Shown here: in pieces, positions 1-64,000 of the stretch
How the letters are laid out: each line of letters opens with the position of its first letter
How positions within the stretch are numbered: position 1 is the stretch's first letter
NCBI RefSeq assembly: GCF_904849725.1
Contig: NC_058524.1
Coordinates: forward strand, 28,365,001 to 28,429,000
DNA from: Hordeum vulgare subsp. vulgare
Taxonomy: Eukaryota > Streptophyta > Magnoliopsida > Poales > Poaceae
Length of the DNA stretch: 64,000 nt
Direction: 5' to 3'
Made by a program: the position numbers and the translations under genes
Notes under the pieces: model-generated
Databases searched by the model: none
What the model was told of the DNA's origin: nothing
Seen by the model: only the letters and a program-made list of their open reading frames with translations

Positions 1-525
1 ACTTGTGGCAAAGGGTTTTTCACAAGTTCCAGGGATTGACTACGATGAGACTTTCTCTCCCGTGGCAATGGTTAAGTCCGTCAGAATCATGTTAGCAATA
101 GCTGCATTTTTCGATTATGAAATCTGGCAGATGGATGTCAAAACGGCGTTCCTTAACGGTTTCCTTAAGGAAGAGTTGTATATGATGCAACCCGAAGGTT
201 TTGTTGATCCTAAAAATGCTGACAAGGTGTGCAAACTCCAGCGATCCATTTATGGACTGGTGCAAGCATCTCGGAGTTGGAACAAACGCTTTGATGAGGT
301 GATCAAAGCATTTGGGTTTATACAAGTGGTTGGAGAATCTTGTATCTACAAGAAAGTGAGTGGGAGCTCTGTGGCGTTTCTAATATTATATGTGGATGAC
401 ATATTACTGATTGGAAACAACATAGAGCTTTTGGAGAGCATAAAAGGTTACTTGAATAAAAGTTTCTCTATGAAGGACCTAGGAGAAGCTGCTTACATTC
501 TAGGCATTAAGATCTATAGGGATAA
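1..525 (+). pseudogene. Copia (Angela/BARE-like) pol fragment, reverse transcriptase
   Basis: This open frame runs in from the left window edge and encodes the middle of a Copia reverse transcriptase. It includes the KGFSQVPGIDYDETFSPV region and the catalytic YVDD motif at 389-400. The sequence is nearly identical to two other copies in the window (about 48490-49015 and 63118-63643). Homology stops at about 525, where the codons after KIYRD differ and run into a stop at 530-532. RNase H and the 3' LTR are therefore missing on this side. It is the broken end of a third copy of the same family, whose 5' part lies outside the window. The junction with the next repeat is abrupt and shows no LTR terminus, which fits a deletion or recombination breakpoint. 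Confidence 0.9.
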
Positions 526-530
526 ATTAT

Positions 531-832
531 GATGGCGAGGGCTTGGGCGCGGTAATGGCAGTAGGGAGCGCAAGTAAGGGGGGACGGATGGCGAGGGCTT
601 GGGCGCGGTAATGGCAGTAGGGAGGCGGGGGAGGACGAAAGGTTTGGTAGATTTCGTGTAAATTATGATGGGGTCGGGCTATCGTGAGTTCCCATATTCG
701 TCCCATATTTTGGTTGTATATGAGGGGTGAGGGTCAGCCTTAGCGTTTGATTCCCAGTCTAAGAAGTTCGGGTCGCTTTTCTGTGACCAGTCAATAACCG
801 GGCGTTTGAGACGGGGTTAAGAGGTTCGGCTG
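531..832 (+). mobile_element. Harbinger-type element fragment (3' part, copy X1)
   Basis: This GC-rich stretch is closely repeated at about 4515-4787. It contains an internal duplication: a block of about 37 bp beginning gatggcgaggg occurs at about 531 and again at about 588. It ends in ggttcggctgtaa, directly against the terminus of the next element. The termini and base composition resemble PIF/Harbinger non-autonomous elements. The 5' end is cut off by the Copia junction. No coding capacity is seen. Confidence 0.55.
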
Positions 833-835
833 TAA

Positions 836-1928
836 GATCATCTATAATCGGACCCCTCAAACCCTCGGCAGTCCTCTCGATCGCTGTCCGATCACAAAAT
901 TGCGATCCAGACGGGCCTCTCAAACCGACCTAAAACGCACGGGCTGACTCTCACCCCCCATTTTTAGCCTAAATATGAGGCGGATATGGGGGAGCCCGGG
1001 CGCGCCCAGGCACGCCTGCCATGTCGTCCTGACGGCTTGGCCCCACGCAGACTCACCGGGAAACATGACGGCCTGCGGGCACCTCGTCCGTCGGTGCAGT
1101 GTAAATGCCGCGTGGCGCCGCTTCGGATCCCAGCCCAAGGTCGGGGCCGACTATTTAAGCCGGTCGGTGCACCTAACCCTGTCTCATCCGCCTCCTCCTT
1201 CTCTGTGCCGCCGCCCGAGCCCGTCTGCCTTCTCTCGCAGTTCCCTCTCCGCCAGGATGGTCCGGTGACTCATCACCACCTATGCGCAGCTCACTCCGGA
1301 AGGGTGCCTTCAAATCGAGGCGGAGATCCAGGCTCGCCGCACCTCCCGCGTCGTTGCGGGTCTCCATTCGAACTCGCCGGATACAGAGAAGGAGGAGGAG
1401 GAGCATCAGTCGAAGGCCATGGAGGAGGAAGACCCGAAGGAGGAGGCTCCCGGCTATAACATGGCGGAGGCGGAGGCGGAGTTTGCCGTCGCCCAATCGA
1501 AGATGGCGGAGCAGGTGGCCAACCTGGATTCCATCCGGGATGAGGCCGAGATGGAGGCCAACCGTCGGCTCATCCGGTAGAGGCATGCGGAGGCTGACGG
1601 CCTCTTCGATGAGCTGGACACGGAGATTGAGGCAAAGGAGGCCGCAACGTAGCAGCCAGAGGTGCCGGAGGGAACGGAGCTGTGGCAGGCGGCCATTTGT
1701 CCGTTAGAGGGCACGGAGATCGTCGGTATCTACGACGAGGAGTGGATAGGTTCTATGTAGTACGTAGGTTTCATATCTTTCATGCTTTTATATTGATTTG
1801 AGGATCCTAATATGAGATGTTCGGATGTAGAATACATTATTTGAGACGTGATCGGTCAATGTCCACGATCGCACCCTGTCCGCGGGTGTTTGAGGGTCCG
1901 GATTTGCAAGGTCCGATTGTAAATGCTC
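836..1928 (+). mobile_element. Harbinger-type non-autonomous element with cargo (Y1)
   Basis: The left end reads gatcatctataatcgga and the right end tccgattgtaaatgctc, forming imperfect terminal inverted repeats. TAA flanks both sides (833-835 and 1929-1931), as expected for the 3-bp TWA target duplication of PIF/Harbinger elements. A related element with the same architecture lies at 31720-32714, and a truncated copy starts at 4791. Inside are a TATA-like TATTTAAG at 1152-1159 and a decayed coding region. No transposase is present, so the element depends on others for movement. Confidence 0.7.
1257..1760 (+). pseudogene. Decayed cargo gene of Harbinger-type element Y1 (acidic, coiled-coil-like)
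   Basis: About 100 bp downstream of the TATA-like box, the frame opened by an ATG at 1257 has a TGA at 1266-1268. It then reads without interruption to a TAG at 1578, with further stops at 1650 (TAG) and 1758 (TAG). The conceptual product is rich in Glu, Ala and Arg. It has heptad-like stretches such as MAEAEAEFAVAQSKMAEQV and a final GTEIVGIYDEEW segment. I do not recognise the family. It resembles the acidic cargo proteins of the related element at 31720-32714, and the sequence ctatgtagtacgta follows the last stop in both. With three in-frame stops it is read as a pseudogene. Confidence 0.5.
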
Positions 1929-1931
1929 TAA

Positions 1932-2027
1932 CCAACTCAATACCTTATTTTGACTTAAGTTTGTTTTTCGTAAACTTGATAAAATTCTGAAAAGTTGAAC
2001 TTAAGTCAAACTATAACGGAGGGAGTG
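1932..2027. mobile_element. Truncated Stowaway-like MITE
   Basis: The right end is ataacggagggag, the inverted form of the common ctccctccgt Stowaway terminus. The internal arms ttgacttaagtt and aacttaagtcaa are inverted copies. The left terminus is eroded where it meets the Harbinger element. Confidence 0.55.
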
Positions 2028-2174
2028 CTTTATTTTATTTTCTTGCCGGTCTTTTTTAGCTGTCCCACAAAACGGAACTTAATTATTTTCTTTGTTGTGC
2101 ATATTGCCTGCCATAGATACATCACACATAGTAAATACCAAGTCAAGAAACTTTGATGTTGGGTCAAGCGGCCA

Positions 2175-3268
2175 CTAATGACCGTCGTCGCCTGATGGTG
2201 ACCTGAGCCGCTGGAAGACGTCCCGTTGCCGGAGGTTCTCGCGGAGGCGGTGCGCGGCGAGTACGCGATCCGGGACGTAGTGGCAGAGGCACCACTGCAG
2301 CCGGTGGCCGAGGTTGGGCATGCAGACCGGGCGGCGGAACCCGATCCAGCGCGCCGCCGCGCCGGCGTACGCGTCCGACGTCGGCACGATCAGCCGCGAC
2401 AGGAGGCCTGCCCCCCGCGTCACCATGTTGGTCACCATCTTCGTGTCCACGTACAACGGGGCCTGGCACTGCACGTCGATTCCTTTGCCGCTGTACTCGA
2501 CGTAGAGGCTCCTGGAGAAGTGAGACACGTAGCGCTTGGTAGCGGCGTAGACGGAGTAGAGCGGGTAGGAGGGCAGCGCCTCCGCCGCGCCGGAGCCGAT
2601 GTTGACGACGGCGCCCCTCCCGCGCCCCACCATGCCGGGCAGAACGGCCGCCGTCACCTCCGTCACGGCGCACAGGTTCACCCGGATCATCTTCACCCAC
2701 GCATCCGCGTCGGCCTCGTGGAGGTACGTTGCGTGTGGCGTCGCCACGCCGGCGTTGTTCACCAGCACGCCCACCTCCAGCCCCTCCACCGCCTGCCGGA
2801 GCCGCCCCATCTCCTCCTCCCCTGCGGAAACACGATCGATCAGTATAGCTAGCACGTGCACGCAGTGGGCAGTTCTGTTCTTTGTGCGTGCTGCGTGGCT
2901 GGTGCCTCACCTTGAGGAGTGGAGACGAGGGAGAAGTCGAACAGCACGGTCTTGGTCTGCACGCCGTGGGCGTCGGAGGCGGTTCCGGCGATGTCCTGGA
3001 GCTTGGCAGGGTCGCGGCCGACGAGGACGAGGTTTAGGCCGCGCCGCGCCAGCTCCAGGGCCATGGAGCGGCCTATGCCGGACGTCGGGCCGGTGACCAC
3101 GGCCCACGCCCCGTAGCGGCGGCGAAGGTCCTTGGGCTGGCGCAGACTGAGCGCGAGGCCGAAGGTGTGGAGGAGGCGGCACGCGACGGCGGCGACGTAG
3201 AGGGCGCCGAGGATGGCCATCGAGACGAACCATGCCGGCTGCTGCCGGAGCAGAGTGTCTGCGCCCAT
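2175..3268 (-). CDS. KCR: Very-long-chain 3-oxoacyl-CoA reductase-like SDR (two exons)
   Basis: Exon 1 is 3268-2911 and exon 2 is 2821-2175, read on the minus strand. The 89-bp intron (2910-2822) has GT/AG ends, and the phase is preserved through a split Gly codon. The product is 334 aa: an N-terminal hydrophobic helix (about residues 12-37), the NADPH-binding motif TGPTSGIG (59-66), NNAG (141-144), a serine region NIGSGAAE, and YxxxK (Y211, K215). This order and the SYPLYSVYAATK context match KCR/HSD17B12-type reductases. In that family the enzyme reduces 3-ketoacyl-CoA in the ER fatty-acid elongase used for waxes and sphingolipids. I chose the ATG at 3268 because MGADTLLRQQPAWF aligns with the usual N-terminus of the family. 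An in-frame ATG at 3343 would add 25 residues. No C-terminal dilysine is seen. All catalytic motifs are intact and there is no internal stop. Confidence 0.87.
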
Positions 3269-3503
3269 CCGCCCGAGCTCTTCCTTCCCCACCGGAGTAG
3301 TGCGTGTCGGTCCAGGATTTTTTAGATTCGAGAGGCTCTGCATTTGTCACCACGTCCCGCGAATTTTAAACAAAAAGCTGTATCGCCATCAACGACCTAC
3401 CAACAAACTACGAGTAGTACTCGATTTGATGCTAAAAAAAGAACTAGTACTCTAATTGACCGCGCGTAAAGCCTAACCGATGTGTATGGGTAGGGTCTGC
3501 GAT

Positions 3504-3632
3504 CTACTCCTTCCGTTCCTAAATATAAGTATTTTTAAAAAATTCACTAAAAAACTACATATGGATGTGTAGACATATTTTAGAGTGTAGATTCAATCAT
3601 TTTGCTTCGTATGTAGTCTTTTAATAAAATCA
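3504..3632. mobile_element. Stowaway (Mariner) MITE, 3' arm lost
   Basis: The sequence ctccttccgttcctaaatat followed by tagacatattttagagtgtag and cttcgtatgtagtc is the standard body of an Athos/Thalos-type Stowaway. The matching right arm is missing after ttttaataaaat. The element lies where exons 1 and 2 of the neighbouring ENOD93 copy would be expected. Confidence 0.75.
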
Positions 3633-3746
3633 TTTTGTCGTATCTTCATGCATGTTAATCAGTCTCTGTTTCAAGTAGTCAATCAAGGAGATTAGTTTGA
3701 TCGAGATGTAAGTATATATATGTAACTGTTGATTCATGCCGTTCAG

Positions 3747-3968
3747 CTGGCGAGCGTCCGGATGCTGCCGTGGGCCAAGGCGAACCTGAACCCCACCGGC
3801 CAGGCGCTCATCGTCTGCACCGTCGCCGGGATGGCATACTTCGTCGCCGCCGACAAGACCATCCTGTCGTTGGCGAGGAGGCACTCGTACGAGAGCGCGC
3901 CCGACCACCTCAAGGACACCTCCTTCCATGGCGCCGCCGCGGTTCGTCCGGCATTCTTAAGGCCATGA
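3747..3968 (+). pseudogene. ENOD93: Orphan last exon of an ENOD93 gene
   Basis: A gttcag splice acceptor at 3741-3746 is followed by an intact frame of 73 codons and a stop. It encodes LASVRMLPWAKANLNPTG through HSYESAPDHLKDTSFHGA and is nearly identical to the last exon of the intact gene at 7814-8047. The proline-rich tail of the intact copy is replaced by a shorter AAAVRPAFLRP end. Similarity continues into the 3' UTR (atgcatcg...agtgtccca). No counterpart of exon 1 or exon 2 is visible upstream, where a truncated Stowaway lies instead. I read it as a partial tandem duplicate that lost its 5' half. Expression as part of another transcript cannot be excluded. Confidence 0.85.
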
Positions 3969-4023
3969 GCTAATGCATGCATCGATCGTCGTGAGTGTCC
4001 CAGAAACTGCTCCTGCAGGCATG

Positions 4024-4146
4024 CATATCTACTATCATCATGTTCATCCGGGTATGTTCTTTAGGCCATGAATATCTACTATCATCATGTTTTATATTCA
4101 TGACAAATCCGGGAGTAGATATCCGGGTATGTTCTTTATGCACATC
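4024..4146 (+). repeat. Short direct duplications 3' of the ENOD93 fragment
   Basis: The string atatctactatcatcatgtt occurs at about 4025 and 4071, and tccgggtatgttcttta at about 4048 and 4121. This indicates a small imperfect local duplication in the 3' flank. Confidence 0.7.
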
Positions 4147-4199
4147 GATCATACGATACAAATTGTTTGAATTCAACAGTTCAAGACAAATCAAAACAA

Positions 4200-4787
4200 A
4201 TGATAATTCAACAATCCGGACATGCCAACATGGTCCGACGGTGCAATTCGCGTCGACGGAATGATGGACGGGATGCGGGGTTCCTGCCGCGGCGAAGGGA
4301 GGGGGAGGGGGGGAGCTGCTATTTCATATTCGCAGCTCCCTACGATGCCGCCGCCGCATCTTCAGGGTGATATTCTCCGGCATGCACGACGAAGTCGAGG
4401 ATCGGACATCGACGAACGAGGCGGTCACAGCCTCCGACAAGGCGGTTGGGGATGAACTGGACGTTATCTACGACGATGGATAGAAGCCGGTGTTGAGGAT
4501 GGCAAGCAAGGGGGCGGGATGGCGAGGGCTTGGGCACGGTAATGGCAGTAGGGAGGCGGGGGAGGACGAAGGGTTTGGTACATTTTGTGTAAATTATGAT
4601 GGGGTCGGGCTATCGCGTCCGACATGGCGGGCACGTACGTGAGTCCCCATATCCGCCCCATATTTGGGTTGTATATGAGGGGTGAGGATCAGCCTCGGCG
4701 TTTGAGTCTCAGTTTAAGAAGTCCGGGTCGCTTTTCTGTGACTAGTCACTAACCGGGCGTTTGAGAGGGGGTTAAGAGGTCCGGCTG
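4200..4787 (+). mobile_element. Harbinger-type element, copy X2
   Basis: The right half (from about 4515) repeats 588-832 with a few changes and again ends aagaggtccggctgtaa. The left half holds a short GC-rich region without a convincing gene. Near its end it reads acgttatctacgacgatgg, resembling the end of the cargo in Y1. The left terminus could not be fixed. The element abuts the next one at TAA 4788-4790, as in the X1-Y1 pair. Confidence 0.5.
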
Positions 4788-4790
4788 TAA

Positions 4791-5290
4791 GAGCATCTAC
4801 AATCGGACCCCTCAAACCCCCGGGCAGTCCGCTCGATCACTGCCCGATCACAAAATTGTGATCCGGACGGGCCTCTCAAACCGACCTAAAACGTCCGGGC
4901 TGACTCTGACCTCCCATTTTCAACCCAAATATGAGGCGGATATGGGGGAGCCCGGGCACGCCGAGGCACGCCTGCCATGTCGTGCTCACGGCTTGGCCCC
5001 AGGCGGACTCGCCGGGAAACATGACAGCCTGAGGGGCGCCTTGTCCGTCGGTGCAGTGTGAACGCCGCATGGCGCCGCTCCGGGTCCCTGCCCGAGGTCG
5101 GGGCCGACTATGATGCAGGCGGAGCAGACATTCCAAATGCAGGCGGAGATGATTGCCGAGGCGGAAAATGACAAGTTGGACGAGCAGGGATGCATGGATG
5201 AATTTGTTCACCTAATGATCAAAAAGGCATCCCTTGTCGCTCGGACATTAATTTTATTTTACCATGTCCAGCTTGTCGAACTATGATTTC
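4791..5290 (+). mobile_element. Harbinger-type element, copy Y2 (rearranged)
   Basis: From gagcatctacaatcgga at 4791 this follows Y1 closely for about 320 bp, up to gtcggggccgactat at about 5110. There the sequence jumps to a different segment, atgatgcaggcggagcagac. That segment encodes an acidic, helix-forming stretch (MQAEMIAEAENDKLDEQG) up to a stop at about 5285. This looks like the tail of another cargo gene joined by internal deletion. No right terminus was found. Confidence 0.55.
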
Positions 5291-5845
5291 ATTTGATTTT
5301 GTTTTAAAATACGGTTTTGCTAAAACTCATTCAGCTGAGATTTTTTTTGGTCTCATTCACTTTTTTAACCCTAGGATTCAATCACATCCGGATTTGAGTT
5401 TTGTAGAAGTGACGAGTCGCCTCGCGATGAGGCTGCCCATCTATTCGCCTCGCCGCACCTTTTTCCCGTGATGGGCTTTTGTCCGCTGGACTTGTGTGGG
5501 CTTATGACAGTTATGTTAGTTCTTTTTTCTCTTTATACTAGGCCATAGGGAACAAGCGACTTTTTTTTCCTGCATTTTGGTTTTCTTTGTTGTTTCATTT
5601 TTTATCCATTATTCCTATTTTACCTTTATTTTTTCAATATTTATCATTTTCTACTTTGTTTTCATTGTTTGGTTGGAAGAGAACATTTAAAGATTTTTTA
5701 AACTAATTTCTACTAAGATGAAATTTGGTTAACTTTTTAAATGTACTAGAAAATAATTTTTTTATACTTGTATTTTGTGTTCCCAGATTTTCTTTCTCAT
5801 TAGGCAGTGCGATCACAAAGATATTACAATTGACATCGAACGAGG
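5291..5845. other. AT-rich non-coding stretch with an interspersed repeat module
   Basis: No gene is seen. The section around 5310-5420 (ttgctaaaactcattcagctgag, ggtctcattcac) is shared in diverged form with 34075-34160, so it is part of an unclassified dispersed repeat. The rest is T-rich filler. Confidence 0.6.
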
Positions 5846-6505
5846 ATTATCGGGCTAGTTGTATGTCTAACATTAGACATGCAACTTCAAACATTTATAA
5901 CTCAGCCGCAATTGCATTGAGTGCAAGACACTGCAATTGGGGTCGGGACGGGGTTTGTCGGACCAGTTGTATGTCCATTACTAGACATGCAACTTCAAGC
6001 ATTGGAACCCGACTGCAATTGCACTAGGTGCAAAGAGACTACAACTGGGGTCGGAACGGGGGTTGTCGGACCAGTTGTATGTCCATTACTAGACATGCAA
6101 CTTCAAGCATTGGAACCCGACTGCAATTGCACTAGGTGCAAAGAGACTACAACTGGGGTCGGAACGGGGGTTGTCGGACCAGTTGCATGTCCACTACTAG
6201 ACATGCAACTTCAAGCATTGAAACCCCGGCTGCAATTGTACTGGGTGCAAAGAGACTGCAACTGGGTTCGGGACAGGGGTTATCAGACCAGTTGCATGTG
6301 CACCAGTAGACGTGCAACTTCAAGTATTGAAACCCCACTGCAATTGCACTGGATGCAAAGAGACTGCAACTGGGTTAGGGGTGGGGGTTGTCAAACCAGT
6401 TGCATGTGCAACGTTGAAACCCGGCTGCAATTGCATTGGATGCAAAGAGATTGCAAGTGGGTTCGGGATGAGGGTTGTCGGACTAGTTGCATGTGCATCA
6501 GTAGA
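5846..6505 (+). repeat. 108-bp minisatellite, about six units
   Basis: The marker ttgtcggacc or a variant of it recurs at about 5846, 5955, 6063, 6171, 6280, 6388 and 6475. Spacing is 108-109 bp, with one 87-bp unit last. Each unit contains an inverted pair such as agttgcatgtc...gacatgcaact separated by about 8 bases, able to form a hairpin. Because 108 is divisible by three, the array keeps a reading frame open for about 215 codons with a 36-residue repeat. I consider this a by-product of the period, not a gene. Confidence 0.9.
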
Positions 6506-7367
6506 CATGCAAATGCAAAAAAGAAAAAGACACAAGCAGCCGTGAACATGATGCATCGTATATCCTAGTTGACATGCGCAGAAGATTTGCGTGTAAGCAT
6601 TTTCTTCCTTTTCCTCAAATATTCCAGCCATGCAAATGTAGAAAAAACAACAAGACACAGAGAATTATATAGCTACGTAGTAAAAACAAGCCCAGCCGAG
6701 CCAACATAACATATTAACACAAAAAAATAGCACAAGAAAGAAATAGTAATATAACATAAAAAAATGAATGAGATCAAATTATATATCATCTAGATGAGTT
6801 CTAGCCAAACCCTTTAAAATATTGAAATTAAATAAACTATATCAGATGATTGATATATATGATTGATTATTGTGTATGAGGATACAAATATGTGACGCAA
6901 TATGTAGAGGGCCGGCGAACGTTGTCCACGGCGCATCGGCGGATGTATCGGGGACTGAATTTACCAGTCCGGCTGTAGATGCTCTCACAAAGAGAAGGGC
7001 TGGTCAGGCTGGGGCGCACATGCCGCCGGTTTCCCCCGCAAACTGGAAGGTGCCGCTCGCCGAAACGAGTCACGACCACGAGTGAAACTGGCGGCACTTG
7101 CAGCCGCACATGCTCTGTTTCGTTTCTCATCCCACAGTTTTATATGTATTGTGATGAGATCGGCACTGTGATGTCTAACTTTAGATCTTTAGTGTGTAAA
7201 GAAAGACGAGGGCGCAGTGGAGGATACTACCAACAAACATCATCAATCCTATGGATCCCTACCATAGTTTTGGATACAGTTCCGCACTCCAAGTCCAAAC
7301 GAGTGAGCAGAGAGAGCACCCACGGTTTCCGCCCAAAACCGTGCGTGGCGGCCACCTTTTTGCTCGC
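6506..7367. other. Intergenic region upstream of ENOD93
   Basis: The first part is AT-rich and featureless. At about 6966-6990, agtccggctgtagatgctct is an isolated right terminus of the Harbinger type seen elsewhere in the window, so a fragment of such an element ends here. From about 7130 to 7367 lies the proximal upstream region of the ENOD93 gene. Confidence 0.5.
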
Positions 7368-7375
7368 TATAAATA
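7368..7375 (+). promoter_or_regulatory. TATA box of ENOD93
   Basis: TATAAATA lies 116 bp upstream of the ENOD93 start codon, in a good context (cgctataaatacatgg). A leader of about 85-95 nt would follow if transcription starts about 30 bp downstream. Confidence 0.75.
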
Positions 7376-7490
7376 CATGGCTAGCTCCTCGTCCTGGAGG
7401 CATCAAGCAACAACAAGCCAGGCAGCGCATCTCATCTCACTCTATCGCACTCCTTGTACTGAGCCGTTTCTGTACAAGATCACGGCCAAG

Positions 7491-8047
7491 ATGTCGTCGA
7501 CGGCCACCGTCACCGGCGCCAACCCCGAGAACAAGCTCGCCCTCGCCAAACGCTGCTCCAGAGGTAATAAATAACCAGGATCCACAGCTGAATCACGCTT
7601 TCCAAGTTGTTTACTGCTAGTCTGACAGTAGCAATGCGTTTATTTTGTCAATCTTCCTCAGAGGCGACGCTCGCCGGAGCAAAGGCGGCGGCCCTCGCCA
7701 CGGTCGCGTCTGCGGCGGCAACGGTGAGCTAGCTCCTTTGTCTAACATGACTTGTTGATTTTCGTTCACGTTGGACTCTGGTTTCCATAACTGAACTACT
7801 ATTAATCACGCAGCTGGCGAGCGTGAGGATGCTGCCGTGGGCCAAGGCGAACCTGAACCCCACCGGCCAGGCGCTCATCATCTGCACCGTCGCCGGGATG
7901 GCCTACTTCGTCGCCGCCGACAAGACCATCCTCTCGCTGGCGAGGAGGCACTCGTACGAGAGCGCCCCCGACCACCTCAAGGACACCTCCTTCCATGGCG
8001 CCGCCCCTCGTCCACGTCCACCGCCACCGGCGTTCTTCAGCCCATGA
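7491..8047 (+). CDS. ENOD93: Early nodulin 93-like protein, three exons
   Basis: Exons are 7491-7563, 7662-7723 and 7814-8047. Both introns have GT/AG borders, and the joined frame is intact at 122 aa. The protein starts MSSTATVTGANPENKLALAK. It continues through an Ala-rich hydrophobic stretch (AGAKAAALATVASAAATLAS), the family core MLPWAKANLNPTGQALI, a second hydrophobic stretch (IICTVAGMAYFVAADKTIL), and HSYESAPDHLKD. It ends in a proline-rich tail. This matches the ENOD93 family of small plant proteins with two short membrane-like helices. Family members are reported as nitrogen-responsive in rice and linked to mitochondria, but nothing here tests that. The ATG is the first in the transcript after the TATA box. 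A second, truncated copy at 3747-3968 shows local duplication, which is common for this family. Confidence 0.92.
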
Positions 8048-8611
8048 GCTAGTGTTCCTGCTAATGTATGCATCGTCGTCAGTGTCCCAAGAAACTGCTG
8101 CGGAATGAATAATTGAATATCTGTCGTCGAAATTGAAACTACTACTTCTACTTATGTTATCATCGTTGTTAACCGCTGACATGTACTTTCTCTGTACCTC
8201 TTTTGGTTCGGTTGCCGCTCTTTTGGTTTGGTGGGTTTAGCTGTGTTGTATCCTCTGTTCGGGTATATACAACGTCAAGTATATACATTGTTAATTAGTT
8301 TGGAACAACGTCAAGCGCATTCGTACAGTCGAGGCCAGATGGATCGAACTCATGACGTTGTGGAGCAGAGAGGAGCCTGCCGCAGGGCGGCACTGTATGT
8401 GCCGCTGGCATATGCAAGTCGAGTGGGGAAGAACGGGCACAACGATGTCAGAATCGGCGTCGATCGGCCGGCGACATACAAATGGGTTCGGCGGAGCGAG
8501 AGAGGGGAGGGGGGTTAAGCCCGGGTGATGGCTTGTATGCCTATCATCTATCAGCCAACCACGTGCGAAATATAGGAACACTGCTAACCTACGTGCCGGC
8601 TTGGCTGCTAT
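8048..8611. other. ENOD93 3' flank, no gene seen
   Basis: The 3' UTR begins after the stop, with AATGAATAATTGAATA-like signals at about 8104. The rest up to the first MITE has no recognisable coding or repeat feature. Confidence 0.5.
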
Positions 8612-8960
8612 GAGCATCTACAGACGGAACATGCAAATCTGCCCCCCTCAAACGCGTGCGGACGTGCACAATCAATGATCGACCGTGTTTGTTTTAAGAC
8701 TCTACTTTTTATCTGTGCAATCGCACTTTTCATATTTTTTCTTATATGTCCGATCGGTTACATGTGATTGATGGAGAAGAAGAAAAAGAAATAAAAAATA
8801 AATAAACAAAGAGAAAAAGTGGTCCTAGGTGGCGGACTCGCCAGGCGTGTCCAGACGCGTCTGCGAGCTCTCATATCGTCCTCATATTTGAGATGGATAT
8901 GAGGGTGCCGATCAGTCCAAACGTTTGAGATGGATTTGAGGGGTCCGATTGTAGGTGCTC
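8612..8960. mobile_element. Harbinger/Tourist-type MITE
   Basis: The ends gagcatctacagacgg and ccgattgtaggtgctc are inverted repeats. TAA follows the right end and TAT precedes the left end, so the target duplication is imperfect. The element is 349 bp and non-coding. Confidence 0.7.
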
Positions 8961-8963
8961 TAA

Positions 8964-9371
8964 GGGCATCTCTAGCCGGACGCCTTAAACGACCCCTCAT
9001 ATCCATGTACACGGCCGGTCAATGAACGTACATGACCCCTCATATCATCCTTATACGTCTGGACTATCCGCAAATCCTCATATCCATATCAAATATAGGG
9101 AGCATATGAGGGCTCGCGGACGCGCCCGGCTCACCGGTCAGTCCGCCACATAGGGCGCGACTCATCCAAACCATCTTTTCTCTTTCTTTATTCGTTTTCT
9201 TTCTCTCTCTTCCACTCGATCAATCACGTGCAAGTGACCGGACATATGAGGAAGAAAATAAGAAAAATCTGACTGCGCAGACGGACAAATATCAGACATG
9301 CCCGGTCACTGACCGGGTGCGTCCATAAACATTTAGGGGGTCATATTTGCTATGTACAACTGTAGATGCTC
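8964..9371. mobile_element. Harbinger/Tourist-type MITE, adjacent to the previous one
   Basis: The left end gggcatctctagccgg and right end aactgtagatgctc form the terminal inverted repeats. TAA flanks both sides (8961-8963 and 9372-9374). The same left TAA is shared with the preceding MITE, so the two elements sit back to back. Length 408 bp, no coding capacity. Confidence 0.75.
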
Positions 9372-9374
9372 TAA

Positions 9375-10227
9375 CGTCGCGTCTATATGGCAGCGTACTT
9401 CTGGAAGGAGAACGCTGCTAAATGTTTGGGGTTTGAATTTTTTTAATGTAAACACAATCTAAAAATTTGGAACTTTGTGTGGTATCATTATATTAAACTT
9501 TGTATTTTTAACCAAAAATTAGAAAGATTCCTTCCAAACCTAAGAGGTATCTCGACAGGTAATCCAAAGAATTTTGAAAAAAGCGTGCCCGATTTAAGAT
9601 AAAGATGGTAGTATTGTCATTTGTTTCACTTCATTGTCTCGATTTGTTTTTTTTATTCACTTGAAGAGTGTCTATGCCTTTAGTATGCACCATTTTGTAG
9701 TTACATATCCACTTATGAATTTACTGAGGTTGTTTTTATTTTAAAGAGACTTAATATAAAAAATTACTTAGCATCGTTTAAGTATCAAAACACACTACTA
9801 GTGCGGACCATTAGGGCATGTGCTGTCACGGGAAACATTGTTGGTAGTATTTATGTATTTTAGTATTTTAAACAGAACTACGGTGTTTTGTGTTTCAAAT
9901 TTTATTAAGTAAACTTTCACGAGACATTTCAAACACTACAATTTTTTTATTCATTTTAAGAAAATGTAAACACCTATGAAGAAAATGAGACATGCGATGT
10001 TTTCGTTATACATGAACACTTGAAGGTGTGTTTATAATTTAGGAGTGTTATAAAAAGTTTTCATATAAATTCCTTTGAAGTGCACATTTGCTTTCATGAA
10101 AGGAATTAGATAATTCGACACAACATGTCCTTTTTTATTTCAATGAGCAATATAAGCGACGTTTACAGGAGGACCACACACGACTGCCGCAAGCAAATTT
10201 AGCGGCGCCCCACACAAAGTACACGCT
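9375..10227. other. AT-rich non-coding stretch
   Basis: No gene, tandem repeat or clear transposon terminus is visible. A cactactag string at about 9793 resembles a CACTA end but has no partner or subterminal repeats. Confidence 0.5.
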
Positions 10228-10290
10228 GAAAATGTGTTGGTCCCGAGCCATGTTTATTCGAAAATGTGTGGGTCCCGAGCCATGTTTATT
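10228..10290 (+). repeat. 31-bp direct duplication
   Basis: Two adjacent copies of a unit beginning gaaaatgtgt and ending catgtttattc, differing at one base. Confidence 0.85.
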
Positions 10291-10417
10291 CATGAGATTC
10301 ACATTTTCAATTAATGGTGCTCGAGTGAAAAACTAGCCGCGTTCCTGGATCATAAACGCTGCCAACTGTTTTGGACTGGTGGGCATGTACTGTTCACCTT
10401 TGTAGGAGCGTTTAAAT

Positions 10418-11608
10418 AAGAGCTCTTTTACCGTACCGGCCCTCCGATAGATATGGCCGTGTATTCTCGAAATCCAAAGGTGGTAACCCATCTATACTGC
10501 TGAACCTGGCCAATACCATCCGCCAGCAGTATAGGTGGCACTCGCCGCTCCGTGTGAGCAGTATAATTATGTAAGGATAATTTAGGGAGAAAGAAAATTT
10601 GTAGCCCAGCTCCCGACTTGCTCGGCTGCATGCACGCGCCCCTCGGCTAGGATTTCGGCGGTCGCCTCGTCGCCTCAACGCTGTTACCATGCTCGTTCGA
10701 CCATGATGGTCGACTGCCGCGAGGCCTCCTCTTCCCCCATTCCTCTGTATAGGCGGCGGATGTCGGCCTCATGTCCCGCCCTTCCTCTGTGCCAGCGGCC
10801 GCATCGCCGCCTCCACCCCTGTCCATCGTCCTTGTGGACCGACGATGCTATGCCGCCGCCCATGATCGTCAACCGCCGCGATCGACGAGGCCTCCTATTC
10901 CTCCCTTCCTTTGTGCTGGCCGTCGTCGCCGCATCTCATCTTCATCGGTGATTCTGCGTCTCATTCCTTGGTCATGCTTGTGGACAGAGCGCTTAGAGCT
11001 ATGGCACAGTTGATTGATCTGCCTCGCAACCATCGGCGCTGGCTAGGGAAATTATACATAGCATTCAAAAGCTACTAAACGACGGGCTCCGACGATCAAC
11101 CAAAATACAACATCACCATCGACTCGGAGTTGAGTGATTAACCACCATGGCACCAAAGACACAGAAGGTGAGAGAAGTTGCGATCTGTATTCTTTTTTTT
11201 GTTTTACAGGAAGTGGCATGTATTGTACTGATTAGGACTGAACATGTGAGGGGTGATACGTGTCCAGGCGGGAGGTGCTGCCGGCAAGTACGCAACGGCT
11301 AGGTTAATGGGCGTCCGACGGTCTATGTCAAGAGCGCCGGTGAACGCTGCCAACTCGAAGTAGCAGCAACACACTGGGAAATAGGGACGCAATGGCCCGT
11401 TCGGCGACGGTGGAGCCGACTAGTCCGCACTACTTTGAGTTGGCAGCGGCGAGCAAGGGGACGACGAGACCGGCCGATTGCGGATTGTTAGAGTTATTTT
11501 AGAAAACAAAAAAAAATGACTAGAACTACCCTCACGAAATCATGGGTGGCTGATTGTATACTGCTATCTTTCATCTTTAACAGTACAAGGTACCATAAAA
11601 AAGCTCTT
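10418..11608. mobile_element. Candidate TIR element of unknown class
   Basis: The left end aagagctcttttaccgtacc and the inverted right end aagagcttttttatggtacc match over about 20 bp with a few differences. This suggests terminal inverted repeats around 1.19 kb. No convincing target duplication was found next to them. The interior has a GC-rich block at 10690-10950, with an imperfect repeat of a catgatsgtc...cgaggcctcct section. There is no recognisable protein. Confidence 0.4.
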
Positions 11609-11991
11609 GAATAATAGACACACTGCGACTAGACTTTCGTTAGCTAAGTAAACGTTGCCAACTGTTCTCGACGAACGCTGGTAGTGTTTTCGCCAAAGAG
11701 TTGTGAGGAAATTTCTTATATAACACTATTTTAAATGCTGGTTTCCTATTTAATACTGAAGAAATATTTCTTCTTTATGTGGTACCGAGTGTAAATATTA
11801 TGTCTTATCTAACATTTTCGTCCATTCTGTTAGTCCACGCCGTTAAAGTGAACTTACATTGACGAAACTGTCCCTATTCATAGAAAAAAAAAAGAGAAAG
11901 GAGAGAAATCCCCGGCCCCGAGCGACGCCTCTCTCTCTCCCGCGACAGGACCCAACCCACCCTTTCTCTTGTTCACCCTAACCCTAGCGAG

Positions 11992-13208
11992 ATGGACGGC
12001 GGCGGTGCCGCATATGGATCCGTGCCAGAGGGGCCAGCCAGGCCACGACGCCGGATGGATCCGGCAAGGGCGCGACCCCGGATGGCCCCGGACAGGGCGC
12101 GACCCCGGATGGCCCCGGACAGGGCGCGACGCCGAAGGGGCCGACCGAGGATGCAACGCCGGAGGGGCTGGGGCAGGGCGCGATGATGGAGGGGCCGGGG
12201 CAGGGCAACGAATTTAGGTTTGTCGTTAACTTGCATGACAACACATGTTCTTGTAGACAATGGCAAGTTTCTGGTCTTCCTTGCAGATATGCTCTAGCAT
12301 TCATCACATCGCTTGCCAATGCACATATAAAAAACTTTGTGGAGTTGTATTACTCCGTTGACAAGTTTATAGCAGCTTATGGCCAACTAATCCCTGCTAT
12401 GTGTGACAAGACCCAGTGGCCTGAATCTAACCATGGATTCTTCATGCATCCACCCTTGCTAAAAGCCCTAGCTGGTCGGCCCAAAATAGAGAGGCATAAG
12501 GGTTGTGGGTGAGAAAAAGAGGAAAAGTGACCTGCACTTATGCCCTATTTGTAAGGAATACGGGCACCATTGGAACAAGTGCATGAAGGGGAACACAGAT
12601 CACATTGCTGCTTTGATGGATGTGAGGTAATCAGCTATGCATTTTACTTTCTTACTGCATATTAACTACTTTCTTGCATTACTATTTTGTATTCAACTAT
12701 GCATGTGAACTACTTTCTTAATGCTCGTGTAGAGAACCACCAAAGAATAGGGGGGAGATTACCAAATCAACCAAGTCATCCATTGTGCCAAGAGGTGATG
12801 AAGCACCCGCAACCATGTATTTTTCACCAAGGTTAATAATACTGCACCTATTCATTTTGCAAACGGAAAATGAGTTTGATTAGTGCCATATGAGATCTGA
12901 GTTTGTTTTGTGTGTCCCAAAGCTTAGAAATTACAACCAAAAAGAAGGGAAAACATAGCCAAACCTTGAAGACTATAAATAAGAAAAATGGAAAAGGGTG
13001 TAAAAGGTGACTTTTCCTAATTCTGAATTTTAATATCACATATAATGCATAGTTCATGTCGTTATTTGATCTGAAATTACTGCTGCAATACACGTACAAG
13101 TGTAGATCGACGAAGGGGAAGAAGATGGAGCTTGCTAAAAAGGATGAAAGTTGTGCTATGGTGCCATTTGACAGCCCTGTAATGGACACTAGAAGCAAAA
13201 AAGACTAG
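11992..13208 (+). pseudogene. MULE transposase remnant (SWIM and zinc-knuckle end)
   Basis: A likely original start, gcgagatggacggcgg, lies at 11992 and is followed by a GC-rich section with a 27-bp unit repeated at about 12060-12130. The transposase core is missing. At 12183-12510 the frame encodes a SWIM-type finger with CSC and PC spacing (C22, C24, C34 of that frame). The final His is replaced by Tyr (PCRYAL). A frameshift near 12508 precedes CPICKEYGHHWNKC, a CX2CX4HX4C knuckle typical of the C-terminus of plant MULE transposases. Short downstream exon-like pieces (12732-12830 and about 13110-13208) keep a frame up to TAG at 13206. The DDE catalytic domain is gone, so the product cannot be an active transposase. 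Confidence 0.8.
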
Positions 13209-13426
13209 CCCAACCAGCTATGCAATGAGCACAAGAAGCAAAAGAAGGCTTAGCTTGTGAATAAAATTTCATTTCTTTTGGTTAAAGTCACTTCTGTTGC
13301 TGCTCGTGTCATATTGTGTGGACTCATGTATGTGAAGTTTTGGTCACTTGGACTATGTACGCGAACCTAGATATGATGACAATCCTTTTGTGTTGCTCAT
13401 ATGATGTGAACTTGGATGTTGGACCC

Positions 13427-14965
13427 TGATACGTCCATTTTGCATCATGCTTTCATGTTGATATTTATCGCTTTATGAAATGTTATTATACTTTGTGGTA
13501 TCATACTTATGCCTTTTCTCTCTTATTTTGCAAGGTTTATTTGAAGAGGGAGAAGACCGACAGCTGGAATTCTGGACTGAAAAAGGAGCAAGTCTGAGTC
13601 CTCTATTCTGCGCAACTCCAAATGCCCTGAAAATCAACGTGGAATTTTTTGGGATTATATAAAAAATATTGGGCGAAAGAAGTGCCAGAGGGAAGCTGCC
13701 AGGGGCCCACAAGCCTGGTGGCCGCGGCCTGCCCCCCTGGCCGCGGCCATAGGGCTTGTGGGCACCCTGGTGGCCCACTGGCCCCCCTCTTCTGCTATAT
13801 GAAGGGTTTCGTCCGGAAAAAAATCAGGGCGGAGCTTTTTTGTGGATTCTCTGCCGCCACGAGGCGGAACTTGAGCAGAACCAATCTAGAGCTTCGGCAG
13901 GACGATCCCGCCGAGGAAACTCCCCTCCCGGAGGGGGAAATCATCGCCATTGTCATCACCAACACTCCTCTCATCGGAGGGGACTCGTCACCATCAACAT
14001 CTTCATCAGCACCATCTCATCTCCAAACCCTAGTTCATCTCTTGTAACCAATCTCCGTCTCGCGACTCCGATTGGTACTTGTAAGGTTGCTAGTAGTGTT
14101 GATTACTCTTTGTAGTTGATTCTAGTTGGATTACTTGGTGGAAGAGTTTATGTTCAGATCCTTGATGCTACTCATTACACCTTTGATCATGATTATGATT
14201 ATGCTTTATGAGTAGTTACTTTTGTTCCTGAGGACATGGGATAAGTCTTGCTATTAATAGTCATGTGAATTTGGTATTCGTTCGGTATTTTGATATGTTG
14301 TATGTTGTATTTTCCTCTAGTGGTGTTATGTGAACGTCGACTACATAAAACTTCACCATATTTGGGCCTAGAGGAAGGCATTGGGGAGTAGTAAGTAGAT
14401 GATGGGTTGCTAGAGTGACAGAAGCTTAAACCCCAGTCTATGCGTTGCTTCGTAAGGGGCTGATTTGGATCCACTAGTTTAATGCTATGGTTAGACGTTG
14501 TCTTAATTCTTCTTTCGTAGTTGTGGATGCTTGCGAGAGGGGTTAATCATAAGTGGGATGTTTGTCCAAGTAAGGGCAGTACCCAAGCGCCGGTCCACCC
14601 ACATATCAAACTATCAAAGTAACGAACGTGAATCATATGAACATGATGAAACTAGCATGACAGAAATTCTCATGTGTCCTCGGGAGCGCTTTACTTCCTA
14701 TAAGACTTTGTTCAGGCTTGTCGCTTGTCCCTTGCTACAAAAGGGATTGGGCCACTTTGCTGCACCATTGCTATTACTTGTTACTTGTTACTTTTCACTT
14801 GCTACGTTTCACCTCACTACACCATCACTTGTTACCGCTACTTTCAGTGCTTGCAGTTATTACCTTGCTGAAAACTGTTTATCAGAGCCTTCTGCTCCTC
14901 GTTGGGTTCGACACTTTTACTTGTCGAAAGGACTACGATTGATCCCCTATACTTGTGGGTCATCA
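13427..14965 (+). mobile_element. Solo LTR of a Gypsy-type retrotransposon
   Basis: The sequence begins TGATACGTCC and ends GTGGGTCATCA. It is flanked by the perfect 5-bp duplication GACCC (13422-13426 and 14966-14970). No primer-binding site, gag or pol follows, so only one 1539-bp LTR remains, the usual product of recombination between two LTRs. Its ends resemble the Gypsy LTR at 35234-36627. It sits inside the MULE and is therefore younger than it. Confidence 0.92.
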
Positions 14966-15342
14966 GACCCGTATATGTGAACCTGGATATGTTGTACGTG
15001 ATATATGCGTATTTGGATGTGAGTCTGGTGTTTATGTGCAAATCTGAATATTATTTGTTGAAATATTTGTATATGTGAATTGTGTGATCCTGATATGCAT
15101 CAATTTATAGGGGAGATCTACCCAAATTTTGAACTACTTTGTATGTGATGAATTTTGGTCACAACTTCATCAGGGATAAAATCATCTTCTCACGTACCAT
15201 TTAACACCGTCAATGGTCAAAATGGACGGAAATGTTAGAAAGGGAACAAATTTTAGTGCTGGTGTTACATAAGGAAGAAATAATTTTAAAGTATTAAATA
15301 GGACAAACAAATTTAAGCCAATGTTAAATAAGGAATTCTCTC

Positions 15343-15799
15343 AAGAGTAGTCGTGTTTGACTTCTGCCACACGCTGCTAGTACTAAAATTCCGTAAGAGT
15401 TCTTGAACTAGTGACCGGGACAAACAAGGAGCCCCCAATAGAAAAGTACCTTAATTTGTAGGACAGGTGCATTGGAGCCATATATTTCTAATAGTGCAAA
15501 ATTGCTATTTTAATGTTTCATAAAAATCTGACAATAAATCAGCATGTTTATATGGATGTATATTACACATGTGTAAATTTTGGTGCTGAAATTAGTAACC
15601 ATGTGAGTTGCACAAAAATGGAAAAAATCATGATTTTGGATAGATGAATAGTGTGTGTATTATTCACTATTTGCAAATCACCATTTTGTCATTTTTCTCT
15701 ATCTCACATGTTCACTTATTTGATCAATCCACATGATCAAGTAGACTATTTTCAGAATTTTTGACATTCTAAATATGATACTTGAAGTATTTAAAATAA
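15343..15799. other. Non-coding AT-rich repeat sequence
   Basis: No gene is seen. The stretch at 15540-15720 (attattcactatttgcaaatc, ccattttgtcatttttctct) has the character of a dispersed Triticeae repeat, but I cannot classify it. Confidence 0.4.
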
Positions 15800-16265
15800 G
15801 GTCCTCCAATACACCTGGGCTCCAAAACTCCACTCGGACCTCCAATTGCATGTTAGGGGTAGAATTGTGGCCGGTGACAAAAATACCTCCTCTCAAGTTA
15901 CCCGTCGAGGGTAGACTTGTTATTCGGAAAAACATGTTTACAACCTAGTTGTGTATCGAGGATAGACTTTCAACTCGGACGAAAAGGGGCGCCCCTCTAG
16001 CTGCATGTCATGGGTGGAATTGTAACTGGAGAAAAAAAGGGTCGGGCCCCCATTTCGTTTCGAGAGTGGGAGAACTAGGACAAAAATGAGGTCCATGCCC
16101 CATTGTGTATCAAGGATGGATTTTTAACTCGGACAAAATTAGGTAGGCCTCCCTAGGTGCATGCCAAGACTGGATTTGCAACTAGGAAAAATGTCAGGCT
16201 CTCTAGTTGTGTGTTGTTGGTGGATTTGCAAGTGGGACAAAAATTGGGCCAAGCCAGCCGTGTAA
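15800..16265 (+). repeat. Degenerate tandem repeat, unit about 60-70 bp
   Basis: Phrases such as ctagttgtgtatcgaggata, gctgcatgtcatgggtgga and ttgcaactaggaaaaatg recur about seven times with strong divergence. Each contains a tgcatgt/tgtgt core, a g-rich stretch and aactsggacaaaaa. Confidence 0.65.
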
Positions 16266-17139
16266 CGAGTGCAAGCCATAGACTTTCACTTCCATAAAGG
16301 TTTCCTCTTCGAGATCGAACTTGAAGAAAGTAGAAATAGGCAACACAAGCGACATAACATGTCTCTTCTACTTTTACAACACAAGGAAGATGAATGGGAA
16401 GAGGGCAAGAAAAAAAGGCTTGATAAACAACATACGTGCACTTTTCTTGACTCTTTCAATTCTACGTCATGGTTAAGAAGCAGCGCGACAAAATGGGGTG
16501 TCAGCGTATCATGATGATGGAACGGCAAAATCGAGCCAAACATGCCAACAAAATGATGTGTGACAAACAAACAGACAACTACCAACGAGGCGGGGTATCA
16601 AGCGCTTGCACGAAAACTACATAAACTAAATCATAGATGGCGAACTTAGATAAGACATCGTTAAAGATCACCTAGATGTGATTTAGCAATTCAAAAATAT
16701 AAGTCTAAAAAACATATGAAGCGAGTGACAAACTAATTAACAATGGTAAGAGGCAAATGCAGAGGAATGGGAAATGATACAAATTCTGAAGTGACCACTA
16801 TTGTGTCTCTTTTTCCAATACTCTCTCCCTCTCATGCTCTCAACATACCTCTTCGGATTTCATATTCGGCACTTTCGACGTGTGTTGCAGGCTATTCTGT
16901 TAACCGGCACTTATGTGAGGCCATCTTATGGTTAACTGGCACTTTTGCTAGAAAATGGGCCAACCCGGAAGGTAGTGATGTTCTTTTTGTTTAGTTTTTT
17001 GGACCGGGTCTTCTCTGTCTTTTTTTTATTTTACCTTTTCATTTTTTATTTCTAAATTTTTTGCACTTTAAAAAAAATTCAAAAACTTATCAGCGCTATT
17101 AAAGCTTTTCAAGTTTTGTGATTTCTTTTCCGCTTCCGC
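16266..17139. other. Non-coding stretch, nothing recognised
   Basis: A reading frame of 81 codons at 16269-16514 has no recognisable motif. The rest is AT-rich with no terminal repeats. Confidence 0.4.
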
Positions 17140-17840
17140 AAACAAAAATTATATGGTGAACTTTTTGAAAACCATGAACAATTTTCATATTGGTGAACCA
17201 TTTTTCTTTTTATGAACATTTTTCAAATCCAGGAAGTTTCCCTAAATTTAAGAACATTTTTTAAATTCTTGAACTTTTTCAAATTTGTGACCATATTACG
17301 AAAAATCCATGAGCTTTATACAAATTTGTGGAATTTCGCATACGAGTGAACTTTTACAAATAAAGATTTTTTGTATATCCGTGAGTTTTCCATTCATGAA
17401 CTCTTATTTTAAATTGACGATTTTATTTTTCAAAATTAATAACTTTTTATAAAGTCGCAAATACTTTTCAAATTCGTGAAATTTCACCTAATCCACTAAA
17501 TATTTATTCAAATTCGCAAATTCTTTATTCAACCCATATTTTTTCCAAATTTGTAAAAAATAGAAATCCACAATAGTTTTACAAATTCATACATTTTTTT
17601 GACTCTACGCAATCCGCAAACTGTTTTAAAGTGTGTAAAATTTTTAAAACACGTGGACAATTTAAATTCATCAACTGTTTTGAAATATATGATTATTTTT
17701 CAAACCAATGAACTTTTTTGCATTACTGAAGTTTATTTGAATTGGCGAACATTTTCAAAAATTCCTGAAATTTTATCCCATTCGCAAGGTTTGTCATATT
17801 TTGTGAACTTTCAAAATTTTATGAAAATCTCTTAAAATGT
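17140..17840 (+). repeat. AT-rich degenerate micro-repeat (tttttcaaattcgtgaac type)
   Basis: Short phrases of the form aattcgtgaac/attcatgaac plus tttttcaaa recur every 25-35 bases with heavy divergence. The same style of repeat appears in the reverse orientation at 18075-18420, and again at 21460-21796, 27360-27600 and 34385-34715. Confidence 0.65.
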
Positions 17841-18074
17841 TTTCTGATGCAGTACACTAGCTACTTTTCATAAGGAAAATCTAACATTTTAGCAATTTGA
17901 GGGAGAATACGTGCTAGCGATGCATTCGGGCGCTGAAGGCCCCGTAGGAGGTGCGCCCACGCGAGAGCCCACTGGGCTGAGATCCAAAATTCGCTCGCTC
18001 CCTTGAGAAAAAAGGATCGCTAGCTGCGTCATTCACGAATCTCTTTTCGTACAGGATAGCTCGCTCCTTGAAAA

Positions 18075-18420
18075 GAGCTGAAAACACGTTCATGAATTAG
18101 ATAAACATTCGTGAATTTGAAAAGGTTCATGAATTTTCAAAAAAGTAGTGCACAAATTTGGAAAAGGAGTTCATTAATTTTGAAAAAGGTAATCTATTTT
18201 CAGGTCTCGAATTTGGAAAAACATATTATAAATTTTGAAGAAACATTCATAAAATCTGAAAAGAGTTCATCAATTTGGAAAGTTTTCCCATTGAATTACA
18301 AAAATAATCATCAATTTTGAAAAAGGATCAGAAATTTGAAAAGATTGATCAATTTTGACAAAGTTCATCGATTTTGCAAGAAAAATTCATGACTTTGTAA
18401 AAAATATGCATTTAAGAAAA
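18075..18420 (-). repeat. AT-rich degenerate micro-repeat, opposite orientation
   Basis: Units such as gttcatgaattttcaaaaaag and gttcatcaatttggaaag recur about every 25-30 bases. Relative to 17140-17840 the units are inverted, giving an arm-spacer-arm layout around a GC-richer spacer at about 17900-18060. Confidence 0.6.
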
Positions 18421-18870
18421 CAAAAAGAAAGAAAGAACAAGAACAAGTTAAAGAATAAACAGAATACACCGCCTCCAAACTGATCAGTGAACCAGGAAAA
18501 CCGGTTTTGGAAGCTTCTGGAAGAATCCCAAAACCAGGCTTTCACAAGCGGGCGAGATGGTCTAACGGTTGCTGTGCTTCGAGTTTAACTGAAAAAAAGA
18601 AGAGAAATGGGCTACCTCAGAGTGAGCTGCAACCGGTGCCTAAGGCGGTATATAGAATCTTGCAGAGGTCTCCTCGCACTTCTTAATCTGAAAAAAGCTG
18701 AAAAAACCAAAACGGCAGTCTACACAAAAAATACGAAACACAGCCACATACGTGGTCATGGCCCACTAGGGCCCACGCATCCCAAGCCCATACACACATA
18801 TACATGCAAAGAAAAGGACAATGAATCCCCGCTCAAACAAGGCATTTCCTAAGCAACGCTTAAGAGTGTA
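18421..18870. other. Non-coding stretch with an isolated tRNA-like A box
   Basis: The string agatggtctaacggttgctg at about 18555 resembles a pol III A box (tggtctaacgg). No complete cloverleaf or clear B box follows, so a tRNA or SINE is not claimed. Confidence 0.3.
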
Positions 18871-20072
18871 CTAGTACATATGCCCGTGTGTTGCGACGGG
18901 TGAAAAACAACAAAAAGCTACACCTTTTGACATTATGTGTCGTTTTTTTTATCCAACTCTGAAAAGCATCACAAATAAGACTATTCTCATCCCTAGAAAC
19001 TTTGTAAAACTAAAGTTGTTTACCAAAAAGTAAAACTACAAGTATCTAGATAAAAAAAATGGAAGGAAAACTTTGTCATTCATGAAAAATATGTCATGTT
19101 TTCTTGATTTTAGCAACTTAATGTTACTTGGCGACTCCTATGAAATAAAGACATAGAGAAAACTTCATTCAAGTATGAATAATTTTTTGGAAAATTAGGC
19201 GGCCTATAGGCTTTTACACTCTCCATATAGCTTTTGCACTAACATGTTTTATATTACGTCAATTTGAACTTGCTTGCTCTATTCAATTGCCTGGATTCTC
19301 CATTTAATTTGAGAGAAAAATGAAATTCTTGTTCGTATAATCGATAGACAAAAAGAATGCCGACTATCGGATTTGTATCGACAACCCTCGCATTACAAAT
19401 GTGGAAGGACCAAGAATAGATTGCTAGGCTACTTTGTTTAGCATTTGAATCACCTACTCTTTTTTCTTTATTCAATCTATCTTCAGGCAGAGTCATCATA
19501 TCTTATATTATACTCCGTTTGTTTGCAACGTGAGAAAGAAATACCAACGCTCTTATTTTATAAAAAAATGGTCTATAATCTGAGAATTTGTAGTTACGAC
19601 ACAAATAAAGATGGTCTTATCCTACAAAAATGCAGTTCAAAATTTCACAGGTCTTCTATTTTAACACGGCTTGCATGTAGATTTAATACATACAAAGAAT
19701 CAGTCAAGTGACCTTCAGTTTCATCTCTAATCCTGATTTTGTTGACGTGTTCATCCCCAAACCGGATGAGTACCAGTATGAAAGAAAGACGAATAATGAC
19801 TTATTTATTAAGATTGCACCCTAGATAGTATTTTTATTAAACATTTAACAGATAAAATAATATCATATTTAAATTCTACATATTTTTCTAATCAAATTCC
19901 ATATATAATATGTTAAATTTGGAGTTACAGTTTATTAAAAGATATGAGTATTTTAAAAAACATTTAATATATACTACAAGTTTAATGTCATAAACAGTAA
20001 GGACTTTTTTGTAAAATCACCTCGGTGGGTTTTCCGACGAAAGCGATAGCCTCTTTATTATTAGGTAAAGAT
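18871..20072. mobile_element. Unclassified repeat with gtgttgcgacggg and ttattattaggt termini
   Basis: The left boundary, ctagtacatatgcccgtgtg followed by ttgcgacggg, is a very common grass repeat terminus. The right boundary, ctctttattattaggtaaag, is its usual partner. In between is AT-rich sequence without a gene. A second partner-type end, gttttattattagggagag, lies at about 21260. The class is not known to me, and the boundaries are approximate. Confidence 0.45.
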
Positions 20073-21459
20073 TATCACGCGGCGTCGAGTCTGCATACAT
20101 ATTTTATGCATTTTCATTTATTGGGGATTAACTTGCAACAGCAGAAAAATTGACAGGTTCCATTATTAGGGGAGGGATAAACACTAAATTAGCCGTCAAA
20201 TGTTTTGAATTATAGGTCAAAGAAAAAAGCCTTATATTTGATACAGAGGGGGTTTACATATTATTAGGGGAGCCGTGCCTAAATTAGCAACCCATACATG
20301 ACTGTGTGCATGATCACCAAAATCAAGGGCCGCTATGGATTTCAGAGCTCTTCTTGCATTAGTTTGGCAAAATCTTTTTCAAAAGTGTACTCGTTTTTCT
20401 TACTGATTCACGAGGAGGTTTATTGAGTTTAATTTGCAGACCTATATAAATAGATGAATTTGTGTGTAAGGCATCAATGTCTGCTTTATTTCGCTTCGTT
20501 CCCGTTCTTCATTTCCTTATTATCGAATCCATGGGGGAGGCTTATTGAGTTTAATTTGCAGACCTATATAAATAGATGAATTTGTGTGTAAGGCATCAAT
20601 GTTGGACTATGCATACGGACCCTTCTTTTTTTCTACAGGAGCATGGTGTATGCAGCCTTACAAACCAGTTTGTTGGCCCACGTTAGAAAATCGGAACCCT
20701 GGAGTGGCTTAAAAACAAAAATAGATCGGGACACTCATACCCAGGGTCGCTCATGCATAAAAAAAAATCGGTGGGGTGTTGGTGTCTAGACTCATAGTAT
20801 TCTTCTACTGATAGATTCAGCCCTATATCGTGTGTGTTAGTCTATTTAGTTTAGTTAGTGCCCACGATACCATTCTTGTTGGTCGTGAGTTTGAATCCGT
20901 GTACCTGCATATATTTAAAAAATAAATAAATAAAGTGAGATATGCAGGACTCGAACCTAGGTCTTAGAGGTAGAAATATGGAACCCCGACCAGTGCACCA
21001 CTCCCACATTCATCGCAGTTTAACGGCTCGCTTTTTGATAAACCAATCACGACGCAGCGATTTTTGAAAAAGAAACACGAATCGTTTTTTCTCACTTATG
21101 GATGGCATGGTGGATAATTTATGACAACTTTAGGGGCAATTTATAAGAACGAAACATTTTTCTGGTTAGTCACTTAAAGAGGATGACAGGTTAATTACCC
21201 GAAAAGACAGGGACTTTTTCGTAAAAAAGCCACGACGTACGACAGAAGTAGTAACTGTTTTATTATTAGGGAGAGATTTGATAGCATTATCAGCCTAGCG
21301 GTGTACTTGTTTGTTTTTTTCTAATACATGTTGAGTATAGACACACAGAGGGCATGCATTTGTTGTTCTTTGATAGCGGTGTATCTCCTCACATATGCTA
21401 AGCTGAGACTCTATTTTGCTACTGTTTAGATACAGTGGTTGGTAGTGTAGCAACACGTA
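20073..21459. other. Non-coding repeat-derived stretch
   Basis: Apart from the duplication at 20413-20602 and the repeat terminus near 21260, I see only short AT-rich fragments and no gene. Confidence 0.4.
20413..20602 (+). repeat. Direct duplication, about 65 bp with 122-bp offset
   Basis: The block starting ttattgagtttaatttgcag and ending aaggcatcaatgt occurs at about 20420 and again at about 20542, almost without change. The first copy is followed by a non-repeated spacer. Confidence 0.85.
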
Positions 21460-21796
21460 TTTTCAAATAAATGAACAGAACATTTCAAAAATGTGAACAA
21501 TTTTTTGAAACATGAAAAAAATAACATTTTTGAAATTCTGAAGTTTTTTTGGAATACAAACAAATTTTTAAAGTTTGATCTTTCTGGAAATGTAAACAAA
21601 ATTCGAAAATATAATTTTTTTTAGTTCCGAATTTATAAAATTCCTGTTTTTTGAATATATATAAACAAGAATATATTTTTTTTACTTTTTTGAAAATTTA
21701 AACAAATTTTGAAAATCTGGATAGTTTTTGCAAATTTTAACAAAATTTGAAAACCTGGCATTTTTTGAAAATTTGAATCAATTTTGAATACTCAAG
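21460..21796. repeat. AT-rich degenerate micro-repeat
   Basis: Phrases such as aacaatttttgaaac and tttgaaaatttgaatc recur up to the 5' junction of the LINE at about 21797. Confidence 0.5.
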
Positions 21797-24700
21797 GTGC
21801 AGTCCCGCCACCTCCCCCGTCGTATGTCTCACCGCGGGTCATGAAGAAAGCAAGGAAGGACGGCTCTCCCTCGGAGCAGAGCAAAGAGATGATGGCAAAA
21901 TTGGCGGGCTCCAAGAAGGAGCGTCGTCAGGCCCAATGAAAATACTAAGCTGGAACTGCCGTGGGATAGGCGATCCCGCGACAGTTCGGGAACTCCGCGG
22001 CCTTGTGGAGATCAGTTCACCCACTATTTTATGTTTGGTAGAAACTCAGTTATGGAAGAGTCGTGTTGAAGGTCTTCGTTTTTCTTTAGGGTTTGATTTC
22101 AGTTTTGGAGTTAGTAGTAGTGGTCGCAGTGGTGGCATTTGTATTTTCTGGAAGAACACCATTGATGTTGCAATAAAGAACTATTTGGAGTATCGTGTTG
22201 ATGCATGGGTCACGGAGCCAGGCAAGGATCAATGGCGGATGTCGTGTTTCTATGGAGAGGCCACTAGAAGCCTTCGTCACAAGACATGGGAAACTATGAA
22301 ACGTTTGAGGGGAATGAGCACTCTTCCGTGGATATGCATTGGTGACTTCAATGAAATATTGAGACGAGTAGAACAACATGGACCAAATGAACATGACAGT
22401 GAGCAGATTGAAGCCTTCAGGGAAGCTGTGGATGTTTGTGGACTAGCTGACTTGGGTTACCGTGGACTTGACTAGACCTGGGAGAAGAAGGTATCTGGAG
22501 GCCATTTTTGTTGGGTGCGTTTGGATAGAGCCGTGGCCTCCCCTTGTTGGTCGGAGCTCTTTCCTTTCGCTACGGTGGAGCACTTGACAACAACTAAATC
22601 GGACCATAGCCCCATCCTGCTTGAGACCGAGCTGGTGGATTCTAGTGTTTAAGCCAAACAGAAACAATTTCGCTATGAATGCATATGGAGCGAGACCCTA
22701 GTTTTGGTGACGTTGTAGACAAAGCATGGCAGACAGTGGGACAAGCCCAATCCATTTCGGCGCTGTCATAGAAGCTTGCCATGGTGCCTGGTAGTTTGCA
22801 ACGGTGGGGATGGACCACCTTCGGTGTGGTTAGAGCAGAGCTGCGCTCACGTCGGCTTCGTATGCAGACCTTGCATGCGGTACCTCATCGAACCGGCCCT
22901 ACGGGTGAGGAGGATAAGATCGAAGCCAGGATGGTGGAGTTGTGTTTGCGTGAGGAGATTATGTGGCATCAGCGAGCTCGCATCCAATGGCTAGCGGAAG
23001 GAGACATCAACTCCAAAAAATTTCATCGCAAAGCGAGCGCACACAAAGACAGAAATCGTATCACCGAGCTGCAAAGATCTGATGGGTCAGTTTGCAAGGA
23101 GGAAGATGAGATGGCCAGTATGGCGACGAATTTCTGCGGCAACTTATATACTTCTGAGAATACATATAGCATGGAGGAGGTGCTTTCACCTATAGCCTAT
23201 AGGATTGATGCTACTATGGACAGTAACCTTAATGCTCCATATACCAAAAATGAAGTGAAGTCTGCACTATTTCAAATGTTCCCTACTAAGGCTCCAGGGC
23301 CTGATGGGTTCCCAACACATTTCTTTCAGCGGCATTGGGATTTGTGTGGTGATGAGGTAACTGATATGGTGCTCAGAGTTCTGAGTGGGGAAGATTCACC
23401 GGAGGAGATAAACAAGACTTTCATTGTTCTAATTCCCAAGATTGCAAGTCCAAAAAATCTAGGACGGTTTTGACCGATCGGTCTGTCTAATGTGATCTTC
23501 AAGATTGCATCCAAGGTACTGGCTAACCGGCTCAAACTTATTCTCCCCGAGATCATTTCTGAGGAACAATCAACATTTGTACGAGGTCGTCTTATTACTG
23601 AAAAATTCATATCTGCTTATGAGTGCTTGCATTATATGAAAACAAAGAAGGTAAAGAGGAACCGGTTATGTGCTCTAAATCTTGACATGATGAAAGCTTA
23701 TGACAGACTTGAGTGGAATAATTTGGAGAGAGTCATGCTCAAGTTGGGAATGAGCCAACGGTTTACAAAAACAGTCATGAGATGTGTTACTTGGTCTCTT
23801 TTTCAGTTATATTTAATGGAGGGCGGCAAGAGGAATTCAGGCCTTCTCGGGGGTCTCCGTCAGGGTGATCCTATCTCCCCTTATCTCTTCATGTTGGCAG
23901 TTGAAGGGCTCTCATGTATGTTAAAATCTACGAGTGGTACTCATCGTATCGATGGTATAACGGTGGCTGCGGATGCCCCCCACGTAAATCATCTCTTGTT
24001 TGCTGACGGTAGCCTCCTGTTTTTTAATGCTACACCACAGATGGCCAACAGGGTGGATTCCCTTCTTCAACGTTATTGCGCTGCCTCCGGACAGCGGGTA
24101 AACAAGGACAAGTCGTCCATCTTCTTCAGCAAGGGGTGTTCGGAAGATCTAAGGGAGGAGATAAAACATGTTCTAGATGTGCAAAATGAACAACTCTCTC
24201 AAAAATATCTGGGATTACCCTCTCATGTAGGGCGGGCCAGAGAGGGATCTTTCAAATATTTAAAGGATAGAATCTGGAAGCAAGTTCAAGGCTGGATGGA
24301 AAAAGCTCTCTCTGTGGGAGGGATGGAGGTTCTCATTAAGTCTGTTGCACAGGCTATTCCTACCTACTCCATGGCGTGCTTCAAGTTACCTTGGGGGCTT
24401 TGTCAGCATATCAATGGACTCTTGAGGAAGTTCTGGTGGGGTTCAAAGAAACGAGAGAGGAAGACTGCCTGGGTTTCATGGGAGACTATGACAGAACCAA
24501 AATACATGGGGGGTATTGGTTTCCGCGATATTGAGTTGTTCAATCTTGCGCTGCTGGCCCGACAAGTATGGCCCCTCCACCAGGAGCCCAACTCTCTCAG
24601 TGCCCGGATTCTTAAGGTTGTCCACTATCCTTCAACGTTAATACTCCAAGCAGAATTGGGCAAACATCCATTGCACGTTTGGCGCTCAATTGTGGAGGGC

Positions 24701-26099
24701 AGAGATATTCTAAGACTTGGCTTAATAAAGCGTATTATAAGCTATGTCCGGTTTGTCCTAAATCCGAATACCCTCCACATACGGTCGTTGAACTCATTGA
24801 TCCAGTCACCAGAACTTGGGACCGAAGTGTTTTGGAGGCAAATTTTTACCAGATGGACATGGAAGCTATCCTAAACATCACGCTCACCTCTAGGGTTCAG
24901 AGTGATTTTTGGTCTTGGCACTATGAAAGAAAGGGCATCTTCACCGTCCATTCTGCATATAGGCTGCTGGCTTCCACCAAGCAACAATGTACAGACTGGC
25001 TCGAACACAATGAGGGACACTCAAACGTTGAAAGTTGATCATCACTCATGGACACGTTTTTGGGGCACTTTGGTCATGTCTAAGTTCAAAGTTTTTTGCC
25101 TGGAGGTTAGCCAAAACATCGATCCCGACAGACGAGGTGCGCAAGGACAGGAGCATGGCGGAAACAGTAGAGTGTTCTCTTTGTCACGTGGCGGCAGATA
25201 CATGGCGACATGCTCTCTTTGATTGCCACATGGCACGGTGTGTATGGGCCCTTGGGGTCGAGGATCTTACCGAGACTGTCATCTCGAACCGGACTGACGA
25301 TGCAAAGCTTTGGATGCTATGGCTGGTTGACACGCTTCCCTCACTGGACCTGACTAGGGTCCTTGTAACAATGTGGGCCATTTGGTGGGCGCGCCGAAAA
25401 GTAATCCATGACGAACAGTTCCAGAGCCCGTTGAGCACACACGTGTTTATCAACAAGTTTCTGGATGATCTAGAGATGATCCCTCCACCGGAGAATCGAG
25501 CAAAGGACCGACGACTGAGAACCAGGGACCTGCATGTAACGGCGGAGGACTTGCATGTAAACATAGATCTTCCTCGAGAGCAGCCGCTGCCAAAGTGGCG
25601 TTCGCCTGAGGTGCATGCAGCAAAGATGAATGTTGATGGGGGCTTCTCAAAAAATTGTGACCGAGGTGCTTCAGCTGCGGTGTGTAGAAACAAAGAGGTG
25701 GGAGGTTACCTTGGTGCTTTGGTCGTTATCTGAGAAGGGCTCCTGGATCCGACAGTTCTTGAAGCACAAGCGTGTCTCGAGGCACTTGCGCTCGCAACGG
25801 ACCTTAACATCCTATCGGTGTGCATTGCCTCTGATTGCCTGGAAGTTGTGATTAACATTGAGGAGGAGGTCCCGTGTCGATATGTCGACATTTTACAAGA
25901 TATCAAGCACTTGAGAAGTTCACTTCAAGATTTAAAATATATTCATGAAAGTAGGAAGTCTAATGGAGAGGCCCATGCACTAGCTAAAGTTGTTGCATCC
26001 CTACCTCCTGGGCGCCACTTTTAGCTCACCAGTTTACCCGATATCATGTGTATCCCCATGTCTCTGAACTTATAATAAAGGATACAATTTTCGCTAAAA
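21797..26099 (+). mobile_element. LINE (plant L1-type), 5'-truncated and decayed
   Basis: The element holds the end of ORF1 (about 32 residues ending KKERRQAQ). This overlaps the start of ORF2 by an ATGA at 21936-21939, followed by endonuclease, reverse transcriptase, zinc-binding and RNase H domains. The 3' end is an A-rich tail, gataca...cgctaaaaa. The order and the ORF1/ORF2 overlap are typical of plant L1 elements. The missing 5' part fits incomplete reverse transcription at insertion. No target duplication was established. Confidence 0.85.
21936..26024 (+). pseudogene. LINE ORF2 (endonuclease, reverse transcriptase, RNase H), broken
   Basis: The order is APE-type endonuclease (MKILSWNCRG, VETQ, GDFNE, SDHSPIL), reverse transcriptase, a zinc-binding segment (CSLC...HALFDC) and an RNase H-like domain (MNVDGG, IASDCLEV). 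Damage is visible at several points. There is a TAG at 22473, just before TWEKK. A frameshift lies between endonuclease and RT. A TGA at 23471 falls in the GRFxPI motif, where CGA would be expected. Another frameshift lies at about 24720-24780, followed by one near 25030, and a TGA is at 25731. The RT active site reads FADG where FADD is expected, so the second metal-binding Asp is lost. Outside these points the frames are long, which suggests moderate age. Confidence 0.88.
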
Positions 26100-26111
26100 A
26101 GACCGGTGGCA

Positions 26112-26641
26112 CATAGAATACTCATAGTGAAGAGTAACTTAGGGGGTGTTTGTTTCCATGGACTTTTTGGTGCAGGGACTAAAAAAAGTCCCTTTTAGTC
26201 CCATGTGAAACAAATAGAAGAGACTTTCAGGGACTAAAAGGGGGTATTTGGGACTAAAGAAAGAAGTCCCTACGGGAGGGTCTTTTTGAGAGTTTTTTGA
26301 CACTTTTTCAAACAGTGCCCCTACTTTTAGCATGCCATTTAATAACTTCTAATACATTACTAGGGGTAACATGGTGTTTTTACATGTCATTTAAGGACCT
26401 CTAGTCCTTGTTTAGTCCATGAAAACAAACGGGTAGGGACTAAGGACTTTTTAGTTGGGACTAAAAAAATTTTGGGGACTTCTCAAACAAACAGGGCCTT
26501 AGACTAGTAACATGCATATGTTACTATATTTATAGTGATGAGTAACATATGTGTAGTGTCATGCATCATTCCATTTATTAAGTTGTAAATATTGTCTTAG
26601 TATGTGTCATGTATGAGTAACTAGAGATGTTAGTTAACTTA
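26112..26641. mobile_element. Tourist-type MITE (catagtgaagagtaac family) interrupted by another MITE
   Basis: The left end ctcatagtgaagagtaac and the downstream gactagtaacatgcatatg with gtgatgagtaacatatg belong to one MITE body, split at TTA by the element at 26142-26498. The right end is not clear. Confidence 0.55.
26142..26498. mobile_element. Tourist/Harbinger MITE inserted in a second MITE
   Basis: The left end gggggtgtttgtttcc and right end caaacaaacagggcc are inverted repeats. TTA flanks both sides (26139-26141 and 26499-26501). Length 357 bp, rich in gggactaaa/tttagtccc phrases, non-coding. Confidence 0.85.
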
Positions 26642-26688
26642 TCTTTCTTCTATTTAATTAGCTGTTGCGTTATTTATTTATTTGCTTA

Positions 26689-26960
26689 GGCTGGCCATAG
26701 TAAGGGTATCATAGCCAGTAACATAGTTTTGGGACTAGCAAACATGGTGATGTAGCAAGTAATTGAAGAAGAGAGAGAGGATTAAAGTAACATAAGTAGA
26801 TATCGTAACATGTTAAATGCTATGCTACTATGTGTCATGCATGTCAATAAATGAGATCACCTATGATACTAGTTTATGTTACTATGCACTATGAATGTAG
26901 TATCATACAATAGTAACATATGCATGATACTATTATATGTTACTCTCCACTATGAGCACC
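26689..26960. mobile_element. Tourist-type MITE
   Basis: The left end ggctggccatagtaaggg and right end ctccactatgagcacc are inverted repeats. They are flanked by TTA at 26686-26688 and 26961-26963. It belongs to the same broad family as the interrupted MITE just upstream. Confidence 0.8.
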
Positions 26961-26963
26961 TTA

Positions 26964-27604
26964 GTTATCATCTATGGGTTCTTCCCATGTCAGGCCTGAG
27001 AAAGTGCATCACGGAATGTGCAGAACGATTAATGTGGGTCGTTAGTCGTTACCATGATTAAGAATCGTATATATTTTCCCTCCGTGACACCCTCACTTAG
27101 ATTAACCGGGAAAAGGGCATCTCCAACGGAAATTCCTATTGGACGCACAATGCATCAAAATGATCAAAATGCTGAAGTATCACACACAGCTGACCTAGCC
27201 AAATTTTCTATTGGCTGGCCCATTCCGTCAGCAGGGATATTGATTTTACGTTTTTTTTTTGAGTAGTGGATATTGATTTTAGGTTCCTTACTGACTGGTT
27301 CTTTTTTGTTTTTCTTGTCATCTTTGGTTCCTTTTTATTTTTCATTTTCTATTTATTTACAAAAAATCCCTTATGAAAAAGTTCAGAGATTTTCAAAATT
27401 TGTTACGAATTTCCAAAGTAGTTCTAAAATTTACAAACTTTTCATTTTCTAAAATGTTAGTAATTTCAAAATAAATTAAATTTCAAAACTATTTCCGTTT
27501 TAAATATTTTTTCGCAAACTAAAAAAAATGTTCACATGGACAAAATTATTTTCATATTTTTTAAAAAAAATCAGGTTTTGTAAAGATATTCAAATGTTCA
27601 CAGG
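26964..27604. other. Non-coding stretch with a Harbinger-like terminus and AT-rich repeats
   Basis: gggcatctccaacgga at about 27116 is a Harbinger-type left terminus without a clear partner. From 27300 to 27600 the sequence is the same AT-rich micro-repeat style seen elsewhere. Confidence 0.4.
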
Positions 27605-27800
27605 CAGAGAGGTAATAGCCGATGGTGGATTCGAGGAATCACCCTCCCCCATGGCTCGATTAGCACCAAGGTGATGCTGATTAAGTGTAGTCATGGCGAT
27701 GCTTTCACGCAAGGATGTGGCCTTCAGTAAGGGGACCCTTTGTCCCATCTCCTATTCATCGTAGTTATGGATAATAGTCGTCAATCCGTGCGTCAACACG
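27605..27800 (+). pseudogene. Small LINE reverse transcriptase fragment
   Basis: From 27662 one frame reads STKVMLIKCSHGDAF, then TQGCGLQ, a TAA, and GDPLSHLLFIVVMDN. This is the conserved RQGDPLSPLLF block of plant LINE reverse transcriptases, with CAG-TAA in place of RQ. Only about 45 codons survive. It is unrelated in position to the larger LINE upstream. Confidence 0.7.
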
Positions 27801-28255
27801 GCCTAGCATGTGAATACATGTACAAAATATAAATTTGATGTGTAAACATCATTTTGTTTGTGCATCACAACCTGGAAGAGAACCGTTTCTCCGTAATGTT
27901 TGCAAAAATAATATCACACGGCGTTCTATTGATTTGATTTTCCCTGAACATAGTTTAGTTGGCGACACGGTCTCTTATCTAATACAGTTAATTATTAGGA
28001 TTCATTGGCGTCACTAACCGCTACAGTTACTTGAGATTGAACCCTTCAACTTGGTTATAACATAATCGACATGTAAAGCTGATATTTTGTCAGCAATGAT
28101 ACCTCACATGAGTTGTGAGAATAAGAAACAAATGAATCTGAAATAGATTATCTCGAGAAAGGTCAATTTCTCCGAACTAACTACATTATAGTATTATACA
28201 CGTCTATTCAGCTGCTATGGAAGTCCTAGGTATACTGATGTGAGTATGTGACTTA
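27801..28255. other. Non-coding stretch, nothing recognised
   Basis: AT-rich, with no gene and no clear repeat termini. Confidence 0.4.
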
Positions 28256-28602
28256 GAGGATGCTTGGATACGTTTTAGTCCCATGACTAAAAGTAGTGGG
28301 ACTAAAACTTGCTACCCTCACCCATGCTTGAATCCAAATACTAAAGAGACTAAAATCAAGTTAATGAGCAATTATTATCCTCCAAACCCTCCAATTCAGA
28401 ACTCACCTATGTTAAAGGAGAAGAGTTAAATGAGGAGAGAGAGGACTAATCCATATTTTAGTAGGGGTACTCCTGACTAAAAAAAATTTAGTCTCAAGAT
28501 TAGTTTTAGCCCCTCTTTAGTCAGGGGTGGTTGGAACTTTAGCCTTTTAAAAAGACTATTTTTAGTCAGACTAAAATAAATCCCTTGGATCCAAGCACCC
28601 TC
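28256..28602. mobile_element. Tourist-type MITE
   Basis: The left end gaggatgcttggatac and right end ggatccaagcaccctc are inverted repeats. TTA flanks both sides (28253-28255 and 28603-28605). Internal tttagtccc phrases, 347 bp, non-coding. Confidence 0.85.
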
Positions 28603-28605
28603 TTA

Positions 28606-29394
28606 CAATAAAGAAGAAATCTAGGGGTCAATATAACCACAATAAGTCCTTGTCGTGAAGATCCACCAAAATTATTGATCATCCAACCGTTCAATCATAA
28701 ACATTGAGATGGAGTGTGTCCAATTAGATGTTGTTTTTAAAATATAATTCCAAGTATATACACAATAAAAGATCAATCCAACAACAATAGTTAACAGGTT
28801 AAAATCCGAGGAAACTCGAACAATTCCTAGAATAGTTCATATCTTATAGACTTAAATCCAGAAAACACAGCACCAGTTCGAGACCTAAACAGAAGGTGAG
28901 ATGCAACAAACTCATAATGTTTCCATGAGAGGGTTCAGTGGATGCATATCAGTCCAATCAAGTACGTACGTCATAGGAATACTTTAGTATGGTTAGATGT
29001 TCCAGTAGAGTAGTAAATTGTTTCTTTTACAAAGTTTTACTTCCTTATTTCCGTATATTTCAAATGTAGGTGCATGTGCAACTGTTTGGGCAAACCGAAA
29101 ATGGAACTTCTTATGACGCCACACTGTTTGACTAAACAGAACAGTTCAAAGGTTATTAGGGGAGGTAGAATAACTTGAGAACGACGAGCCCGTGTTTCGT
29201 TGTTGTTGTTTTTTTAACACGGGGCTGGCAGTGTGCCGTGTGGTGCGTTAATGCTCCCGGATTCGGCCGAAACAGCTGAAGGCCCTGTTTATTACTCCCA
29301 GATTCGGCCCACGAAAGAGCTGAAGGCGCTGTCTATTACGTTAGCGAATACACCTTTCAACAATTACTCTCATCTTCATAGACTGTGATAAGTG
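28606..29394. other. Non-coding stretch, nothing recognised
   Basis: No gene. A ggttattaggggaggt terminus-like string occurs at about 29150. A duplicated phrase around ccagattcggcc/ccggattcggcc with agctgaaggc lies at about 29258-29330. Confidence 0.4.
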
Positions 29395-30375
29395 GCGCAC
29401 TGTATGCGTGTCACTTGTCGCAACCTGTGATTTTTTGTCTTTTTTCGTAGATCCGTATTTTCAAAACGTTGTATCTCGTCAATTGTACGTTCAAATTTCG
29501 AACCGTTTTCACCGTTGGCTTTCTCGCGTCGAGATCTTTAAAACTAGATCCCATATTGATAGGTTTTGACAAAAAAGTCATAAAAAAACCGAAAGCAAAA
29601 AACCAAACGAAAAAACCGTGCCTCACGCGATAGAAAAAAAACAGAAAACACAGTTTTTTTCCCTTTCCTCGCGAAGGCAAAACCGTGCCTCTCGCGAAAA
29701 AAAGAAGTAGAAAACGCGTTTTCCCCTTTTCGGGAGAGGCACGGACGTGCCTCTCGTAAAGGCAAAACCGTGCCTTTCGTGGAAGCAAAACCGTGGGTCT
29801 CGGAAAAAAAACAGAAAACACATTTTTTTCCCTTTCGGGAGCGTGCCTCTCGCGAAGGCAAAACCGTGTCTTTCGCGGAAGCAAAGCCGTGTCTCTAATA
29901 AAAAAACAGAAAACTCATTTTTTTCCTTTCCGAAAGGCACGGTCGTGCCTCTCGCGAAGGCAAAACCGTGCCTTTTGTGAAAGAAAAAACGTGCCTCTCG
30001 CAAAAAAATGAAAACTCGTTTTTTTCCTTTCCGAAAGGCACGGCCGTGCCATTCGCGCAGGCAAAACCGTGCCTCTTCCAAAAAAATTAAAAAACAAGTT
30101 TTTTCGCGTAAACAAAAAGAAAATGCGATTTTTCATGGAAAAAAATTTAATTTTTTTCGTCCAAAAGTTATGAAAGACCGATGAAAAACACAACATAAAA
30201 AATGAAATAAAACCACTCAAAAAAGGCAAAAACGCATGCAAAAAATAAAAATAATAAAATCCGAAGGAAACGATCAGAGCGATACACGTGGCGGCGGTTG
30301 GAAACGCGCCAAGTGGCGACGCACGGGATCGATCGCTGGAAGGCTCCCGAGGAGCGCTCGCTAACTAGTTGCTCC
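29395..30375. mobile_element. Unclassified non-coding element carrying a minisatellite
   Basis: The ends contain partly inverted sequence (aagtggcgcactgtatgcg on the left, gccaagtggcgacgcacgg on the right). The left shoulder holds a phrase common to such elements (aaaactagatcccatattga). The core is the cgtgcctctcgcgaagg array. It might be Mutator-related, but no target duplication could be fixed. Confidence 0.4.
29590..30105 (+). repeat. Minisatellite of cgtgcctctcgcgaaggc units
   Basis: About five irregular units of roughly 90-110 bp combine cgtgcctctcgcgaaggcaa, aaccgtgcctttcg and cagaaaactcattttttt phrases. Adjacent inverted parts such as gaaaggcacg and cgtgcctctc can pair. Long frames on both strands across this array are repeat artefacts. 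Confidence 0.85.
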
Positions 30376-30476
30376 CTGTTTATTACCTACAACTCAAATT
30401 AGCTGCAACGCGTCTAGATGTAGTTATACATAGAAAAATCTAAGGAAAATAATTCAAAGACCAAGGATGTATCATA

Positions 30477-30557
30477 CTCCCTCCGTAAATTAATATAAGG
30501 GCATTTAGATCAGTATTTTAGTGACCTAAACGCTATTATATTATTTTACGGAGGAAG
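30477..30557. mobile_element. Stowaway MITE
   Basis: Ends ctccctccgtaaattaat and ttattttacggaggaag are inverted, with TA on each side. It is 81 bp long and nearly a full-length hairpin. Confidence 0.88.
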
Positions 30558-30590
30558 TACATTCTAAAGAAGTTAGTAACAATTTTCTTA

Positions 30591-30819
30591 CTCACTTCGT
30601 CACAGTTTAGAAGACGTGTTTGTAAATTCCTAGAACCTAGGTGATTATTGATTGACTCTGAGGTGAGCTCAAAAATAGCATTCATACTATGCATGCGGAT
30701 AGGAGTAGTACAACGGAGTAGTAATTAGCTACTAGAAATAAATACAAAGCGTCATAAACCTTGTCTATTGTAAAACACACATACATTTAACCGTGCCTTC
30801 TAAATTGTGACGGAGGGAG
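30591..30819. mobile_element. Stowaway MITE
   Basis: Ends ctcacttcgtcacagtttag and taaattgtgacggagggag, flanked by TA. A second member of the same family lies at 33482-33707 in the opposite orientation. Confidence 0.88.
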
Positions 30820-31560
30820 TAACATGTGAAGTGTACATCTCAAAGTCTCACTAAGTAATACATTTAAATCTACTCTTCCACTAAGGCATGCAAAATTTAA
30901 TACATAAGCGAGTTATACATTTAACTTATAAATTATAATTATTTTTGCATTAATCTGTCATATCATATACTATTCATGTTAGTCATCTTTCATATTTTTT
31001 TTCATATATTCATGTTAGTCATATTTTTTGTTCATATATTTAGTAACTACCTACAAATTATTAACGATGTTAAGGAAGCAACGCGTGGAGGTCAAGAGAG
31101 AGAGAGAGTGTCATACATGCATACATGCCAACTCAACTATCATGCCATATCAGCGAATATACAATTAAACTACCGAATTTTCCTACTATATCATGTTCCA
31201 TGTTATCAATTATGTTTTTTGTTTGCTTTGGATTACTAACCATTAGTCCATTATCTCCTTGATGCAAAAATAAGCACTGAAACGGTTTGCTGTTCAAATT
31301 CCCCCTATCTCATTGATACTCAACTTCTCCACGAGACAAGTTTAGTAGTAACAGCCCAAAGGCATCGCCCCTTTCCCTTATAACATGTTATTCTCACACA
31401 GAGTTCTTCTAATAAATAGCAACGACATCATCATCTAACGGGGATTCATAATTTTTCCTTTCCTTGCTCGATCTCTTCTCCAGAACCGAGACCAACCTTG
31501 GTACTGTACAACTGCACATATCAATCCTATAGAATTCAACATGACATGCTACATTTCTTC
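30820..31560. other. Non-coding AT-rich stretch
   Basis: A short duplication, catgttagtcat with ttttttcatatatt, occurs at 30974-31030. No gene is seen. Confidence 0.45.
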
Positions 31561-31703
31561 TATCCATATGTTTAAAAAATTCTACGAATCAAAGAGGCCC
31601 ATAAAAATAGGATTCTATTCATACAAACCAAAGAACCCTAAAGCTTTTCTATAGAACTCCTATCCTGTAGGATTCCTACCCCCTTTCTTCGAACCAAAGG
31701 AGG
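31561..31703. mobile_element. Right part of a MITE
   Basis: The sequence ends cgaaccaaaggaggcc followed by TAA. This is the inverted form of a common grass Tourist/hAT-like terminus (ggcctcctttggttcg). The left end was not located. Confidence 0.5.
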
Positions 31704-31719
31704 CCTAAAGGTATAATAA

Positions 31720-32714
31720 GAGCATCTACATCTAGGCACCCACTACCCCTCTCAAACTCCCGGGCGGGCCGTCCGCTCATTAACCGGCCACGAAATTCTA
31801 ACCTTGACACGCGCTTCAAATGGGCCTCAAACGCCGAGGCTGACCGACATCCCTCATATCCAACCTCAATATTGGACGTATATGGGGGTGCCCGGGTGTG
31901 CCTACCACGTCATACTGACACTTGGGTCCCACAAAGAATCACCAGGAAACCCGGAGGTTCGAAGCAAGTCACCTTCATCGTATCGATGTCGCCACGTGGC
32001 GCTGCTCTGATGAAACATGTCCTCCCTAGCTCAGCTATTTAAGCCGACCACCGATGCCGAACCCCTACCCCTCCATCATTTCTTCATCCCATCCGCCGCC
32101 GCCACCACTTTCTAACGCACATCTATTTAAGCCATGCCACCCCGTCGCCACCTCCGATTTATAACGTCGGAGCGCCGACTGCAGCTTCTTGAGTACGCCC
32201 GGGCAAGACGCGACGCTCAGATCGCCGCAGGGTTTACCTCCGGGTCTAGTGGATTTGGAGTAGGAGTTGTAGGAGGAGGAAGTTGAGGAGGAGGATGAGG
32301 AGCCGAAGCCAGAGGAGGACGTGGGAGACGCTGGGGACATGGAGCTGCAGGCCATCCTCGACTCCATCCTCTCGGAGTCAGATGCGGAAGCCAAACGATG
32401 GAGCAGGCCGCAGAGGAGGCGGAGACGCTCGTCTACCTAGGTAAGCTCGAGGAGGAGGAGGATGAGCCGGAGCCCTCCTACACGCCCGTCTTCCTGCCGC
32501 CCGGCATCGACGTCGTGGACATCTCCAACGAGAAAAACTAGGGTGTTACGTACTATGTAGTACGTATGATTTTCTTTTACGTGTTTTCTATGGATTTTGG
32601 GGTTCAAATATGAAAGACTCAGATATGGACGAGCAGATCTAAGGACTGACCAGTCAATACTCGTAGATTCGCCATTTGATAACCCAGATTAGCAAACTGT
32701 GGTTGTAGATGCTC
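31720..32714 (+). mobile_element. Harbinger-type non-autonomous element with cargo (Y3)
   Basis: Left end gagcatctacatctagg and right end gtggttgtagatgctc form the inverted repeats. TAA flanks both sides (31717-31719 and 32715-32717). The internal order matches Y1: a non-coding left arm, TATTTAAG at 32036-32043, an acidic coding-like section, then ctatgtagtacgta before the right arm. No transposase is present. Confidence 0.82.
32134..32541 (+). pseudogene. Decayed cargo gene of Harbinger-type element Y3
   Basis: An ATG at 32134 follows the TATTTAAG box and starts MPPRRHLRFITSERRLQLL. The frame meets stops at a tag near 32260 and again further on. Acidic, Glu-rich sequence continues in shifted frames and ends with DVVDISNEK-like codons before a TAG at 32539. 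The family is not recognised. The highly acidic middle and the short conserved tail resemble the cargo of Y1. Because the frame is broken, the name pseudogene is used. Confidence 0.45.
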
Positions 32715-32850
32715 TAATGTTGATCGTAATGGACGTATCATAAGTAGTATTATGCATGCCAACTAAGAAATTTTAAGGAGATCACATAGAACTAAATGAG
32801 AATAGAGAGAGTTGGGTACCATATCATGACACCACATCATATTAAGGGAT

Positions 32851-33054
32851 AGTTATTTTGGTGGCTTTTTTGAGCTTCTAGAATAAGATGCCCCCTACCC
32901 AGCTTATTCTAGAAGCCCAATCAAAAATACTTTTTAGAAGCCTACTATCAAATCTTAATCAGTAGACTTCTAAAAAATAAATTTGATTGGGCTTTTGGAA
33001 TAAGCTGGGTAGGGGTAACTTATTTCAGCTTATTCTAGAAGCCAACAAAAGAAC
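32851..33054. mobile_element. Foldback MITE with near-complete inverted repeats
   Basis: The left arm (agcttctagaataag, ctacccagcttattctagaa, gcccaatcaaa) is repeated inverted in the right arm (tttgattgggctttt, gctgggtaggggta, cttattctagaagcc). Arms of about 90 bp are separated by a short loop. The superfamily is unclear. Confidence 0.75.
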
Positions 33055-33163
33055 TGGCTCTAAAGGATATGGTACTATGTGTCATGCATGACAATAAATG
33101 AATCATCCTATAACACTAACATATGATAGTAACATTAGACTAGTCATAGTGAAGAGTACCTTA

Positions 33164-33326
33164 GGCCCTCCTTGGATTCGGTGTAAACTTATACGCCCGG
33201 ATTTATTCTATAGGTGTATATTACTGTCGCTGTGTTATTTCCGCCTGAATTAAAAACAATGGTTGTAGGTTTGTATTTATTGCGGAGGTATTTGAGAGTA
33301 ATTAAACCGACAATCTAAGCGGGGCC
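33164..33326. mobile_element. Short Tourist-type MITE
   Basis: Ends ggccctccttggattcgg and caatctaagcggggcc are imperfect inverted repeats. It is flanked by TTA (33161-33163) and TTG (33327-33329), and interrupts another MITE. Confidence 0.65.
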
Positions 33327-33481
33327 TTGGACTAGTAACATGTATATGTTACTAGTCTGTGTTACTACCTTCATAGTGGATAGCGTCATAGATGTGATAA
33401 CATAGATGTTTTCATTTATCGCTTTCTAGAGTCATTTTGCATTGGAAAACGTACGCTATGTGATGGAAACATAATATGTTA

Positions 33482-33707
33482 CTCCCTCCGTCACAGCTTA
33501 GAAGACATGGTTAAATTTACGTTTCCACAATAGACAAGGTTTATGGCGCATTGCATTACTTCTAGTAGCTAATTACTACTCCCTTGTACTACTCATATCT
33601 TTATGCATAGTGTGTATGTTATTTTTGAGCTCATCTCACAGCTAATCAATAATCATGTAGGTTCTACAGAATTTTTAAGCACCCCTTCTAAACCGTGACG
33701 GAGGGAG
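33482..33707. mobile_element. Stowaway MITE, same family as 30591-30819
   Basis: Ends ctccctccgtcacagctta and taaaccgtgacggagggag, TA on both sides. Interior phrases (caatagacaaggtttatg, ttttgagctcatctcac) are the reverse of those in the other copy. Confidence 0.9.
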
Positions 33708-33775
33708 TACTTTATTTACCTCTTTCCTCGTTAACTACTAGTCATATTTTTTTTACTTATATGGCATATATATTA

Positions 33776-33832
33776 TTCCCTATGTACCTAAATAATTGTT
33801 GCTACAATTATTTAGGTATAAAGAGAATCCTA
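33776..33832. mobile_element. Miniature Stowaway hairpin
   Basis: The arms cctaaataattgt and acaattatttagg are perfect inverted copies around a 4-base loop. This is probably an internally deleted Stowaway. Confidence 0.6.
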
Positions 33833-33860
33833 TTTATGATATTCTCGTTATGACTAGTAC

Positions 33861-33972
33861 TCTCTCCGTTCGAAAATAATTGTCATAGGAATGAATGTAT
33901 CTAGATATATTTTAATTATAGATATATTTTTTTAATATATTTATGCGACAAGTAATTTCCGACGAAGGGATT
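33861..33972. mobile_element. Truncated Stowaway MITE
   Basis: Begins ctctctccgttcgaaaata and ends taatttccgacgaaggga. The right arm is diverged. Confidence 0.6.
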
Positions 33973-34719
33973 ACTATATAAAATTTCCCGCTACGACCAG
34001 CCTAAGCATTTCTCAAAGCGAAACGACACTGCGCATAGCTTGCGATGCATCAGAGATCGGCCGGAAATAAAGGGATTTGCTAAAACTCAGCTAGCTGAGG
34101 TAATTTTTGATCTCATTCATTTTATCAGCCGTTGGATCTTTGTCGTGTCCAGATTTGCGTTTTCTCGAGTTGGCGAGCACAGTAGCGATCCGGTACAACC
34201 CGGTTCTTGTTCGGCTCATGGCCGGTTTTTTTTGGCCCCGGACATTTTTTTTGTGATGAGGAGCGCGGGAAATCCTATTTAACGCTCTTGGGAGGTCCTA
34301 TACCGCGCATTCAGCGCCGGTTAGGCAAACCGGCACCTGCAGCGTTCCTTCTTGTGGGCTGGCCCATGTAGAATGCGTTGCTCCTTAAAAATCGAAAAAA
34401 GTTCATAGAATTTCAAAAAAATCAGATTTGCAAAAAAAGTTCAATGATTATAAAAAAACCACTGATTTTTAAAATATTTTTATAAAGTTCTCAGAATTCG
34501 AAAAAATCACTAATTTTCAAAAAAACGTTAATTGATTTTCAAAAAAAGTTTATCAATTTTTAAAAGCAGTTCATTGATTTAAAAAAAAATTCATGAAATT
34601 AAAATTATGTTCACGGATGTTCAAAATAGTTCATCAATTTTAAAAAAAGTTCATCGATTTACAAAAAAGTTCACCACTTTTTAAAAAAGTTTATCGATTT
34701 TGAAAAAAGTTCACGGGTT
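33973..34719. other. Non-coding stretch with a shared repeat module and AT-rich micro-repeat
   Basis: 34075-34160 is a diverged copy of the module at about 5310-5420. From 34385 to 34715, gttcatcgattttaaaaaaa-like units recur about every 28 bases. No gene. Confidence 0.55.
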
Positions 34720-34979
34720 TGTTGGGCAAAAGAAGCCACAGCGACGAGTCAGACGCGTCGGGTGCGTATATGGGCACGTGCTCGGCGTGTCGGTCGCGTC
34801 GGGTCCGCGACGTAGGTGTGCGTGTGTGTGTGTGTGCGTGTGGTGCACGGGGCTGTCCGTGTACATGTACATCGTAGGCGTGCGTGTAGGGCGAGGCCGT
34901 GTAGGGCGAGGCGTGCCTGTAGAGAGAGAGAGAGTGAGGTAGAGCTAGTGCGAGCGAGGGTTTAGGGTAGACACCAACA
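34720..34979 (+). repeat. Probable short 5' LTR of an interrupted Copia element
   Basis: The segment starts TGTTGGGC and ends ACACCAACA, and a tRNA-Met-like primer site, ttggcatcagagtc, follows at once. It contains a GT-rich microsatellite at about 34816-34850, a short ggtagggcgaggc duplication, and a GA run at 34921-34934. The left border is less certain than the right. Confidence 0.55.
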
Positions 34980-35019
34980 ATTGGCATCAGAGTCAGGTTA
35001 AGGGAGGAGTTCGTCGACG

Positions 35020-35233
35020 ATGTCGCTCGTCCCGTACGCCGGCAGATTTGGGAGTTCGCTGCCGCAGCCTGTCCCGATGCTCACTGGTGACAACTACACC
35101 ACGTGGGCGATCAAGGTGGAGGCCAACCTGGACGCCGTTGGGCTGTGGGAGGCAGTGGTGCCGACGGAGGACGCGGCGGTGGACGTGATTGCCAAGAAGG
35201 ACAAGCCGGTACGGGCATATCTGCTCAGTGCGC
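35020..35233 (+). pseudogene. Copia gag 5' fragment, interrupted by Gypsy insertion
   Basis: The ATG at 35020 lies 40 bp after the primer site and opens a frame of 71 codons. It contains the LTGDNYTTWAIKVEANL motif characteristic of Copia gag N-termini (the DUF4219/gag_pre region). The frame is intact but stops at the left end of the Gypsy LTR at 35234. The rest of this Copia element is not in the window, and presumably lies beyond all nested insertions. Confidence 0.8.
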
Positions 35234-36627
35234 TGATACGTCTCAAACGTATCGACTTTTTCAAACACTTTTGCTATTATTTTGGCATCATTCTTGCATG
35301 ATTTGAATGAAATTAATCCGGACTGACGTTGTTTGTAGCAGAGCTGCCTGTATGGTTTTATTGCGTACAGTAAAATGGATTTTTAAGCGTCCCAAAAAAT
35401 TCCAATAAAAAATAGAGAAAAATTCACGCACCGGAAGGAACCTTGGGCCAGAAGACGGGCCAGAGGGGGGCACAGGGCCTCCAAGCGACCTGTGGGCGCG
35501 ACCTGCCCCCTGGCCGCGCCGTGAGGCCGCCTGGGTGGAGTCCACCACCTCTGGTGCCCTACCTTGGCCCCTATTTTTACCCGTTACGGAGAAATCCCAG
35601 AACAGAAGTCGTTTTGCAAGTTCTCGACGTGGAGCCGCCGCCACCCGCTGTTCTTCTCCGTGAGAGCTAATCTGGAGGCTGCCTTGGCTTCCAGAGAGGG
35701 GAAATCGTCGCCATCGTCATCACCACTCCATCATCCTCCCATGGTTTTCCCCATCATGTGTGAGTAATTCCCTGCTGTAGGCGACGGGGATGGGAGAGAT
35801 TGAATGAGTTAGATCATGTAATAGTTCGTCGGATTGTTGGGGGCATGTTGCCTATCATCTACTATATATGGTGTTTATCATCTTTGCTACTACTTGTTAC
35901 TCTTAGTGCTTGTCACTTTGGGCCCGAGTGCCATGATTTCATATCTGAATTCATTATGTTTTCATGAATATATTTGTGTTCTAGATCCTATCTATGAGTA
36001 GTATGCACCTATTATAGTCCGGAACCGGCGATCCCAATGGTGACAGCTTGGGACACCAAAGGGGATAGACTATAGTTTGAGGATTCCATTTATCCATTGA
36101 TTGTTAATGCTTTGTTCCGGTGCTCTTTGACAAGAGCACCTTAATCTCCATAAGTTCCTTTTGGCCCCGCTGATAGCGGGATGGTAGGAAAAAAGATGTT
36201 GTTCAAGTTCTTATTGCAAGCACGCACGACTACCTTGGGATACATGCCTAATGTTTGATATATGCCTAAATGATCATTACTTTTCTATGTGCCTTGCCCC
36301 AAGTAAAATACATGATATCTCTCATCCATGACTAACCATCGATCTCCCTAGCCTACTGTGTTTTAATACTGCTAGTTACGAGTTTCTTTACTTTCGTCGT
36401 TTTACTTTCGTTGCTTTACCACTATTATTTCCATTGCCACCATCACTTCCAAATCACCGTTGCTACTAATATTTCGTTGCCAAGCAAGTATCTTTCAGGT
36501 GCGGTTGAATTGGCAACTCAACTGTTAAAGCTTATAAATATTATTTGGCTCCCTTTGTGTCAAATCAATAAATTGGGTTATCTTACCCGTGAAGACTGTT
36601 GCGATCCCCGACACTTGTGGGTCATCA
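35234..36627 (+). repeat. 5' LTR of the Gypsy element
   Basis: The LTR begins TGATACGTCTC and ends CTTGTGGGTCATCA, 1394 bp. The termini are close to those of the solo LTR at 13427-14965. After a 4-base gap comes ctattttctggtgccgttgc, the region where Triticeae Gypsy elements of this type carry their primer-binding site. Confidence 0.88.
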
Positions 36628-36922
36628 AGACTATTTTCTGGTGCCGTTGCCGGGGAGCATAGCTTTATTTACAAGTCTACTTGGAGTTATTTTGCTTGCT
36701 GCGATATATTCACTATGTGTAAGAAAGGAGACTCTTCAGTTCCAATTTATTCACTACTAATATTTATTTATTCACTACTAATATTTACAAGGCATATTCA
36801 CTACTAATATTTATTTATTCACTACTAATATTTACAAGGCATATTCGGTTCCAATTTTACCATCCACTACGAGAAAAGGTACTCTTCTTAGCACTAGTGC
36901 TACGCTTGATTCACCTTTCGTT
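36628..36922 (+). other. Gypsy leader with primer-binding region and short duplication
   Basis: tggtgccgttgccggggagc at 36640 is the likely primer-binding region. At 36747-36842 a block of ttcactactaatattta phrases is duplicated directly. The gag start codon follows at 36923. Confidence 0.65.
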
Positions 36923-38719
36923 ATGAGTAAGTTTGCTTCACCACCACCACATGCTGCTTCTACCGAGTCCGTCACTATGCCTGATACTTTTGATGATGCT
37001 TCTACTACTAATGATGGGACTAGTTTACTTGGTTATTTTATTGAGTCGCAAATTGCTAAGGCTGCTAAGCAGTCTGGAATTAAACTTCCTGTGACACGCT
37101 ACCCCATTGGTAGATCTTTTGGTTACCCAGACTTGAGTGGTCACAAGGAAAGAATTCTTGATGATGATTATATTGAACTTGATGATGATTTATGCAGGGA
37201 ACTTACAGAGTGTGCTGACTCTGACCCTGCTTCTGTGAGGAAGCTGCTTGAAAAGCATTCTATGAAGAACAAATTTACTCTTGATCCTAAATTTGCTTCA
37301 TCTCCTATTTGCATTGAGGATGCTGATTTTGATTTCTCTGTCGATCTTTCACTTATATCCACAGTTGAAGCTGGCCCGTTTTATGGCAGAGAAAATGACG
37401 ATGCTATTGCACACCTTACCAAACTCATTGAGTTGGGTGACTTATTCACTACAGAGGACAAGAAGAAAACCTATTATGTTACTAAGCTACTTCCTTTCTC
37501 TTTGAAGGAAGATGCTAAAGCATGGTATGATGCACTACCATGTGGTTCTATTAAGAGCCCTCAAGATTTAGCTCAATCCTTCGTTGCTGAATATTTTCCT
37601 GCTCATAAACAACATGCTGCTTTACAAAGAATTTATAACTTTAAACAATTACAGGATGAGCACCTCCCTAAAGCTTGGGGGAGGTATTGCACTTTACTTA
37701 AGGCTAGACCGGTACATGGAATACTTAAGAATGAATTGCTTGATATATTTTATGATGGTCTAACCGATGAATCTAGAACCTATCTGGATAGTTGTGCTCG
37801 TTGTGTTTTCAGGGAAAGAACACCGGACGATGCTGAAGAATTAGTGGGCAAGATAGCTAAGAATCATGATGATTGGTTCGTTCCTGAACCACCTCCATCA
37901 CCAAAGAAGAGAGGTATGCTTTTATTGAGCCCAAAAGTTATGCAAGAAGCCAAGAAGTCTATGAAAGAGAGAGGCATTAAAGCTGAAGATGTAAAGAATC
38001 TACCTCCTATTGAGAAATTATGTGATCCTACCACTCACCCACCTATGGTAGAGGTACACTCTCTTTTGAAATTCAATGCAAGTGACATCCCTCATGGTAA
38101 GCCCCCTGATCAATGTTTAGATGAGCTTGATAATTTTATTGTCAAGCAAAATCACTTTAATGAGAGGATTCAAAGCCAATTGCATGATAATTCCCTTGCT
38201 ATCAAAAGTTTGCTTGATGTTTTAAGTAGAACTGTTAACGATGTTAAAGGTCTTATTAATCATTTTCATATGGTTCAAACTCAGCTTGAACAAATTTCTA
38301 ATGTGCAAAAAGATTTGCTTGCTAACAATGCCAAACAAGTTGATACGCAGGCATATGGTATAAAGACCCGAGGTGGTACACACACCCAATACCCTCTCTA
38401 TACGGAGGGGCATCCAAAAAGGATCGAGCAAGATTCTCAATTGCAGGAAGAAGACGTTGTCAGCTTCCCGAAGAAGAAGAAGAAACACAGGGAAGCTGAC
38501 AACTCCAATGATCCCATAATTGATGAAGAACCTATTGTTGACCCTAATAGTATATCTATTTCTGATGCTGAGACTGAAGATGGTTTGAACCTGATAAAGA
38601 TAATGAGAAGAATGATTCACCTGAAGTACAAGAAAAAGAAGCACCCGACAAGCGTAAGAGGTATACTAGAGAAGACTTTGTTTCAAGAAAACAAAGGAAG
38701 GAAAGAGAACCATGGGTAG
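36923..38719 (+). CDS. Gypsy gag protein
   Basis: An open frame of 598 codons. Its retrotransposon gag domain spans about residues 150-320, recognisable by KAWYDALPCGSIKSP, AEYFPAHKQHAALQRI and LDIFYDGLTDESRTYLD. The gag protein forms the cytoplasmic particle. The C-terminal part is Lys/Glu-rich. Near 38585 the frame departs from the expected acidic sequence, and the last 45 codons appear to be out of frame. The original gag-pol frame therefore carried on through KRYTREDFVSRKQRKE in another register. I count this as a frameshift in the 3' end and not as the natural C-terminus. No CCHC knuckle was seen. Confidence 0.85.
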   Translation: MSKFASPPPHAASTESVTMPDTFDDASTTNDGTSLLGYFIESQIAKAAKQSGIKLPVTRYPIGRSFGYPDLSGHKERILDDDYIELDDDLCRELTECADSDPASVRKLLEKHSMKNKFTLDPKFASSPICIEDADFDFSVDLSLISTVEAGPFYGRENDDAIAHLTKLIELGDLFTTEDKKKTYYVTKLLPFSLKEDAKAWYDALPCGSIKSPQDLAQSFVAEYFPAHKQHAALQRIYNFKQLQDEHLPKAWGRYCTLLKARPVHGILKNELLDIFYDGLTDESRTYLDSCARCVFRERTPDDAEELVGKIAKNHDDWFVPEPPPSPKKRGMLLLSPKVMQEAKKSMKERGIKAEDVKNLPPIEKLCDPTTHPPMVEVHSLLKFNASDIPHGKPPDQCLDELDNFIVKQNHFNERIQSQLHDNSLAIKSLLDVLSRTVNDVKGLINHFHMVQTQLEQISNVQKDLLANNAKQVDTQAYGIKTRGGTHTQYPLYTEGHPKRIEQDSQLQEEDVVSFPKKKKKHREADNSNDPIIDEEPIVDPNSISISDAETEDGLNLIKIMRRMIHLKYKKKKHPTSVRGILEKTLFQENKGRKENHG

Positions 38720-38792
38720 ATAAATCAATGCCCTTCCCAGGTAAGTTTTTCAAACCAAAGAAGAAGAGCATTGCAATAAATTTTGTGAATGG

Positions 38793-39486
38793 ATGAAACT
38801 TGTTTTTCTTCAAATTCCTTTGACTGATGCTATTAAGTTGCCTTCGTACTCGCGGTATATGAAAGATATTGTTACTAATAAAAGAAAAGTTCCTAATGAG
38901 GCAATAGATACTATGCTTGCTAATTACTCTTTCAGTGGCAAGATTCCTGAGAAGCTTGGTGATCCAGGTATACCCACCATTCCTTTCTCCATAAAAAATA
39001 GTTATGTCAAAACTGCTTTATGTGATCTTGATGTAGGAGTGAGTGTTATGCCTTTCTCTCTTTACAAAAGGCTATGTCTAGATAAACTAATCCCTACAGA
39101 TATCTCTCTTCAAATGGCTGATAAGTCAACGGCCGTTCCTGTTGTTATTTGTGAGGATGTTCCTGTTGAAGTTGCTAATTGCTTGATCCTTACTGACTTT
39201 GTTGTGCTTGATATGCCCGAGGATGGTAGCATGTCTATTATTCTTGGTAGACCTTTTCTTAACACCGCATGTGCTATTATTGATTGCAATAAAGGAAATG
39301 TGACTTTCAACGTTAATGAGAAGGAGCACACGGTATATTTTCCGAAGAAGATTGATAAAAGGCATAGCCTTAATTCTATTAAGAATATTGAGACCGTGAA
39401 GGTTGGAGAGTGGGATTGTCCTCTACATGTGCACCACAAATACAAAACCATTATGGAGGGGACAATATCCATTGAAATAAAGGTAC
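38793..39486 (+). pseudogene. Gypsy protease region (retropepsin-like), cut by CACTA
   Basis: A frame of about 230 codons follows gag after a second frameshift at about 38763. It contains the conserved segment PLTDAIKLPSYSRYMKDIV, then KTALCDLDVGVSVMPFSL, where the retropepsin active site (usually DLG-A) is expected, and later GSMSIILGRPFLNTA, the family's second conserved strand. The catalytic triplet reads DLD where DLG is expected, so activity is doubtful. The frame is broken off when the CACTA terminus starts at 39487. The short run after it is not part of the gene. Confidence 0.8.
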
Positions 39487-39524
39487 CACTAGTAGAAAAC
39501 GGGCCTTTGGCCTGGACCATTTAG

Positions 39525-39990
39525 TCCCGGCCTGCCTCTGGGCCGGGACTAAAGGTCCGGCCACGTCACCCCAATTCTCAATGCCTCCCTCGAGGCTTTA
39601 GTCCCGACCTGTAAGGAGCCTTTAGTCCCGGTTTGTGTCCCAAACCGGGACTAAAGGGCTACGCGGCGGGCAGTGGTGGTGGCAACCGTTCGTATCCCCC
39701 TTTAGTCCCGGTTGGTGGCTCAACCCGGGACTAAAGGACTAACACGTGGCATGTCGTGGTTGTGGTGACGGTTGGTATACCTCTTTAGTCCCGGTTGGTG
39801 GCTCAACCCGGGACTAAAGGACTAACACGTGGCCTGCCGTAGTGGGGCGACCGTTGGCGTACCTCTTTAGTCCCGGCTGGTGGTTGAACCCGGGACTAAA
39901 AGCCTAACACGTGGCCTGCCGTAGTGGTGGCAACCGTTTGGTATACCTCTTTAGTCCCGGTTGGTGGCTCAAACCGGGATTAAAGGCCCA
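39525..39990. repeat. CACTA subterminal repeats
   Basis: At least five pairs of ctttagtcccggttggtgg and aacccgggactaaagg phrases face each other and can form hairpins. The spacers contain acacgtggc and ccgtagtggtggc. Such subterminal repeats are the known binding region for CACTA transposases. Confidence 0.88.
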
Positions 39991-40157
39991 AACGGTTTGC
40001 ATCCCGCGTCGTTTCGGGCGATGAAAAGCACGAACCGAAGCATACAGTCGCCATTTCTCTCTTCTTCTTCTCTCTCGCATCGCCCTCTCTGTTCTTCTTC
40101 TCTCTCGCGTCGCCCTCTCTGTTCTTCTCCTCTCTTCTTCCCTTCTCTTCTTCCACC

Positions 40158-41723
40158 ATGCCAACTACCTTTCATGAGGTGGTCGCGCATGGCACGACGA
40201 AGCTCCGTGTCGTGTACACGAACCTGAGCACGGAGGTGCCGTTTTTCCTTCAACAGTTGAAGGAACGATGGTTTAACCACGCACCGGATCATGAGAAGTT
40301 CTTCGGGCTGGATCTGGAGTACACGGCCGATCAACGCGGTGTTGCCGTCATCCAAATATGCTTCGCAAGCCATGTCTTGATCTTTCAATGGGCGAGGTAA
40401 GTTTTGAGGCTTTCTTTGATCCAAGATAATGACATTGTATAAGTTTATTTGTTTCTATCATAGTTGGTTCCCTTCAAATAGTTGTAGTGGAACAATTTTG
40501 ATTAGTTGAAGGGGAGCACAATCTAATTGGAATAGTGTTCCATAATCTGAAAAATCGTATTAGAATCAACTAGTGTTTAATATGTTCCATTGGAATCATA
40601 GTTGGTTCCCTTCAAATAGTTGTAGTGAAACAATTTTGATTAGTTGAAGGGGAGCACAATCTAATTGGAATAGTGTTCCATAATCTGAAAAATTGTATTA
40701 GAATGAACTAGTGTTTAATATGTTCCATTGGAATCATAGTTGGTTCCCTTCAAATAGTTGTAGTGAAACAATTTTGATTACTTGAAGGGGAGCACAATCT
40801 GATTGGAATAGTCTTCCATAATCTGAAAAATCGTATTAGAATCAACTAGTGTTTAATATGTTCCATTGGAATCATAGTTGGTTCCCTTCAAATAGTTGTA
40901 GTGAAACAATTTTGATTAGTTGAAGGGGAACACAATCTGATTGGAATAGTGTTCCATAATCTGAAAAATCGTATTAGAATCAACTAGTGTTTAGTATGTT
41001 CCATTGGAATCATAGTTGGTTCGCTTCAAATAGTTGTAGTGAAACAATTTTGATTAGTTGAAGGGGAACACAATCTGATTGGAATAGTGTTCCATAATCT
41101 GAAAAATCGTATTAGAATGAACTAGTGTTTAATATGTTCCATTGGAATCATAGTTGGTTCGCTTCAAATAGTTGTAGTGATCTCTCTAGGTTCCATTGCA
41201 TATGTTCTATTTGAATCCTAAAGATAAGTTTCTCTTTAGTTGTAGTGAAACATGTTTCCTTATTGCACCAGTATGTAACATTTGTTCCATTCTAATTTTT
41301 TTCTGTTGCAGGAGTGACAAGCATTGTCCTGGACTCATGGAGTTCCTTCGCAGCGGCGTCACTTTTGCTTCCGTTGACATAAGGAACGACAAGCTGAAGA
41401 TGAGGCACAGCTTCGATATTGAGATACCAGCTGGTTGCCTCGTTGATCTCCAAACGATATTCAGGCTTCGACATGACAGGACTTCGATGGCTCATATGGC
41501 AGTTGCCTTGATCGACGAGTCATATGGTGATATGAAGACCAGTTTCCCAAAGTATCATCACAAACTTTGGGAGAAGGGACCACTTGATGATATCAACATT
41601 CAGTATGCAGCAAAAGATGCATACGTTTCATACGAGTTGTACCGCAAGATTCGAGTCGTCAACTATGGCCAGCGTCACCTCGAGGAACTTGGACATTCTG
41701 ATTTAGATGATTCAGACGAGTAG
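40158..41723 (+). CDS. DnaQ/WRN-type 3'-5' exonuclease carried by CACTA, two exons
   Basis: Exon 1 is 40158-40396 and exon 2 is 41312-41723, with GT/AG borders (gcgag/gtaag and ttgcag). The joined frame of 216 aa is intact. All exonuclease motifs are present: Exo I FFGLDLEY (D52, E54), Exo II with SVDIRNDKLKM (D106), and Exo III YAAKDAY (Y178, D182). The spacing matches the Werner-syndrome-like exonuclease domain, which digests nucleic acid from the 3' end with two metal ions. The protein is little more than this domain plus a short acidic tail ending DDSDE. The start lies in a good context (ccaccatgcc) after a pyrimidine-rich leader, 670 bp from the CACTA end. The intron holds a 138-bp tandem array. 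It may be a cargo gene amplified with the transposon. Its role is unknown. Confidence 0.85.
40458..41195 (+). repeat. 138-bp tandem array in the exonuclease intron
   Basis: The marker tcatagttggttc starts units at about 40458, 40596, 40734, 40872, 41010 and 41148, an exact 138-bp period. The units differ by only a few bases. It fills most of the 915-bp intron without touching the splice sites. Confidence 0.92.
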
Positions 41724-41959
41724 TGTTCTGAACGTCTAACACTTGTATATATATCTATGGTAGCTATTATTATGTACTGTTTGGGCTAGTATCATATACT
41801 TCTTGGACCAATTTATATATATCTAGTTTCTGTTTGTGCCATTATAGTTTCCAAATTTGAATGGTTTAGCCCTTTCTAACTTCATTTGCTACTTTTGAAT
41901 GGTTTAGCCCTTTCTAACTTCATGGTATCATGCATTTCGACTACATATATATACAAAAA

Positions 41960-42784
41960 GTCTTCAGTTCAAATAAGTTCAAATAAGTTCAGTGCTTTTC
42001 AATTTCAGGGTCAACTAGCTCAAAAAAAAAATAAGTAAATGCACGAAATATACCAAATGAAGTCAGAAATTGTTGAAATTTTGTGATGTGCCTTTGAATG
42101 GTGCATTTTGAACACACAAAAAGTATGGAGTTCAAATAAGTTCAAAAAAAATGAAATCCCTTTGTAAGAGATGAGTTCTCGTTCGAAACCCTGCTACTTC
42201 GAGAGAGATTGTCAGTTTTGTACACGAAGTGCATCCAGTTTTTGTCGTAGCCCTCTCTACTTTTTAAAACATGCTATGTGGGTGAAATGATGATAGCATG
42301 CCAACTTTCAACATTTTCATAGTTCATTTGTAGTGCTTTTCAATTTCAGGGTCAACTAGCTCAAAAAAATAAGTAAATGCACGAAATATACCAAATGAAG
42401 TCAGAAATTGTTGAAATTTTGTGATGTGCCTTTGAATGGTGCATTTTGAACACAAAAAAAGTATGGAGTTCAAATAAGTTTAAAAAAATGAAATCGCTTT
42501 GTAAGAGATGAGTTCTCGTTCGAAACCTTGCTACTTCGAGAGAGATTGTCAGTTTTGTACACGAAGTGGATCCAGTTTTTGTCGTAGCCCTCTAAACATT
42601 TTAACACATGCTATGTGGGTGAAATGATGATAGCATGCCAACTTTCAACATTTTCAGAGTTCATTTGTAGTGCTTTTCAATTTCAGGGTCAACTAGCTTA
42701 AAAAAAAAGTAAATGCACGAAATATACCAAATGAAGTCAGAAATTGTTGAAATTTTGTGATGTGCCTTTGAATGGTGCATTTTG
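41960..42784 (+). repeat. About 337-bp satellite-like array, left part
   Basis: The marker agtgcttttcaatttcaggg recurs at 41991, 42332 and 42669. The unit includes aaatgcacgaaatatacc, gagttctcgttcgaaacc and an inverted pair (catgctat...atagcatg). The array is split by the Copia element and resumes at 51741. Confidence 0.92.
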
Positions 42785-44609
42785 TGTTGGAATTATGCCC
42801 TAGAGGCAATAATAAATGTATAGTTATTATTATAATTCTTGTATCAAGATAATAGTTTATTATCCATGCTATAATTGTATTGAATGAAGACTCATTTACA
42901 TGTGTGGATACATAGACAAAACACCGTCCCTAGCATGCCTCTAGTTGGCTAGCCAGTTGATCGATGATAGTCAATGTCTTCTGATTATGAACAAGGTGTT
43001 GTTGCTTGATAACTGGATCACGTCATTAGGAGAATCACGTGATGGACTAGACCCAAACTAATAGACGTAGCATGTTGATCGTGTCATTTTGTTGCTACTG
43101 TTTTCTGCATGTCAAGTATTTATTCCTATGACCATGAGATCATATAACTCACTGACACCGGAGGAATGCTTTGTGTGTATCAAACATCGCAACGTAACTG
43201 GGTGACTATAAAGATGCTCTACAGGTATCTCCGAAGGTGTTAGTTGAGTTAGTATGGATCAAGACTGGGATTTGTCACTCCGTGTGACGGAGAGGTATCT
43301 CGGGGCCCACTCGGTAATATAACATCACACACAAGCCTTGCAAGCAATGTAACTTAGTGTAAGTTGCGGGATCTTGTATTACGGAACGAGTAAAGAGACT
43401 TGCCGGTAAACGAGATTGAAATAGGTATGCGGATACTGACGATCGAATCTCGGGCAAGTAACATACCGAAGGACAAAGGGAATGACATACGGGATTATAC
43501 GAATCCTTGGCACTGAGGTTCAAACGATAAGATCTTCGTAGAATATGTAGGATCCAATATGGGCATCCAGGTCCCGCTATTGGATATTGACCGAGGAGTC
43601 TCTCGGGTCATGTCTACATAGTTCTCGAACCCGCAGGGTCTGCACACTTAAGGTTCGACGTTGTTTTATGCGTATTTGAGTTATATGGTTGGTTACCGAA
43701 TGTTGTTCGGAGTCCCGGATGAGATCACGGGCGTCACGAGGGTTTCCGGAATGGTCCGGAAACGAAGATTGATATATAGGATGACCTCATTTGATTACCG
43801 GAAGGTTTTCGGAGTTACCGGGAATGTACCGGGAATGACGAATGGGTTCCGGGGGTTCACCGGAGGGGGGCAACCCACTCCGGGGAAGCCCATAGGTATT
43901 TGTGGGGGTCACACCAGCCCTTAGTGGGCTGGTGGGACAGCCCACCAAGTCCTATGCGCCAAGGAACAAAAATCAAAGGAAGAAAGAAAAAAAAAAGAGG
44001 AAGTGGGAAAGGGGAAGGACTCCCTCCCACCAAACCAAGTAGGACTCGGTTTGGGGGGGGAGAGTCCTCCCCCCTGGCTCGGCCGACCCCCTTGGAGTCC
44101 CTTGGACTCCAAGGCAAGGTCCCCCTCCCTCCTCCTATATATATGGGGCTTTTAGGGCAGATTTGAGACGACTTTCTCACGGCTGCCCGACCACATACCT
44201 CCATAGTTTTTCCTCTAGATCGTGTTTCTGCGGAGCTCGGGCGGAGCCCTGCTGAGACAAGATCATCACCAACCTCCGGAGCGCCGTCACGCTGCCGGAG
44301 AACTCTTCTACCTCTCTGTCTCTCTTGCTGGATCAAGAAGGCCGAGATCATCGTCGAGCTGTACGTGTGCTGAACGCGGAGGTGCCGTCCGTTCGGTACT
44401 AGATCGTGGGACTGATCGCGGGATTGTTCGCGGGGCGGATCGAGGGACGTGAGGACGTTCCACTACATCAACCGCGATCTCACATCGCTTCTGCTGTACG
44501 ATCTACAAGGGTACGTAGATCACTCATCCCCTCTCGTAGATGGACATCACCATGATAGGTCTTCGTGCGCGTAGGAAAATTTTTGTTTCCCATGCGACGT
44601 TCCCCAACA
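42785..44609 (+). repeat. 5' LTR of Copia copy 1
   Basis: Starts TGTTGGAATTATGCC, ends CCCCAACA. It carries a TATA box at 44137-44144 and ends one base before the primer-binding site. Confidence 0.95.
44137..44144 (+). promoter_or_regulatory. LTR TATA box (Copia copy 1)
   Basis: TATATATA in ctcctatatatatggggc, the position of the promoter in this LTR family. The same site occurs in the 3' LTR at about 51268 and in copy 2 at about 58767. Confidence 0.75.
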
Positions 44610-44610
44610 G

Positions 44611-44628
44611 TGGCATCATGAGCTAGGT
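44611..44628 (+). promoter_or_regulatory. Primer-binding site of Copia copy 1 (variant)
   Basis: Directly after the LTR comes tggcatcatgagctagg. The usual initiator tRNA-Met site is tggtatcagagc, so this copy has one substitution and one inserted base in the pairing region. Copy 2 has the same sequence at 59241. Confidence 0.7.
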
Positions 44629-45880
44629 TCATGCGTAGATGTCTTCTCGAGTAGAACACAAAAGGTTTTGTGGGCGGTGATGTGCGTTTTGCTGCCCTCC
44701 TTAGTCTTTTCTTGATTCCGCGGTATTGTTGGATTGAAGCGGCTTGGATCGACATTACTCGTACGCTTACGAGAGACTGGTTTCATCGTTACGAGTAACC
44801 CCCTTTGCTCAAAGATGACTGGCAAGTGACGGTTTCTCCAACTTTAGTTGAATCAGATTTGACCGAGGAGGTCCTTGGATGAGGTTAAATAGCAACTCAT
44901 ATATCTCCGTTGTGGTGTTTGCGTAAGTAAGATGCGATCCTACTAGATACCCTTGGTCACCACGTAAAACATGCAACAACAAAAATTAGAGGACGTCTAA
45001 CTTGTTTTTGCAGGGTATGATTGTGATGTGATATGGCCAATGATGTGATGTGATATATTGGATGTATGAGATGATCATGTTGTAATAGAAATATCGACTT
45101 GCACGTCGATGGTACGGCAACCGGCAGGAGCCATAGGGTTGTCTTTATACTAACATATGTGCTTGCAGATGCGTTTACTATTTTGCTAGGATGTAGCTTT
45201 AGTAGTGATAGCATAAGTAGCACGAAAACCCCGATGGCGACACATTGATGGAGATCATGATGATGGAGATCATGGTGTGGCGCCGGTGACAAGAAGATCG
45301 TGCCGGTGCTTTGGTGATGGAGATCAAGAAGCACGTGATGATGGCCATATCATGTCACTTATGAATTGCATGTGATGTTAATCCTTTTATGCACCTTATT
45401 TTGCTTAGAACGACGGTAGCATTATGAGGTGATCTCTCACTAAAATTTCAAGACGAAATTGTGTTCTCCCCGACTGTGCACCGTTGCTACAGTTCGTCGT
45501 TTCGAGACACCACGTGATGATCGGGTGTGATAGACTCAACGTTCACATACAACGGGTGCAAAACAGTTGCGCACGCGGAACACTCGGGTTAAGCTTGACG
45601 AGCCTAGCATGTGCAGACATGGCCTCGGAACACATGAGACCGAAAGGTCGATCATGAATCATATAGTTGATATGATTAGCATAGGGATGCTTACCACTGA
45701 AACTACTCTCGACTCACGTGATGATCGGACTTGGGATAGTGTAAGTGGATCATGAACCACTCAAATGACTAGAGAGATGTACTTTTTGAGTGGGAGTTTA
45801 GCATATAATTTGATTAAGTTGAACTCTAATTATCTTGAACATAGTCTAAGTCCACTTTGAATATATTTGTGTTGTAGATC
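44629..45880 (+). other. Long untranslated leader of Copia copy 1
   Basis: This 1.25-kb stretch between primer site and gag is non-coding and nearly identical to 59259-60509 in copy 2. A long leader is normal in this group, where packaging signals are expected. None is identified here. Confidence 0.7.
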
Positions 45881-48800
45881 ATGGCTTACGCAAAGTGTCA
45901 TCCTCAATTTTAATACGTTCCTAGAGAAAGCTAAGTTGAAAGATGATGGAAGCAACTTTGTAGACTGGGCTCGTAATCTTAAGCTAATCTTACAAGCTGG
46001 AAAGAAGGATTATGTCCTTAATGCTGCGCTAGGAGATGAACCACCCACTACGGCTGATCAGGATGTTAAGAACGCTTGGCTAGCACGTAAGGAGGACTAC
46101 TCAATAGTTCAATGTGCAGTCTTGTATGGCTTAGAGCCGGGACTTCAACGTCGCTTTGAGCGTCATGGAGCATTTGAGATGTTCCAGGAGTTGAAGTTTA
46201 TCTTTCAGAAGAACGCCCGGATCGAGAGGTATGAGACCTCCGATAAATTCTATGCTTGCAAGATGGAGGAAAGCTCGTCTGTCAGTGAACATGTGCTCAA
46301 AATGTCTGGGTACTCAAACCGTCTAGCTGAACTAGGGATTGAACTCCCGCAAGAAGCTATCACTGACAGAATCCTCCAATCACTGCCGCCAAGCTATAAA
46401 GGCTTTGTGTTGAACTACAACATGCAAGGGATGAACAAGTCTCCCGGCGAGTTGTTTGCGATGCTGAAAGTCGCAGAGTCTGAACTCCGTAAAGAGCATC
46501 AAGTGTTGATGGTGAGCAAGACCACTAGTTTCAAGAGAAACGGCAAAGGCAAGAAGGGAAATTCGAAGAAGAGCGGCAAGCCTGTTGCCAATCCGCCAAA
46601 GAAACCCAAGGCTGGATCTAAGCCTGAAACAGAGTGCTTCTATTGCAAGGGTATGGGTCACTGGAAGCGCAATTGCCCCAAGTATCTGGCAGATAAGAAG
46701 GCGGGTAAAGACAAATCAGGTATATTTGATATACATGTTATTGATGTGTACTTAACCGGCTCTCGTAGTAGTGCCTGGGTATTCGATACCGGTTCTGTTG
46801 CTCACATTTGCAACTCGAAGCAGGAACTGCGGAATAGACGGAGGCTGGCGAAAGACGAAGTGACGATGCGTGTAGGAAACGGTTCCAAAGTTGATGCAAT
46901 CGCCGTCGGCACCGTGTCACTTCAACTACCATCGGGATTAGTGATGAACTTAAATCATTGTTATTTAGTGCCTGCGTTGAGCATGAACATTATATCTGGA
47001 TCTTGTTTATTGCGAGACGGTTACTCTTTTAAGTCTGAGAATAATGGTTGTTCTATTTCTATGAGTAACATCTTTTATGGTCATGCACCGAATGTGAGAG
47101 GATTGTTCATATTGAATCTTGATAGAGATACGCATATACATAACATTGAGACCAAAAGAGTTAGAGTAAACAATGATAGCGCCATATTTTTGTGGCACTG
47201 CCGCTTGGGTCATATTGGTGTAAAGCGCATGAAGAAACTCCATGCTGATGGACTTTTGGAGTCACTTGACTTTGATTCACTTGACACGTGTGAACCATGC
47301 CTCATGGGCAAGATGACTAAAACTCCGTTCTCCGGAACAATGGAGCGTGCAAGTGACTTGTTGGAAATCATACATACCAATGTGTGTGGTCCGATGAGCG
47401 TGGAGGCACGCGGCGGATATCGTTATTTTCTCACCTTCACTGACGATTTAAGTAGATATGGTTATGTCTACTTGATGAAGCACAAGTCTGAAACATTTGA
47501 AAAGTTCAAGCAATTTCAGAGTGAAGTGGAAAATCATCGTAACAAGAAGATCAAGTTCCTACGGTCTGATCGTGGGGGTGAGTATCTGAGTTTCGAGTTT
47601 GGTGCTCACTTAAGACAATGTGGAATTGTTTCGCAGTTAACACCGCCTGGAACACCACAGCGTAATGGTGTGTCCGAACGTCGTAATCGTACTTTGTTAG
47701 AAATGGTGCGATCTATGATGTCTCTTACTGATTTGCCGTTATCGTTTTGGGGTTATGCATTAGAAACAGCTGCATTCACTTTAAATAGGGCACCATCAAA
47801 ATCCGTTGAGACGACACCATACGAACTGTGGTATGGCAAAAGACCAAAGTTGTCGTTTCTTAAAGTTTGGGGATGTGATGCTTATGTCAAAAAGCTTCAG
47901 CCTGAGAAGCTGGAACCCAAAGCGGAAAAGTGCGTCTTCATAGGTTACCCAAAAGAGACAGTTGGGTACACCTTCTATCTCAAATCCGAGGGCAAAGTGT
48001 TTGTTGCTAAGAACGGAACTTTTCTCGAGAAGGAGTTTCTCTCGAGAGAATTGAGTGGGAGGAAGATAGAACTTGACGAGGTTGTTGAACCTCTCATCCC
48101 TCTGGATGGTGGCGCAGGGCAAGGGGAAACCCCTGTGATTGCGACGCCGGTTGAGGAGGAAGTTAATGATGATGATCATGAAACTCCAGTTCAAGTTTCT
48201 GTTGAAACCACGCAGGTCGACGAGATCACGCGCTGCTCCAGAGTGGTACGGTAATCCCGTCTTGACAATCATGTTGTTAGACAACAATGAACCTGCAAAT
48301 TATGAAGAAGCAATGGTGGGCCCAGATTCCAACAAATGGCTAGAAGCCATGAAATCCGAGATAGGATCCATGTATGAGAACAAAGTATGGACTTTGGAGA
48401 TACTACCTGAGGGCCGCAAGGCTATTCAGAACAAATGGATCTTTAAGAAAAAGACGGACGCTGACGGTAATGTGACCGTTTATAAAGCTCGACTTGTGGC
48501 AAAGGGTTTTTCACAAGTTCCAGGAATTGACTACGATGAGACTTTCTCTCCCGTAGCGATGCTTAAATCCGTCAGAATCATGTTAGCAATAGCTGCATTT
48601 TTCGATTATGAAATTTGGCAGATGGATGTCAAAACGGCGTTCCTTAACGGTTTTCTTAAGGAAGAGTTGTATATGATGCAACCCGAAGGTTTTTGTCGAT
48701 CCTAAAAATGCTGACAAAGTGTGCAAACTCCAGCGATCCATTTATGGACTGGTGCAAGCATCTCGGAGTTGGAACAAACGCTTTGATGAGGTGATCAAAG

Positions 48801-49864
48801 CATTTGGGTTTACACAAGTGGTTGGAGAATCTTGTATTTACAAGAAAGTGAGTGGGAGCTCTGTGGCGTTTCTAATATTGTATGTGGATGACATATTACT
48901 GATTGGAAACAACGTAGAGCTTTTGGAGAGCATAAAAGGTTACTTGAATAAAAGTTTCTCTATGAAGGACCTAGGAGAAGCTGCTTACATTCTAGGCATT
49001 AAGATCTATAGGGATAGATCAAAACGCCTGATAGGACTTTCACAAAGCACATACCTTGATAAAGTTTTGAAGAGGTTCAAAATGGAACAGTCCAAGAAAG
49101 GGTTCTTGCCAGTGTTACAAGGTACGAGATTGAGTAAGACTCAGTGCCCAGCAACTGATGAAGATAGAGAACATATGCGCTCCGTCCCCTATGCTTCAGC
49201 CATAGGTTCTATCATGTATGCGATGCTGTGCACTAGACCGGATGTTAGCCTGGCCATAAGTATGGCAGGTAGGTTCCAGAGTAATCCAGGAGTGGATCAC
49301 TGGACGGCGGTCAAGAATATCCTGAAGTACCTGAAAAGGACTAAGGAGATGTTTCTCGTGTATGGAGGTGACGAAGAGCTCGCCGTAAAAGGTTACGTCG
49401 ATGCAAGCTTTGACACAGATTCGGACGACTCTAAGTCGCAAACCGGATACGTATTTATTCTAAATGGGGGTGCAGTAAGCTGGTGCAGTTCCAAGCAAAG
49501 CGTCGTAGCAGATTCTACAGGTGAAGCAGAGTACATGGCTGCCTCGGAGGCGGCTAAGGAGGGTGTCTGGATGAAGCAGTTCATGACGGATCTTGGAGTG
49601 GTGCCAAGTGCACTGGATCCAATAACCTTGTTCTGTGACAACACTGGTGCCATTGCCTTAGCAAAGGAACCAAGGTTTCACAAGAAGACCAGACACATCA
49701 AACGACGCTTCAACCTCATCCGCGACTACGTCGAGGAGGAGGACGTAAATATATGCAAAGTGCACACGGATCTGAATGTAGCAGACCCACTGACTAAACC
49801 TCTTCCACGGCCAAAACATGATCGACACCAGAACTGTATGGGTGTTAGATTCATTACAATGTAA
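45881..49864 (+). pseudogene. Copia gag-pol polyprotein of copy 1, three frameshifts
   Basis: Domains in order are gag, a CCHC knuckle (CFYCKGMGHWKRNC), protease (WVFDTGS), integrase (HCRLGH...CEPC zinc end, core with RSDRGGEY and NGVSERRNR), reverse transcriptase (YVDD), and RNase H (YVDASF, GEAEY, CDNTGA), ending at 49862-49864. Compared with copy 2 it has one extra A in codon 5 (45892-45894), one extra A at 48205-48207 and one extra T at 48690-48694. All three lie in homopolymer runs. The long frames are 45911-48254, 48139-48705 and 48719-49864. The first integrase catalytic Asp is Asn here (IIHTNVCGP, codon 47379-47381), where copy 2 keeps Asp. The copy cannot make a normal polyprotein unless the indels are assembly errors. 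Confidence 0.92.
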
Positions 49865-49897
49865 TTCACATGGTGATGTGAGGGCTAGATTATTGAC

Positions 49898-49916
49898 TCT
49901 AGTGCAAGTGGGAGAC
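49898..49916 (+). promoter_or_regulatory. Polypurine tract before the 3' LTR
   Basis: gcaagtgggagac lies directly upstream of the 3' LTR and is the likely plus-strand primer. Confidence 0.7.
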
Positions 49917-51740
49917 TGTTGGAATTATGCCCTAGAGGCAATAATAAATGTATAGTTATTATTATAATTCCTGTATCAAGATAATAGTTTATTATCCATG
50001 CTATAATTGTATTGAATGAAGACTCATTTACATGTGTGGATACATAGACAAAACACCGTCCCTAGCATGCCTCTAGTTGGCTAGCCAGTTGATCGATGAT
50101 AGTCAATGTCTTCTGATTATGAACAAGGTGTTGTTGCTTGATAACTGGATCACGTCATTAGGAGAATCACGTGATGGACTAGACCCAAACTAATAGACGT
50201 AGCATGTTGATCGTGTCATTTTGTTGCTACTGTTTTCTGCGTGTCAAGTATTTATTCCTATGACCATGAGATCATATAACTCACTGACACCGGAGGAATG
50301 CTTTGTGTGTATCAAACGTCGCAACGTAACTGGGTGACTATAAAGATGCTCTACAGGTATCTCCGAAGGTGTTAGTTGAGTTAGTATGGATCAAGACTGT
50401 GATTTGTCACTCCGTGTGACGGAGAGGTATCTCGGGGCCCACTCGGTAATACAACATCACACACAAGCCTTGCAAGCAATGTAACTTAGTGTAAGTTGCG
50501 GGATCTTGTATTACGGAACGAGTAAAGAGACTTGCCGGTAAACGAGATTGAAATAGGTATGCGGATACTGACGATCGAATCTCGGGCAAGTAACATACCG
50601 AAGGACAAAGGGAATGACATACGGGATTATACGAATCCTTGGCACTGAGGTTCAAACGATAAGATCTTCGTAGAATATGTAGGATCCAATATGGGCATCC
50701 AGGTCCCGCTATTGGATATTGACCGAGGAGTCTCTCGGGTCATGTCTACATAGTTCTCGAACCCGCAGGGTCTGCACACTTAAGGTTCGACGTTGTTTTA
50801 TGCGTATTTGAGTTATATGGTTGGTTACCGAATGTTGTTCGGAGTCCCGGATGAGATCACGGACGTCACGAGGGTTTCCGGAATGGTCCGGAAACGAAGA
50901 TTGATATATAGGATGACCTCATTTGATTACCGGAAGGTTTTCGGAGTTACCGAGAATGTACCGGGAATGACGAATGGGTTCCGGGGGTTCACCGGAGGGG
51001 GGCAACCCACTCCGGGGAAGCCCATAGGTATTTGTGGGGGTCACACCAGCCCTTAGTGGGCTGGTGGGACAGCCCACCAAGTCCTATGCGCCAAGGAACA
51101 AAAATCAAAGGAAGAAAGAAAAAAAAAGAGGAAGTGGGAAAGGGGAAGGACTCCCTCCCACCAAACCAAGTAGAACTCGGTTTGGGGGGGGAGAGTCCTC
51201 CCCCCTAGCTCGGCCGACCCCCTTGGAGTCCCTTGGACTCCAAGGCAAGGTCCCCCTCCCTCCTCCTATATATATGGGGCTTTTAGGGCAGATTTGAGAC
51301 GACTTTCTCACGGCTGCCCGACCACATACCTCCATAGTTTTTCCTCTAGATCGTGTTTCTGCGGAGCTCGGGCGGAGCCCTGCTGAGACAAGATCATCAC
51401 CAACCTCCGGAGCGCCGTCACGCTGCCGGAGAACTCTTCTACCTCTCCGTCTCTCTTGCTGGATCAAGAAGGCCGAGATCATCGTCGAGCTGTACGTGTG
51501 CTGAACGCGGAGGTGCCGTCCGTTCGGTACTAGATCGTGGGACTGATCGCGGGATTGTTCGCGGGGCGGATCGAGGGACGTGAGGACGTTCCACTACATC
51601 AACCGCGATCTCACATCGCTTCTGCTGTACGATCTACAAGGGTACGTAGATCACTCATCCCCTCTCGTAGATGGACATCACCATGATAGGTCTTCGTGCG
51701 CGTAGGAAATTTTTTGTTTCCCATGCGACGTTCCCCAACA
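49917..51740 (+). repeat. 3' LTR of Copia copy 1
   Basis: Same ends as the 5' LTR. At most of the positions where the two LTRs differ, this one agrees with the 5' LTR of copy 2, so the 5' LTR of copy 1 holds most of the new changes. Confidence 0.95.
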
Positions 51741-54700
51741 TTTTGAACACGCAAAAAGTATGGAGTTCAAATAAGTTTAAAAAAATGAAATCCCTTTGTA
51801 AGAGAAGAGTTCTCGTTCGAAACCCTGCTACTTCGAGAGAGATTGTCAGTTTTGTACACGAAGTGCATCCAGTTTTTGTCGTAGCCCTCTCAACTTTTTA
51901 ACACATGCTATGTGGGTGAAATGATGATATAGCATGCCAACTTTCAACATTTTCAGAGTTAATTTGTAGTGCTTTTCAATTTCAGGGTCAACTAGCTCAA
52001 AAAAAATAAGTAAATGCACGAAATATACCAAATGAAGTTAGAAATTGTTGAAATTTTGTGATGTGCCTTTGAATGGTGCATTTTGAACACACAAAAAGTA
52101 TGGAGTTCAAATAAGTTTAAAAAAATGAAATCCCTTTGTAAGAGATGAGTTCTCGTTCGAAACCCTACTACTTCGAGAGAGATTGTCAGTTTTGTACACG
52201 AAGTGCATCCAGTTTTTGTCGTAGCCCTCTCAACTTTTTAACACATGCTATGTGGGTGAAATGATGATAGCATGCCAACTTTCAACATTTTTAGAGTTCA
52301 TTTGTAGTGCTTTTCAATTTCAGGGTCAACTAGCTCAAAAAAATAAGTAAATGCACGAAATATACCAAATGAAGTTAGAAATTGTTGAAATTTTGTGATG
52401 TGCCTTTGAATGGTGCATTTTGAACACACAAAAAGTATGGAGTTCAAATAAGTTTTAAAAAAATGAAATCCCTTTGTAAGAGATGAGTTCTCGTTCGAAA
52501 CCCTGCTACTTCGAGAGAGATTGTTAGTTTTGTACACGAAGTGCATCCAGTTTTTGTCGTAGCCCTCTAACTTTTTAACACATGCTATGTGGGTGAAATG
52601 ATGATATCATGCCAACTTTCAACATTTTCAGAGTTCATTTGTAGTGCTTTTCAATTTCAGGGTCAACTAGCTCAAAAAAAAAAGTAAATGCACGAAATAT
52701 ACCAAATGATGTCAGAAATTGTTGAAAATTTGTGATGTGCCTTTGAATGGTGCATTTTGAACACACAAAAAGTATGGAGTTCAAATAAGTTTAAAAAAAA
52801 TGAAATCGCTTTGTAAGAGATGAGTTCTCGTTCGAAACCCTGCTACTTCGAGAGAGATTGTCAGTTTTGTACACGAACTGCATCCAGTTTTTGTCGTAGC
52901 CCTCTCAACTTTTTAACACATGCTATGTCGGTGAAATTATGATAGCATGCCAACTTTCAACATTTTCAGAGTTCATTTGTAGTGCTTTTCAATTTCAGGG
53001 TCAACTAGCTCAAAAAAATAAGTAAATGCACGAAATATACCAAATGAAGTCAGAAATTGTTGAAATTTTGTGATGTGCCTTTGAATGGTGCATTTTGAAC
53101 ACACAAAAGTTATGGAGTTCAAATAAGTTTAAAAAAATGAAATCCCTTTGTAAGAGATGAGTTCTTGTTCGAAACCCTACTACTTCGAGAGAGATTGTCA
53201 GTTTTGTACACGAAGTGCATCCAGTTTTTGTCGTAGCCCTCTCAACTTTTTAACACATGCTATGTGGGTGAAATGATGATAGCATGCCAACTTTCAACAT
53301 TTTCATAGTTCATTTGTAGTGCTTTTCAATTTCAGGGTCAACTAGCTAAAAAAAAAGTAAATGCATGAAATATACCAAATGAAGTCAGAAATTGTTGAAA
53401 TTTTGTGATGTGCCTTTGAATGGTGCATTTTGAACACACAAAAAGTATGGAGTTCAAATAAGTTTAAAAAAATGAAATCGCTTTGTAAGAGATGAGTTCT
53501 CGTTCGAAACCTTGCTACTTCGAGAGAGATTGTGAGTTTTGTACACGAAGTGGATCCAGTTTTTGTCTAGCCCTCTCAACTTTTTAACACATGCTATGTG
53601 GGTGAAATGATGATAGCATGCCAACTTTCAACATTTTCAGAGTTCATTTGTAGTGCTTTTCAATTTCAGGGTCAACTAGCTCAAAAAAAAAAGTAAATGC
53701 ACGAAATATACCAAATGAAGTCAGAAATTGTTGAAATTTTGTGATGTGCCTTTGAATGGTGCATTTTGAACACACAAAAAGTATGGAGTTCAAATAAGTT
53801 TAAAAAAATGAAATCCCTTTGTAAGAGATGAGTTCTCGTTCGAAACCGTGCTACTTCGAGAGAGATTGTCAGTTTTGTACACGAAGTGCATCCAGTTTTT
53901 GTCGTAGCCCTCTCAACTTTTTAACACATGCTATGTGGGTGAAATTATGATAGCATGCCAACTTTCAACATTTTCAGAGTTCATTTGTAGTGCTTTTCAA
54001 TTTCAGGGTCAACTAGCTCAAAAAAAATAAGTAAATGCACGAAATATACCAAATGAAGTCAGAAATTGTTGAAATTTTGTGATGTGCCTTTGAATGGTGC
54101 ATTTTGAACACACAAAATATGGAGTTCAAATAAGTTTAAAAAAATGAAATCCCTTTGTAAGAGACAAGTTCTCGTTCGAAACCCTGCTACTTCGAGAGAG
54201 ATTGTCAGTTTTGTACACGAAGTGCATCCAGTTTTTGTCGTAGCCCTCTCTACTTTTTAAAACATGCTATGTGGGTGAAATGATGATAGCATGCCAACTT
54301 TCAACATTTTCATAGTTCATTTGTAGTGCTTTTCAATTTCAGGGTCAACTAGCTCAAAAAAATAAGTAAATGCACGAAATATACCAAATGAAGTCAGAAA
54401 TTGTTGAAATTTTGTGATGTGCCTTTGAATGGTGTGTTTTGAACACAAAAAAAGTATGGAGTTCAAATAAGTTTAAAAAAATGAAATCGCTTTGTAAGAG
54501 ATGAGTTCTCGTTCGAAACCTTGCTACTTCGAGAGAGATTGTCAGTTTTGTACACGAAGTGGATCCAGTTTTTGTCGTAGCCCTCTAAACTTTTTAACAC
54601 ATGCTATGTGGGTGAAATGATGGTAGCATGCCAACTTTCAACATTTTCAGAGTTCATTTGTAGTGCTTTTCAATTTCAGGGTCAACTAGCTCAAAAAAAA

Positions 54701-55070
54701 GTAAATGCACGAAATATACCAAATGAAGTCAGAAATTGTTGAAATTTTGTGATGTGCCTTTGAATGGTGCATTTTGAACACGCAAAAAGTATGGAGTTCA
54801 AATAAGTTTAAAAAAATGAAATCCCTTTGTAAGAGATGAGTTCTCGTTCGAAACCCTGCTACTTCGAGAGAGATTGTCAGTTTTGTACACGAAGTGCATC
54901 CAGTTTTTGTCGTAACCCTCTCAACTTTTTTAACACATGCTATGTGGGTGAAATGATGATAGCATGTCAACTTTCAACATTTTCAGAGTTCATTTGTAGT
55001 GCTTTTCAATTTCAGGGTCAACTAGCTCAAAAAAATAAGTAAATGCACGAAATATACCAAATGAAGTCAA
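51741..55070 (+). repeat. About 337-bp satellite-like array, right part
   Basis: The array resumes with ttttgaacacgcaaaaag right after the Copia target duplication. It continues with unit starts at roughly 51968, 52307, 52643, 52981, 53320, 53655, 53992, 54327, 54663 and 55001. With the left part this makes about 13 units. Differences are mostly single bases and changes in A-run length. No unit encodes a recognisable protein. Frames on the minus strand are repeat artefacts. Confidence 0.95.
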
Positions 55071-55795
55071 ATAACAAAATAGATAATAGTTTGGATAGTC
55101 AAAATTATTAATTATGAAAATAAAAAATAGTTTTGCATTATTTATTCAATTTGAAACACTTTTCATTATCATAGTTTTGTCAAATTCTCAAATATGCAAA
55201 AAGAATTTTTAATAAACATAGTTTTTAATTGAAAATAACAAAATTGATAATAGTTTGGATAGTCAAAATTATTAATTATGAAAATAAAAAATAGTTCTGC
55301 ATTATTTATTCAATTTGAAACACTTTTCATTATCATAGTTTTGTCAAATTCTCAAATATGCAAAAAGAATTTTTAATAAACATAATTTTTAATTGAAAAT
55401 AACAAAATAGATAATAGTTTGGATAGTCAAAATTATTAATGATGAAAATAAAAAATAGTTTTGCATTATTTATTCAATTTGAAACACTTTTCATTATCAT
55501 AGTTTTGTCAAATTCTCAAATATGCAAAAATAATTTTTTATAAACATAGTTTTTAATTGAAAATAAAAAAATAGATAATAGTTTGGATAGTCAAAATTAT
55601 TAATTATGAAAATAAAAAATAGTTTTGCATTATTTATTCAATTTGAAATACTTTTCATTATAATAGTTTTGTCAAATTCTCAAATATGCAAAAAGATTTT
55701 TTAATAAACATAGTTTTTAATTGAAAATAACAAAATAGATAATAGTTTGGATAGTCAAATTTATTAATTATGAAAATAAAAAAAGTTGAAACTAT
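55071..55795 (+). repeat. 164-bp AT-rich tandem array
   Basis: The marker gataatagtttggatagtc recurs at 55082, 55246, 55410, 55574 and 55738, an exact 164-bp period. It adjoins the 337-bp array without spacer. Confidence 0.92.
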
Positions 55796-55954
55796 ATTCG
55801 AGATCATAGAGAAAATTCAACCTAAATTCTCATTTGAATTTAGATTGAATTTTCCCTATAATTTTTAATATAGTTACAATTTTCAGTGAGTTTAGGCCCG
55901 TAAGCCTGCTTTAGAGAGGAGCTCGATGGAGAAGCTGCGACGTGGCTTATAAAC
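55796..55954. other. Short spacer with an inverted repeat
   Basis: aattcaacctaaattctcat and ttgaatttagattgaatttt are nearly inverted copies and can form a hairpin at about 55813-55852. No gene. Confidence 0.55.
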
Positions 55955-56212
55955 AAGTGTTAGTCCCCCTCGCTGGGCGAGGTGGGACTAAACTTATCGT
56001 ACAGCCGAGGAGGGTCTTTAGTCCCGGTTGGAGCCACGCCCCGGGACTAAAGACCCCCTTTAGTCCCGGTTGGAGCGGGACTAAAGACCCCCTGCTTCCC
56101 GCCTCGTGGTTTGCCCGAAAAGAGGCCTTTAGTCCCGGGTCGTGGCTCCACCCGGGACTAAAGGGGGTCTTTAGTCCCGGCTCGAGCCACGCACCGGGAC
56201 TATAGGTCCACC
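55955..56212. repeat. Second block of CACTA-type subterminal repeats
   Basis: Facing tttagtcccggttggag and ccgggactaaag phrases occur at least four times. They end just before the TATA box at 56213. This block precedes the second CACTA gene, as the first block precedes the exonuclease gene. Confidence 0.8.
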
Positions 56213-56220
56213 TATATAAG
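56213..56220 (+). promoter_or_regulatory. TATA box of the second CACTA gene
   Basis: TATATAAG in cacctatataagcggg, followed by a pyrimidine-rich leader similar in style to that of the exonuclease gene. Confidence 0.6.
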
Positions 56221-57094
56221 CGGGACTTCGAAAATTTCCAACCCAATTCGTCCATTTCTCTTCTTCTTCCTCTCGTTCTCCTGCCCGGCGCGGCACAGCG
56301 ACGAACGTAACCGACTCCGTCAGGCTGCCCGCCGTCCTGCTCGTCGTCGCGCCGTCCTCCTCGCCGTCGCGCCGTCCTCCTCGCCGCCGCGCCGTCCTCC
56401 TCGTCGTCCTCCTCGCCGTCGCGCCGTGCTCCTCGCCGTCGCGCCGTCCTCCACGCCGTCCTCCTCGCCAACACTCCGGCCAGTAAGCCCCCCGCCCCCT
56501 CCTCCCCAACACTCCGGCCAGTATAGAAGAAAAGAAGAAAAAGGAGAAGAGAAGAATAAAAAGGAGAAGAAAGGAAGAAAAAGGAGAAGAAAAGAAGAAA
56601 AAGGAGAAGAAAAGAAGAAAAAGAAAAGATTTTTTGTCATTTAATTCCTATTGTTATTAGGTTTGTGCTAGATTATTAGGGTTAGTAATATTTAGAATTA
56701 GGTTAGGGTTACAAGAAGAATAAATATGAACAAAAATAAGAAAATAATATTAGGAAAAATGAAAATAAGAAGAGGAGGAGAAAAAAAGAAGAAAAAGTGT
56801 ATATTGTATAGTGTATATGCTTAAGTGTATAGTGTATATAGTGTATAGTGTATAAGGAGAGGAGGAATTTTGCTATAGTGTATATAGTGTATAGTGTATA
56901 AGAAAAGAAGAAAAGAAGAGGAGGAGAAGAGAAGAAAAGAAGAGGAGGAGAAGAGAAGAAAGAAGAGGAGAAGAAGAAAAATGAAAATAAGTGTTAATAG
57001 TTTAATTTTGCTATTGTATATGCTTAAGTGTTAATAGTTTATTTTTAGCAAGAAAATTAATAGAACTAGTTTATTTTTTTTAGTTCATTTTACG
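56221..57094 (+). other. Low-complexity leader: gccgtcctcctc repeats, purine tract, tgtata runs
   Basis: 56335-56470 consists of cgccgtcctcctcgccgtc-type 9- to 12-bp repeats. 56525-56630 is a gaagaaaaggaga purine tract. 56795-56910 has agtgtatatagtgtatagtg runs. No gene. Frames here are repeat artefacts. An intron may lie in this region. Confidence 0.7.
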
Positions 57095-57394
57095 ATGCCT
57101 ATCCCGCATCCTCGTCTTCGACTCGGCGGAGGACAGCTGCTTGATCAGAGGGGTCCTGTCCGGGACTGGGCTCCGCCCGACTAGTATTGGGAGGTGCTAC
57201 CTTCCGGGGGGCGTAGGTTGGTGAGGAGCCAGCCCGTCGTTGACCCGATCCTTGTTTGGTGGCGGTCGCGTGGGCCTGTGAGGGTGCCGAGGCTTCCGGA
57301 TACCGCGGAGGTGGTACGTCACCGTGTCAGCGAGGAGGATGAGCACGTCCATCGCTACATGGTTGCGTTGGAGGGCAGGTTCGAGCATACGTGA
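57095..57394 (+). pseudogene. Second CACTA-borne gene fragment, function unknown
   Basis: The ATG at 57095 (tacgatgcct) opens a frame beginning MPIPHPRLRLGGGQLLDQRG. It reaches a TAG at 57182, then continues in the same frame as YWEVLPSGGRRLVRSQPVV and on to VSEEDEHVHRYMVALEGRFE, with a TGA at 57392. The Copia element at 57416 cuts the sequence 21 bp later. The steady coding-like composition and single frame suggest a real former gene of the CACTA element. I do not recognise a domain. Confidence 0.6.
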
Positions 57395-57415
57395 CAGGTT
57401 CTTAGGGGATCTCAC

Positions 57416-59239
57416 TGTTGGAATTATGCCCTAGAGGCAATAATAAATGTATAGTTATTATTATAATTCCTGTATCAAGATAATAGTTTATTATCCATGC
57501 TATAATTGTATTGAATGAAGACTCATTTACATGTGTGGATACATAGACAAAACACCGTCCCTAGCATGCCTCTAGTTGGCTAGCCAGTTGATCGATGATA
57601 GTCAGTGTCTTCTGATTATGAACAAGGTGTTGTTGCTTGATAACTGGATCACGTCATTGGGAGAATCACGTGATGGACCAGACCCAAACTAATAGACGTA
57701 GCATGTTGGTCGTGTCATTTTGTTGCTACTGTTTTCTGCGTGTCAAGTATTTATTCCTATGACCATGAGATCATATAACTCACTGACACCGGAGGAATGC
57801 TTTGTGTGTATCAAACGTCGCAACGTAACTGGGTGACTATAAAGATGCTCTACAGGTATCTCCGAAGGTGGTAGTTGAGTTAGTATGGATCAAGACTGGG
57901 ATTTGTCACTCCGTGTGACGGAGAGGTATCTCGGGGCCCACTCGGTAATACAACATCACACACAAGCCTTGCAAGCAATGTAACTTAGTGTAAGTTGCGG
58001 GATCTTGTATTACGGAACGAGTAAAGAGACTTGCCGGTAAACGAGATTGAAATAGGTATGCGGATACTGACGATCGAATCTCGGGCAAGTAACATACCGA
58101 AGGACAAAGGGAATGACATACGGGATTATACGAATCCTTGGCACTGAGGTTCAAACGATAAGATCTTCGTAGAATATGTAGGATCCAATATGGGCATCCA
58201 GGTCCCGCTATTGGATATTGACCGAGGAGTCTCTCGGGTCATGTCTACATAGTTCTCGAACCCGCAGGGTCTGCACACTTAAGGTTCGACGTTGTTTTAT
58301 GCGTATTTGAGTTATATGGTTGGTTACCGAATGTTGTTCGGAGTCCCGGATGAGATCACGGACGTCACGAGGGTTTCCGGAATGGTCCGGAAACGAAGAT
58401 TGATATATAGGATGACCTCATTTGATTACCGGAAGGTTTTCAGAGTTACCGGGAATGTACCGGGAATGACGAATGGGTTCCGGGGGTTCACCGGAGGGGG
58501 GCAACCCACTCCGGGGAAGCCCATAGGTATTTGGGGGGGTCACACCAGCCCTTAGTGGGCTGGTGGGACAGCCCACCAAATCCTATGCGCCAAGGAAGAA
58601 AAATCAAAGAAAGAAAAAAAAAGGGAGGGGAAGTGGGAAAGGGGAAGGACTCCCTCCCACCAAACCAAGTAGGACTCGGTTTGGGGGGGGAGAGTCCTCC
58701 CCCCTGGCTCGGCCGACCCCTTGGGGTTCCCTTGGACCCCAAGGCAAGGCCCCCCTCCCTCCTCCTATATATATGGGGCTTTTAGGGCAGATTTGAGACG
58801 ACTTTCTCACGGCTGCCCGACCACATACCTCCATAGTTTTTCCTCTAGATCGTGTTTTTGCGGAGCTCGGGCGGAGCCCTGCTGAGACAAGATCATCACT
58901 AACCTCCGGAGCGCCGTCACGCTGCCGGAGAACTCTTCTACCTCTCCGTCTCTCTTGCTGGATCAAGAAGGCCGAGATCATCGTCGAGCTGTACGTGTGC
59001 TGAACGCGGAGGTGCCGTCCGTTCGGTACTAGATCGTGGGACTGATCGCGGGATTGTTCGCGGGGCGGATCGAGGGACGTGAGGACGTTCCACTACATCA
59101 ACCGCGATCTCTAATCGCTTCTGCTGTACGATCTACAAGGGTACGTAGATCACTCATCCCCTCTCGTAGATGGACATCACCATGATAGGTCTTCGTGCGC
59201 GTAGGAAATTTTTTGTTTCCCATGCGACGTTCCCCAACA
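57416..59239 (+). repeat. 5' LTR of Copia copy 2
   Basis: Same termini as the copy 1 LTRs, TATA box at about 58767, and followed by the variant primer site tggcatcatgagctagg at 59241. Confidence 0.95.
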
Positions 59240-59258
59240 GTGGCATCATGAGCTAGGT

Positions 59259-60509
59259 TCATGCGTAGATGTCTTCTCGAGTAGAACACAAAAGGTTTTG
59301 TGGGCGGTGATGTGCGTTTTGCTGCCCTCCTTAGTCTTTTCTTGATTCCGCGGTATTGTTGGATTGAAGCGGCTTGGACCGACATTACTCGTACGCTTAC
59401 GAGAGACTGGTTTCATCGTTACGAGTAACCCCCTTTGCTCAAAGATGACTGGCAAGTGACGGTTTCTCCAACTTTAGTTGAATCGGATTTGACCGAGGAG
59501 GTCCTTGGATGAGGTTAAATAGCAACTCATATATCTCCGTTGTGGTGTTTGCGTAAGTAAGATGCGATCCTACTAGATACCCTTGGTCACCACGTAAAAC
59601 ATGCAACAACAAAATTAGAGGACGTCTAACTTGTTTTTGCAGGGTATGATTGTGATGTGATATGGCCAATGATGTGATGTGATATATTGGATGTATGAGA
59701 TGATCATGTTGTAATAGAAATATCGACTTGCACGTCGATGGTACGGCAACCGGCAGGAGCCATAGGGTTGTCTTTATACTAACATATGTGCTTGCAGATG
59801 CGTTTACTATTTTGCTAGTATGTAGCTTTAGTAGTGATAGCATAAGTAGCACGACAACCCCGATGGCGACACGTTGATGGAGATCATGATGATGGAGATC
59901 ATGGTGTGGCGCCGGTGACAAGAAGATCGTGCCGGTGCTTTGGTGATGGAGATCAAGAAGCACGTGATAATGGCCATATCATGTCACTTATGAATTGCAT
60001 GTGATGTTAATCCTTTTTTGCACCTTATTTTGCTTAGAACGACGGTAGCATTATGAGGTGATCTCTCACTAAAATTTCAAGACTAAATTGTGTTCTCCCC
60101 GACTGTGCACCGTTGCTACAGTTCGTCGTTTCGAGACACCACGTGATGATCGGGTGTGATAGACTCAACGTTCACATACAACGGGTGCAAAACAGTTGCG
60201 CACGCGGAACACTCAGGTTAAGCTTGATGAGCCTAGCATGTGCAGACATGGCCTCGGAACACATGAGACCGAAAGGTCGATCATGAATCATATAGTTGAT
60301 ATGATTAGCATAGGGATGCTTACCACTGAAACTACTCTCGACTCACGTGATGATCGGACTTGGGATAGTGTAAGTGGATCATGAACCACTCAAATGACTA
60401 GAGAGATGTACTTTTTGAGTGGGAGTTTAGCATATAATTTGATTAAGTTGAACTCTAATTATCTTGAACATAGTCTAAGTCCACTTTGAATATATTTGTG
60501 TTGTAGATC
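59259..60509 (+). other. Long untranslated leader of Copia copy 2
   Basis: Non-coding, nearly identical to the leader of copy 1 with scattered single-base changes. Ends at the gag start codon. Confidence 0.7.
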
Positions 60510-63500
60510 ATGGCTCACGCAAGTGTCATCCTCAATTTTAATATGTTCCTAGAGAAAGCTAAGTTGAAAGATGATGGAAGCAACTTTGTAGACTGGGCTC
60601 GTAATCTTAAGCTAATCTTACAAGCTGGAAAGAAGGATTATGTCCTTAATGCTGCGCTAGGAGATGAACCACCCGCTACGGCTGATCAGGATGTTAAGAA
60701 TGCTTGGCTAGCACGTAAGGAGGACTACTCAATAGTTCAATGTGCAGTCTTGTATGGCTTAGAGCCGGGACTTCAACGTCGCTTTGAGCGTCATGGAGCA
60801 TTTGAGATGTTCCAGGAGTTGAAGTTTATCTTTCAGAAGAACGCCCGGATCGAGAGGTATGAGACCTCCGATAAATTCTATGCTTGCAAGATGGAGGAAA
60901 GCTCGTCTGTCAGTGAACATGTGCTCAAGATGTCTGGGTACTCAAACCGTCTAGCTGAACTAGGGATTGAACTCCCGCAAGAAGCTATCACTGACAGAAT
61001 CCTCCAATCACTGCCGCCAAGCTATAAAGGCTTTGTGTTGAACTACAACATGCAAGGGATGAACAAGTCTCCCGGCGAGTTGTTTGCGATGCTGAAAGTC
61101 GCAGAGTCTGAACTCCGTAAAGAGCATCAAGTGTTGATGGTGAGCAAGACCACTAGTTTTAAGAGAAACGGCAAAGGCAAGAAGGGCAGTTCGAAGAAGA
61201 GCGGCAAGCCTGTTGCCAATCCGCCGAAGAAACCCAAGGCTGGACCTAAGCCTGAAACAGAGTGCTTCTATTGCAAGGGTATGGGTCACTGGAAGCGCAA
61301 TTGCCCCAAGTATCTGGCAGATAAGAAGGCGGGCAAAGAAAAATCAGGTATATTTGATATACATGTTATTGATGTGTACTTAACCAGCTCTCGTAGTAGT
61401 GCCTGGGTATTCGATACCGGTTCTGTTGCTCACATTTGCAACTCGAAGCAGGAACTGCGGAATAGGCGAAGGCTGGCGAAAGACGAAGTGACGATGCGCG
61501 TAGGAAACGGTTCCAAGGTTGATGCAATCGCCGTCGGCACAGTGTCACTTCAACTACCATCGGGATTAGTGATGAACTTAAATCATTGTTATTTAGTGCC
61601 TGCGTTGAGCATGAACATTATATCTGGATCTTGTTTATTGCGAGACGGTTACTCTTTTAAGTCTGAGAATAATGGTTGTTCTATTTCTATGAGTAACATC
61701 TTTTATGGTCATGCACCGAATGTGAGAGGATTGTTCATATTGAATCTTGATAGAGATACGCATATACATAACATTGAGACCAAAAGAGTTAGAGTAAACA
61801 ATGATAGCACCATATTTTTGTGGCACTGCCGCTTGGGTCATATTGGTGTAAAGCGCATGAAGAAACTCCATGCTGATGGACTTTTGGAGTCACTTGACTT
61901 TGATTCACTTGACACGTGCGAACCATGCCTCATGGGCAAGATGACTAAGACTCCGTTCTCCGGAACAATGGAGCGTGCAAGTGACTTGTTGGAAATCATA
62001 CATACCGATGTATGTGGTCCAATGAGCGTGGAGGCACGCGGCGGATATCGTTATTTTCTCACCTTCACTGACGATCTAAGTAGATATGGTTATGTCTACT
62101 TAATGAAGCACAAGTCTGAAACATTTGAAAAGTTCATGCAATTTCAGAGTGAAGTAGAAAATCATCGTAACAAGAAGATCAAGTTCCTACGGTCTGATCG
62201 TGGGGGTGAATATCTGAGTTTCGAGTTTGGTACTCACTTAAGACAATGTGGAATTGTTTCGCAGTTAACACCGCCTGGAACACCACAGCGTAATGGTGTG
62301 TCCGAACGTCGTAATCGTACTTTATTAGAAATGGTGCGATCTATGATGTCTCTTACTGATTTGCCGTTATCGTTTTGGGGTTATGCATTAGAAACAGCTG
62401 CATTCACTTTAAATAGGGCACCATCGAAATCCGTTGAGACGACACCATACGAACTATGGTATGGCAAAAGGCCAAAGTTGTCGTTTCTTAAAGTTTGGGG
62501 ATGTGATGCTTATGTCAAAAAGCTTCAGCCTGAAAAGCTGGAACCCAAAGCGGAAAAATGCGTCTTCATAGGCTACCCAAAAGAGACAGTTGGGTACACC
62601 TTCTATCTCAAATCCGAGGGCAAAGTGTTTGTTGCTAAGAACGGAACTTTTCTCGAGAAGGAGTTTCTCTCGAGGGAATTGAGTGGGAGGAAGATAGAAC
62701 TTGACGAGGTTGTCGAACCTCTCATCCCTCTGGATGGTGGCGCAGGACAAGGGGAAACCCCTGTGATTGCGATGCCGGTTGAGGAGGAAGTTAATGATGA
62801 TGATCGTGAAACTCCAGTTCAAGTTTCTGTTGAACCACGCAGGTCGACGAGATCACGCGCTGCTCCAGAGTGGTACGGTAATCCCGTCTTGACAATCATG
62901 TTGTTAGACAACAATGAACCTGCAAATTATGAAGAAGCAATGGTGGGCCCAGATTCCAACAAATGGCTAGAAGCCATGAAATCCGAGATAGGATCCATGT
63001 ATGAGAACAAAGTGTGGACTTTGGAGATACTGCCTGAGGGCCGCAAGGCTATTCAGAACAAATGGATCTTTAAGAAGAAGACGGACGCTGACGGTAATGT
63101 GACCGTTTATAAAGCTCGACTTATGGCAAAGGGTTTTTCACAAGTTCCAGGAATTGACTACGATGAGACTTTCTCTCCCGTAGCGATGCTTAAGTCCGTC
63201 AGAATCATGTTAGCAATAGCTGCATTTTTCGATTATGAAATCTGGCAGATGGATGTCAAAACGGCGTTCCTTAACGGTTTCCTTAAGGAAGAGTTGTATA
63301 TGATGCAACCCGAAGGTTTTGTCGATCCTAAAAATGCTGACAAAGTGTGTAAGCTCCAGCGATCCATTTATGGACTGGTGCAAGCATCTCGGAGTTGGAA
63401 CAAACGCTTTGATGAGGTGATCAAAGCATTTGGGTTTATACAAGTGGTTGGAGAATCTTGTATTTACAAGAAAGTGAGTGGGAGCTCTATGGCGTTTCTA

Positions 63501-64000
63501 ATATTATATGTGGATGACATATTACTGATTGGAAACAACGTAGAGCTTTTGGAGAGCATAAAAGGTTACTTGAATAAAAGTTTCTCTATGAAGGACCTAG
63601 GAGAAGCTGCTTACATTCTAGGCATTAAGATCTATAGGGATAGATCAAAACGCCTGATAGGACTTTCACAAAGCACATACCTTGATAAAGTTTTGAAGAG
63701 GTTCAAAATGGAACAGTCCAAGAAAGGGTTCTTGCCAGTGTTACAAGGTACGAGATTGAGTAAGACTCAGTGCCCAGCAACTGATGAAGATAGAGAGCAT
63801 ATGCGCTCCGTCCCCTATGCTTCAGCGATAGGTTCTATCATGTATGCGATGCTGTGCAATAGACCGGATGTTAGCCTGGCCATAAGTATGGCAGGCAGGT
63901 TCCAGAGTAATCCAGGAGTGGATCACTGGACGGCGGTCAAGAATATCCTGAAGTACCTGAAAAGGACTAAGGAGATGTTTCTCGTGTATGGAGGTGACGA
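60510..64000 (+). CDS. Copia gag-pol polyprotein of copy 2, open to window end
   Basis: The ATG at 60510 (gatcatggctcacg) starts MAHASVILNFNMFLEKAK, and the frame stays open for all 1163 codons in the window. Domains are gag (about 1-235), CCHC knuckle CFYCKGMGHWKRNC (from residue 252), protease FDTGS (D302), the integrase zinc end (LWHCRLGHIG, CEPC), the integrase core with D500 in IIHTDVCGP plus SDRGGEY and NGVSERRNR, and reverse transcriptase with YVDD at 1000-1003. The window ends near the start of RNase H. All catalytic residues that can be checked are present, unlike copy 1. The single frame is the normal Copia arrangement, in which the element's own protease cuts the precursor. If the unseen part is intact, this copy could be autonomous. 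Confidence 0.93.
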   Translation, partial: MAHASVILNFNMFLEKAKLKDDGSNFVDWARNLKLILQAGKKDYVLNAALGDEPPATADQDVKNAWLARKEDYSIVQCAVLYGLEPGLQRRFERHGAFEMFQELKFIFQKNARIERYETSDKFYACKMEESSSVSEHVLKMSGYSNRLAELGIELPQEAITDRILQSLPPSYKGFVLNYNMQGMNKSPGELFAMLKVAESELRKEHQVLMVSKTTSFKRNGKGKKGSSKKSGKPVANPPKKPKAGPKPETECFYCKGMGHWKRNCPKYLADKKAGKEKSGIFDIHVIDVYLTSSRSSAWVFDTGSVAHICNSKQELRNRRRLAKDEVTMRVGNGSKVDAIAVGTVSLQLPSGLVMNLNHCYLVPALSMNIISGSCLLRDGYSFKSENNGCSISMSNIFYGHAPNVRGLFILNLDRDTHIHNIETKRVRVNNDSTIFLWHCRLGHIGVKRMKKLHADGLLESLDFDSLDTCEPCLMGKMTKTPFSGTMERASDLLEIIHTDVCGPMSVEARGGYRYFLTFTDDLSRYGYVYLMKHKSETFEKFMQFQSEVENHRNKKIKFLRSDRGGEYLSFEFGTHLRQCGIVSQLTPPGTPQRNGVSERRNRTLLEMVRSMMSLTDLPLSFWGYALETAAFTLNRAPSKSVETTPYELWYGKRPKLSFLKVWGCDAYVKKLQPEKLEPKAEKCVFIGYPKETVGYTFYLKSEGKVFVAKNGTFLEKEFLSRELSGRKIELDEVVEPLIPLDGGAGQGETPVIAMPVEEEVNDDDRETPVQVSVEPRRSTRSRAAPEWYGNPVLTIMLLDNNEPANYEEAMVGPDSNKWLEAMKSEIGSMYENKVWTLEILPEGRKAIQNKWIFKKKTDADGNVTVYKARLMAKGFSQVPGIDYDETFSPVAMLKSVRIMLAIAAFFDYEIWQMDVKTAFLNGFLKEELYMMQPEGFVDPKNADKVCKLQRSIYGLVQASRSWNKRFDEVIKAFGFIQVVGESCIYKKVSGSSMAFLILYVDDILLIGNNVELLESIKGYLNKSFSMKDLGEAAYILGIKIYRDRSKRLIGLSQSTYLDKVLKRFKMEQSKKGFLPVLQGTRLSKTQCPATDEDREHMRSVPYASAIGSIMYAMLCNRPDVSLAISMAGRFQSNPGVDHWTAVKNILKYLKRTKEMFLVYGGD

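What the first reader, a model, noticed from the sequence alone, without database searches (positions are those of the whole stretch)
40158..41723. Intact WRN-type 3'-5' exonuclease gene riding in a CACTA transposon
A complete two-exon gene with all five catalytic residues (D52, E54, D106, Y178, D182) sits 670 bp inside the CACTA terminus, behind the subterminal repeats and a pyrimidine-rich leader. It is only the exonuclease domain plus a short acidic tail. The surrounding Gypsy and Copia genes are all damaged, yet this frame and its splice sites are intact. That is what one expects if the product is useful to the host or to the transposon, for example in processing ends during transposition. 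Usefulness to either is inference.
Basis: partly seen in the sequence, partly recalled or inferred. Interest (0 to 1): 0.75.

Follow-up and report, generated by a model that had tools for sequence, protein, structure and literature searches.

The report
Exonuclease gene built into CACTA transposons
A jumping-DNA family in what is most likely the barley genome carries an intact nucleic-acid-trimming enzyme gene as one of its regular parts; sampled copies suggest the gene is kept for the transposon's own spread rather than for the plant, and a similar gene in wheat transposons was already reported.

Summary
In detail: a two-exon, 216-aa WRN/WEX-type exonuclease gene (40158-41723) starts 671 bp inside a CACTA left end (39487). 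Fetching the right flank closed the element: TAC on both sides, about 13.7 kb without two nested Copias, and a second, broken Transposase_24-like gene. The intact frame is not special: 17 of 30 close copies are intact. The gene is a regular part of this family: of 51 sampled copies, 45 have the subterminal motif upstream and 44 the 337-bp array downstream. Selection is mixed. Single copies decay near-neutrally (terminal omega about 1), against use to the host. On shared branches nonsense is depleted (4 seen, 14.1 expected; but 2 against 5.2, P 0.11, in copies sampled by DNA alone), active-site residues persist in distant relatives, yet codons 1-60 change faster than neutral (omega 1.92; 0 of 48 simulations). 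Best reading: an accessory gene selected at transposon level; a passenger is not excluded. Daron et al. 2014 already reported a 3'-5' exonuclease gene repeated in two wheat CACTA families. End processing is untested; interference with silencing is the boldest reading left.

The parts
39484..39486 (.). 3-bp target site duplication TAC, left copy (right copy at L059:4848-4850, outside the window)
   Evidence: Read directly
39487..39500 (+). Left terminal sequence CACTAGTAGAAAAC of the CACTA element
   Evidence: the right end reads ...CCCCACTAGTG before TAC
39510..40000 (.). Subterminal repeats (TTTAGTCCCGG...CCGGGACTAAA), 83-bp period
40018..40157 (+). Pyrimidine-rich leader upstream of the ATG
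   Evidence: Read directly; 30-bp repeat unit
40158..40396 (+). Exon 1 of the exonuclease gene (codons 1-79 and part of 80); holds D52 and E54
40397..41311 (+). Intron with 5.2 copies of a 138-bp tandem repeat
41312..41723 (+). Exon 2 with stop; holds D106, Y178, D182 and the acidic tail
41991..42784 (.). CACTA-internal 337-bp tandem array, first part (interrupted by a Copia element)
42785..51740 (.). Copia retrotransposon nested in the array; TSD TTTTG at 42780-42784 and 51741-51745; LTRs differ at 11 of 1823 sites
51741..55107 (.). CACTA-internal 337-bp tandem array, second part
55069..55860 (.). CACTA-internal 164-bp tandem array
56008..56213 (.). Second cluster of TTTAGTCCCGG repeats, with TATATAA just downstream; possibly the promoter region of the second gene (inference)
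57092..57415 (+). ORF-like stretch interrupted by the second Copia element; perhaps the 5' part of the second CACTA gene (inference, no family match run)
57416..64000 (.). Second Copia of the same family, running off the window; TSD CTCAC; ends at window coordinate 66371. The CACTA element resumes in L059:73-4847 with a Transposase_24-like gene and the right end (window coordinate 71146)

Best explanation
The gene is a standing accessory gene of a two-gene CACTA family. SHOWN: it lies just inside the left end, ahead of tandem arrays and a Transposase_24-like second gene, and many sampled copies across the genome share this layout. SHOWN on samples: it diverges in step with the surrounding CACTA sequence; single copies decay near-neutrally; in the full sample, branches shared by several copies keep the frame and the deeply conserved residues while the rest, especially codons 1-60, changes quickly. 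INFERRED: the protein is an active DEDDy 3'-5' exonuclease made by intact copies, and it raises the chance that the element family spreads, so selection acts on element lineages and not on the plant. INFERRED and least certain: of the two plausible targets I narrowly prefer RNA in the host's silencing pathway over trimming DNA ends at excision or gap repair, because fast change outside a kept catalytic core looks like an arms race and plant WEX and worm MUT-7 of this enzyme type act in silencing.
For: Layout and linkage: of 51 sampled copies 45 have the subterminal motif upstream and 44 the 337-bp array downstream (5 others hold too little sequence to show the array); a strict CACTA end was found in 9 of the 17 copies with at least 1.1 kb upstream, plus 3 with less. 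Second gene: among 163 exonuclease places and 125 second-gene places, 15 pairs lie within 40 kb, 14 with the second gene downstream on the same strand; 0.39 pairs expected at random. Co-inheritance: Mantel r 0.58-0.80 between exons and intron head, intron tail, leader and array in 23 chosen of 46 copies (18 for the array); 0 of 999 permutations reach each. Selection, 46 copies: internal nonsense 4 against 14.1 expected, P 0.0017; terminal 29 against 29.8. At the 56 sites conserved in 44 distant relatives, internal replacements are 0.42 of expectation, against 1.68 at the least conserved 101 sites. Codons 1-60 internal omega 1.92, 0 of 48 neutral simulations as high, LRT 6.35. In divergent copies the indels are multiples of three except in L009, L018 and L026; those in close copies are 1 or 2 bases (L055 with a 210-base deletion was left out). 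Active site among 50 relatives at 44% mean identity, counting those with a letter there: D52 39 of 42, E54 39 of 42, D106 47 of 49, Y178 47 of 50, D182 39 of 50. Silencing role of WEX: passages of PMC8062710; MUT-7: abstract of PMC8700014.
Against: Overall omega is near or above 1, also in the core on internal branches (1.30; 2 of 48 neutral simulations as high), which is not classical purifying selection. Among 30 close copies, variants shared by two or more give omega 1.21 and include 3 nonsense changes. In the 31 copies sampled by DNA search alone the nonsense deficit is 2 against 5.2, P 0.11, and internal omega 1.07; the conserved-site contrast there is not significant (Fisher 0.32 and 0.09). 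Fifteen of the 46 copies came from a Pfam search and may be biased toward intact frames. Constraint at conserved sites also appears on short terminal branches (omega 0.51), so the internal/terminal contrast is not clean. Six of 43 copies have a catalytic residue replaced and one has two of them deleted; all five residues are kept in 27 of 37 near and 33 of 50 distant annotated relatives. No transcript or splicing evidence: five relatives from short public contigs read what looks like intron sequence at the junction. The target (RNA or DNA) rests on analogy only.
Confidence: 0.57

Rival explanations
1. Neutral passenger: a host exonuclease gene was captured once by a CACTA element (Pack-CACTA type) and multiplied only because the family was successful; intact copies are simply young.
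For: dN/dS near 1 overall; single copies decay near-neutrally; 17 of 30 close copies intact, with only 0.22 nonsense changes expected per copy (my division); 3 nonsense variants shared by 2-3 close copies; Daron et al. 2014 list the wheat copies as captured genes (PMC4290129, passages); no significant nonsense deficit in the DNA-only sample.
Against: Nonsense depletion on shared branches in the full sample (P 0.0017), mostly in-frame indels in divergent copies, avoidance of conserved sites, active-site conservation at 44% mean identity.
Confidence: 0.3
2. Transposition factor (a version of the best explanation with another target): the exonuclease trims 3' ends at the excision site or during gap repair of CACTA elements.
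For: Recurrent position next to the element end and upstream of the second CACTA gene; catalytic residues mostly kept; exonuclease trimming of 3' overhangs after excision is described as a host repair step (PMC4423477, passages).
Against: No direct test; excision repair is described as the host's work; the fast-changing first 60 codons are not what a generic DNA trimmer predicts.
Confidence: 0.25
3. Host-useful gene: a copy, or this copy, has been taken over by the plant.
For: Daron et al. report 19 captured genes on wheat 3B that are expressed with dN/dS below 0.4 (PMC4290129, passages); the passages do not say whether the exonuclease is among them.
Against: Terminal branches near-neutral; many copies; this copy is 98-99% identical in exon 2 to others elsewhere and shows no sign of special preservation.
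Confidence: 0.04
4. Host locus with CACTA sequence inserted beside it.
For: None found.
Against: The element is bounded by TAC on both sides with the gene inside; the same gene-plus-CACTA unit recurs at dispersed places.
Confidence: 0.01

Closest known systems
Putative 3'-5' exonuclease gene in wheat CACTA families DTC_famc5 (Vincent, 3 copies) and DTC_famc6 (TAT, 7 copies), Daron et al. 2014, PMC4290129 (passages seen)
   Same: A gene named as the same kind of enzyme, repeated in several CACTA copies of a Triticeae genome; the authors infer recent DNA exchange between the two families.
   Different: There treated as gene capture on one wheat chromosome. Here a probable barley element is closed at both ends, shown to carry a second CACTA gene, and its copies are tested for selection by branch. 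Sequence identity to the wheat copies was not tested: no wheat DNA was fetched.
Pack-CACTA elements / transduplication (review PMC13317346, passages seen)
   Same: Chromosomal (host) sequence inside CACTA ends.
   Different: Here a complete gene persists with the element through deep divergence.
WRN / Arabidopsis WEX / C. elegans MUT-7 exonucleases
   Same: DEDDy exonuclease domain; the family profile finds WRN at 1.2e-15 and a mut-7 homolog at 0.00019.
   Different: Only the domain, 216 aa, with an N-terminal strand pair and helix ahead of it (model of P0001), on a transposon.
VANC anti-silencing proteins of Arabidopsis VANDAL elements (PMC5735166, abstract) and transposon-encoded TET/JBP dioxygenases of fungi (PMC12730594, abstract)
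   Same: Accessory genes kept by DNA transposons; TET/JBP genes also moved between transposon lineages.
   Different: Different protein families; anti-silencing is only a hypothesis here.

Membership tests
CACTA (En/Spm) superfamily | Ends CACTA...TAGTG-type inverted repeats | tested here: met
   Left CACTAGTAG at 39487, right end CACTAGTG at L059:4840-4847; inverted identity is short (7 bp, then degenerate)
CACTA (En/Spm) superfamily | 3-bp target site duplication | tested here: met
   TAC both sides; the empty-site search did not complete
CACTA (En/Spm) superfamily | Subterminal repeats at both ends | tested here: met
   TTTAGTCCCGG at 39510-40000 and L059:4639-4806
CACTA (En/Spm) superfamily | TNP2-type transposase (PF02992) for an autonomous element | tested here: inconclusive
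   No candidate ORF seen in ORF lists (150 aa or more over the window; the longest ORFs of 55800-57415 and L059:73-4847), but no PF02992 profile was run on the element itself. The genome has such genes elsewhere (150 of 150 scored of 26004 candidates). Probably non-autonomous (inference)
CACTA (En/Spm) superfamily | Second gene (ORF2 / Transposase_24 type) | tested here: inconclusive
   PF03004 19.6 bits, E 0.001, below the cut-off of 28.7; open frames of about 805 aa in some other copies
DEDDy 3'-5' exonuclease, WRN/WEX type | Pfam DNA_pol_A_exo1 over cut-off | tested here: met
   41.4 bits against 23.6
DEDDy 3'-5' exonuclease, WRN/WEX type | Five catalytic residues D, E, D, Y, D | tested here: met
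   Present in the window copy; the family profile aligns these positions to WRN; which WRN residues are catalytic is recalled
DEDDy 3'-5' exonuclease, WRN/WEX type | Fold shared with solved WRN-type exonucleases | tested here: inconclusive
   Confident model of P0001 (mean pLDDT 90.1), but the fold search was not accepted
DEDDy 3'-5' exonuclease, WRN/WEX type | Nuclease activity | not testable with these tools
   Needs purified protein
Transposon-encoded anti-silencing factor | Loss of silencing when expressed | not testable with these tools
   Hypothesis only

The most novel reading that the evidence does not exclude
Triticeae CACTA transposons use a rapidly evolving WEX-type exonuclease as their own counter-defence: it enters the host's small-RNA silencing pathway, by cutting silencing RNAs or by competing with host WEX, and so lets the elements spread.
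Probability: 0.14. Interest if true: 0.85.

Novelty: new variant of a known kind. Interest (0 to 1): 0.5.

Why it matters
Daron et al. describe a massive amplification of CACTA elements in wheat (PMC4290129, passages); what lets such families spread is open. A catalytic enzyme kept by transposon lineages, while individual copies rot, would be a testable cause. It also cautions annotators: many barley proteins listed as '3'-5' exonuclease domain-containing' are close relatives of this gene and may be transposon genes; I did not map them.

Tried and rejected
Intact frame as evidence of use: rejected, since 17 of 30 close copies are intact. Plain NG86 dN/dS: misleading here. The close-copy value of 0.82 is about the neutral expectation once CpG and CHG mutation rates from non-coding sequence are used (my estimate). 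A codon fit with rates shared between regions gave internal omegas of 2.73, 0.91 and 2.15; it mixes in rate differences between regions, so I used the region-by-region fit. Host gene with CACTA beside it: rejected. Public contigs as splicing evidence: five relatives (P0035, P0036, P0037, P0042, P0051) read what looks like intron sequence at the junction; more distant ones that span it (such as P0059) could be spliced or intronless, so neither helps. Viral contigs: no match to P0001 (that tool may leave out this genome). TNP2 near the gene: the genome-wide list is only 150 of 26004 candidates and was not used for linkage. The CACTA family name (Caspar, Balduin, Vincent, TAT or other) could not be settled.

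Dropped before counts: other PF01612 genes L001-L008, L010, L016, L019; L029 (the window copy itself); L024, L025, L041, L047 and L064 (no exon 1 found) and L055 (210-base deletion) from the tree-based selection tests. From I used 90 of 149 rows (matches from about profile position 52 on, minus three found to be other families), 125 of 126 (one on a small contig left out). L060-L064 are 5 chosen of the 40 places. Internal and terminal branches come from one FastTree tree with parsimony ancestors; indels were compared by length only, not placed on the tree.

Full report
WHAT IS THERE. The gene is as described: ATG 40158, exon 1 to 40396, GT-AG intron, exon 2 41312-41723, 216 aa. It matches Pfam DNA_pol_A_exo1 over the cut-off (41.4 bits) and human WRN exonuclease, with all five DEDDy residues. 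A model of the close relative P0001 is confident (mean pLDDT 90.1, pTM 0.87) and shows an N-terminal strand pair and helix (residues 4-41) ahead of the strand that holds D52 and E54. A fold search was not accepted.

THE ELEMENT. The left end CACTAGTAGAAAAC (39487) is preceded by TAC. Two Copia elements of one family, each 8956 bp by my arithmetic, are nested in it, with TSDs TTTTG and CTCAC. Beyond the second, in L059 (fetched from the same chromosome), lie a Transposase_24-like gene with two in-frame stops (L059:776-3187: 19.6 bits, below the cut-off), more TTTAGTCCCGG repeats, and the right end CACTAGTG followed by TAC. Without the Copias the element is about 13.7 kb. No TNP2-type transposase ORF was seen in the ORF lists, though no such profile was run on the element; it is probably non-autonomous. 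The LTRs of the first Copia differ at 11 of 1823 sites, so the CACTA insertion is older than that; with a remembered grass rate of 1.3e-8 per site per year, roughly 0.2 million years. The joined-flank (empty-site) search did not complete.

THE GENOME. The window is C7:28365001-28429000 of a 4.2-Gb genome. I take it as barley: its nearest proteins are Hordeum vulgare (96%) and the chromosome lengths agree with barley Morex V3 from memory. A DNA search with exon 2 scored 40 of 1715 first-look candidates and matched all 40, itself included, at 98% or more; a divergent subfamily gave 40 of 40 scored of 2363. Across three searches 163 distinct places were matched; the true copy number is not known.

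LINKAGE. Of 51 sampled copies with exon 2, 45 have the subterminal motif upstream and 44 have the 337-bp array downstream; five of the seven without the array held too little downstream sequence. A strict CACTA end lies 424-1080 bp before the ATG in 9 of 17 copies with at least 1.1 kb upstream, and in 3 with less. The second gene lies 4.4-8.4 kb downstream on the same strand in 12 pairs and 25.7 kb in two (one of them this window), 14 of 15 pairs in all, with 0.39 expected at random. Exon distances track leader, intron and array distances among 23 chosen copies, 18 for the array (r 0.58-0.80; 0 of 999 permutations as high). The gene therefore travels with the element and does not look captured anew each time.

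SELECTION. Mutation rates by context were taken from intron and leader of close copies. Under them the neutral N/S is 2.73; singletons in 30 close copies give 99/44 = 2.25 (omega 0.83) with 3 nonsense against 6.5 expected, which I read as close to neutral; variants shared by two or more give omega 1.21 with 3 nonsense. On a tree of 46 copies terminal branches are neutral: omega 1.08, nonsense 29 against 29.8. Internal branches show nonsense 4 against 14.1 (P 0.0017) but omega 1.31. By region with a codon model, internal omega is 1.92 for codons 1-60 (0 of 48 neutral simulations as high), 1.30 for the core (2 of 48), and 1.2 for the tail (31 of 48); terminal values are 1.00, 1.01 and 1.04. At 56 sites conserved in 44 distant relatives, internal replacements are 0.42 of expectation and synonymous changes 0.78; at the least conserved 101 sites replacements are 1.68. 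Conserved sites also show reduced replacement on short terminal branches (omega 0.51). In the 31 copies obtained by DNA search alone the picture is weaker: nonsense 2 against 5.2 (P 0.11), internal omega 1.07, conserved-site omega 0.43, contrast with terminal branches not significant. The other fifteen copies were found through a Pfam search, which may favour intact frames. Indels in divergent copies are multiples of three except in L009, L018 and L026, whereas those in close copies are 1 or 2 bases.

DEEP CONSERVATION. A profile search found relatives in Festuca, Triticum, Aegilops, Alopecurus and Lolium. In 50 relatives under 70% identity (mean 44%; some are barley) four of the five catalytic residues are kept in 93-96% of the sequences that have a letter there, and D182 in 39 of 50; all five are kept in 33 of 50, eight lacking the first two by truncation or gap. 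Whether these relatives ride on CACTA elements was not tested.

READING. Single copies do not look kept by the host. The lineages that spread seem to keep a coding, catalytically plausible enzyme while much of the rest changes fast. That is what a transposon-level accessory gene predicts, and less what a passenger or a host gene predicts, but a passenger is not excluded because the unbiased subsample is small. What it acts on is open. WEX promotes post-transcriptional silencing, and a WEX-like protein lacking the full signature was proposed as a dominant-negative suppressor (PMC8062710, passages); MUT-7 acts in siRNA synthesis (PMC8700014, abstract); other DNA transposons carry anti-silencing genes or genes thought to be so (PMC5735166 and PMC12730594, abstracts). 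These are leads by analogy.

WHAT IS KNOWN. Daron et al. 2014 (PMC4290129, passages) report a putative 3'-5' exonuclease gene repeated in three Vincent and seven TAT CACTA copies on wheat chromosome 3B and suggest recent DNA exchange between the families. So an exonuclease gene in Triticeae CACTAs is not new. I saw no paper on this gene in barley CACTAs or on its selection by branch in the listings of searches, which are capped, and most subscription papers are not in that library.

ODDS. The transposition-factor rival overlaps the best explanation and differs only in the target.

Noticed in passing
window 41197-41311 and the same place in other copies: The last 115 or so bases of the intron are more alike between copies than the exons are (median distance 0.10 against 0.20 among 23 copies). 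Cause unknown.
   Followed up: partly
window 40397-41311: Intron length varies between copies, often in steps of the 138-bp repeat (777, 915, 1191).
   Followed up: no
window 40021: An upstream ATG in the leader is out of frame here, but some annotated proteins (P0018 and P0022 as shown) begin further upstream in frame and gain about 35 mostly hydrophobic residues.
   Followed up: no
window 56008-56213: A second, internal cluster of TTTAGTCCCGG repeats followed by TATATAA, like a copy of the left-end region in front of the second gene.
   Followed up: no
L042 (C6:10156763) and C6:10131038: Another copy has the second gene 25,725 bp downstream, almost the same spacing as in the window (25,763), though the exonuclease exons are only 97.5% alike.
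   Followed up: no
L003, L004, L010: Other PF01612 genes, about 30-34% identical and without the strict CACTA motifs in the sequence held, show an AHGTTKL-VIHTN-like N-terminus; a possible source family for the transposon gene.
   Followed up: partly
C5:6775272 and C5:6811924: Two exonuclease copies with identical spacing (6209 bp) to the second gene, about 37 kb apart on one strand: a probable local duplication.
   Followed up: no
window 21777-25733: LINE-like endonuclease and reverse transcriptase reading frames, interrupted (family by eye, not searched).
   Followed up: no
window 2164-3346, minus strand: Overlapping frames that look like a short-chain dehydrogenase gene (by eye, not searched).
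   Followed up: no
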